Below are positions 1 through 38,034 of a stretch of DNA of 38,034 nt, in pieces. Location of the stretch: the NCBI GenBank assembly GCA_020833025.1, contig JAJHRB010000005.1:1-38034 (forward strand). Reading direction: 5' to 3'. Origin of the DNA: Thermoproteaceae archaeon (GTDB taxonomy: Archaea > Thermoproteota > Thermoprotei > Thermoproteales > Thermoproteaceae). Position 1 is the stretch's first letter; every line of letters begins with the position of its first letter. Below the pieces are notes generated by a model. That model saw only the letters and a program-made list of their open reading frames with translations. It was not told the DNA's origin and made no database searches. Made by a program: the position numbers and the translations under genes.

Positions 1-211
1 CGAGATTCCACTCCCTCGCGAGCCTCTCTACTATCCTGCGCACAGGCGTCACGTCGACGTCTGCATATGTCAACACGGAGATGTCTCCTACTCCAGCGGC
101 GCAGACCTCGGCCGTGACCCTCAGCGATATTGGAAACGCCGCGCCGAACCCCGTGGCTATTGCATTAATTACAGTGCCGCCGCCGTAGGCACACGCCCTC
201 TCGCACCTCAC
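1..211 (-). CDS. aroK: Shikimate kinase, archaeal GHMP type (partial, 3' end outside window)
   Basis: Phosphorylates shikimate to shikimate 3-phosphate in the chorismate pathway. Only the first 70 codons are in the window. Read from the GTG at 211, the protein begins with Met-Arg-Cys-Glu-Arg and then the stretch AYGGGTVINAIATGFGAAF. That matches the N-terminal signature of archaeal GHMP-superfamily shikimate kinases (small-residue turn, then INAIATG), which are unrelated to bacterial AroK. The gene runs off the left edge before the ATP-binding glycine/serine-rich loop. It is divergent from the dehydratase/mutase gene at 575, so two steps of the same pathway lie back to back. No clear TATA box was seen upstream, so the start is less certain than the family call. 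Confidence 0.8.
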   Translation of the reverse strand, partial: MRCERACAYGGGTVINAIATGFGAAFPISLRVTAEVCAAGVGDISVLTYADVDVTPVRRIVERLAREWNL

Positions 212-546
212 GCCACCGAGCTAGCGGGGGGAATTGTGCTTGGCCCTCCTGGCCCGCCGCGAGACTCTTACGATTCCTCTTTTGAGGCCCCCAGGCCCTG
301 ACGCTGTCCCTCCGCCAGTTCTCAATCACCTCCGCCGCGGCCTGCGCCTTTAAACTCTGCCCGAATTCCGGCATTTGTAAATTGTCGTGCGGCACCCGCT
401 TTGCACTGATAGGGGCGGCGCCGGCGCGAGCCTGCCGAGATGCACTACTGCAATTGTCGAGGGCGCGCCGCGGTAGAGCTCCTGATGCGGGAGGCGCGGC
501 CGGAGGGCCCTGGATCTCAAGAGGAAGGGCTGGAAGGGGCGCGAAG
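212..546. other. Intergenic region between aroK and aroD, no supported gene
   Basis: About 335 bases without a convincing gene. A minus-strand open frame (395 to 165) crosses it but overlaps the aroK start in another frame and has no recognisable family. The only clear signal is the TATA-like box at the right end, serving the gene at 575. Confidence 0.5.
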
Positions 547-555
547 TACTTTAAG
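547..555 (+). promoter_or_regulatory. TATA-like promoter of aroD-chorismate mutase gene
   Basis: TACTTTAAG lies about 24 nt (box centre to start) before the GTG at 575. This spacing fits a leaderless archaeal transcript and decides the start over the longer in-frame ATG at 440. Confidence 0.6.
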
Positions 556-574
556 CCCGGCCGGCCGGCCTGAC

Positions 575-1474
575 GTGGCGCCGCTTGCTTGCGGCGCGGT
601 TCCCGTGAGGAGGGGGCACGAGATCTACAGAGCGCTGAGAAGCCCCTTGCGGTGTCTCGAGCTGAGGCTGGACTACCTTGAGGTAGGCTTGAGTGAGGTC
701 CGGGCGGCCCTCGAGAGGGCCGCGAGCGAGCGAGTGGTAATCTTCACGGTGAGGCGGAGGGAGGAAGGTGGTGCGTGGCGCGGCAGCGAGGAGGAGCGGG
801 CAGAGCTGTACGCGAGACTCGTGGAGCTCAGGCCCAGCTACATCGACGTGGAGGTCGACTCGCCCATCGCCAGGCGCGTCGCCAGTCTGCGGGAGCGCGG
901 CGTTAGGCTGATAGCGAGCAAGCACGACTTTAGCGGTACGCCGCCCCTCGAGACGCTGGTTGAGTGGGCCAGGAAGGCTGCTGAGATCGGGGACGTGGTG
1001 AAGGTAGTGACGTACGCGCGCGAGCCGCGCGACGGCTTGCGCGTGCTGTCCATCATAGGCGCTGTCGACAAGCCCACCGTCGCGTTCGCCATGGGGCCAG
1101 CCGGCGTCTACACGAGAGTCGCCGCGGCGGTGCTGGGGAGCCCCATAGTTTACGTGTCGCTGGACGAGGCAACGGCGCCCGGGCAGATTCCTGCCGGGGC
1201 CTATTACGCGGCGCTTCTCGGCCTGGGCGTGGCGCCGGAGGGAGAGGGGCTAGACGCCATGAGGGAGGCGATTGACTGGGTGGACTCCGCGCTTGTGCAC
1301 TTGCTCCAGAGGAGGCTGGAGATATGCCGCGAGATCGGCAAGTTAAAGAGGGCGGCGGGAATTCCGCTGCACGACGACGCAAGGGAGGGCAGCGTGCTGG
1401 AGAGGGCCAGCCCCTTCAGGCAGCTCTTCGAGATCGCGGTCCAGATGTGCAAGGCGGTCCAGCTAGTGGCGTAG
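575..1474 (+). CDS. aroD: 3-dehydroquinate dehydratase type I fused to chorismate mutase
   Basis: Catalyses dehydration of 3-dehydroquinate and, through the extra C-terminal domain, probably rearrangement of chorismate to prephenate. The 299-residue protein has a type I dehydratase barrel at about residues 5-218. It shows ELRLDYL near 29-35, the catalytic SKHDF (His117), and KVVTYA with the expected Schiff-base Lys143. Residues 226-299 form an all-helical AroQ-class chorismate mutase unit with the repeated Arg/Lys pattern DWVDSALVHLLQRRLEICREI. An in-frame extension back to an ATG at 440 exists but is low-complexity; the GTG at 575 fits the promoter. The neighbour aroK is divergent. The dehydratase call is firm; activity of the mutase domain is inferred from sequence. 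Confidence 0.88.
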   Translation: MAPLACGAVPVRRGHEIYRALRSPLRCLELRLDYLEVGLSEVRAALERAASERVVIFTVRRREEGGAWRGSEEERAELYARLVELRPSYIDVEVDSPIARRVASLRERGVRLIASKHDFSGTPPLETLVEWARKAAEIGDVVKVVTYAREPRDGLRVLSIIGAVDKPTVAFAMGPAGVYTRVAAAVLGSPIVYVSLDEATAPGQIPAGAYYAALLGLGVAPEGEGLDAMREAIDWVDSALVHLLQRRLEICREIGKLKRAAGIPLHDDAREGSVLERASPFRQLFEIAVQMCKAVQLVA

Positions 1475-1563
1475 GCTCACTCCCCTGAGACCTGCCGCCT
1501 GCCTTCACTCCCTTTCAGGCTCTCGCCCCTGCTCCCGGCAGCGTGTTGACGGGAGCGCAAAAA

Positions 1564-1572
1564 TGTAAATAG
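1564..1572 (+). promoter_or_regulatory. TATA-like promoter of coiled-coil gene
   Basis: TGTAAATAG is centred about 23 nt before the ATG at 1591, consistent with leaderless initiation. Confidence 0.55.
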
Positions 1573-1590
1573 AGAGGGCGCGAGCCCGTC

Positions 1591-1911
1591 ATGGGCGTCG
1601 ATCTCACGTCAGCAATTTACGGCATGCTGAGGAGCGCGGCCGAGGAGGCGCTGCAGAAGGCCCTGAGGGGGAAGAAGCTCAGCGGCGAGGACGTGTTCCT
1701 GCTGTACCTGAGCACTCTGCTCAGCGAGGCCCAAGCGCTCAGGGCTGAGGTGGCCAAGCTCAACGAGAGACTCGGGAGAATAGACGCGGCCGCGGCGGAG
1801 CTCCAGAGGCAGCTCGCGGAGTTAAGGTCGGAGCTGGAGAGGCGCACCGGTATGCTGCCTGCGCTTGTCTCTGACATCTCCCGCCTGCTCTCGGGGCTCG
1901 TCAAAAAGTAG
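1591..1911 (+). CDS. Small coiled-coil protein of unknown function
   Basis: A 106-residue protein that I do not recognise by family. Residues 45-90 have strong heptad character, rich in Leu, Glu, Arg and Ala (AEVAKLNERLGRIDAAAAEL and onward), predicting a long coiled coil. The rest is helical with no Cys, no signal peptide and no membrane segment. It sits 33 nt before the GPN-loop GTPase, which has its own TATA-like box, so it is probably a separate unit. Its own promoter and clean ATG support a real gene. It could be a structural or scaffold protein; nothing in the sequence fixes a role. Confidence 0.7.
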   Translation: MGVDLTSAIYGMLRSAAEEALQKALRGKKLSGEDVFLLYLSTLLSEAQALRAEVAKLNERLGRIDAAAAELQRQLAELRSELERRTGMLPALVSDISRLLSGLVKK

Positions 1912-1917
1912 CCTGCA

Positions 1918-1926
1918 CTTATATCG
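1918..1926 (+). promoter_or_regulatory. TATA-like promoter of GPN-loop GTPase gene
   Basis: CTTATATCG is centred about 23 nt before the GTG at 1945. Confidence 0.6.
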
Positions 1927-1944
1927 CGGGGCCTCTTAGCTGGC

Positions 1945-2688
1945 GTGGTCACGTTGTTCTTTCTCGGGCCTGCAGGGAGCGGCAAGACGACTCTAGTCTG
2001 GGCCTTCGGCAGATACCTAGAGCGTGAGGGATACGCCGTCAGCTACGTGAACCTGGACTGCGCCGCGGAGACGGTGCCCTACAGCGCGAGCTTCGACGTG
2101 AGGAGGTGGTTCACCCTCAGCGACATCATGAAGAGGTACGGACTGGGGCCCAACGGGGCGATGGTCAAGAGCCTCGAACTCATTCTGGAGAGGCTTGGCG
2201 CGGTCAGAGAGATCTTCGGCAAGCTCGAGAGGAGCAGCGAGTACGTGCTGGTGGACACGCCGGGCCAGCTAGAGCCGCTCGTGTTTCATAACGCGGGCCC
2301 GCTAATACTGCGCGGGGCGTCGAGCTCGGGAGTCGGGGTGTTCCTGGTGCCCGTAGACGTCCTGAAAACGCCCAGGGACGCCGTCTTCCTGACGCTGACG
2401 GCTCTCAGCATTAAGTACCGCCTGGACATACCGCTCGTCACGGTGTTCTCCAAGCGCGACCTCGCGACAGAGCCTCCCGACATCGACTCCGTGTTCAAGT
2501 TCGACGTGTCGAGTTTTTCCGGGCTGGGGGTCGAGGGCGAGCTCGCCTACAGGCTGATGCAGGTGATCAGGGAGTACGGCGCGCTGAGGCAGAGGCCTGT
2601 TTTCGTCTCGTCGCTCACCGAGGAGGGGCTCGACGACCTCCTCAGCGTGATCCACGAGGTGGCGTGCACGTGCGGCGACATGAGGTGA
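1945..2688 (+). CDS. GPN-loop GTPase
   Basis: A 247-residue GTPase of the archaeal/eukaryotic GPN family, homodimeric proteins that in eukaryotes assist RNA polymerase II assembly; the archaeal role is not settled. The P-loop GPAGSGKTT is at residues 8-16, the family-defining Gly-Pro-Asn at 68-70 (LGPNGAMV), and the switch II DTPGQLEP at 104-111. A base-recognition motif (FSKRDL) follows in the second half. The GTG start places the P-loop at the usual distance from the N-terminus. The next gene starts one base after the TGA stop, so the two are probably co-transcribed. Confidence 0.9.
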   Translation: MVTLFFLGPAGSGKTTLVWAFGRYLEREGYAVSYVNLDCAAETVPYSASFDVRRWFTLSDIMKRYGLGPNGAMVKSLELILERLGAVREIFGKLERSSEYVLVDTPGQLEPLVFHNAGPLILRGASSSGVGVFLVPVDVLKTPRDAVFLTLTALSIKYRLDIPLVTVFSKRDLATEPPDIDSVFKFDVSSFSGLGVEGELAYRLMQVIREYGALRQRPVFVSSLTEEGLDDLLSVIHEVACTCGDMR

Positions 2689-2689
2689 A

Positions 2690-3190
2690 ATGCTCGTGGC
2701 AGGAGTCGACCTCTCCGTGCGCAGACCGTCAGCAATTGCAGTGCTCGACGGCTGCGAGCTCGCGTACTTCGGGCTGGCGCGGGGCGACGACGAGATACTC
2801 TACGCCGTGTCGCTGCTGAGGCCCTCCGTAGTGGCAATCGACGCGCCGCTGTCCTACCCGCCGGAGGGCAGGGCGCTGAGGGACGTGGAGCTGGAGCTCG
2901 CGAGGCTAGGCTATAGGCTGCTGCCGCCGCTAATGGGCGCGATGAGGGAGCTTGCGGCGCGCGGCATCAGGCTCAGCAGGCGGTTGCAGTGCGAGGTGAT
3001 AGAGGTCCACCCGACGACGAGCCTCAAGGCGATGGGGATCTCGAGGGAGGAGCTCGGGCGGGCCGTCGGCCTGAGCAGCAGGGACCTGCTAGACGCGCAT
3101 GCCGCCGCGCTGACTGCAGTGGCCTACGCGAGGGGGCTCTACAGGAGGTTTGGACCCTTCGTGCTGCCCACCGCAAGAGTCTGCGTGTAG
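2690..3190 (+). CDS. DUF429-like protein, predicted RNase H-fold nuclease
   Basis: A 166-residue protein resembling the DUF429/COG2410 family, predicted nucleases with an RNase H-like fold. The N-terminal strand VAGVDLSVRRPSAIAVL carries the early aspartate, AIDAPLSYP holds a second acidic position, VIEVHPTTS a glutamate and histidine, and the helix RDLLDAHAAALTAVAYA contains the final DAH motif. These are the expected places for metal-binding acidic residues. It starts one base after the GTPase stop codon and is probably translated from the same mRNA. Biological substrate is unknown; a link to the GTPase is only suggested by adjacency. Confidence 0.72.
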   Translation: MLVAGVDLSVRRPSAIAVLDGCELAYFGLARGDDEILYAVSLLRPSVVAIDAPLSYPPEGRALRDVELELARLGYRLLPPLMGAMRELAARGIRLSRRLQCEVIEVHPTTSLKAMGISREELGRAVGLSSRDLLDAHAAALTAVAYARGLYRRFGPFVLPTARVCV

Positions 3191-3262
3191 CCGAGAGACC
3201 AGACGTGCGCAGAACTAGGCAGTAGCCAGCCTGAGTACGCCACGTACGGCACGTAGGGATCC

Positions 3263-3511
3263 TCATAGAGAGCCATAAGGCTGCTTTCTTTCCTGGGCTA
3301 GGCAGCGGGAGTTATCTTCGGCGCGAATCACAAAGTCGTTAACGTCAACCCCCTCTAGCCCCTCTCTGAACTCATTCAGCAGAGTTTTTCACCTCGCCTG
3401 TGTAGTGCTCTGCGACTCTCAGCTGACCCGCAAGGCAGTCCTCGCCACGTCGTCGATCCTGGCGCGGCTCAATAGAGGATCTCCTTCCACCTCAGCAGCA
3501 ACTCCCTCCAT
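3263..3511 (-). pseudogene. Possible decayed small gene with intact promoter
   Basis: On the minus strand an ATG at 3511 lies about 25 nt downstream of a TATA-like AATTATTAAG (3531-3541), the usual leaderless arrangement here. The frame reads 30 codons (starting MEGVAAEVEGDPLLSRARID) and stops at 3419. Protein-like sequence then continues in shifted frames: LRVAEHYTGEVK, then LLNEFREGLEGVDVNDFVIR to a stop at 3263. Two frame changes would be needed to join them. I cannot name the family. The flanks of this roughly 400-base gap (3191-3608) hold nothing else I can support. Confidence 0.3.
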
Positions 3512-3580
3512 GGTGGAGGTCTGGCCTGCTCTTAATAATTGAATGGAGGGGCTTCTAATGAAGCGCCGTCCACCGCAAGC

Positions 3581-3589
3581 AGTAAAATC
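3581..3589 (+). promoter_or_regulatory. TATA-like promoter of DUF504 gene
   Basis: AGTAAAATC is centred about 24 nt before the GTG at 3609, favouring that start over the in-frame ATG at 3621. Confidence 0.5.
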
Positions 3590-3608
3590 TCAAGAGGAGT
3601 AGGGTCGC

Positions 3609-3878
3609 GTGGTCAACCCGATGAAACAAGTCTTTAACAAGATAAAGTGGACAGGACGGAGGGGCTACTTCCGCTACATCGACAGGGGCAGCCCGGGCGG
3701 GGAGGCCGAGTGCCCGACAGACGCCATCGTTGAGATAGGGGCCGGCGGCGTGGTCGTGTCGTCCGGGGGCGGCGTCAAGTACATCCCCTACCACAGGATA
3801 GTTGAAATAAGGCTTGAGACGGGCGAGGTGCTGCTCTCGCGCAGGAGAGGCGGCTTCACGCAACGGCAATCCCGTTGA
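3609..3878 (+). CDS. DUF504 (UPF0248) family protein
   Basis: An 89-residue basic protein of the archaeal DUF504/UPF0248 family, whose function is not established. Visible family features are the N-terminal VFNKIKWTGRRGYFRYIDRG, the central acidic/glycine stretch around DAIVEIG, and the conserved KYIPYHRIVEIRLETGEVL near the C-terminus. Length is typical. The last 23 bases overlap the 3' end of purM, which is convergent; the final residues (about TQRQSR) are probably non-conserved tail. Start could be GTG 3609 or ATG 3621. Confidence 0.78.
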   Translation: MVNPMKQVFNKIKWTGRRGYFRYIDRGSPGGEAECPTDAIVEIGAGGVVVSSGGGVKYIPYHRIVEIRLETGEVLLSRRRGGFTQRQSR

Positions 3879-4782
3879 CGACCAGAGGCCCCTCTCGCAT
3901 TACCGTGCCAATCACAGCAGGCCTAAGCGACTCCAGCTCGCGCAGCGCCTCCTGAACGCGGTCCCTCTCGGTGTATACCACCATTCCGACCCCCATGTTG
4001 AACACGCGGTAGGCCTCCTCGGGCTCAACGCCGCGCCTGACGACCTCCCTGAACAGGCACGGAACCTCGAACGAAATCTCGGCGCCGAGCTCCCCGAGGG
4101 CCTTCTTGAGCTTCCTGAGGCCCCCGCCGGTTACGTGAACGGCGCCTGCCACCGCGCCGGACTTCATAGCGCCGAGCACCGCGCTGTAGTCCGCGACCTC
4201 AGCCAGGAGGAGCTCCGCGGCGCTGCTGCCGCAGATGCTCTCGTCGCGCCTGAAGAGGCGCCTCAGCAGGCTGTAGCCGTTGGCGTGGGGGCCGGTCGAC
4301 GGCAGGCCTATCAGCGCGTCGCCGGGTCTCGGGGGCCTCGTTCTCGCCGCTCTTACGCCGAGCACCGCGCACACCACGTCGATCCCGGTTATCACGCCGG
4401 GGAGGATCGCGGTCTCGCCTCCCAGCAGCGCGATCCCGAGCTCCCCGGCCTTTGATGCCGCGCCCGACACGAGTCTCGGGACTTTCTCGAGGTGCTGGGG
4501 CTCCACCGCTATGTAGTCGACCGCGGCAACGGGCTTGAAGCCGTCGCACACGAGATCGTTCACGTTCACGGTAATGCAGTCCCTGCCAATCACCTCCAGC
4601 CTGTCCGCCTCCAGCGCCAGGATTGCCTTAGTGCCCACGCCGTCCACGTGCAGCGTCACCTCGGCGCCGGAGAGGCTCATCCAGCGCGTGTACAGCCCCC
4701 TCTCGCCGCTTAGGAACCTTGCAATCTCGCGGTGGACCGCCCAGTGCCTGTCAATGTCAACCCCTGCGTCCCTGTATCTCAT
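3856..4782 (-). CDS. purM: Phosphoribosylformylglycinamidine cyclo-ligase
   Basis: Converts FGAM plus ATP to AIR, the fifth step of purine synthesis. The 308-residue protein shows the PurM hallmarks: TLHVDGVGTKAILA near residues 45-60, DCITVNVNDLVCDGFKPVA in the first domain, GEAT-like LLGGETAILPG, the GLPSTGPHANGYSL loop, and HVTGGGLRKLKKALG in the C-terminal domain. The ATG is directly preceded by the end of the upstream purF-like gene (4-base overlap), so it is the last gene of the purD-purS-purQ-purF'-purM operon. Slightly shorter than the typical bacterial enzyme. Confidence 0.93.
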   Translation of the reverse strand: MRYRDAGVDIDRHWAVHREIARFLSGERGLYTRWMSLSGAEVTLHVDGVGTKAILALEADRLEVIGRDCITVNVNDLVCDGFKPVAAVDYIAVEPQHLEKVPRLVSGAASKAGELGIALLGGETAILPGVITGIDVVCAVLGVRAARTRPPRPGDALIGLPSTGPHANGYSLLRRLFRRDESICGSSAAELLLAEVADYSAVLGAMKSGAVAGAVHVTGGGLRKLKKALGELGAEISFEVPCLFREVVRRGVEPEEAYRVFNMGVGMVVYTERDRVQEALRELESLRPAVIGTVMREGPLVVNGIAVA

Positions 4783-5900
4783 CGCTCCCGCCTCATGCAG
4801 AGCGTGCAGACCTGAAGGCCGGTCTCTCCGAGCGCCGCCTCGAGCTCGCCGGGCGTCAGATAGACAAGCCCGTCAACCTCGAGCACGTGCATTGCGTCGG
4901 CGGGGCCTACTGCGTTGAAAAGCATGTGGCTCTCTGGCGGCATCTTTAAGCCGTGCGGGCACCTCCTCCTGAGAGGCGGCGCGGCTATTGCCGCATAGAC
5001 CTCGAGAGCCCCGGCCTTGTGGCGGAGCAGCTGGGATGCGAGCTTGATCGTCATGCCGCTTATCAGGCTGTCGTCGACTAGCAGCACGCGCCTGTCCCTC
5101 ACGGCAGACTCGATTATACCAGCCTTCAACTGCGCCGCCGCCACCCTCTCCAGCGTCTCGTCGAGAAGCGCGCTCCTGCCGCGCTCTGTTACTACAAAGG
5201 CAGGCACGTACGGCTTTCCCAGCGCCGCGGCGAGAGACGCTGCGTAGTACGCCCCCGTCTCTGGAATTCCCGTGACCACGTCAACATCAAATGTTATCTT
5301 GCTGGCCAGGAGTCTGGCTGCCCTCTCCCTGGCGGCTGCCACCTCCACGCCGTCTATTCTGCTGTCGGGTCTCGATGTGTATATCAGCTCGAGCGCGCAG
5401 AGAGGCCCCGAGGTGTCCTCGCGGCTTGACCTCACGTACATCTCGCTTATCTCCACGGTCTCGCCCGGCAGGAGACTCCTCCTGAGGCTCCCGCCGAGAA
5501 TCTCTATTGCCGCGCTCTCCGTGGCGACGACTATGAAGTCAAATCCGTGAGCGCCGAGTGCCAGGTGCCACAGCGGCGTGCCCCTTCTCGCGATCACGAC
5601 GCCATCTCTCCTGAGCTCCACGTACGTGCCGCTGCCCGCAACGGCGCACCTGACGCCCCCGGGACTCTCGGCACAGCAGCCGCCGTCAGGAGACACGCAG
5701 CCGACTGCGGCAGTTCCGCGCGCCGACACTCTCGCCTCCCTCGCCAGCCTGACGTTCACCTCTCTCACTCCTGAGCTAGTAAGAACGTAAGCCTCTGCGC
5801 GCTCGCCGCGATTCAACATTGCCTTAAGGCCGTAGTGCACGAATGGACCGAGCTCGGCGGCCCCGCTCGCGCTGTACACTGCGAGAAGCCCCGCGGACAT
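4779..5900 (-). CDS. PurF paralog (PRPP amidotransferase-like) lacking a glutaminase active site
   Basis: A 373-residue relative of amidophosphoribosyltransferase. The C-terminal half has the PRPP-binding loop VLLVDDSLISGMT (272-284) and the preceding GIPETGAYYAASLA (211-224), both typical of PurF. The N-terminal half has the Ntn-glutaminase shape but lacks the key parts: residue 2 is Ser rather than the nucleophilic Cys, and the HTRYSTxG and NG motifs present in the second PurF (10886-12151) are missing. A longer in-frame start exists upstream, but the ATG at 5900 sits two bases after the purQ stop, so it is the operon start. Position between purQ and purM argues for a purine role, perhaps ammonia-dependent or as a partner subunit; this is inference. 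Confidence 0.82.
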   Translation of the reverse strand: MSAGLLAVYSASGAAELGPFVHYGLKAMLNRGERAEAYVLTSSGVREVNVRLAREARVSARGTAAVGCVSPDGGCCAESPGGVRCAVAGSGTYVELRRDGVVIARRGTPLWHLALGAHGFDFIVVATESAAIEILGGSLRRSLLPGETVEISEMYVRSSREDTSGPLCALELIYTSRPDSRIDGVEVAAARERAARLLASKITFDVDVVTGIPETGAYYAASLAAALGKPYVPAFVVTERGRSALLDETLERVAAAQLKAGIIESAVRDRRVLLVDDSLISGMTIKLASQLLRHKAGALEVYAAIAAPPLRRRCPHGLKMPPESHMLFNAVGPADAMHVLEVDGLVYLTPGELEAALGETGLQVCTLCMRRER

Positions 5901-5902
5901 TG

Positions 5903-6544
5903 TCACTCCTTGAGCCAGAGCTTTAGGCTGAGCCAGAGCTTCAGCCCGCCGGTGCCGTTTCTCGAGACGTCGCGGTCCACCGCGCGCTCGGGGTGCGGCA
6001 TGAGGCCGAGTATGTTGCCGCGGCTGACTCCCGCCGTGTTGCCGTGAGACCCGTTTGGATTGTCTATGTAGGCCACCGCGCGCGTGTAGGGGCCTGTCGG
6101 AATGTAGCGGCCCTCCGCGTGGGCCACAGGCATGTAGACAACCTCGCCGGGCTCGTACAAGTGCGTGAACGGAGTCTTTACGTCCAGAACCGAGACCCGG
6201 ACCCACTTGCACACAAACCCCGGGGGGTCGTTGGGCACGAGCGCGCCGGGCAGCAAGCCAGCCTCCGTCAAGACTTGAAAGCCGTTGCATATGCCGAGCA
6301 CCGGCACTCCACTGTCCGCGTCCTCCCTCAAGTGCCCGACGGCGCTAGTCTGTGCCGCGATGGCGCCTGCCCTGAGATAGTCACCGTAGCTGAAGCCGCC
6401 GGCGATCACGATCGCGTCGTAAGTCCCGCTTCTGTAGTCTCTGTGCCACACGACCTCGCCGCGCAAGCCGACTATCTCCAGAGCCCTGAGAACGTCATAC
6501 TCGCAGTTCGTCCCGGGGAACTTTAAAATTGCCACCCTATGCAT
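5903..6544 (-). CDS. purQ: FGAM synthase glutaminase subunit
   Basis: Supplies ammonia from glutamine to PurL in FGAM synthesis. It is a class I glutamine amidotransferase of 213 residues. Evidence includes the N-terminal VAILKFPGTNCEYD, the IAGGFSYGDYLRAGAIAA segment, the nucleophile elbow GICNGFQVL with Cys86, and the C-terminal LMPHPERAVD carrying the catalytic His and Glu. The ATG at 6544 overlaps the purS stop, giving translational coupling. The archaeal FGAM synthase is a PurL-PurQ-PurS complex; purL itself is in another operon about 6 kb away. Confidence 0.94.
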   Translation of the reverse strand: MHRVAILKFPGTNCEYDVLRALEIVGLRGEVVWHRDYRSGTYDAIVIAGGFSYGDYLRAGAIAAQTSAVGHLREDADSGVPVLGICNGFQVLTEAGLLPGALVPNDPPGFVCKWVRVSVLDVKTPFTHLYEPGEVVYMPVAHAEGRYIPTGPYTRAVAYIDNPNGSHGNTAGVSRGNILGLMPHPERAVDRDVSRNGTGGLKLWLSLKLWLKE

Positions 6545-6791
6545 GCTGGACTCTGACAACCTCTATCACGTGCACGTTCGGGTTCCCGAGTCTCACGTCC
6601 CACGCGAGCTTGAGCGCCCTCTCCTTAGCCTCCTCCTCGCTGCTCGCCTCGAGCAGCAAGACGAGACACTTGCCCGCCCTAACCTTCACGCCTATGCCGC
6701 GCCTCTCGAATATCTCCTGCTGAATAGTCTCTCCCTCGGGATCCCTGATTCCCGGCTTGTAGGCGATGTTCAGGTATACCGCGTACCTCAT
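6537..6791 (-). CDS. purS: FGAM synthase small subunit
   Basis: An 84-residue subunit that bridges PurL and PurQ in the three-part FGAM synthase. Signature residues are the start RYAVYLNIAYKPGIRDPEG, the ERRGIGVKVRAGK segment and the helical SSEEEAKERALKLAWDVRLG before the final strand. Length is normal. The ATG at 6791 overlaps the purD stop in an ATGA, and the 3' end overlaps purQ by 8 bases, so the three are tightly coupled. A longer upstream extension in this frame is a shadow of purD. Confidence 0.92.
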   Translation of the reverse strand: MRYAVYLNIAYKPGIRDPEGETIQQEIFERRGIGVKVRAGKCLVLLLEASSEEEAKERALKLAWDVRLGNPNVHVIEVVRVQHA

Positions 6792-8224
6792 AGCGAGTAC
6801 TCTGTCACGCCCGCTCCCGGCTCCCACACCAGCACCCTGCCGCCGAGGCCGCGCGCCCTCCTCCACTTGTAGACGCGCCTGGCCTTCTCCGCCGCTGCTG
6901 CCATCGCGAGCATGTACTCCGGGGACCCTATGTCGCGTCGGTAGAACACCCCGTCCCCGTCGACGGCCGACACGCACCTTTCTACCCTCTCGTAGGCCTC
7001 CCGCGGCGAGGCTCCCGCGGCGAGAATCTCCAGCGCGCGGGAGCCGAGGGTCACGTAGGCGCCGCCGCGCTCCTCGACCGACGCAAAGAAGACGAGACAC
7101 CCGGCCTTCCTCACGGCGTTCCAGTCGACGTGCACGCGCCTGCCCCGGGCCAGGTCTCTCTTGAGGGGGTACCCGACCGGCGCGACGGCCTTGACTATCG
7201 TGAACTCGCTCTTGAACCTCTGCTCCGCCTTGTGGAGCTTGCCGTCCGCCGCCAGACTGAAGAGCTCGTATGCATCTCCCTCGTACAGGTAAAGCGCATT
7301 GACGGCCTCGGGGTCTCCCAGCCTGCTGTAGTACTCGATAATGACCGGGCCCCTTGCCGTGAGCATCATCTGCCCGCTCACGACTCCGACGTACCTCTCG
7401 CCAGTCTCGCTCTGCAGGGCCCTGACCGAGGCCTCCACCGCGCGCCGCGACTCCTCGACCTCCTCCGGCTCTAGGAAGGGGAGCGGGGATATCGAGCCCA
7501 TGCCGCCGCACTCGGGCCCCACGCCGAACTCGTACGCATGGGGGTTGTCCTGAACTGGCGGGAAGAAAAAGAGCGTCTCGCCGTCGCTAAGCGCTTGAAT
7601 TGTGAACTCGACGCCCCACACGGCCTCCTCGACGAGAACCGCGCCGTCGGCGTCGCCGTACTGCAGTACGTGTTTCAGCACGTCTTCAACACTCCTGCGG
7701 TACGCATCGTCCAGATCCAGGTATCTAACATCGCCGTGGAGCACCCTCACGCCCTTGCCTCCTGCCTGTCTGACGGGCTTTATTGCCACGGCGCCGAGAT
7801 ACTTGCTGTACTCCCGCGCCTCCTCCGCGCTCTTGAACACCCTGTAGATCAGCCTCCCGGGAATTCTGTACTTCCACTGGAGGGACCTCGCAAAGTCCTT
7901 GCGCATTTCAATGAGCGCCAGCCTCTTGGAGGCGCCGATGACCCTGAAGCCCCTCTCGCGCAGCGCGTCGGCAACGCCCGAGAATAGCGGCTCCTCAGGC
8001 CCTACTATGACAAGCTCTGGTGAGAACTCCTCCGCCGCCTTAACCGCAAGCCCGGGGTCCGTGACCTTGCCGAGGAAGAGCCTGCCGCCGGTTCTCCTCG
8101 CGACGCCCTCCAGACCTGGATTTACGTGGGATGCCAGCGCCCCGACCACGGCGCCGGATCTCTCCAGCGCCCACGCTATTGCGTGCTCCCTAGCGCCGTC
8201 TCCAATCACCAAGACGCGTCTCAC
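6788..8224 (-). CDS. purD: Phosphoribosylamine-glycine ligase
   Basis: Joins phosphoribosylamine and glycine to GAR. The protein is 478 residues, within the family range. It opens with VLVIGDGAREHAIAWAL (the PurD N-domain signature), then an ATP-grasp fold with AIKPVRQAGGKGVRV, VEEAVWGVEFTIQ and the diagnostic DNPHAYEFGVGPECGGMGS. EYYSRLGDPEAV supplies the metal-binding residues. The GTG at 8224 is chosen because a TATA-like box lies about 25 nt upstream; a longer reading back to 8299 would run through this promoter. First gene of a five-gene operon. Confidence 0.93.
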   Translation of the reverse strand: MRRVLVIGDGAREHAIAWALERSGAVVGALASHVNPGLEGVARRTGGRLFLGKVTDPGLAVKAAEEFSPELVIVGPEEPLFSGVADALRERGFRVIGASKRLALIEMRKDFARSLQWKYRIPGRLIYRVFKSAEEAREYSKYLGAVAIKPVRQAGGKGVRVLHGDVRYLDLDDAYRRSVEDVLKHVLQYGDADGAVLVEEAVWGVEFTIQALSDGETLFFFPPVQDNPHAYEFGVGPECGGMGSISPLPFLEPEEVEESRRAVEASVRALQSETGERYVGVVSGQMMLTARGPVIIEYYSRLGDPEAVNALYLYEGDAYELFSLAADGKLHKAEQRFKSEFTIVKAVAPVGYPLKRDLARGRRVHVDWNAVRKAGCLVFFASVEERGGAYVTLGSRALEILAAGASPREAYERVERCVSAVDGDGVFYRRDIGSPEYMLAMAAAAEKARRVYKWRRARGLGGRVLVWEPGAGVTEYSL

Positions 8225-8244
8225 GGCGCGCTCGCGCCGGCTCA

Positions 8245-8254
8245 CTTTAAAAGC
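8245..8254 (-). promoter_or_regulatory. TATA-like promoter of the purD-S-Q-F'-M operon
   Basis: On the minus strand the box reads GCTTTTAAAG, about 25 nt before the GTG at 8224. It faces away from the purC promoter across a gap of roughly 60 bases. Confidence 0.65.
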
Positions 8255-8311
8255 TTGCGTAAATTCACGCGCGTAATACAGCCCGCGCTGCGGCCGCAAA
8301 TTAAAGCAAAG

Positions 8312-8320
8312 CGTTAAAAG
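8312..8320 (+). promoter_or_regulatory. TATA-like promoter of purC
   Basis: CGTTAAAAG is centred about 26 nt before the ATG at 8342. A second AT-rich patch (AAATTAAAG) lies just upstream. Confidence 0.6.
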
Positions 8321-8341
8321 AGGGCCAGGGCATTCGCAGCA

Positions 8342-9058
8342 ATGAGGCCCCTCTACGAGGGGAAGTCAAAAGTCATTTACTTACTGCCGGAGGGCAGCCT
8401 GCTGCTAGTATTTAAGGACGAGGTAACGGCATTTGACGGCGCCAGGCGCGACGTGGTGCCTGGCAAGGGAGTGCTGGCGGCATCGCTGTCTGCGCTGCTC
8501 TTTGAGTACCTGAGGGGCGCCGGCGTGGACAATCACTTCATAAGGCAGCCCGGCGGCAACGCCATAGAGGCCCGCAGAGCCGATGCAATACCGCTGGAGG
8601 TCATCGTGAGATTCAAGGCGTACGGCAGTTACCTCAAGAGAATGCCCCTGGTCAAGCCGCTGCAAACCTTCAGGGAGCCGGTAGTTGAGTTTCACTACAA
8701 GAGCGACGAGCTTCGCGACCCCCTACTCCTGCCGCGCGATATACTCGAATCCGGGCTCATGAACGAGGCGGAGCTGGCAGAGGCAGAGAGGCTCGCCGTT
8801 GCGGCGGCCAGGGCGCTGCGCGAGCTTTACGGCCGCGTGGGATGCGACCTCATCGATATCAAGTTCGAGGTGGGGAGGCTCGGAGGGAGGCTGCTGATAA
8901 TAGACGAAATAAGCGGCGACACATTCAGGCTCCTGTGTGACGGGGAGCACCTCGACAAGGAGTACTATAGGAAGACCGGAGACGCGGGCGGGCTCCTCAA
9001 GCGCTACGAGGAACTGCTACGCGTGACCAGAGAGGCCCTGGGTCTCGGCAGGCAGTAG
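8342..9058 (+). CDS. purC: SAICAR synthetase
   Basis: Condenses CAIR with aspartate using ATP. The 238-residue protein starts with LYEGKSKVIY, the PurC N-terminal signature, followed by FKDEVTAFDGARRD, the EVIVRFKAYGSYLKRM substrate strand, and IDIKFEVGRLGGRLLIIDEISGDTFRL with the catalytic aspartates. Length is standard. It is the only purine gene between two minus-strand operons and has its own promoter. Its last 42 bases overlap the 3' end of folD on the other strand. Confidence 0.95.
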   Translation: MRPLYEGKSKVIYLLPEGSLLLVFKDEVTAFDGARRDVVPGKGVLAASLSALLFEYLRGAGVDNHFIRQPGGNAIEARRADAIPLEVIVRFKAYGSYLKRMPLVKPLQTFREPVVEFHYKSDELRDPLLLPRDILESGLMNEAELAEAERLAVAAARALRELYGRVGCDLIDIKFEVGRLGGRLLIIDEISGDTFRLLCDGEHLDKEYYRKTGDAGGLLKRYEELLRVTREALGLGRQ

Positions 9059-9991
9059 CTCGGCGAGCGCTCTCGGCGGCAGCAGACGCGCGGCAATTAC
9101 GCGCGTTGCAATGACGAGGTTTTTTACCAGGCGGGCCCTGGTGGCGAGCCCCACGCCGCCGATGTTGGGCGTGAGATAGGAGGCTCTCTCCGCGACGGTC
9201 CTCTCGTCGACATCAAAGTACCACCTCCTCGTGATGGGGTCGTACTTGCCGCCGATCCCGACGACGACGGCGCCAGGCTTGATCATGTCTCCCGTCAGTC
9301 TCCACGCGCCCTCTCTGTAGAGCTCTGGCGGTCTCCCCACGGCGGATATCACTATGTCAGCATTTTTAATGTAGTACAGTTTATCCTTGCTCATGATGTG
9401 AAGGACTGTCACTGTTGCGTCAAGCTGCATTAGCATTATTGCCAGCGGCAGCCCGACGAGACTGCCCTTGCCGATGATGGCTACGTCCCTCCCTTTGACG
9501 CCCACGCCGTAGAGCCTGAAGAGCTCGAGCACTCCCGCGGGCGTGCACGGCAGGATGTCTCGGTTGAGGTCGAAGCCCGCCAGCAGCCGCCTCCTAGTGC
9601 TCGTGGTGAGCCCGTCCACGTCCTTCGCGGGCGGTATCGTTTCAATTACCCTGCTCTCGTTGATAAACGGCGGCAGTGGCTTCTGCACGAGTATTCCAGT
9701 GACGTCGTCGCGCGCAGCCAGCCTCTTCACTAGCCTCAGCGCCTCGGCCTCCCTTCTCTCCGGCGGTACCCTGTATAGTTCGTGCACCTCTATCTCGCCA
9801 CCCACTGCCCTGATGTCCCGCGCCTTGAGGCTCACGAACTTTGCCTGAGTCTCGAGCTCCACAGGGTCGTCGTTGAGCAGTAACACTGAGAGCTTTGGCG
9901 TTATGCCATACCGCTCGAGCTCTACAACCTGGCGCCTGGCCCACTCTATTGTCTCCGCGTGTAGTCTGTCCCCCCTAATTAACACAACCAT
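9017..9991 (-). CDS. folD: Methylene-tetrahydrofolate dehydrogenase/cyclohydrolase
   Basis: Interconverts methylene-, methenyl- and formyl-tetrahydrofolate, which would feed the formyl donor to the adjacent PurN. Hallmarks seen in this 324-residue protein are GILVQKPLPPFINE, PPAKDVDGLTT, PCTPAGVLELF, the Rossmann loop IIGKGSLVGLPLAIML and the C-terminal YLTPNIGGVGLATRARLVKN (normally PGGVGPMT). The active-site Lys is kept in KFVSLKARD, but the usual preceding Tyr (YVxxK) appears to be Phe. The ATG overlaps the end of purN by 17 bases, so they form one operon. The C-terminus overlaps purC head-on. Confidence 0.88.
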   Translation of the reverse strand: MVVLIRGDRLHAETIEWARRQVVELERYGITPKLSVLLLNDDPVELETQAKFVSLKARDIRAVGGEIEVHELYRVPPERREAEALRLVKRLAARDDVTGILVQKPLPPFINESRVIETIPPAKDVDGLTTSTRRRLLAGFDLNRDILPCTPAGVLELFRLYGVGVKGRDVAIIGKGSLVGLPLAIMLMQLDATVTVLHIMSKDKLYYIKNADIVISAVGRPPELYREGAWRLTGDMIKPGAVVVGIGGKYDPITRRWYFDVDERTVAERASYLTPNIGGVGLATRARLVKNLVIATRVIAARLLPPRALAELLPAETQGLSGHA

Positions 9992-10808
9992 CGGGACATA
10001 TCAAGTGCATGGGCTTTCCTGACTCGGCCCACTCTCTGAGCTGGTGCTCTACGTATGCTCTCTGCCTCTCCCTCCAGTCCCTCAGCCACGAGTCGCTCAC
10101 CCTAAGCACGGCGCGCGTGACCTCTAGCTCTTCCTCAACGTACTTGATCCGGCCGCCCTCCTCGGCCACTCTCGGAACCCTAACGCGCTCTACACTCACC
10201 TCGAGAAGCCCGTCCGCCACGGCTTGGAGAACGCGCGAGTAGAGCCTGTGCTCGTACACCAGCACTCTGTCGGCCAGTATCTGCAGCTTCTGCTCGTACG
10301 GCAGGTCCATCTTGTAAATATCCCCGATGTACACCGGCCACTGATCGACAATGGGACCGCTGTCGACCGACTCATCGACGAGGTGTACAGTGGTGCCGCT
10401 CACCCTGACGCCGGCCTTGTAGACCTCGGCATGAACTCTCATGCCGTACATGCCCTTGCCGCCAGCAAAGGGCAGCAGCGAGGGGTGAATATTGAGGATC
10501 TTCCACTTGAAGCGGTCAATAAAGTGCGAGCTCAGTATATACTCATACCCCGCCAGCGCCACGACATCAACGCCGTGACTGGTCAGAACCTCCGCTAGCT
10601 CTAGCTCTCTCCTCGCCCTGAGAACTCCCCTGTGGCGTACAAACACGGCGTCAATTCCGTAGCTCTCAGCTATCTTCCTGACGGGGGCGCCCTCGTCCGT
10701 GTAAATTATCACGGAGGGCTCGACGCCGCGCAGCACGCCAAGCCTCACATGATCGAGAATGGCCCTTGCGTTGGAGCCCCTCCAAGAGGCGAGTATTCCA
10801 ACGCGCAC
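9975..10808 (-). CDS. purN: Glycinamide ribonucleotide formyltransferase with C-terminal extension
   Basis: Transfers a formyl group from formyl-tetrahydrofolate to GAR. The N-terminal 200 residues match PurN: VGILASWRGSNARAIL, ALAGYEYILSSHFID, the catalytic LNIHPSLLPFAGGKG (Asn and His), GTTVHLVDESVDSGPIVDQ with the final Asp. About 75 further residues, rich in charged amino acids and ending in CPDGCVN, follow; ordinary PurN stops before this. The GTG at 10808 is chosen because a TATA-like box (ATATAAGC) is 26 nt upstream; longer frames read through that promoter. Operon with folD. Confidence 0.9.
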   Translation of the reverse strand: MRVGILASWRGSNARAILDHVRLGVLRGVEPSVIIYTDEGAPVRKIAESYGIDAVFVRHRGVLRARRELELAEVLTSHGVDVVALAGYEYILSSHFIDRFKWKILNIHPSLLPFAGGKGMYGMRVHAEVYKAGVRVSGTTVHLVDESVDSGPIVDQWPVYIGDIYKMDLPYEQKLQILADRVLVYEHRLYSRVLQAVADGLLEVSVERVRVPRVAEEGGRIKYVEEELEVTRAVLRVSDSWLRDWRERQRAYVEHQLREWAESGKPMHLICPDGCVN

Positions 10809-10830
10809 GTGCCCCTCTATTAAGCAAAGA

Positions 10831-10838
10831 ATATAAGC
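10831..10838 (-). promoter_or_regulatory. TATA-like promoter of purN-folD
   Basis: GCTTATAT on the minus strand, about 26 nt before the GTG at 10808, inside the gap after purF. Confidence 0.65.
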
Positions 10839-10885
10839 ATTGGGCCTACTCGCGCAATTCAGCGGTATTATTTTTAAGTATGCCA

Positions 10886-12151
10886 TTAAATGGAGCGCGC
10901 CGCGAGCCGCTCCGCCCACTCGACGTCAATTTCCTGCGGGTACTCTCCAGTGAAGCAGCCGAGACACGTCCCCCCGCCCAGCACCGCCCGGAAGGCATCT
11001 AGCGAGATGTAGCGCAGAGTGTCAGCGCCCACCTCGGCCCGAATCTCGTCAACGCTCCTCCTCCACGCTACTAGCTCCCTCCTGCTCTGGAAGTCCATGC
11101 CGTAAAAGCAGGGCCACCTAATTGGCGGCGACGCTATCCTCACGTGGACCTTGCTGGCGCCCGCCGCCCTCAGCAGCCTGACTACGACCCTGAGATTCGT
11201 CCCCCTTATGAGCGAGTCGTCGACTAGAAACACGCGCCTCCCGCGCACGTACTCCTCAACTACCCGAAATGCATCCTCCGCATCCCGCTGGAACGGTGGC
11301 TTCAGGAAGACCCTCCCGGCGAACCTGCTCTTAACCACAGCGTCAGCAAGCTTGAGCCCCAGCCTCTCAGCAAAGCCGGCTGCGATGTGGCGGGCGGTCT
11401 CGGGCACGTAAGCGACAACGTCTGCCTCCTCTCTCTCGCCCTCAGCAAGCGCCACGCCCAGTGCCCTCCTGACGTCGACCACAAGGCGCCCGCAGAGTCT
11501 CGACGCTGGGTGCGCGAAGTAGACGTACTCAAGCGCACATAGCTGCAGGTCTCCGGGCGCGACTCGCCACGTTTTTGTCGCGCTGCCGTAGAGTAGCGCC
11601 GTTCCCGGCGGCAGCTCGGTGCCGCCGCGTATCGCGACAGTCTCCGACGCCGCCCTGAAGGCACCGCCCTCGAGACTCACCGCCAGCGGCCTCACTCCCC
11701 TGGGATCTCTAACTGCGAGGAGCCCCCACGGCGTTATGGCAATGAACGATGCCGCCCCCACAATTCTCCCGCACGTCTCACGCACGCCGTCCTCGAGCCC
11801 GAGCTCCCAGATCTCTCTCGCCAGGCACTTGGCGAGGGCCTCGCCGTCAAACGCTGCATCTCTGTCAAGTTGCTTGTAGTTAATCGCCGTGCCGTTGAAG
11901 GCGAGGGCTATCTCCAGGTCCCGGTATTTAGCAATGACGGGCTGTAGTGCGGCGCCGTAAGGCCCTGACGTCGAGTACCTTGTGTGCACTAGCGCTGCCT
12001 GCGCGTCTTCGGGCGGCGTGCCGACTCTAAGCGCTCCGTCCCTCAGGTACGCGTAGCCGACGCCCTCCTGCCCTCTGTGCATAAGCCACGGAGTCATTCT
12101 CATAACGATGCCGCCAGCGCCCTCGCCCCACGCGCCGCCTATTCCGCACAT
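10886..12151 (-). CDS. purF: Amidophosphoribosyltransferase
   Basis: First committed step of purine synthesis: PRPP plus glutamine to phosphoribosylamine. The 421-residue protein begins MCGIGGAWG, so Cys2 becomes the N-terminal nucleophile after Met removal. The glutaminase domain keeps LVHTRYSTSG and AFNGTAINY. The phosphoribosyltransferase domain has YVPETARHIAAG and the PRPP loop VFLVDDSLIRGTN (307-319). Four cysteine positions near residues 240, 385 and the C-terminus (CLGCF) could bind an Fe-S cluster, as in the Bacillus-type enzyme; that is inference. ATG follows the purL stop by two bases. Confidence 0.93.
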   Translation of the reverse strand: MCGIGGAWGEGAGGIVMRMTPWLMHRGQEGVGYAYLRDGALRVGTPPEDAQAALVHTRYSTSGPYGAALQPVIAKYRDLEIALAFNGTAINYKQLDRDAAFDGEALAKCLAREIWELGLEDGVRETCGRIVGAASFIAITPWGLLAVRDPRGVRPLAVSLEGGAFRAASETVAIRGGTELPPGTALLYGSATKTWRVAPGDLQLCALEYVYFAHPASRLCGRLVVDVRRALGVALAEGEREEADVVAYVPETARHIAAGFAERLGLKLADAVVKSRFAGRVFLKPPFQRDAEDAFRVVEEYVRGRRVFLVDDSLIRGTNLRVVVRLLRAAGASKVHVRIASPPIRWPCFYGMDFQSRRELVAWRRSVDEIRAEVGADTLRYISLDAFRAVLGGGTCLGCFTGEYPQEIDVEWAERLAARSI

Positions 12152-12153
12152 GG

Positions 12154-14235
12154 CTACAGGGCCATCATTCTGGCAATCTCCTCTACCCTGCGCCTGTAGA
12201 CTGCCGCGCTCCCGCACCTTATCACGAACTCGTCGCCTTGCGCCCTGCCAATGGGAGCGCCAGGCCCCTCCTCGCCCGCCGCTACGAACCTGCCGTTCGA
12301 CTCGCTGAAGAGCAAGAAGTCCAGTCTTGAGGTCTCGGAGGGGGCCTTGCACACGTCAACGTCGCAGCCGACGCCGCTGTTGGCGGCCATCTTGGCAAGC
12401 GCCGTTATGAGACCGCCCACGCCCACGTCCGTGGCACCGCTCAGTCTCCCGAGCCACCTCTGCACGACGCTCACGATCTCCCTCTCGGCGCTGTAGTCAA
12501 CCTCAGGAGGCCTCCCTGCGACAATGCCGTGAACGCGCTTTAGATACTCGCTGCCGCCCACCTCCCCGCGCGTCACGCCCCACACGAATATGCTGTCGCC
12601 GTCGCGCCACACTGCCTTATTTGCCTTGGAGACGTCGTCTATCCTACCCAACACCACGACGGTCGCCGTCGGCTTCACCGGTCTGTTCGTGTACTCGTTG
12701 TACAGGCTCACCTTACCCCCGACGATGGGCACGCCGAGCGCCTCTGCGGCATCTCTGAGGCCCCGGACCGCTTGGACGAACTGCCAGTACACGCGCGGCC
12801 TCTGCGGGCTGCCCAGATTTATCGAATCAACGGCGGCTAGCGGGATCCCGCCGGCGACTGCCACATTCCTATATGCCTTGATGAGCGCGTTAGCGGCACC
12901 GAGATATGGGTCTAGGTATGTGTAGCGGGGATTCGAGTCCCCCTTGACAACTATTCCAAGCTGTCCGTATTCATATATCTTCAGCACCGCGGCGTCGCCC
13001 TCGCCGGGCTTGACCACCGTCCTGACCCCCACGTCGTAGTCGAATCTCACATACACGGACTCCTTCTTAGCCACGTTTGGAGAGGACAGCACTGCGTCTA
13101 CCGCCTTCTCCAGCGGCGGCTCTGGAATCTCTAGCAGCGCGGGTGGCTCGTAGGGCTCCTGAGGCCACTCAAAGTCCGGCGCCCCGTCTGCTAGCTCCAC
13201 TGGCACGTCGACGAGGAGGGAGCCCCTCCAGTACACCCTAATCCTGCCGCCAGCGACGAAGCGCCCTGGCACTGAGTAGGGAATGTCGTATTTGTCAAGC
13301 ACTGACGTCAGGCACCTTAGGCTCTCGGGGGACACGACAAACACGAGACGCTCCTGAGTCTCGCTGATGAGGAGCTCCTCGGGCGCCGCGGCCTGGTCGC
13401 TCACGTGCAGCTTGTCGAGGTGGAACTCCACGCCCAGGGAGAGCCAGTGCGAGAGCTCGGCAAGCGCCGTGGCCAGCCCGCCGCCCCCTAGGTCCTTTAT
13501 GTACTTAATACAGCGCCTCGCCTCCCTCACCGCGTCAATGAGCCTCTTGCCCATGAGGGGGTTTGCCACCTGAACCGCGCCCAAGTCCTCGCCCCCTTCA
13601 AGCGTTTTGCTCGCGAACGCAGAGCCGCCGAGCCCGCTTCTGTCAGCGCCGAGGCCGGCGACAACGATGAGATCTCCCGGCGAGGCGCCGCCGGGCGGCA
13701 CCTCCTCTGCCCTGACAATGCCGATGCACGTTGCGAGCACGATGGGCGTGTAAGTGAAGTCGTCGTCAAACCACGTCTCTCCCCCCACCACAGGCACGCC
13801 AACTCTGTTGCCGTAATCCGCTATTCCCCTGACGACATTTGTGAATATCCACCGCGCGTGGCGATCCTCGGGGGGGCCAAAGTGCAGATTCACCAGCAGC
13901 GCAATGGGCGTGGCGCCGACCGTGAGTATGTCCCTTATTATCCCGCCGACGCCTGTCGCCGCGCCGTTGTAAGGATCCACAGCGCTGGGGTGGTTGTGCG
14001 ACTCGATCTTAAAGCTCACGTAGAGCCCCCGTGCCACCTCGACGAGCGGCGCGTCGGTGCCCCTCCCCCGCACGACCCACGGGGCGGAGCCGGGCAGGTC
14101 GCGCAGGTACCTCCTAGTGGACTTGTAAGAGCAGTGCTCCGACCAGTGAGCCGTGAAGAGTGCAAGCTCGGCAGGCGTGGGCTCCCTCCCGAGGCCGGCC
14201 TTGATCAGCTCCAGCTCGCGCGACGACAGCGACAC
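12154..14235 (-). CDS. purL: FGAM synthase large (synthetase) subunit
   Basis: ATP-dependent amination of FGAR using ammonia from PurQ. The 693-residue length is that of the small-type PurL which works with separate PurQ and PurS. N-terminal [15 protein letters not shown] (30-44) and [20 protein letters not shown] (78-97) are diagnostic. [16 protein letters not shown] and the repeated half near [15 protein letters not shown] are the two PurM-like halves. The GTG at 14235 is supported by a TATA-like box 22-23 nt upstream; reading further back would pass through it. purF follows directly. Confidence 0.94.
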
Positions 14236-14252
14236 TGCTGTGCTCCAGGCGC

Positions 14253-14262
14253 GACTAAAAAG
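14253..14262 (-). promoter_or_regulatory. TATA-like promoter of purL-purF
   Basis: CTTTTTAGTC on the minus strand about 23 nt before the GTG at 14235. Confidence 0.55.
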
Positions 14263-14351
14263 TTTAACCGACACGTTAAATTGGCGTGCCGGCAGCATTT
14301 ACACTGCCTCCGTATCTCTACTCGAATGCTTAAAGTATTACGGCGCAACTC

Positions 14352-14361
14352 TCTTAAATTA
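14352..14361 (+). promoter_or_regulatory. TATA-like promoter of purE
   Basis: TCTTAAATTA lies 22 nt (centre) before the GTG at 14379 and 16 nt before the in-frame GTG at 14373, which favours 14379. The 140-base gap to purL also holds other AT-rich patches. Confidence 0.55.
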
Positions 14362-14378
14362 CAGCTCGGCGCGTGGAC

Positions 14379-14870
14379 GTGCGCGTTGCCGTCGTGATGG
14401 GGTCTCTCAGCGACTTGGAGGTGATGAGGGAGGCCATGGAGGTGCTGGAGGCCCTCGGGATACCGTACGAGGCTAGAGTAATAAGCGCGCACAGGACGCC
14501 GGATCTCGTCGCGGAGTATGCAAAGAGGGCGGAGGGCGAGTTCGACGTGATAATAGCCGGGGCCGGCGGCGCGGCCCACCTCCCCGGTGCCGTCGCCGCC
14601 TACACCACGCTCCCCGTGATAGGCGTGCCAATTCCGACCCGCCACCTAGGCGGTCTCGACTCCTTGCTGTCAATGACGCAAACGCCGCGCGGGGTGCCGG
14701 TGGCCGTGGTGGCAATAGGGGGGGCTGCCAACGCCGCGTTGCTGGCCGCCAGAATTCTTGGCATCAGACACGCCGGGGTGAGAGACAAGCTGAGGCAGTA
14801 CGCAGAGCAGCTCAGACGTGAGGTGCTCTCGAGGAGCTTAATTAAGGAGTTCAGGCCCGAGTCCGTCTAG
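14379..14870 (+). CDS. purE: AIR carboxylase / N5-CAIR mutase family protein
   Basis: Produces CAIR, the substrate for PurC. The protein is 163 residues. [12 protein letters not shown] starts the nucleotide-binding loop, VISAHRTPD (34-42) holds the catalytic His, and [10 protein letters not shown] (62-71) and [20 protein letters not shown] complete the active site. No purK was seen in the window, so it is open whether the enzyme uses AIR and CO2 directly (class II) or N5-CAIR. The start could be GTG 14373 or 14379. Monocistronic and convergent with purP. Confidence 0.93.
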
Positions 14871-14876
14871 TCCGGC

Positions 14877-15926
14877 TCACGTGACTATCTCGGAGAGCCT
14901 CCCCTGCTCTAAGGCCTCCCTGACTTCTATTGCGATGCGCCTGCCCATCGATATTGGCTTGCCGAAGTAAAGCTTTGAGTACTGGCCGCCAATGCCCAAG
15001 TAGACATTCGTCCCGCCCCCAATTCTCGGCGCCACGTCGTACGTCACGATCTCTAGCTGCGGCGTGACTATGAACTGCAGTGTGAACGGGCCTATCACTC
15101 CGGGCGGCACGAGCCTTCTCGCTGCATCGACAAAGCGGTGGCCTATGTCGAACACCTGCTCCAGCAGCGACTCTCTTATTGTCGCGGGCTCGTGCCCCAC
15201 CTCAACGTACCTTACATCAATGTCAAGCTCGTGCTGCTCGCGCGCCGGCAGGCGGTAAACGCCGTCAAGGTTGCTCTGAATTCTCCTGTCAATGCTGTGC
15301 AGCTCGAGCCTCCGCCTCATGACGGAATAGAAGTAATTCGCGTTGAAGTGCGCGCCAATTACGAGCTCCTCTACTGAGGCGCTCTCAAGGTCCTCCATTT
15401 TTATCACGCCGCGCTCTGCAAGCACTCTCGCCTTCTTGTAGAGATCGTCGCGGTCCCGCGCAATGAAAAAGCCCCTTTCTGCTCTCCTTCTCGCCTCTGG
15501 TATCTTGACTATAACCGGGCGGTCGACCTCGTCGGGCCTAAAAGTTCTCGGCCTCCTGATCCCCGCTTCGTCGAGAAGCTTGTAGTAGTTGCACGGGCCT
15601 GTTCTCTCCTCCCACCGGAGCATGAACCTATTGCCGAACACAGGCACGGAGAAGTGCTTCTCTATTGCGTCGTAGCCTACATAGACTGCAAATGATCTGT
15701 TCGGCACGAAAATCGCGTTCTCGGCTCTTAGGACGTCAGCTGCCCCGAGTATGTCCTTGTAATCGTCCAGGACGATCAGCCTGTCCACGACGGGAAACTC
15801 TCTGTACGCTCTGTCACGCCCCCTCCTCGCCACTGCCACAGTCCTGAACCCCTCTTCCTTGGCGCCGTCCAGCACATCGAGCGCGCTGTGCGATGCCAGC
15901 ACTGCGATTGACGCAAGCGCCCGCAC
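14877..15926 (-). CDS. purP: Formate-dependent FAICAR synthetase
   Basis: ATP- and formate-dependent conversion of AICAR to FAICAR, the archaeal replacement for the transformylase of PurH. The 349-residue ATP-grasp protein shows the PurP features [20 protein letters not shown] at the N-terminus, [56 protein letters not shown], and [20 protein letters not shown] near the C-terminus. The GTG at 15926 fits a TATA-like box about 25 nt upstream. Stop is six bases from the purE stop, so the two are convergent. Confidence 0.93.
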
Positions 15927-15945
15927 TGCAGCTCTGCGGAATTCT

Positions 15946-15956
15946 GAATTAAATAC
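15946..15956 (-). promoter_or_regulatory. TATA-like promoter of purP
   Basis: GTATTTAATTC on the minus strand about 25 nt before the GTG at 15926. Confidence 0.6.
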
Positions 15957-16003
15957 ATTGAGCGCGCCGGCCTCCAGACTCCTGCCTTCCGGGGTGCCCC
16001 CGG

Positions 16004-17380
16004 CTAGCCCAGAAAGCCGCGCACCTTGCCGAGCGCTATTACGTGCGCGTGAGTCTCGGCGTTAGATAGCAACGCCGCGTAAACTTCATTGATCTCGGGC
16101 TTCACGCCGAGAATGTCAAATGCCATCTCTACTTCTCTGATGGCGGAGCCTCCCAACAATTTCTCAACTCTCTTTCTGCAGTAGTACGCAGAGTCGTACT
16201 CCCACTCGCGTACGAGCGCGGGGAGGGCCTTCACTACCTCGTCCAGCGCATCCCTCTTGTAGGCCCACGCTATAAAGCGCGCGTCAAGGAGGGTGGGTGG
16301 GAGTCCCGCGAAATACCACGCGGCCGTGTAAACTATTGCACGCGGGACCCGAAGCCCCTCAATGTCCCTCCCGTACTGAGTCCAGCTGACTCTCTCCCGC
16401 GTCGAGGGCACCAGCGACGCCAGCTCTGCAATTTTTGCGAGGTACGGCTTGACGAACTCCCTGTATAGCTCCGACGCAGTAGCTATCAACTCTACCTTTA
16501 TTTCAACTCTCCGCGGGCCGCCGTGCCGCGCGAGAGCCTCCCTCACCTTTGTAAACTCGGCGTGGGAGATATCATATCTGACGGCCGACTGCAAGGTGAC
16601 TGTGTGAAATCCGGCGTATTGCTCCGCCTCCACGGCGGCGAGATATGAATTATTCATGCCGCCTCTAAACGGCGGCGAGCCAGAGCCCAGAATTGGCCAC
16701 ACGGTGTACTCCGAATTCCGGTTGATGTCATTAATTTGCTGGAGCGCGTGGACTATCGCGAGAGACGAGGCAATGTGCCCGTGCCGGACGGCGGAGTCTG
16801 AAATGCCCAGAAATACCCTGACGTGCTCAGCGCGGCGCCCCGACCGCGCTGAGGCCGACGCGACGGCCTCCACAAACTCTCTAACGCGCAGCTGCGCGAA
16901 TGCATCCTCTATGAGCGGGACGAGCTCTACGGGCTCATCCCTGCTCGTGGCTTTCAGCTCCGCAAGGCTCCTCACCTTGAGGTCAAGCGCCTTGTAGACG
17001 AACATGAGAGTCTCGAAGTCCTCTACCATCGGCAATACTATCCACCTGACTGCGTGCACTCCCGCAACGCGCGCCGAGTAGCCGTTCGCGAGCACGGAGG
17101 CCTCAAGGGACAGCATGCTGCGCTCTAAGTCCTCAAGCCTCGGGCTTGGAATTCTCGGCGTGATGAAAAACCTCCTCCCCAGAGGCAGCCCGAGGGAAAT
17201 GAACCTAGCCGCTATGTCGCGCGGCTGGGAGTAGGGAGTTGCCTTCCCCTCGTAGTCCACCATCACCTCATCGCAGCCGAAAGCAATGTGCCCGATTACT
17301 GCCTCGTCGACCTCCTCTGCAGCTGTCACGCGCGTTGTCGAGTCAGGGTGCTGCGTGCACATGAAGCGTGGGATGTGCAT
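16004..17380 (-). CDS. ppcA: Phosphoenolpyruvate carboxylase, archaeal type
   Basis: Carboxylates PEP to oxaloacetate, an anaplerotic or CO2-fixing step. At 458 residues it is the short archaeal form (PepcA), about half the bacterial/plant enzyme. The N-terminal [20 protein letters not shown] is the family signature. [61 protein letters not shown] and [18 protein letters not shown] follow in the expected order. The ATG at 17380 has a TATA-like box about 25 nt upstream. Stands alone between purP and the nuclease gene, with no sign of an operon. Confidence 0.93.
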
Positions 17381-17400
17381 TGCACGCGCCTCTCAGACCG

Positions 17401-17408
17401 TTAAAAGC
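17401..17408 (-). promoter_or_regulatory. TATA-like promoter of ppcA
   Basis: GCTTTTAA on the minus strand about 25 nt before the ATG at 17380, at the end of the neighbouring nuclease gene. Confidence 0.6.
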
Positions 17409-17421
17409 ATTGCTCCCGCGC

Positions 17422-18384
17422 TCAGCCCCTCAGCTGCACGCAAGTGCCGCCGGCTGCCGCGCTGGCATCGAGCCCGAGCCTCCTCAAGTACCGCGCGAAC
17501 CTCTCCCTGAGCCCGTACGCAACGTAGACGCGCTTCGGCAACGCGCGGAGCGCGAACTCCACGAGCCCGCTGAAGTCGCTGTGATCGCTGAGCGGTATTC
17601 CGTGAATCCCGCGTCTTGCGGCCTCCCGCCTGACAGCCTCGCTGGCGTACCACCCGCTCACCGCGACTCTGAAATAGCCGTAGGGTGCGTGCCGGGCGCC
17701 CGGCACTATCACTACGTTGCTGCGCCCGCCGGCGTGAAATCCGAGCGCCCTGTTATACTGCGAGATTGCGCTGTGAGTCATCACATTAGGCCCCAGCAGC
17801 CTGAAGACCTCCTGCGCCTTGCCGAGCGGGTAGGCTATCACGGCCACGCCGCCGTTCCTGGCGCGGTCCTCGACGAGATCCATCAGCTCGCTGTACACCT
17901 CAGCCCTGTTCGGGAAGATATAGGCAGGGTCGCCGTAGGTGGCCTCCATTATCAACGCATCAGGCCTCTCGACAGGCTCTGCGGCGTCTGCGAGTATGCT
18001 GCCTGCAGTGTTAAAATCTCCGGTGAACAGCAACTGCACGCCGTCTATCTCAACCAGGTACATGGCGCTGCCGGGTATGTGCCCGGCCTCGAGCACTGCC
18101 ACATGAACTCCCTCAATCTCAATCACGTCCCCCACCCTCACCGTGATGACCCTTGCTGGCGGCCGCCCGAACCTGACCGAAATAGCAGCCGCGGTCTCCC
18201 TCGTTGCGACAAGGGGGAGGCTGAGCGCGTCCCGCGTGACGTGATCGCTGTGCGCGTGCGTGACGAGGGCGAAGTCAACGCGGCGGCTCACCCAGCCGGA
18301 CGGGTCCACTGCGAGGCTCGCGCGGCGCCCGGCGACATAAATGCCGCCACCGAAGCACACGCGCACGGCACCGGGTCCCCCCAC
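17422..18384 (-). CDS. Metallo-beta-lactamase-fold exonuclease-like protein (COG1236 type)
   Basis: A 320-residue metallo-hydrolase of the CPSF73/YSH1-like group, predicted RNA or DNA exonucleases. The metal motif LVTHAHSDHV, the LEAGHIPGSAMYLVE strand, the LLFTGDFN aspartate, and MEATYGDP are clear. YPLGKAQEVFRLL and the late LSDHSDFSGLVEF supply the beta-CASP-type end. I chose the GTG at 18384 because the shared AT-rich promoter is 24 nt upstream; an ATG at 18396 in the same frame is possible. Much longer in-frame extensions are shadows of the divergent Fe-S gene. Substrate is not visible. Confidence 0.8.
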   Translation of the reverse strand: MGGPGAVRVCFGGGIYVAGRRASLAVDPSGWVSRRVDFALVTHAHSDHVTRDALSLPLVATRETAAAISVRFGRPPARVITVRVGDVIEIEGVHVAVLEAGHIPGSAMYLVEIDGVQLLFTGDFNTAGSILADAAEPVERPDALIMEATYGDPAYIFPNRAEVYSELMDLVEDRARNGGVAVIAYPLGKAQEVFRLLGPNVMTHSAISQYNRALGFHAGGRSNVVIVPGARHAPYGYFRVAVSGWYASEAVRREAARRGIHGIPLSDHSDFSGLVEFALRALPKRVYVAYGLRERFARYLRRLGLDASAAAGGTCVQLRG

Positions 18385-18402
18385 CTTTTCAAGCATGCCG
18401 CA

Positions 18403-18415
18403 TTTTTTTAACATA
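18403..18415. promoter_or_regulatory. Single AT-rich box shared by two divergent leaderless genes
   Basis: One T-run followed by AACATA lies 23 nt (box centre) before GTG 18431 on the plus strand and 24 nt before GTG 18384 on the minus strand. It is the only AT-rich element between them, so it probably directs both transcripts. Confidence 0.5.
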
Positions 18416-18430
18416 GAGGGTCTGAGCCGC

Positions 18431-18721
18431 GTGCGTATCGAGCAGGCGCTTGAGGAGGCGAGCAAGTGTGCGTTCTGCGGGTTCTGCGAGTTCGCGTGCC
18501 CGACGTACAGAGCACTGAGAGTGAGACACATGGGGCCCAGAGGCCGCGTCACGATAGCCAGGCTCCTGGACGGGCGGCTGACCTCCACGGCCGCGGCTAG
18601 CATCATGACGTGCCTCGCGTGCGGGGCTTGCGAGGCGAGGTGCCCCCTCGGGCTTAAGATAGCGAGCATATTGCGGGCGGCCAAGGCGCGCGTGACCGCC
18701 CTTCTCGCCGGGACAACTTAA
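18431..18721 (+). CDS. Small two-cluster [4Fe-4S] protein (GlcF/LutA N-domain-like)
   Basis: A 96-residue electron-transfer protein with two CxxCxxCxxxCP motifs: CAFCGFCEFACP near residues 15-26 and CLACGACEARCP near 58-69. Spacing and surrounding helices match the ferredoxin part of GlcF, LutA-associated and HdrC/D proteins. Start GTG 18431 is set by the promoter; an ATG at 18395 in frame would give a longer N-terminus. The next gene encodes the CCG-domain partner, so together they resemble one GlcF-type protein split in two. Cytoplasmic; no membrane segment. Confidence 0.8.
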   Translation: MRIEQALEEASKCAFCGFCEFACPTYRALRVRHMGPRGRVTIARLLDGRLTSTAAASIMTCLACGACEARCPLGLKIASILRAAKARVTALLAGTT

Positions 18722-18746
18722 AGGCCGCTTGCGTGATGCTACGCGC

Positions 18747-19682
18747 ATGGAGCCGAGCCCCCGGTGGATAGCTGCGTTGAGGGATCTGGTGCTCTCATCG
18801 CTGAGGGAGTACGGGCTGCCGCTGCCGCTCGATAAAGGAGTGTGTTCCGAGTGGAGGAGGGGGCTGCCGAGCGGGCCCTCGCGCCGCGTGCTTTACACGT
18901 CGTGCATGTACCAGCTCGCGCCTGCGATCAGCAGGGCTGTCGGCGCGATCGAGAGGGCGGGAGCGGCGGGCGGCGGGCTCCGCGCCGCGCTCGCGTCAAT
19001 CGGCGCGAAGATTTTCGGGAGGCTGGTCGTGAGACCCGACGAGAGAGAGCTAGAGAGGACCGGCGCAATACTGCGCAGTATATACTCTCTGCTGAGGAGG
19101 GGCGGAGTTGAGTTCGGCCTGCTCGACGACGAGCCTTACTCCGGGGCGCTGCTCTACGAGCTCGGCTTTGTTGACGACTTTGCCCGGCACGCGAGAGAGG
19201 TCTACGCGCATTTCAAGCGCGCGGGCGTGAGGGAGGTCATAACGGTGGACCCGCACACTCACTACGTGCTCGAGAGGGTCTACCCCCAGTTTATTCCCGA
19301 GTTCGACATAAAGGTTGTCAGCTACATTGACCTCATTGACCCGGCCGCCGTCAAGGTTAGGGCCAGGCATTTTGTAATTCACGACTCGTGCCTATACGCC
19401 AGATTCCTCGACAGGCACGCCAGAGTGAGGGAGCTGCTGGCCAGCGGGGACCCCGTGGAGGATCCGCTAGTGACGGGCAGGGAGTCCTCGGGCTGCTGCG
19501 GCGGGCCGATCGAGTCCGTGGCCCCGGCGCTGTCTGCAAAAATCGCAAGAGAGCGCGTGGAGAGGCTCTCAAGGCTCTCGCGCACGGTCGTCGTTATGTG
19601 CCCGATATGCCTGGCCAGCCTAGGGAGGGCGGGATCGGGGCTCGTTGAAGTGAGAGACCTCTCCGAGCTTCTTGAGCTATGA
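18747..19682 (+). CDS. CCG-domain protein, LutA/GlcF C-terminal-like
   Basis: A 311-residue protein with cysteine-rich (CCG) domains that bind special Fe-S clusters in LutA, GlcF, HdrB and DsrK. A first, degenerate domain starts at VLYTSCMYQLA; the second has HDSCLYARF, the SSGCCGGP core and CPICLASLG. ATG 18747 lies about 26 nt after a TATA-like ACTTAAAGG. The C-terminus overlaps the lutB-like gene by 4 bases, so these are co-translated. Likely substrate is a 2-hydroxyacid such as lactate, by analogy with Lut systems. Confidence 0.78.
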   Translation: MEPSPRWIAALRDLVLSSLREYGLPLPLDKGVCSEWRRGLPSGPSRRVLYTSCMYQLAPAISRAVGAIERAGAAGGGLRAALASIGAKIFGRLVVRPDERELERTGAILRSIYSLLRRGGVEFGLLDDEPYSGALLYELGFVDDFARHAREVYAHFKRAGVREVITVDPHTHYVLERVYPQFIPEFDIKVVSYIDLIDPAAVKVRARHFVIHDSCLYARFLDRHARVRELLASGDPVEDPLVTGRESSGCCGGPIESVAPALSAKIARERVERLSRLSRTVVVMCPICLASLGRAGSGLVEVRDLSELLEL

Positions 19683-20830
19683 GCTGGCGAGAGGCAATTG
19701 AAAGGGCGTTTCTAAACGTCGTGCCGAGGACTTACGAGCTACTGTCGCGCTACCCGTACGTACAGGAGCTGGCGCGGGAGATCAGGAAGGTTAGGGAGGG
19801 AGTCGTGAAAAATCTCGACCGGTACATCGAGGAGCTGAGGAAGTCCGTCGAGAGGGCAGGGGGCAGGTTCTATCTCGCGGAGACTGCAGAGGAGGCCGTG
19901 GAGACCGCGGCCCGGATCGTAGGCAGGGGGAAGCTGGTTGTGATGGGGAAGAACAACGTTGCGGTGGAGACGGGGCTTAGGAGGAGGCTGGAGCAGGAGG
20001 GCAATGAGGTGTGGGAGACCGACCTGGGAATGTTTTTGTTGCAGCTAAGCGGCGACGAGCCGAGCTACTTAATATCGCCAGCGCTTCACATGACTAGAGA
20101 GACGGCGGCAGAGGTATTAAAGAGGCGTCTGGGCGTTGACGTCCCCCCAGACCCGGCGGCTGTAGCGCAGAGGGCTAGGGAGTTCTTGCGCGAGAAGATA
20201 GTTAAGGCTGACGTCGGCATAACGGGGGCAAACGCTATCGCGGCCGACACAGGCGCCGTCGTGCTGGTGGAGAACGAGGGCAACATAAGAATGGTGACTG
20301 CGATCCCGCCCGTGCACATAGTCTACGACGGCGTGGAGAAAATCGTCCCGACGCTCGTGCACGCGCTCTACGTTGCGTGCGTCCAGGCGGCTTACGCCGG
20401 CGCCTACCCCCCGACGTACATAAACGTGACGGCAGGCCCGAGCTCGACGGCGGACATAGAGAAGCAGCGAGTCTCGCCGGCACAGGGACCCAGGGAGTAC
20501 CACGTCGTGCTGGTAGACGGCGGGAGGCGCCGCGCGGCGAGAGATCCCGCGCTCTGGGAGGCGCTGCTCTGCATAAGGTGCGGCAGGTGCCATTTCCACT
20601 GCCCGGTCTACCGCGCAGTGGGGAGGGAGTTCGGCAGGCCCCCCTATACCGGGCCCATGGGCGTGATGTGGACCGCAATAACACGCGGCATTGAGGCGGC
20701 GGGGCCTCACGCATTCAGGTGCACTCACGCGGGCAACTGCAGGGAGGTGTGCCCAATGGGCATAGACACCCCACGCATAATTCATGAAATCAGGAGGAGG
20801 TACGCTCTCAGCGTTGCGATCCTGCGCTAG
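19679..20830 (+). CDS. lutB: LutB-like iron-sulfur protein (lactate oxidation)
   Basis: A 383-residue LUD-domain plus ferredoxin protein like LutB/YkgF, a subunit of the non-flavin L-lactate oxidation complex. Residues 1-270 show the LUD fold with RIVGRGKLVVMGKNNVAVE, GITGANAIAADTGAVVLVENEGN and the MVTAIPPVHIV strand. The C-terminal third holds CIRCGRCHFHCP and CTHAGNCREVCP, two [4Fe-4S] sites. It is slightly shorter than bacterial LutB (about 470) at both ends. Overlaps the CCG gene start-to-stop. No LutC was seen. Alternative: a formate or other hydroxyacid oxidation module. Confidence 0.82.
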   Translation: MSWREAIERAFLNVVPRTYELLSRYPYVQELAREIRKVREGVVKNLDRYIEELRKSVERAGGRFYLAETAEEAVETAARIVGRGKLVVMGKNNVAVETGLRRRLEQEGNEVWETDLGMFLLQLSGDEPSYLISPALHMTRETAAEVLKRRLGVDVPPDPAAVAQRAREFLREKIVKADVGITGANAIAADTGAVVLVENEGNIRMVTAIPPVHIVYDGVEKIVPTLVHALYVACVQAAYAGAYPPTYINVTAGPSSTADIEKQRVSPAQGPREYHVVLVDGGRRRAARDPALWEALLCIRCGRCHFHCPVYRAVGREFGRPPYTGPMGVMWTAITRGIEAAGPHAFRCTHAGNCREVCPMGIDTPRIIHEIRRRYALSVAILR

Positions 20831-20900
20831 TAAGAGGCGCGCGGCGGCCCGGGCCCGTGAGCGGGATCACCAGGCGGCTCATAAGGAGGAGGCCTGCGAC

Positions 20901-21140
20901 GTGTTCGAGAGGCTGCCAATCGCCGAGAGGGAAAAAGCAGAACGTGCGTTCGTTCCCGCGGATGCCGTGGGTCTCGCCGTGATGTGCCAGCGATACGCGG
21001 TACACTACGCGTCAGAGCTTGAAATAGCGGCATTTGCGCGCTCGTTGCTCGACAGAGTGAGGTACGCAGAGCTCCTGAAGATTGCAGATGTAAGCGTGTT
21101 AAGCCTCTCAGGGCCGCGCGCGGGGGCAGAGGCGCGGTAA
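20901..21140 (+). CDS. Small hypothetical protein
   Basis: A 79-residue frame starting at GTG 20901, preceded at 20882-20890 by a strong Shine-Dalgarno-like AAGGAGGAG and an AT patch (CATAAGG). The middle (VMCQRYAVHYASELEIAAFA) is helical; the tail is Gly/Arg/Ala-rich and may be non-functional. I do not recognise it. Because the next 200 bases contain broken protein-like frames, it may be a remnant rather than a working gene. Confidence 0.35.
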   Translation: MFERLPIAEREKAERAFVPADAVGLAVMCQRYAVHYASELEIAAFARSLLDRVRYAELLKIADVSVLSLSGPRAGAEAR

Positions 21141-21189
21141 ACTCTCTGCTTGAGGTGGGCAGCGGGCTCTCGCCAAGTTTCGATATCGT

Positions 21190-21361
21190 ATGAGGGTATT
21201 CCCCGAGCTGCGGCGCGAGTTCGAGCGGTACAGCAGAGCTGCGAGGGGCCTCCCCCTCGCGGCCTCGGCAAGGGAGGCCTACTATTATTCTTACATCTAG
21301 CGGTTACGTCTACGTCTTCAAGTGTACAAGAGGCAGGCTTGAGTGTGGTTTAATGGCGTGA
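21190..21361 (+). pseudogene. Broken small frame, possibly a decayed gene
   Basis: An ATG at 21190 reads 36 codons (MRVFPELRREFERYSRAARG and on to AYYYSYI) and stops at 21300. The sequence continues protein-like in another frame as SGYVYVFKCTRGRLECGLMA to a stop at 21361. One frameshift would join the two. No family recognised and no promoter clear. Confidence 0.25.
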
Positions 21362-21420
21362 TGCGCGGCGAAGTTGGCCGAGGGCGTGAGGAGTTTCGCT
21401 GGCAGCAGCCCCTGGCACCT

Positions 21421-21430
21421 GCTTAAAAAG
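21421..21430 (+). promoter_or_regulatory. TATA-like promoter of the dsrN-like gene
   Basis: GCTTAAAAAG is centred about 27 nt before the GTG at 21453. Confidence 0.6.
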
Positions 21431-21452
21431 CAGGAGTTTTGACTCCCACGCG

Positions 21453-22805
21453 GTGGTACCGCGCGTTGTAATCTCGGCCGTCAGGGGCATGTCCGGCAAG
21501 ACCATCGCCACGCTCGGCATCATCTACGGGCTTGTGAGGCGCGGGCTTAGAGTCGCGCCGTTTAAGGTGGGGCCCGACTATATCGACCCGACGTACCACC
21601 GCGCGGTGTCTGGCGTCTACAGCAGGAACTTAGACGTCGTGCTGATGGGAGAGCGAGGCGTCGTGATGCGGTTTGTGAAATACTCGCGGGGCGCCGACGT
21701 GGCTATCATAGAGGGCGTGATGGGCCTCTACGACTCGATCGACGGAGTGTCAGAGCTCGGCTCGACGGCCCAGGTGGCTAAGCTGCTCAAGGCCCCCGTA
21801 ATTCTAGTCCTCAGCGGGGAGAGAGTAAACAGGACGCTGCGTGCCGTTGTGAGAGGGCTTAAGTCATTCGACGCGCATGTTGAAATAAGGGGCGTGATTC
21901 TAACTGATGTAGTTCCAGGGCAGGCTGAGAAATTAAAACGGGGGCTGTCCGAGGAGGGGGTAGAGGTGCTCGGCACAATTCCGAGGTCGGGGGCCGTGAG
22001 CAGCGCGTTCGGCTACCGGCATCTAGGCCTCGTGCCCTTCGGCGAGAGAGAGAACGGCGCGGGACTTTTCAACGTGATAGAGAGCTACATCGCGCCGAAT
22101 ATTGACACAGATAGAGTGGTGGCCATAGCGAGAGAGGCCGGAGACCTTGAGTGCCCCGGCGATTGCGGCGAGAGCGGCAGTGAGCGCGCGGGGGGCCGCT
22201 GCAGGGTCGGCATCGTGATGGACAGGGCATTCACGTTCTACTACCCTGAGGTGATAGAGGAGGCCTGCAGGCTCGGCGAGCCCGTTTTTGTAAACTCGCT
22301 CAAGGATCCCGAGCTGCCGCACGTTGATGTTTTAATGATTGGCGGCGGGTTCCCCGAGGTCATGGCGGAGGGGCTGGAGAAGAACAGGTCGTTTAGAAGG
22401 TCCGTCCTTCGTTACGTGGAGGGGGGCGGGAGGCTTTACGCTGAGTGCGGCGGCTTGATGTACATGACGTCATCCATAATAGTCGACGGGTCTGAGTACG
22501 AGATGGTCGGCGCTGTGGATGCGGTCACGGTTGTCTTGAGGAAGCCTGTTGGCAGGGGTTACGCGTGGGGCAGAGTCGTCGCCAGGACGCCAATCGCGCC
22601 GCCCGGCACCGAGCTGCGGGGGCACGAGTTCCACTACTCGAAAGTAATACTGCGGGAGAGGCCGGCGCTGGCAATAAGGCTTGAGCGCGGCGTGGGCATC
22701 GGCGGCGGGTGGGACGGCATTGTCAAGGGCAACATGCACGCGCAGTACCTTCACATACACCCGGAGACCTACAGCGCTCTCGGGGCGCTATGCCGGTCTA
22801 TGTAG
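21453..22805 (+). CDS. dsrN: Cobyrinic acid a,c-diamide synthase family, probable siroamide synthase (DsrN-like)
   Basis: A 450-residue ATP- and glutamine-dependent amidase of the CbiA family. P-loop AVRGMSGKTIATLG is near residues 9-22, FKVGPDYIDPTYH at 38-50, IEGVMGLYDSIDG near 90-102. The C-terminal class I glutaminase domain has GGFPEVMAE, YAECGGLMYMTSS with nucleophile Cys332, GHEFHYSK and YLHIHPE. CbiA itself acts in cobalamin synthesis, but DsrN homologs amidate the siroheme of dissimilatory sulfite reductase. The coupled methyltransferase and the dsr genes 2 kb away favour DsrN; no other cobalamin genes are present. The function within CbiA/DsrN/CfbB is therefore inferred from context. 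Confidence 0.82.
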   Translation: MVPRVVISAVRGMSGKTIATLGIIYGLVRRGLRVAPFKVGPDYIDPTYHRAVSGVYSRNLDVVLMGERGVVMRFVKYSRGADVAIIEGVMGLYDSIDGVSELGSTAQVAKLLKAPVILVLSGERVNRTLRAVVRGLKSFDAHVEIRGVILTDVVPGQAEKLKRGLSEEGVEVLGTIPRSGAVSSAFGYRHLGLVPFGERENGAGLFNVIESYIAPNIDTDRVVAIAREAGDLECPGDCGESGSERAGGRCRVGIVMDRAFTFYYPEVIEEACRLGEPVFVNSLKDPELPHVDVLMIGGGFPEVMAEGLEKNRSFRRSVLRYVEGGGRLYAECGGLMYMTSSIIVDGSEYEMVGAVDAVTVVLRKPVGRGYAWGRVVARTPIAPPGTELRGHEFHYSKVILRERPALAIRLERGVGIGGGWDGIVKGNMHAQYLHIHPETYSALGALCRSM

Positions 22806-23482
22806 TTGGCGCCGGGCCCGGCGACCCCAGGCTGCTCACGCTGAGGGCCGTCGAGCTGCTACAGCAGGCTGACATAGTCGCCTTCGGCGAGCTGGTCCCC
22901 GATGAGATTGTCAGGCTCTACGCGCCGCGGGCGCGCGTCGTTAAACTGGGCCACAGAAGGGCCGAGCACGATGCTGTAATTGACGCCCTTATTGAGGAGG
23001 CCGGGCGGGGTCTCAATGTCGTGGTGCTGAAAAACGGCGATCCAGCAGTGTTCGGCCGCGGCGTGCAGATATGCGCGAGGGCCGAGAGCAGGGGAGTTCC
23101 GTGCGAGATCGTGCCGGGAGTCCCGGCGTTTGCCGCAGCCGCCGCGCTCTTTAAAATAGAGCTCACAAACGGCAAGACTTTAAGGCACGTCTCGCTGTAC
23201 TCCTTCCCCCACTTCAGCGCGGAGACTCTCAGAAGCGCGGCGACGGATACCGTGGTCGTGCACATGATGGGCAATAGACTGGACGTCGTGAGACGCGCAG
23301 TAGAGCAGGGCTGCAGCAGCGAGGCCGAGGTGTTCGTCTGCTACGCGGTATCTCTCGGCGGTGAGTGCCGCCGGGTCGCGCCAAGCGAGCTCCTCAATTA
23401 CAAAAACAAGAGGCCCCTCTTGGTCATAGTCCGCGGGTGCAGGTCGGGCTCAGGCGCAAATGTAAGCCCGAGCTGGCGATAG
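22790..23482 (+). CDS. cobA: Tetrapyrrole methylase, probable uroporphyrinogen-III C-methyltransferase
   Basis: SAM-dependent C2/C7 methylation of uroporphyrinogen III to precorrin-2, the entry to siroheme. The 230-residue protein has the SUMT N-terminal YVVGAGPGDPRLLTLRAVEL, the VLKNGDPAVFGRG loop (GGDPxxFGRG in the family), and EIVPGVPAFAAAAALF. It starts at ATG 22790, 16 bases inside the end of the dsrN-like gene, so they are coupled. CbiF/CobM are close relatives; the VFGRG motif favours SUMT. Its 3' end overlaps a convergent regulator by 33 bases. The dehydrogenase and ferrochelatase of siroheme synthesis are not in the window. Confidence 0.82.
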   Translation: MPVYVVGAGPGDPRLLTLRAVELLQQADIVAFGELVPDEIVRLYAPRARVVKLGHRRAEHDAVIDALIEEAGRGLNVVVLKNGDPAVFGRGVQICARAESRGVPCEIVPGVPAFAAAAALFKIELTNGKTLRHVSLYSFPHFSAETLRSAATDTVVVHMMGNRLDVVRRAVEQGCSSEAEVFVCYAVSLGGECRRVAPSELLNYKNKRPLLVIVRGCRSGSGANVSPSWR

Positions 23483-23899
23483 CTCGTGAAGCAGGGCCTT
23501 GACCTCGGGGATGTGGCTGTTCAAAACGCACCACCCCACGAATTCCATCAGACTGCGGGGGAGCTTGCCCCCGCTTATAATGGCGTCCAGTACCGGCCTT
23601 AGAGTCTCCTCCCGGAGCCCTAGCTTGCGCGACAGTAATCTCTGAGCGTAAACCTTAGAGCTCCCGTCGAGTTTGTACAGGAGGAGTAGCCCGTAAATCG
23701 TGAGCGTGCACCGGCTGCCGCGCGCGTGCCTCTCGCACTCGATTATGCCGAGGCTTTCAAGCCTCTTTATGAGATTGTAAAGAAACGACGGGTAGAGGCT
23801 CATCTCCTTCATTATTTTGTAGGGAGAGGGGCCGGCGCCGTAAGAGAACTCTTCAAGCGCCACGGCTCTGAGGATGCTGAGGGAGATTGCGTCGAGCAT
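23450..23899 (-). CDS. Winged-helix DNA-binding protein
   Basis: A 149-residue putative transcription regulator. Residues 1-70 look like a MarR/PadR-type winged helix: helix-turn-helix around PYKIMKEMSLYPSFLYNLIK and a wing at ERHARGSRCTLTIYG. The remaining 80 residues are helical (LLYKLDGSSKVYAQRLLSRK onward) and contain Cys near the end, possibly a sensing or dimer part. ATG 23899 has a TATA-like GTGTATAT about 25 nt upstream. Located between the siroheme genes and dsrC with a second regulator of similar design; both could act on the dsr genes, which is inference. Confidence 0.65.
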   Translation of the reverse strand: MLDAISLSILRAVALEEFSYGAGPSPYKIMKEMSLYPSFLYNLIKRLESLGIIECERHARGSRCTLTIYGLLLLYKLDGSSKVYAQRLLSRKLGLREETLRPVLDAIISGGKLPRSLMEFVGWCVLNSHIPEVKALLHELSPARAYICA

Positions 23900-23920
23900 G
23901 GAGAGTTGGTTTGCATGAGA

Positions 23921-23929
23921 ATATACACT
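23921..23929 (-). promoter_or_regulatory. TATA-like promoter of the 23899 regulator
   Basis: AGTGTATAT on the minus strand, about 25 nt before the ATG at 23899. Confidence 0.55.
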
Positions 23930-23953
23930 TTCTTCCTACGACGCGTCGAAAGT

Positions 23954-24583
23954 CTAAAGCCTGTAGATCTGCTTTACGCTAGGGCGTGGCGAGTGCTGGC
24001 GGCGTGCGTACCCGGCGGCATTACTGCAAAGATAAATGCTCCACACGCTGAAGCGCGACAGGAATTTCAAGCTGTTGCTCAGCACTGCCTGGTCCACAGG
24101 GTCTGTCCCTTTATCTACGAGATACGTCAGAACGTAGGAGGTCGAGGCCGCGGGGCTGCAAATGAACGCCTCGCGTATATTAAACCCGAAGTGTCTAATA
24201 GCCCGGCCGAGCAGTATCAAGTACGCTACAAGCATCTCGCTGTCGACATTTAGGGACCAGATACTCTTTACGCGGTTCAAGTACTCCAAGTTTTTAGTGA
24301 GCGCCATCAGTGAAAGCGGGCCCTTAACTGTGGCCGCGTACCCCCGGCTGGATGCCAGCAGTACAAGTCTATTCTCGTTCAGATACTTCACGGCCTTGTA
24401 AACGGTTGACATGCTGTATTTCCTCACCTCCCTAGCGACCTCGTAAGGCGTGAAAGCCCGTGGGTAGTTCCTCACAAAGAAATCGAGAATGCACGCGTGC
24501 GTGTCGCTGAGAGGCGGCACGAGGGCTCTCCACGTCTCTAGAAGCTCCGAGACAAAACCGTGCCCAAGCTGCCCGCCACTCAC
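23954..24583 (-). CDS. Winged-helix DNA-binding protein
   Basis: A 209-residue putative regulator. Residues about 25-85 form a winged helix with a helix-turn-helix at TPYEVAREVRKYSMSTVYKA and a wing at NRLVLLASSRGYAATVKGPL. The C-terminal 120 residues (LNVDSEMLVAYLILLGRAIR, then FGFNIREAFICSPAASTSYV) are helical with two Cys and may form a ligand-binding domain. GTG 24583 is chosen because a TATA-like box is about 27 nt upstream; a TTG at 24607 would lie on the box itself. Not a family I can name. AT content is visibly higher than in neighbours. Confidence 0.6.
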   Translation of the reverse strand: MSGGQLGHGFVSELLETWRALVPPLSDTHACILDFFVRNYPRAFTPYEVAREVRKYSMSTVYKAVKYLNENRLVLLASSRGYAATVKGPLSLMALTKNLEYLNRVKSIWSLNVDSEMLVAYLILLGRAIRHFGFNIREAFICSPAASTSYVLTYLVDKGTDPVDQAVLSNSLKFLSRFSVWSIYLCSNAAGYARRQHSPRPSVKQIYRL

Positions 24584-24605
24584 GCGGGAGAAAAGCGTCA
24601 AAAAC

Positions 24606-24614
24606 AAAATTTAG
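24606..24614 (-). promoter_or_regulatory. TATA-like promoter of the 24583 regulator
   Basis: CTAAATTTT on the minus strand, about 27 nt before the GTG at 24583. Confidence 0.5.
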
Positions 24615-24648
24615 GGTTATTAATACATGCTTGTTACTAGCTGGCGGA

Positions 24649-24984
24649 CTAGACGCAGCCGGTGGGCTTAGGCGCGCCGGCAATCTTACAAGCGCCAGAC
24701 GCGGGGCCCGACGGGAACAGCTGGTAGATCTGCTCCAGCGTGAAGCCAGTCTCCTTGAGCAACATTTTAATTGGCGGGCACACGCCGTAGGTCTCCCAGT
24801 ACTCCCTCAGGTACTTAACGACCTTCCAGTGATCCGGCGTCATCTGCTGTATGCCCTCTATCTCGCGGGCCATCCACTCGGCGACCTTCTCGTTCCAGTT
24901 CTCTGGATTCTGCATGAAGCACTCCTCGTCAAGCACAACGGTTGTGTCGTCGACCTTGTACTCTCCCGGGCACTTTATTGGCAT
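24649..24984 (-). CDS. dsrC: DsrC, sulfur-carrier protein of dissimilatory sulfite reduction
   Basis: Accepts sulfur from DsrAB as a trisulfide and delivers it for reduction by DsrK. The 111-residue protein matches DsrC/TusE, with NEKVAEWMAREIEG, MTPDHWKVVKYLREYWETYG and CPPIKMLLKETGF. The flexible C-terminal arm has both redox cysteines, Cys99 and Cys110, in the CX10C spacing of true DsrC (TusE lacks the first). Cys110 is followed by one Val, so it is the second-last residue as expected. It has its own TATA-like box and can be expressed apart from dsrAB. Confidence 0.95.
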   Translation of the reverse strand: MPIKCPGEYKVDDTTVVLDEECFMQNPENWNEKVAEWMAREIEGIQQMTPDHWKVVKYLREYWETYGVCPPIKMLLKETGFTLEQIYQLFPSGPASGACKIAGAPKPTGCV

Positions 24985-25003
24985 GTGACCCCCTTGTTCG
25001 GTA

Positions 25004-25012
25004 GGATAAAAG
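25004..25012 (-). promoter_or_regulatory. TATA-like promoter of dsrC
   Basis: CTTTTATCC on the minus strand is about 24 nt before the ATG at 24984; a G-rich Shine-Dalgarno-like run also sits just before the start. Confidence 0.6.
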
Positions 25013-25027
25013 AGTTATTGCGACGAG

Positions 25028-25366
25028 TCAGCGCAATAGCTGGCACTCCACGCCGTATTTCTCCCTCAGGCGGCTGAGCAGCCCTGGCAGCTCCTCCTCA
25101 AACACCCTGGCAATTATCCTGTCCCAGTCGAGCGCTATGTCGCTGACGCGCAGCTTGATCTCCAGCGACGGCAGCGCGAGGTTTTTCGAGCAGTCAAAGG
25201 GCGCCAGCCCGATCACGAGCGTTGTTGTCATGCCGGCCCACGGGAAGTTCCTCTTAGTGACGGGAATGCCAGCGCTCGAGAGCTCCTCGCAGCGGCCGCT
25301 CACTCTGACCTTTCTGTCGAGGACGAACAGGAGGAGGTAGCCGTCCTCAAGGAGTCTCGAGAGCAC
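25028..25366 (-). CDS. Unknown protein encoded between dsrB and dsrC
   Basis: A 112-residue protein that I do not recognise. It has mixed strands and helices: LEDGYLLLFVLDRKVRVSGR, then TKRNFPWAGMTTTLVIGLAP, ALPSLEIKLRVSDIALDWD and a charged C-terminal helix with CQLLR. Three Cys are present, no membrane segment. GTG 25366 is the only standard start; the open frame continues upstream to 25433 without another start codon, and a GAGGAGGA Shine-Dalgarno-like run is near 25399, so the true N-terminus may be a few residues longer with a CTG. It follows dsrB by about 90 bases and is probably in the dsrAB operon. It does not resemble DsrD. Confidence 0.6.
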   Translation of the reverse strand: MLSRLLEDGYLLLFVLDRKVRVSGRCEELSSAGIPVTKRNFPWAGMTTTLVIGLAPFDCSKNLALPSLEIKLRVSDIALDWDRIIARVFEEELPGLLSRLREKYGVECQLLR

Positions 25367-25455
25367 CAGCAGGCGGTAGTCAGGGACGAAGAAGTAGTCC
25401 TCCTCGGAAGTCTGCTGGGCGAGGAAAAAACTTCAGGGTTCCCGGCCTGACGACT

Positions 25456-26619
25456 CTAAATAGCATCCCTGACGCGCCTCCAGACCCACTCGCCGCGCCA
25501 CCTGTACGCCATGAACGTGCGCGCGTGCTCCGGCATGTACATGTAGTCGGCCGGGAGCCTCGGGAGCCCGAGCAGCTCGGTGAATCTCGCCCAGCTTATT
25601 CTGTCTATTAAGTCGCCTATTCTCTCGCCCGGCCTTGCGTTCTGGCGCCAGACCTCCACTATTTTCTTGACCACGGCAACCACCTCGGGGTATCTCGGCG
25701 GGTTGGACGGCAGCCACGGAATCAGCATGCGCCCAACTCTGGGCCCGCTCCCTGTGTTCGACAGCCTGCCCCCGACGATTATGCCCCAGCCCACCTCCTC
25801 CGGCTCGTAGTCGAAGGCGTCGCAGTTGTCCTTGCACCTGACGCAGTTGATGCACCGGGCCTCTATAAGCTCGAGCGTAAACTTCTCGCCAACTCTCTTA
25901 ACCCTGAGAGCACCCACGGGGCATACTTGCACCATGAACACCTTCGACTCCGGTATCCTGGCGAGAGCCTTCGGCGGCGGTATGCACACCGGCAGTATGT
26001 CCTCTCGGATTATCGGCGCGGCGCCCCACACGCCTATAATTGATATATCCATTGCCGTGCCGCCAGCGCAGGCGTTCGGGCAGCCCGACACGAAGACTCT
26101 GAGCTTTGCCGGCAGCGGGATCTCGCCGGTGAAGTACGGCTTGAGCTGGTCGCCAATGGCCTTCGCCAATGATACCGCATCGGTAACTCCAATCTGGCAC
26201 GTGAGGAATGCCGTACACGCGTTGATGCCCCACAGTGTGTTCCTCCATCCGCCGACGAGGAAGCCGAGCTTCTCCACTTCCTCCTTTATTTTGAGCGCCT
26301 TGTCGAGCGAGTCCGTGATGAACTCGACGTTAGCCGCCGTGGTGATCCTTAACGCCCCGATGCCGTACTTGTCGGCAATGTCGCAGAACTTCAGCAGGGT
26401 GTCAGCGCTGAACCTAGCGTTTGGCGTGCCGGAGACCTTGATAGTGAATACCCTCTCTCCGGTCTCCGATATGTGCTCGATTATGCCGTAGCCGTGGAAC
26501 CTCCTCTCCTTCCACTTGCCATAGTTGCGCCTGATTACATCTGGCAGCCAGTACTCCAGGCCCTTGTGCGCCGGGAATACCAGCTCTATTGCCCCCCTGC
26601 CAGCTGGCGGGGCGCTCAT
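25456..26619 (-). CDS. dsrB: Dissimilatory sulfite reductase beta subunit
   Basis: With DsrA forms the siroheme enzyme that reduces sulfite. The 387-residue protein has the siroheme/[4Fe-4S] cysteines C135 and C141 (CX5C in NACTAFLTCQIG) and C180 and C184 (CX3C in SGCPNACAGG). The inserted ferredoxin domain has C233 (VCPVGAL) with C256, C259, C262 and an extra C266. The ATG overlaps the dsrA stop as ATGA. Start residues SAPPAGRGAIELVFPAH agree with the family. Slightly longer than many DsrB. Confidence 0.95.
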   Translation of the reverse strand: MSAPPAGRGAIELVFPAHKGLEYWLPDVIRRNYGKWKERRFHGYGIIEHISETGERVFTIKVSGTPNARFSADTLLKFCDIADKYGIGALRITTAANVEFITDSLDKALKIKEEVEKLGFLVGGWRNTLWGINACTAFLTCQIGVTDAVSLAKAIGDQLKPYFTGEIPLPAKLRVFVSGCPNACAGGTAMDISIIGVWGAAPIIREDILPVCIPPPKALARIPESKVFMVQVCPVGALRVKRVGEKFTLELIEARCINCVRCKDNCDAFDYEPEEVGWGIIVGGRLSNTGSGPRVGRMLIPWLPSNPPRYPEVVAVVKKIVEVWRQNARPGERIGDLIDRISWARFTELLGLPRLPADYMYMPEHARTFMAYRWRGEWVWRRVRDAI

Positions 26620-27869
26620 ATCCCTAGCTCTTGCTTGACTTTTTTAGCATACTCGGCGTAAACCTGGCGCTCCTCCGGCGGCAGTATCCTGTACGGCACA
26701 TCGTCTGGCATCTTTTCATAGAATGCCGGCATCTCTATCAGGAACTTGTCAAGCTCTGCCTCCTTTACGAACCTCTGTATGCCCAGGTATATTATTACAT
26801 CGGCGATGCGCTGCTTCGGCATCCCGTACTTGTCCCAGACCTCCCATATCTTCTCCATCATGTCAACTACGCGCTTGGCGCTCACGTCTGGGGGCAGGTA
26901 GCCGACGAACCAGCCTAGCTTCACGCCGTAGTACCCCTTGTTGTTCCCGCCGAGGAGCACGGCAATTCTCTTCTCTCTTCCGGGCTTTATTGCAGGGTGA
27001 GCGAGCCTTATGCACTCCATGCACTTCACGCACCTCTTCTCGTTAATTCTCAGCTCCTGCCTGACGGGATCCCAGGATATTGCGCCGCTCACGCACCCTC
27101 TCTCCAGCTCGCGCGGGTCAACCTCGCCGCGCTTGACCTTCTCCCTAAGCAGCTCCTGATCGACCTCCGGCGCGCCCTTCCACGTGCCCAGCAGCCCGAG
27201 ATCTCCTCTGTTGGCTCTGGCGCAGTCAAACGGGCAGCCCGATAGCTTAGGCTTGAACTTGTAGTGGAAGTTAGGCGCCCTTATGTTCTCGTGAACTCTC
27301 GGGTCGAGGTGTAGGTCGCACCACAACTTCAGCGTATCGTAACACGCAAACTCGCAGAGCGCGGGGCCCACGCACGCGGCCAGTGCCCTAATGGCGTCGG
27401 CGCTCCCGCCGACGTCGGTGCCAAGCTCGCGCAGCTTGTCAGCCACTACCTCGGCGTACTCCTTCTTCGTGATATTTATGATCATGTTGCCTGTCTGCCC
27501 TACCACCTCCAGCAGGCCAATTGCGTACTCTCTAATTGCGTCGAGCAGCTTGCGGAACCAGTCCGTCTTGAGGAATCTGCCCGGCGTGTGGAAGACTCTC
27601 AGGTGTATCTCCTCGCCCGGCAGGCCGAGCCACGGCCTTGCAATTCTGGCCATTGTCCCCGTCAGGTACCTCGTCCTGACGGCGCTTGGTGCCCACGGGC
27701 TCTTGCCCACCACGAGACCGGCGCCGTAAACGTGCAGCGGATAGCCGGTCTTTCTCAGCTCCGTGACGTGACTGGGCCACGGACCCTTCTCAAGCTCCTT
27801 CAAGTACTGCTCGGCCAGCTCCTTCAGCTTGTCGGGCGGCGGAACCCCACGCTTTGGGGGATACGCCAT
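26616..27869 (-). CDS. dsrA: Dissimilatory sulfite reductase alpha subunit
   Basis: Catalytic/structural alpha subunit of DsrAB. The 417-residue protein has C166 and C172 (CX5C in ACVGPALCEF) and C212 and C216 (CX3C in SGCPFDCARANRGDLG). Its ferredoxin insert has C259 (GCVSGAI), C280, C283 and C286 (CVKCMEC). HTPGRFL and KSPWAPSAVRTRYL are substrate-side arginines. The ATG has a TATA-like TTAAAAATT about 26 nt upstream, making dsrA the first gene of a dsrA-dsrB-(unknown) unit. Confidence 0.96.
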   Translation of the reverse strand: MAYPPKRGVPPPDKLKELAEQYLKELEKGPWPSHVTELRKTGYPLHVYGAGLVVGKSPWAPSAVRTRYLTGTMARIARPWLGLPGEEIHLRVFHTPGRFLKTDWFRKLLDAIREYAIGLLEVVGQTGNMIINITKKEYAEVVADKLRELGTDVGGSADAIRALAACVGPALCEFACYDTLKLWCDLHLDPRVHENIRAPNFHYKFKPKLSGCPFDCARANRGDLGLLGTWKGAPEVDQELLREKVKRGEVDPRELERGCVSGAISWDPVRQELRINEKRCVKCMECIRLAHPAIKPGREKRIAVLLGGNNKGYYGVKLGWFVGYLPPDVSAKRVVDMMEKIWEVWDKYGMPKQRIADVIIYLGIQRFVKEAELDKFLIEMPAFYEKMPDDVPYRILPPEERQVYAEYAKKVKQELGI

Positions 27870-27890
27870 GGTTACAAGTGCAGGGAGATA

Positions 27891-27899
27891 TTAAAAATT
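27891..27899 (-). promoter_or_regulatory. TATA-like promoter of dsrAB
   Basis: AATTTTTAA on the minus strand is centred about 26 nt before the ATG at 27869, within the most AT-rich patch of the island. Confidence 0.65.
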
Positions 27900-27908
27900 A
27901 TATTACAT

Positions 27909-28682
27909 TTAAGAGCGTAACCCGGCCTCCCTCGACCCTGTGATTTTGTATGGCGCCATTGTAATTGTGGGCTCGAAGAATATAGCGAATGGGTGTACCA
28001 TCTTGCCGAACGGCACGTAGAGCATGAGAATCTCGGCAAGCAGCACGTGCACCTTAACCATTACGTGCGCCTCGGAGATGTACCTGGCTGCCTCCATTAT
28101 ATTGCCGCTGAGGAGGTTTACAAGCCACGGCGTCACAGTGTGAACGTAGTCCGGGTGTATCACCGTTGTGTTTATCGTGCCTATTATGACAATTATTGTA
28201 ATCAGCGTGAGTGCGAACCAGTCATCGAGGTACGAAATAGCCCTAACATCTCTCCTGCCGAGCCTCCTCGCCCAGAGAATTGCAAGCCCCGCGAGTATTA
28301 TGAGGCTGAACGCCGCGCCCATGTAAACGGCCAGCTCCTTGCGCAGCTCGTACGGCACGCCCATGGCCTCCAGCTGCTCCGGCGTGATGAATAGAGCTGT
28401 GTGCCCTAGAAACAGCGTCAGGAAGATTCCCCAGTGGAACAGGAACGCGCCCCAGAAGAGCGACCTGCTGGCATACATGAGCGTGTAGAAGGTAATAATG
28501 CGCCTCACGACCTCGACGGCTCTGCTGGCAATTCCCCAGTGGTATGAAATAACGGAGACGGAGGCCAGGCTGGTCAGGCCGCCGGGGGACACCCACGTTA
28601 TTATCCTGTATACAATGCCCACCACCATTACCGCGAGCGCGATGAGCCCGAGCGCACAAAATAGCGCGAGATCCAGCAGCAT
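27909..28682 (-). CDS. dsrM: DsrM/NarI-like membrane haem b subunit (first copy)
   Basis: A 257-residue integral membrane cytochrome b related to DsrM, HmeC and NarI, which oxidises menaquinol. Five or six hydrophobic helices are visible: LALFCALGLIALAVMVVGIV, the FHWGIFLTLFLGHTALF segment, AFSLIILAGLAILW, LTLITIIVIIGTINTT and VHVLLAEILMLYVPFG. His residues in SYHWGI, FHWGI, LGHTA, HVMVKVH and KMVHPF are haem-ligand candidates. It is upstream of dsrA on the same strand but has its own TATA-like box. Its DsrK partner is not adjacent; the orphan DsrK at 33791-35233 is a candidate. Confidence 0.82.
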   Translation of the reverse strand: MLLDLALFCALGLIALAVMVVGIVYRIITWVSPGGLTSLASVSVISYHWGIASRAVEVVRRIITFYTLMYASRSLFWGAFLFHWGIFLTLFLGHTALFITPEQLEAMGVPYELRKELAVYMGAAFSLIILAGLAILWARRLGRRDVRAISYLDDWFALTLITIIVIIGTINTTVIHPDYVHTVTPWLVNLLSGNIMEAARYISEAHVMVKVHVLLAEILMLYVPFGKMVHPFAIFFEPTITMAPYKITGSREAGLRS

Positions 28683-28708
28683 AAGAACGTGTTTCCCTGA
28701 CGGCTTGA

Positions 28709-28716
28709 TATATATT
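28709..28716 (-). promoter_or_regulatory. TATA-like promoter of first dsrM
   Basis: A TATATATC-type run on the minus strand about 27 nt before the ATG at 28682. Confidence 0.6.
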
Positions 28717-28762
28717 ATTATGCTGAGTGTAGTAATTTGCGGGCTGCCAGCTGAGAGGGAAA

Positions 28763-28771
28763 AACTAAAAC
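28763..28771 (+). promoter_or_regulatory. TATA-like promoter of the flavoprotein gene
   Basis: AACTAAAAC lies about 23 nt before the ATG at 28790, back to back with the dsrM promoter. Confidence 0.5.
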
Positions 28772-28789
28772 TCCTGAGCCGCGCGCGGC

Positions 28790-30130
28790 ATGCTGCGGGA
28801 AGTTGACGTGTTAATTATTGGCGGGGGCCCCGCGGGAGTTGAAACATACCGCGCGCTCGCCGCGCTCCGCAGGAACAAGAGCCTGAAAATTGAGCTCGTG
28901 CGCAGGGAGGAGAAATCGATAGTCCCGTGCGGCATACCGTACACCGGCGTGTCAGTCCCGCTGGATCGTAACGTGATTCCCGACGCGAGGCTCGGGATCA
29001 GGGCTGCAATCGATGTCGTGACGGAGGTGGATCCAGATAGAGGAGTTGCGCGGACGGCGGGGGGCACGACCTACAAGTACAGGCACTTAGTGCTCGCCAC
29101 GGGCTCCGTCAGCACGGAGCCGAGATTTGAGGGGAGCGACAGGGCAGGAATTTTCAAAGTTGTCAAGGATCTCGAGTACTTGAGGCGAATGTGGAATTAC
29201 ATTAGGCAGGCCCGCCGCGTGGCTGTTGTGGGCGGCGGGCCTGTGGGCATTGAATTTGCCGACGAGCTCAGGAGAATGGAGAGGGAGGTCGTGCTGATCG
29301 AGCTGATGCCGCGCCTGCTCCCGACGGCCTTCGACCCCGAATTTGGGGAGCTCGCAAGGGCGCAGCTCGTCGAGCTCGACGTGGACGTGCGTCTCGGCAC
29401 GGCTGTCGTCAGGGCCCTCGGCGAGGGCAGAGTGGAGGCAGTGGAGCTGGGCGACGGGCAGAGGATTCCCGTAGACGCCGTTCTATGGGCAGCCGGCATG
29501 AGACCAGACACCGCGCTGGCAGCCGCCGCCGGCATTAAGCTTGGCCCGACGGGCGCGATTGCCGTTGACAGGCGGATGGAGACGTCGCATTCCGGCGTGT
29601 ACGCCGTGGGAGACTGCGCCGAGAAGGCTCATTTCATAACGGGGAGGCCCGTGTGGTTCGGCTCGTCGTCTCTCGCGGCGCACGAGGCCAGAATTGCCGC
29701 CGGCAGTATACTTGGGCTGGAGTGGGAGGGCGGGGGCGCGCTCTGCGCGCTGATAACGGTTGTCGGCGATATTGCACTCGGCCGCGTCGGCGTGACGGAG
29801 GAGGAGGCCAGACAGGCCGGCATTAAGGTTGCTGTCGGCAAGGCGTCTGCGGTCGACAAGCACCCGCCGGAGCTCCCCGGCGCGAGAAATATCCTCGCGA
29901 AGCTGATATTTAATGCAAGCGACGGGGGGCTCATCGGCGCGGAGGTCGCCGCTGGGAAGCACGGCGGCGAGATTATCAACATTCTCGCCGCGCTCGTCCG
30001 CAGGAGGGCCACGGCGAGGGAGGTGTACCTCGGGCAGTTCGCAACTCAGCCGTGGGTCACCGCCAGCCCGATAGCGTATCCCATCATCAGGGCAGCGGAG
30101 AACGCCATTGTGACACACGGGCTCCGCTAG
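28790..30130 (+). CDS. FAD-dependent pyridine nucleotide-disulfide oxidoreductase (CoA-disulfide/NADH:sulfur reductase type)
   Basis: A 446-residue flavoprotein using NAD(P)H. The FAD motif IIGGGPAGVETYRAL is at 9-23, the single redox Cys47 lies in SIVPCGIPYTG (family motif SxxxCGxPY), the NAD motif VAVVGGGPVGIEFADEL is near 140-156, and the second FAD motif GVYAVGDCAEKAH follows. The C-terminal dimer domain (RNILAKLIFNASDGGLIGAE) is typical. This architecture is found in CoA-disulfide reductases, NADH oxidases and NADPH:sulfur oxidoreductases. Position in the dsr island favours sulfur or polysulfide reduction; substrate remains inferred. Confidence 0.83.
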   Translation: MLREVDVLIIGGGPAGVETYRALAALRRNKSLKIELVRREEKSIVPCGIPYTGVSVPLDRNVIPDARLGIRAAIDVVTEVDPDRGVARTAGGTTYKYRHLVLATGSVSTEPRFEGSDRAGIFKVVKDLEYLRRMWNYIRQARRVAVVGGGPVGIEFADELRRMEREVVLIELMPRLLPTAFDPEFGELARAQLVELDVDVRLGTAVVRALGEGRVEAVELGDGQRIPVDAVLWAAGMRPDTALAAAAGIKLGPTGAIAVDRRMETSHSGVYAVGDCAEKAHFITGRPVWFGSSSLAAHEARIAAGSILGLEWEGGGALCALITVVGDIALGRVGVTEEEARQAGIKVAVGKASAVDKHPPELPGARNILAKLIFNASDGGLIGAEVAAGKHGGEIINILAALVRRRATAREVYLGQFATQPWVTASPIAYPIIRAAENAIVTHGLR

Positions 30131-30157
30131 GCGGCATTCCTCGCAACTAAGAAACAG

Positions 30158-30168
30158 CTTTTTTAAAA
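30158..30168 (+). promoter_or_regulatory. TATA-like promoter of dsrM-dsrK operon
   Basis: CTTTTTTAAAA is centred about 23-29 nt before the GTG at 30186 and ATG at 30192, but almost touches the in-frame ATG at 30168. It therefore argues for the later starts. Confidence 0.6.
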
Positions 30169-30185
30169 TGTGCCCCCAGGACGTC

Positions 30186-31079
30186 GTGTCCATGTGTCCC
30201 CTGGCCGTTTTCATGTACGTGGCAGTGGCGCTTTTCATTGCAGGCATTGCCAGAATGGCGCGCAGGTATGCCACGATGCCCATGCACTTAAGGTGGGAGC
30301 TGTACCCCGTGCCGCACGAGGTTGGCCACGAGCACGGCGGCTCGTATCTTGAATACGTCGAGTGGTGGAATAGGAAATTCCCCAAAAACAGACTGGCGGA
30401 GATCTCGGAGCTTCTCAAGGAGCTGCTATTTATAGTCAGGCTGTACAGGGGCAGGCGCACTGTCTGGTGCTTCAGCTTTCCATTTCACGGCGGGGTCTAC
30501 CTGCTGCTGCTCTGGGGCGCGTCGCTGGTACTGCTTGCTGTCTCCGGCGCCCTCATCCCGGCAGATCTACACTCCGCGGTGAGCGCCGCGTCGCTGGCGC
30601 TCGGATACCTGGGCGCCGCCGCCGCAACGTTCGGCATAGCCGGCCTGACCGCGTTGAGGCTGACGAGAACAATGAGAATGTACACAACGCCCCTCGAGTA
30701 CTTCAACAACACTTTCATACTCGTAGTTCTCGTGTCCGGCTTTCTCGCGGCGTCGCAGGACCCGTCGTTCTCAACGGCTGTCGCCTTCGTGAGGCACATG
30801 CTCGGAGGCCCCGCCCCCGAGCTGCCGCCCCTGGTGGCGGCGCACGTGATACTGCTCGGGCTGCTGGTAATATACATCCCGTATACGAAAATCGCTCACT
30901 TCATAGGCAAGTACTTCACGTACCACAAGGTGCTGTGGGACTCAGAGCCTCTGAGAATTGGAGGTGCCGTGAACGAGCACTTAAATAGGAAAATATTAGA
31001 AGCGCTGAGCCGCCACGAGATCACGTGGAGCGCGCCGCACATACCCCGCGGCAGGAAGTGGGCGGAGGTGGGGGCATGA
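30186..31079 (+). CDS. dsrM: DsrM/HmeC-like membrane haem b subunit (second copy)
   Basis: Menaquinol-oxidising membrane subunit paired with the next gene. About 297 residues. Helices are AVFMYVAVALFIAGIA, FPFHGGVYLLLLWGASLVLL, LALGYLGAAAATFGIAGLTA, YFNNTFILVVLVSGFLA and AHVILLGLLVIYIPYT. The MHLRWELYPVPHE segment after helix 1 is characteristic of DsrM, TmcC and HmeC. Histidines in FPFHGG, AAHVIL, KIAHF and TYHK are haem candidates. Start is GTG 30186 or ATG 30192. The stop overlaps the dsrK ATG as ATGA. Confidence 0.86.
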   Translation: MSMCPLAVFMYVAVALFIAGIARMARRYATMPMHLRWELYPVPHEVGHEHGGSYLEYVEWWNRKFPKNRLAEISELLKELLFIVRLYRGRRTVWCFSFPFHGGVYLLLLWGASLVLLAVSGALIPADLHSAVSAASLALGYLGAAAATFGIAGLTALRLTRTMRMYTTPLEYFNNTFILVVLVSGFLAASQDPSFSTAVAFVRHMLGGPAPELPPLVAAHVILLGLLVIYIPYTKIAHFIGKYFTYHKVLWDSEPLRIGGAVNEHLNRKILEALSRHEITWSAPHIPRGRKWAEVGA

Positions 31080-32683
31080 GCGCCGAGAGCGTGATTAGGC
31101 TGCTCAGCCGCGAGGACGTCAAGCAGGTCGTTAAGCTTGACGTGTCAAAGCTGCTCCCGCTCGACCCGCTGCCAGACGAGCCTCCGATTGAGGAGCCGCC
31201 GGCTAAGCTCGCCGAGCTTTATGACTTCAGCCTCGACGGCCACGTCGCGGTGGGAATACCCAGGCCCAAGACAGAGGAGGAGAAGAGGAAGCTTGTCCAG
31301 GGGTTCCTCGAGGGCCTCAGGAAGCTGATAACGAGAGGCGACAACTGGACGTTCCTCCAGCCGCTGCTGCTAACGCTCGAGTTCTGCGCCAAGTGCCAGG
31401 CGTGCGCCGAGGCCTGCCCCATTTACCTGGCCAGCGGCAGGCAGGAGGTCTACAAGCCGATAGTGCGGGCCGAGGTCCTCAGGAGGATTTACAAGAGGTA
31501 CTTCACGAGGCCGGGGAGGCTCTTCGGCAAGTTTGCCTCGGGCGACGTAGAGGTGAACTGGACGCTCGTCTACAGGCTGATCGAGCTGGCCTACAGGTGC
31601 ACGCTGTGCAGGAGGTGCGCGCAGGCGTGCCCCATGAGCGTGGACAACGGCCTCATAAGCAGGGAGATCAGGAAAATTGCGAGCCAGGAGCTAGGCTACG
31701 CCCCCAAGGAGGTTCACGAGAAGGGCACCGTCCAGCACCTCAAGGTCGGCTCGTCAACCGGCATGACGCCCAAGGGCTTGCTAAAGACCGTGAAGTTCCT
31801 CGAGGAGTACATCCGCGAGAAGACGGGCAAGAGCATAAAGATTCCGGTGGACGAGAAGGGCGCCGACATACTACTGGTGCACAACGCCGGCGAGTTCCTC
31901 TCGTGGCCCGAGAACCCCGCGGCGTTTGCCATAATATTCGAGGAGGCCGGTATGAGCTGGACAATGTCGAGCGAGCCCTTAGGCTATGACATCGTCAACT
32001 ACGGGGCGTGGTATGACGACGTGCAGCTGGCTAAGATAGTGCTGAGGCAGGTAGAGGTCGCGAGGAAGCTCGAGGTGAAGAAGATCGTCATAGGCGAGTG
32101 CGGCCACGCAACAAAGGCTCTGATCGTCGTGGCCGACAGAGTACTGCCGAAGGAGCTCAACATCCCGAGAGAGTCTGCGCTGCCGCTGCTGGCGGAGATC
32201 GTCGAGAGAAAGAAGCTCAACCTTGATCCAACGCGCAACAACTTCCCCGTGACCCTTCACGACCCGTGCAACGTGGTAAGGCTCTCCGGCATAGTCGAGC
32301 CGCAGCGCAGGGTCCTCAGGGCAATAGCTCCGCAGTTCAGGGAGATGGAGCCGCACGGCGTGTATAACTACTGCTGCGGCGGCGGCAGTGGCTTTGCCAT
32401 AATGCACTCGTACAACTTCGACCAGTGGAGGAACAAGGTGTCGGCCAGAATGAAGGTGAGGCAGATACTCAACGCCTTCCGCGACGTGCTCGACCCGTCG
32501 CGCTACCCCTTCAAGTACGTCTGCGCCCCGTGCAGCAACTGCAAGGGCGCGATCAGGGACGCCATAAGGCACTACGGCCTCTGGGAGCGCTACAGGATAA
32601 ACTACGGCGGGCTCGTCGAGCTCATGGTAAACGCGATGGCAGACCTGCCGAAGCCCTACATCGACTACAGCGAGTTCCACTAG
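31076..32683 (+). CDS. dsrK: DsrK/HdrD-like iron-sulfur protein (first copy)
   Basis: Cytoplasmic catalytic subunit of DsrMK, passing electrons from quinol to the DsrC trisulfide. The 535-residue protein has two ferredoxin motifs, CAKCQACAEACP from residue 104 and CTLCRRCAQACP from 175. The CCG-type domain holds HDPCNVVRL, YCCGGGSG (433 on) and CAPCSNCKGA, which bind the noncubane cluster. Residues 1-95 form a proline-rich N-terminal extension. Coupled to dsrM by a 4-base overlap with a GGAGG-like ribosome site inside the dsrM end. Confidence 0.9.
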   Translation: MSAESVIRLLSREDVKQVVKLDVSKLLPLDPLPDEPPIEEPPAKLAELYDFSLDGHVAVGIPRPKTEEEKRKLVQGFLEGLRKLITRGDNWTFLQPLLLTLEFCAKCQACAEACPIYLASGRQEVYKPIVRAEVLRRIYKRYFTRPGRLFGKFASGDVEVNWTLVYRLIELAYRCTLCRRCAQACPMSVDNGLISREIRKIASQELGYAPKEVHEKGTVQHLKVGSSTGMTPKGLLKTVKFLEEYIREKTGKSIKIPVDEKGADILLVHNAGEFLSWPENPAAFAIIFEEAGMSWTMSSEPLGYDIVNYGAWYDDVQLAKIVLRQVEVARKLEVKKIVIGECGHATKALIVVADRVLPKELNIPRESALPLLAEIVERKKLNLDPTRNNFPVTLHDPCNVVRLSGIVEPQRRVLRAIAPQFREMEPHGVYNYCCGGGSGFAIMHSYNFDQWRNKVSARMKVRQILNAFRDVLDPSRYPFKYVCAPCSNCKGAIRDAIRHYGLWERYRINYGGLVELMVNAMADLPKPYIDYSEFH

Positions 32684-32714
32684 GCGCCCCCGCAAACCCT
32701 GCTCCCTTTTTCCT

Positions 32715-33698
32715 GTGATAGTTCAGGTCGAGATCTCCAGCGCGTGCAACGCGCGCTGCGCGTACTGCCCCGCGGCCGTGCTGCGCGGCGAGTGGGTGCC
32801 CCAGCTGATGAGCGAGCACCTCTTCAGCGTGCTGGTGCGGGAGCTACATGGCCTGCAGCCTGAGTACGTGCACCTCCAGGGGTGGGGCGAGCCACTGCTC
32901 CATCCGGAGTTCGACTCCTTTGCCGAGATGGCACTGGAGGTGTCCAGGGCCGGCGTGACCACCAATGCAACGCTTATCGACAGGCACCTCGACGCGGTCT
33001 CGGGGCTGGACCTAGTCGCCGTGACTTTCGCCGGCGCGAGGCCGGGGACTCACAATTTCTACAGGCCGGGCTGCGACTTCGACAGAGTTGTGAGCAATGT
33101 TAGACTGCTGGCAAGGAGGAGGCGCGGCAGGATGGTGGCAGTTTACATGCTCCTCGGCGACAACTACAGGGAGCTCCCGGAGTTTGTCAGCCTGGCAGCC
33201 GAGCTCGGCTTCGACGAGGTGAAGGCAAGCAACGTGAACTACCTGCCGACAGCCGAGGTCGCCGCGATGAGGGCGTTCTCCGACCTATTTGAGCCCCCGA
33301 GGCGCGACGTCGAGAGGGCGCTGGAGGAGGCCGCGGGGAGAGCGGAGAGGCTGGGGCTCTCGTTCAGGTCTGATCTCGTCGTGCCGAGCGAGCTCGCCGA
33401 GTGCCCCGAGCGGCCGACGAATGCCATATTTATCGGCGTGCGGGGCGAGGTCTCGCCGTGCGTTTACCTGAACCTCCCGACGCGCAGCGGCACCATAAGG
33501 CGCGTCTTTAACGGGAGGGAGGTGACAGTCGAGAAGGTCGTCCTCGGCAAGGTTGGCGAGAGGCCGCTGAGGGAGGTGCTCAAGAGGGCGAGAGAGTTCG
33601 CGCGGAGGTTCGAATATAGGAGATACAACCTGGATGTCGGGAACCCGGCGGAGCCCCCTCGCGCATGCCTGACGTGCTACAGGCTCTACGGGGTGTGA
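32715..33698 (+). CDS. Radical SAM protein with C-terminal cysteine cluster
   Basis: A 327-residue radical SAM enzyme. The SAM-cluster motif CNARCAYC (Cys11, 15, 18; CX3CX2C) is right at the N-terminus, followed by VHLQGWGEPLLHPEF (the GGE-like loop) and a partial TIM barrel. The C-terminal part has cysteines in AECPERP, VSPCVYLN and ACLTCYRLYG, suggesting a SPASM-like auxiliary cluster. Relatives modify peptides or cofactors; haem (Ahb) and tungsten-cofactor enzymes are in the wider group. Starts at GTG 32715, 31 bases after dsrK; no promoter was seen, so probably in that operon. The substrate is unknown. Confidence 0.82.
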   Translation: MIVQVEISSACNARCAYCPAAVLRGEWVPQLMSEHLFSVLVRELHGLQPEYVHLQGWGEPLLHPEFDSFAEMALEVSRAGVTTNATLIDRHLDAVSGLDLVAVTFAGARPGTHNFYRPGCDFDRVVSNVRLLARRRRGRMVAVYMLLGDNYRELPEFVSLAAELGFDEVKASNVNYLPTAEVAAMRAFSDLFEPPRRDVERALEEAAGRAERLGLSFRSDLVVPSELAECPERPTNAIFIGVRGEVSPCVYLNLPTRSGTIRRVFNGREVTVEKVVLGKVGERPLREVLKRAREFARRFEYRRYNLDVGNPAEPPRACLTCYRLYGV

Positions 33699-33790
33699 TT
33701 ATCTTTACCTTCTTTCAACCCCTCCTGAGGTTTCGTCACGCTTAAAACGGCCGGGACTTCGGGAGGCCTTATGGCGCGCAAGAACCGGCT

Positions 33791-35233
33791 TTACTTCCTC
33801 TTGGGGACTATCGCCCTGTAAACTAGGTCCATCAGCCCCCCGAATGTTATGTTCTTGCCGTACATCTTGTTGAGGTCCATCATTATGCTGTTTAGCGTGC
33901 CCTTGCACATTGAGCAGGGCCTGACGACGTGCTCCGCGCCCACCTTCAGAGCGCACTCGTACCACAGCCTGGCGTACTGCAGCCTGAGCGGCTTCATTTC
34001 GTCTGCCAGCATTCCCGCCTGCCCGCCGCAGCACCAGTTCAGCTGGCGGTTCTGCGGGCACTCGGCCCACCTCTTGACGACGTGGTTCATGATGAACCTG
34101 GGCTCCTCGTAGAGGTCCCCGCCCCTGCTGTACTGGCACGGGTCCTGGTACATGTAAACCTTGTCGGGGTTCTGCGAGGGGTCCAGCGCTATTGCGTTCT
34201 CCTTTATCGCCTTGACGACCAGGTGGTGTATGTGGTATGTCCTTATGCCGCGCCTCTCAAGCTCCGGCGCGACGACGTTCTTCCACGCCCTCCACCCGTG
34301 GCCGCACTCGCCGAATATTCCAACCTTGACGCCCAGCATCTCTGCCGCCTCGATGTACCTCTGCGCGCAGTGCCTCAGGATCCTCTCGTGGCTCCAGACC
34401 CCGAAGTTCGCGACCTCAGTGTTGTACGTGTTTACGGCGAACTTGACGCCGTACTCGTGCAGGAACATGATGTAGCCCTTCAGAGTCTCGGTGTTCAGGA
34501 ATAAGTCCGCCGAGGAGGGCCAGAGAATGGCCTCCGGCCAGTCGGGGTCTCCCGGCGAGAGCTCGCGGACTGGCTTGCTCCCCTTGAATAATATCATTTT
34601 CTTCTTGTCGTGCCTGTAAATGCAGAACTCCGGCGACACGCCCTTCTCGCTCTCTATTTCCTTCACGAAGTACGTTATGATGTTCTCGACGGCTGCCGGC
34701 GTTATCCTCATCAGGTTGCCCGTCTCGATGAACCCGTCGATGGACATGAGGGCCCACCTGCTCGCCAGCCCTGCCTCCAGCAGCACCCCGCGGACCGCCC
34801 TCGTGATGTCCGCCTGGTCCACGCCGAAGGGACAGACGTAGCCGCAGCGCCTGCACGTCAGGCACTGCCAGTAGTAGGTGTAGAGCAGGTCGAGCGCCCT
34901 CTCGTCCGCCCGCTTCCTGCGCTTGATCACGTCACGCAGCAGCTCGGCGCGCCCGACTGGGGAGTTCCTCACGTCCCGCGTCGCCAGATATGTCGGGCAC
35001 GCATCGATGCACGCGCCGCAGTGGACGCACGTGTCGACGGCAATTCTTATGTTTCTGTTGCGCGCGTATTCCTCCCTGAGCCTCCTCTCGACGTACCCGT
35101 ACCTGTCAGCCGGTATGCCGCCCAAGCCCGCTGCTTTGTGTACCTTCAGCAGCAGGCTCTCGGGCGCCTTAATCGGCTTGATGTTTGACGTGTCGCCCGG
35201 CCTGAATTCGGGAACGGCGTGGCCGTGCGCCAT
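33791..35233 (-). CDS. dsrK: DsrK/HdrD-like iron-sulfur protein (second copy)
   Basis: A 480-residue relative of the DsrK at 31076, with clusters CVHCGACIDACP (Cys69, 72, 75, 79) and CLTCRRCGYVCP (Cys124, 127, 130, 134). The CCG-type domain is intact: YQDPCQYSRGG, NWCCGGQAG and CSMCKGTLNS. Shared features include GECGHGWRAW (GECGHATKAL in the other copy) and the C-terminal FGGLMDLVYRA. It lacks the long N-terminal extension. No dsrM is adjacent. It has its own TATA-like box divergent from the transporter promoter. Partner may be the orphan DsrM at 27909-28682; inference. Confidence 0.88.
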   Translation of the reverse strand: MAHGHAVPEFRPGDTSNIKPIKAPESLLLKVHKAAGLGGIPADRYGYVERRLREEYARNRNIRIAVDTCVHCGACIDACPTYLATRDVRNSPVGRAELLRDVIKRRKRADERALDLLYTYYWQCLTCRRCGYVCPFGVDQADITRAVRGVLLEAGLASRWALMSIDGFIETGNLMRITPAAVENIITYFVKEIESEKGVSPEFCIYRHDKKKMILFKGSKPVRELSPGDPDWPEAILWPSSADLFLNTETLKGYIMFLHEYGVKFAVNTYNTEVANFGVWSHERILRHCAQRYIEAAEMLGVKVGIFGECGHGWRAWKNVVAPELERRGIRTYHIHHLVVKAIKENAIALDPSQNPDKVYMYQDPCQYSRGGDLYEEPRFIMNHVVKRWAECPQNRQLNWCCGGQAGMLADEMKPLRLQYARLWYECALKVGAEHVVRPCSMCKGTLNSIMMDLNKMYGKNITFGGLMDLVYRAIVPKRK

Positions 35234-35252
35234 CGTCAGCTTTGTATTCGTG

Positions 35253-35296
35253 CTTTTAAACGCTGTTCCACGCAGGCGAGGAAGAACGTTTATTAG
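35253..35296. promoter_or_regulatory. Divergent promoter pair for second dsrK and the transporter
   Basis: Within 84 bases, GTTTAAAAG (35253-35261, read on the minus strand) lies 24 nt before the ATG at 35233, and GTTTATTAG (35288-35296) lies 26 nt before the GTG at 35318. Co-expression of the two genes is plausible. Confidence 0.6.
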
Positions 35297-35317
35297 AGAC
35301 GCTCGGGAGGGCGGAAC

Positions 35318-36832
35318 GTGTCTCAGCAGAAGATCGACTGGTCCTCGATGTACAAGAAGGAGGACTGGTGGGCTCTGTGGATAGGCCTCCTAGTATTTTT
35401 CCTGTGCCTTGGCGTGGTCGGCGGTGCTGACTTAATGGGCTGGGTTAACCTCGTGGCGGGGAACTGGCTTGATCCCGCCAAGTCTGTCACTGTTACCACA
35501 AAGCAGTACTCGTGGCTGCACCCAGCAGCGTCCGTCATCTTGACGTATCTGTTCATCCTCGCGATATTCACAATAGGAGCGGCGGCGATGGGGCTCAACG
35601 TAAAGAAATACATCGCGGGCTTCACGTTCATCTACTGGGTCACGTTTCTCTGCTGGTGGGTGGGCTCTTGGGCCTACGTTGCCGCCACGCCGCCTGATTG
35701 GCCCAAGCTGAAGATCCCCTGGGCGCTCTCGCTGACGCCCGAGGCGGGCTTCATCTTCGCGCTGATACTGGGTCTCCTCATCGGCAATTTCGCCAGGGGG
35801 TTCACAGAGAGGATAAAGGAGGCGGCGCGCCCCGAGTGGTACATAAAGACGGCAATAGTCCTACTGGGCACGCTGATTGGCGTCAAGGCAATAATGATAG
35901 ACCCCAGAATTCTGGCGAATTATCTCTTCAGAGGCCTGTGCGCGATCGTCGAGGCGTACTTAATCTACTGGGCGCTGGTTTACGTCTTCGCGAGGAGGCT
36001 CTTCAAGTTCACGAGAGAGTGGGCGGCGCCTCTGGCGTCCGGCATCTCCGTCTGCGGCGTCTCCGCCGCCATAGCCACCGCGGCCGCAATAAAGGCGCAC
36101 CCGAGAATACCCATCATGGTCTCGTCCCTCGTCATAGTGTTCGCGGTGGTCGAGCTGTTAATACTGCCGTGGTTTGCCACGTGGGTGATGGGAGAGCAGC
36201 CGCTCGTGGCGGGCGCGTGGATGGGCCTGGCGGTCAAGACTGACGGCGCTGCCGCAGCCTCTGCGGCTATGACCGAGACTCTGATCTTCGCGAAGCACCC
36301 GGAGTGGGCGCCGTACCTCAAGGGCTGGATTCTGAACGCGGGCGTCGTTACAAAAATATTCATCGATATCTTCATAGGCGTCTGGGCATTCTTACTGGCA
36401 GTGATCTGGGTCACCAGCATCGAGAGAAGGCCCGGCGAGAGGGTGAGGAAGCTGGAGATCTGGTTCAGGTTCCCGAAGTTCGTGCTGGGGTACTTTGCCA
36501 CGTTCCTCATAGCAATGGCCGTCGGCTCCTGGCTCGTCTCGCAGTTTCAGGCGGCAGGCCTGTCGGCCGTTGACGCCGTTAAGAAGGCAAGTGCAGTGAT
36601 GGACGGCGGCCTGGCCAAGGAGACCGACGGGTTCCTGAGGAAGTTCTTCTTCGCGCTGACGTTCTTCTCGATCGGGCTGGTTTCGGACTTCAGAGTCCTG
36701 AGGCAGGAGGGCTACGGCAAGATGGCGCTCGTCTACTTCCTGGCGCTCTTCGGCTTCATCATATGGATAGGCCTGTTCATAAGCTGGCTGTTCTTCCACG
36801 AGGTGCACTGGCTGTTCATCGAGAGGACATGA
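35318..36832 (+). CDS. YeiH-family (PF03601, putative sulfate/sulfite exporter) membrane transporter, large form
   Basis: A 504-residue polytopic protein with about 11-12 hydrophobic helices. It resembles the YeiH/Cons_hypoth698 (PSE) family, some members of which export sulfite or sulfate. Conserved family stretches include LLIGNFARGFTERIKEAARP, TAIVLLGTLIGVKAI, WAAPLASGISVCGVSAAIATAAAI, and the late KFFFALTFFSIGLVSDFRVL. It is larger than bacterial YeiH (about 340), with inserted helices near the N-terminus and the middle. Beside the dsr genes a role in sulfite import or export is likely, but direction and substrate are inferred. Confidence 0.82.
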   Translation: MSQQKIDWSSMYKKEDWWALWIGLLVFFLCLGVVGGADLMGWVNLVAGNWLDPAKSVTVTTKQYSWLHPAASVILTYLFILAIFTIGAAAMGLNVKKYIAGFTFIYWVTFLCWWVGSWAYVAATPPDWPKLKIPWALSLTPEAGFIFALILGLLIGNFARGFTERIKEAARPEWYIKTAIVLLGTLIGVKAIMIDPRILANYLFRGLCAIVEAYLIYWALVYVFARRLFKFTREWAAPLASGISVCGVSAAIATAAAIKAHPRIPIMVSSLVIVFAVVELLILPWFATWVMGEQPLVAGAWMGLAVKTDGAAAASAAMTETLIFAKHPEWAPYLKGWILNAGVVTKIFIDIFIGVWAFLLAVIWVTSIERRPGERVRKLEIWFRFPKFVLGYFATFLIAMAVGSWLVSQFQAAGLSAVDAVKKASAVMDGGLAKETDGFLRKFFFALTFFSIGLVSDFRVLRQEGYGKMALVYFLALFGFIIWIGLFISWLFFHEVHWLFIERT

Positions 36833-37029
36833 GCGGCGAGCACCAGCCCTGGCTCCCGGCAGAGACGAAGCTCATTGCAGTCTCGCTGATACTCGCGGTG
36901 GTGCTGCTAGGGCTGCTCTGGTGGATCGCGACACTGCTCATGCCGGCCGTGCCGTCAATTGTCGCGGCGCGGGACGGGCAGTACGCGAGAGCCCTGCCGC
37001 GTCTGCTTAGGAGGGAAGGCGGGAGATAG
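36829..37029 (+). CDS. One-helix membrane peptide coupled to the transporter
   Basis: A 66-residue peptide whose ATG overlaps the transporter stop as ATGA. Residues 12-42 contain one hydrophobic helix (LIAVSLILAVVLLGLLWWIA with more hydrophobic residues after it), followed by a basic tail ending RREGGR, so the C-terminus is probably cytoplasmic. I do not recognise it. The strict coupling suggests an accessory subunit of the transporter. A hairpin terminator follows. Confidence 0.65.
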   Translation: MSGEHQPWLPAETKLIAVSLILAVVLLGLLWWIATLLMPAVPSIVAARDGQYARALPRLLRREGGR

Positions 37030-37038
37030 CCAAAGGGC

Positions 37039-37060
37039 GCGGGCAAACCCGCACTTTTTT
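37039..37060 (+). terminator. Hairpin plus poly-T terminator
   Basis: GCGGG (37039-37043) and CCCGC (37048-37052) form a 5-bp stem with a CAAA loop, followed by six T at 37055-37060. It ends the transporter operon and so the dsr island. Confidence 0.55.
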
Positions 37061-37178
37061 CTACTCCCCGCCTGCACTCATTACGAACCCGAGACGCCTG
37101 TGGAGCGACGGCTCCCGCCAGCCCGCTCTTGACCATCCGGTTCCGCCCCCTCACGATCGCTGCGTACTCACACGCTGA

Positions 37179-38034
37179 GGCGTTCTTCTGCCGCCCCTCA
37201 CCGCGGGGGCTCCCCTCGGCAGAGCCGCGGCGAGAGTCGCCGAGACTGAGGAGGACTACAGAGAGACTGTCAACCTCTTGGCCGGATCCTCGCGGATCGC
37301 CGAGAGGCCCGACGCCGTGCTTATGGCCAGGCTCGACTGGATGTTAAGGCAGAAGCAGATAAGAGCGGCGTCCCTCGCGCGGTCCCTGGCCGTGCTGTTC
37401 GAGATGTACGTAATAGCGGTCCAGCTCCTGCCCATACTTATAACTTAGTCATAATATCGCTGTCCCTCAGCCCCTCGGGCCTCTACGGATGGGGCCCCTC
37501 TCCCTCGACCCGCTGACCGTGCTAGCGGTCTCCGGCCTTACAGCCCGCTGGCGGGCGCAATATTCTATTTCGATTCCCTGAATTATTATGGCCGATCTGC
37601 GTTTCGCGATCTGCCGGCGCGTAGCCCATCGGCGGCGCCTCACGCCGTCCGCGGGGAGCTCGCGCCGCCCCCTCCGGCGAGACGTCGTGTGACCTGATTC
37701 ATACGCATCCCGGCGCCCGGGCTGAAGGCGTACGCGTCCAGCTGGGCGTTGACCGACCGCTACGCGGCGATGCCGCAGGCCGGCTACTCTGCCGTTTTAT
37801 CCAGTTTCCCATTTCGCGGCCGCCGGGGAGGTCGCGCTTTACGGCGTGCAGTAGTCCAAAATCTCCATATACCGGGGCTGTGGCGGCCGCGGGTCTGAAG
37901 TGTATAGAGGTGGGGCGGCTCCTTTACTGGGCTGTGTCGGCGATGTTGGTGGCGTGCTGGGCCGGAGGCAGCGTGGATTTCGACTTTGGGGGGGGGGCTG
38001 GGAGTCATGGGCCTCGACCTTCTCACGGCGCTTT
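37179..38034 (+). pseudogene. Frame-broken membrane-protein gene, possibly GspF/TadC-like (runs off window)
   Basis: Protein-like sequence runs to the right edge but jumps frame repeatedly. Segment 1 (37179-37448) holds AERPDAVLMARLDWMLRQKQ and a helix ARSLAVLFEMYVIAVQLLPI. Segment 2 (37437-37541) reads TYNLVIISLSLSPSGLYGWG and on to LDPLTVLAVSGL. Segment 3 (37542-37697) starts SPLAGAIFYFDSL. Segment 4 (37722-37812) has KAYASSWALTDRYAAMPQAG. Segment 5 (37813-37854) reads FAAAGEVALYGVQ. Segment 6 (about 37850-37997) reads AAAGLKCIEVGRLLYWAVSA. The last piece is in frame only if one G is removed from a G10 run. The membrane pattern resembles archaeal GspF/TadC pilus proteins; that family call is weak. 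Multiple sequencing errors at a contig end are an alternative. Confidence 0.5.
37988..37997 (+). repeat. G10 mononucleotide tract
   Basis: Ten consecutive G, the longest homopolymer I saw in the window. The frame before it continues (as GLGVMGLDLLTAL) only with nine G. Candidate slippage site or sequence error. Confidence 0.85.

Follow-up and report, generated by a model that had tools for sequence, protein, structure and literature searches.

Gene content of the locus

The stretch of DNA analyzed here, which we refer to as the window, is a contig (C24) of 38,034 bases from a 1.56-Mb genome that is 94% complete. It contains a gene for an amidase of the CobB/CbiA family, here termed dsrN, followed by a gene for a divergent tetrapyrrole methylase (MT), together with dsrC, dsrB, dsrA and genes that resemble dsrM and dsrK (Table 1). 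The methylase gene begins with an ATG at 22790, ends with a stop codon at 23480–23482 and shares 16 nt with the 3′ end of dsrN, including the dsrN stop codon, an overlap that suggests translational coupling of the two genes. It ends 1166 bp (1.17 kb) from dsrC, which lies downstream on the opposite strand, and the arrangement described in the first-pass annotation of this DNA, a CbiA-family amidase gene paired with a methyltransferase gene about 1.2 kb from dsrC, is present in all its features. The dsrN/MT pair is convergent with dsrCBA and therefore does not form a common operon with these genes in the window genome. In several relatives (e.g., G029, G035, G028 and G044), dsrN and MT are co-directional with dsrAB and near them.

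Table 1. Coordinates of the features in the window and of those named at other loci.
Feature	Location	Strand	Description
Lactate-utilisation Fe-S-like gene trio	Window 18341-20830	+	4Fe-4S dicluster protein, cysteine-rich CCG protein, LUD-domain/4Fe-4S protein
dsrN amidase gene	Window 21453..22805	+	GTG start; 450 aa; CobB/CbiA family; falls in DsrN clade of tree
MT gene	Window 22790..23482	+	Divergent tetrapyrrole methylase linked to Dsr; 230 aa; PF00590; not canonical SUMT
Two ORFs between MT and dsrC	Window 23450-23899 and 23954-24607	-	No Pfam match; winged-helix regulator-like by eye
dsrC	Window 24649..24984	-	TIGR03342, 118 bits
ORF in dsrC/dsrB interval	Window 25028-25366	-	112 aa; no NCBIfam match
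dsrB	Window 25456..26619	-	TIGR02066, 431 bits
dsrA	Window 26616..27869	-	TIGR02064, 384 bits, slightly below cut-off 392.9
dsrM-like cytochrome b subunit	Window 27909..28682	-	TIGR00351 narI 63 bits and NF038037 DsrM 54 bits, both under cut-off
dsrK-like Fe-S subunit	Window 31049..32683	+	NF045796 DsrK 330 bits, under cut-off 400
Radical SAM/SPASM protein	Window 32715-33698	+	Flanked by both dsrK-like genes
Second dsrK-like Fe-S protein	Window 33791..35233	-	NF045796 236 bits, under cut-off
PF03601-family membrane protein	Window 35318-36832	+	Past the dsrK-like genes
MT2	L201 5150-5731; L203 4849-5424; L049 951-1601		Neighbour has PF02239 at two loci; third neighbour assigned from its similarity
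DsrN remnant	G042:C1:926374-926532 (L198)		53 aa
Second, broken DsrN copy	G032:C1:836340-837648		Contains stops
DsrN with broken frame	L202 13934-15315 (G027)		Broken near both ends
DsrN of Nitrososphaeria MAG	L084 3272		Beside dsrABC
Corrin cluster	L019 10452-17880 (G000:C9)		CbiX-CbiC fusion; no CbiA or CobQ

Classification of the amidase

The window amidase scores 420 bits against the TIGR00379 cobB model (cut-off 261) and has CbiA nucleotide-binding and GATase_3 domains that are both complete, with the P-loop (G12–T17), the GATase Cys332 and His434/His436 invariant across 18 orthologs. A PDB sequence search with the protein gave no match at E ≤ 0.001. To place it, amidases from 80 named loci, labelled according to their gene neighbours, were used for a tree, and an IQ-TREE run was made with 53 sequences and supports calculated from bipartitions. 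The Thermoproteales amidases and the dsr-linked bacterial DsrN form one group (FastTree 0.923; UFBoot 89) that excludes cbi-linked CbiA and the methanogen sequences, and the same grouping was recovered with a UFBoot value of 93 when the Archaeoglobales/Hydrothermarchaeota group was added. The window amidase thus lies outside CbiA, and its assignment to DsrN is well supported by its sequence relationships. CfbB, like CbiA, belongs to the same amidase family and carries out the same type of reaction, but this identity was rejected, as the 398 bits obtained with the CfbB model are below the NF033195 cut-off of 560 and the window amidase is positioned outside the CbiA/CfbB part of the tree.

Archaeal DsrN from sulfite reducers with dsrABCMKN has been described as a clade basal to bacterial DsrN (Neukirchen et al. 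2023, PMC10504309), and the window protein resembles it in being a CobB/CbiA homolog linked to dsrABCMK and in sharing a common tree clade. The Thermoproteales DsrN differs in that it mostly comes with a coupled tetrapyrrole methylase that is specific to the lineage, and the term “methyltransferase” is absent from the text of PMC10504309. Archaeal DsrN is, accordingly, already described, and it is the coupled methylase clade that is new within the literature searched. As a separate observation, the DsrN of a Nitrososphaeria MAG (L084) is nested within the DsrN of one Thermoproteales family and was possibly acquired by transfer; the genome has no methylase ortholog.

Co-occurrence of the amidase with dissimilatory sulfite reductase

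The order was identified as Thermoproteales from a named MAG of that order (L083), whose amidase is the same as that of G036, a genome of its genus. A survey of 45 genomes of Thermoproteales, with counts given for those that are at least 90% complete, shows that the amidase and dsrB are both present in 20 genomes and both absent from four, while one genome has only the amidase and none has only dsr (Fisher P = 4e-4). The equivalent comparison with the corrin marker cbiD gave 9 genomes with both, 12 with the amidase only, two with cbiD only and two with neither (P = 1). The amidase is found in many genomes that have dsr and lack cbiD (G029, G030, G035, G036, G002–G005, G018 and G026). It is found in essentially no relatives without dsrAB, the sole exception among the near-complete genomes being G037, which has DsrN (in a split frame) and MT. 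Conversely, G043 has dsrAB without DsrN in a genome that is 80% complete. The amidase decays where dsr has been lost, as in G042, which has no dsr and where the amidase is reduced to a 53-aa remnant. Two other broken DsrN frames, in G032 and G027, are listed in Table 1. Together, the tree and the co-occurrence with dsrB bear out the initial suggestion that this is probably a siroheme amidase of the DsrN type.

A divergent methylase of the SUMT superfamily

The protein encoded by the overlapping gene matches PF00590 TP_methylase with 143 bits, and its best-matching models are those of SUMT/CysG (132 and 130 bits), although the 130 bits with the SUMT model TIGR01469 are well under its cut-off of 185. 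The predicted structure (pLDDT 89) has CysG and NirE as its nearest structures (TM 0.82–0.84). We compared 25 methylase orthologs with 13 canonical SUMTs at the positions of interest, using NirE numbering. R111, K102 and M186 are kept in all 25 orthologs and the GDP motif is also retained, whereas D50, R100, E115 and R149 are missing from 25/25 and R51 from 24/25, all five being retained in 13/13 canonical SUMTs. The position of E114 is variable, no conserved arginine was found in the R149-bearing loop of the orthologs, and the methylase clade has its own hallmarks in an invariant H81, an invariant N103 and two invariant Cys residues. In the tree, the methylase and a sister clade that we term MT2 group together (UFBoot 99), apart from a clade of SUMT and NirE (98) that is joined by CbiF (98). 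Hence, the methylase shares with SUMT/CobA, NirE and the CysG C-terminal domain the methylase fold (TM of about 0.83), the SAM-site motifs and the three retained residues, and it differs from them in its separate clade, its score under the curated cut-off and the loss of five SUMT residues. The fold is thus SUMT-like, with a substrate site that is different. CbiF was rejected as an identity, based on 106 bits against a TIGR01465 cut-off of 260 and a position outside the CbiF clade.

By score, residues and tree position we reject the methylase as a canonical SUMT, and the first-pass view that it is the uroporphyrinogen-III methyltransferase for siroheme is not supported. On these sequence criteria the methylase is a paralog of the housekeeping SUMT, and the genome encodes a canonical one elsewhere: it adjoins hemD on contig C28, scores 251 bits (over the TIGR01469 cut-off) and is accompanied on C28 by a precorrin-2 dehydrogenase. 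Since the genome also has a CbiX-type chelatase, the sole one found being a fusion on contig C9, siroheme synthesis need not involve the window methylase. In a survey of archaeal heme genes, nearly every archaeon was counted as having a single SUMT, the sole exception being Archaeoglobus fulgidus (PMC3004389).

Essentially complete orthologs of the methylase (at least 262 bits) occur in Thermoproteales only, among 398 genomes of the phylum that were searched, and, a fragment in G017 aside, the next match in these genomes has 160 bits. No ortholog was found in 28 genomes outside the order, which were mostly reached via dsr-linked amidases and where the best match, at 134 bits, is at the SUMT level. 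Within the order, the methylase is accompanied by DsrN in 27/27 genomes, and seven genomes have DsrN without it (P = 3e-6); this count leaves out G034, whose protein is MT2 beside a cytochrome-d1-domain protein. The methylase gene is usually adjacent to dsrN, in the order DsrN–MT in one family and MT–DsrN in the other, and because the two orders are opposite the adjacency must have survived rearrangement or been rebuilt after it. A chance neighbourhood is excluded, because the adjacency is conserved across the order in both arrangements. MT2, which likewise lacks D50, R51, R100, E115 and R149, directly follows a cytochrome-d1-domain protein in 3/3 genomes; in G034 the protein was recognized from its resemblance to the other two. 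A NorB-like gene is close to MT2 in one of these loci (L201).

Proposed function of the gene pair

Based on the family and clade membership of the two proteins, their synteny, their co-occurrence and the residue differences described above, we infer a substrate, a position of amidation and a methylated product for the pair, and put forward a hypothetical role that we consider likely overall: the amidase is a DsrN that acts on the siroheme line, and the product of the overlapping gene is a SAM methylase from the SUMT superfamily, dedicated to Dsr and working on the same line. By analogy with the CobB family and with the work on A. vinosum as it is cited in PMC10504309, DsrN would most likely use ATP to activate one of the acetate groups on siroheme or sirohydrochlorin and then transfer glutamine-derived ammonia to it, in two half-reactions, to give a mono-amide prior to insertion into DsrAB. 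The methylase, which would also serve the siroheme line for Dsr and is probably dedicated to the cofactor line of DsrN, has lost several of the SUMT residues for holding and deprotonating uroporphyrinogen III. It may be either a divergent dedicated SUMT, comparable to DsrW and NirE, or an enzyme that methylates a later siroheme or siroamide intermediate. We hold these two versions to be about equal, as the residue pattern favours action on the later ring and the precedents favour a dedicated SUMT.

In the first version, which is quite conceivable if short of an even chance, the genome has two uroporphyrinogen-III methyltransferases, and the window methylase is a dedicated one that increases the supply of precorrin-2 for Dsr, in the manner of NirE for heme d1 or of the bacterial DsrW. 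It is consistent with SUMT/CysG being the closest models, with CysG and NirE being the closest structures, with the invariant R111, K102 and M186, and with the sister clade MT2 adjoining a heme-d1-domain protein. There is also a precedent in the bacterial dsr clusters, where a SUMT homolog (DsrWa or DsrV) is encoded with dsrN and dsr genes (PMC6018796), although in the window no precorrin-2 dehydrogenase accompanies the pair, and two bacterial SUMTs from dsrN-bearing contigs, neither of which is labelled DsrW, are in the canonical SUMT clade, unlike the window methylase. Against a dedicated SUMT are the score below the SUMT cut-off, the position outside the well supported SUMT and NirE clade, the invariant H, N and Cys residues that set the methylase clade apart, and the loss of D50, R51, R100, E115 and R149 from nearly all of the 25 orthologs (R51 is left in one). 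NirE is inactive without R149, and the changes R111K and E114Q remove 94% and 84% of its activity, respectively (PMC4731766).

In the second version, to which we give comparable and equally guarded credence, the methylase adds an extra C- or O-methyl group to siroheme, sirohydrochlorin or siroamide, such that DsrAB contains a modified siroheme. This would fit the retention of the SAM-site motifs along with the loss of uroporphyrinogen-binding residues, and it would also fit the partnership, in both gene orders, with the late-acting DsrN in organisms that have a canonical SUMT in addition. It is opposed by the literature searched, in which we found no methylated siroheme of any sulfite reductase, and by two genera with both dsr and dsrN (G008–G014) from which the methylase is missing, so that the methylase is dispensable for some archaeal DsrAB. 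An extended form of this idea, in which the siroheme of Thermoproteales DsrAB is both amidated and methylated by the lineage-specific clade and the sister branch performs the matching step for the heme-d1-type nitrite reductase found in these archaea, is offered as a tentative and rather doubtful speculation. If true, the methylase family would have siroheme-type rings that are complete, or almost so, as its special substrates.

A few bacteria are known to have siroheme amide, and the archaeal sulfite reductases are thought to be nearest to the ancestral form of the enzyme. No report of amidated siroheme in these archaea was found in the literature searched, and the locus predicts this cofactor in a tractable set of hyperthermophiles. 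Moreover, the methylase would be given the database name SUMT and yet fails the tests for a SUMT, which points to a possible difference between the archaeal and bacterial cofactors.

Relation of DsrN to the corrin pathway

The genome contains a corrin-ring cluster on contig C9 (cbiF, cbiL, cbiT, cbiD, cbiH, a cbiX-cbiC fusion, cbiE and cbiG) that has no CbiA of its own. The window amidase is the only CobB-type amidase in the genome, the other GATase_3 matches being PdxT and PurQ only. The first-pass argument that no other cobalamin genes are nearby therefore holds for the neighbourhood and not for the genome, and by itself it is weak because the C9 cluster lacks a CbiA. The assignment to DsrN is rescued by two complete relatives (G033 and G040) that have a corrin cluster and no dsr, and in which there is no CobB/CobQ-type amidase whatever. 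The same observations bear on whether the amidase serves the siroheme (Dsr) and corrin pathways alike in organisms that have both. DsrN could do so given that the C9 cluster is without CbiA, and consistent with this, six cbiD-containing genomes (G000, G027, G028, G031, G032 and G041) have no CobB-type amidases other than the DsrN-type proteins, and no CbiA is present in the corrin clusters that were read. We consider such a dual role to be unlikely, as the same corrin cluster persists in G033 and G040, which have neither such an amidase nor CobQ, and from this it follows that the cluster is independent of DsrN. A main role as the CbiA of the B12/corrin pathway, which would agree with the NCBIfam name (cobB/CbiA) and with this being the sole CobB-type amidase beside a corrin cluster without CbiA, is very improbable and is rejected, since the amidase tracks dsr and not cbiD, is absent from complete cbiD-containing relatives without dsr, groups with DsrN in the tree and coexists with separate CbiA-like paralogs in the sister family.

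These paralogs are second amidases that occur besides DsrN in six genomes of the sister family (G002–G005, G013 and G014). All six are in the CbiA group, and the one that was scanned has its top score with the cobyrinic acid model. The CbiA-like amidase is present at these loci (L190–L195, L243 and L244) despite there being no cbiD in the genomes, and cobyric acid synthase is present in both of the genomes that were checked for it, G002 and G013. In the family of the window genome, the arrangement of the C9 corrin cluster (L019), with a CbiX-CbiC fusion and without CbiA or CobQ, is also seen at L199, L200, L227 and L228.
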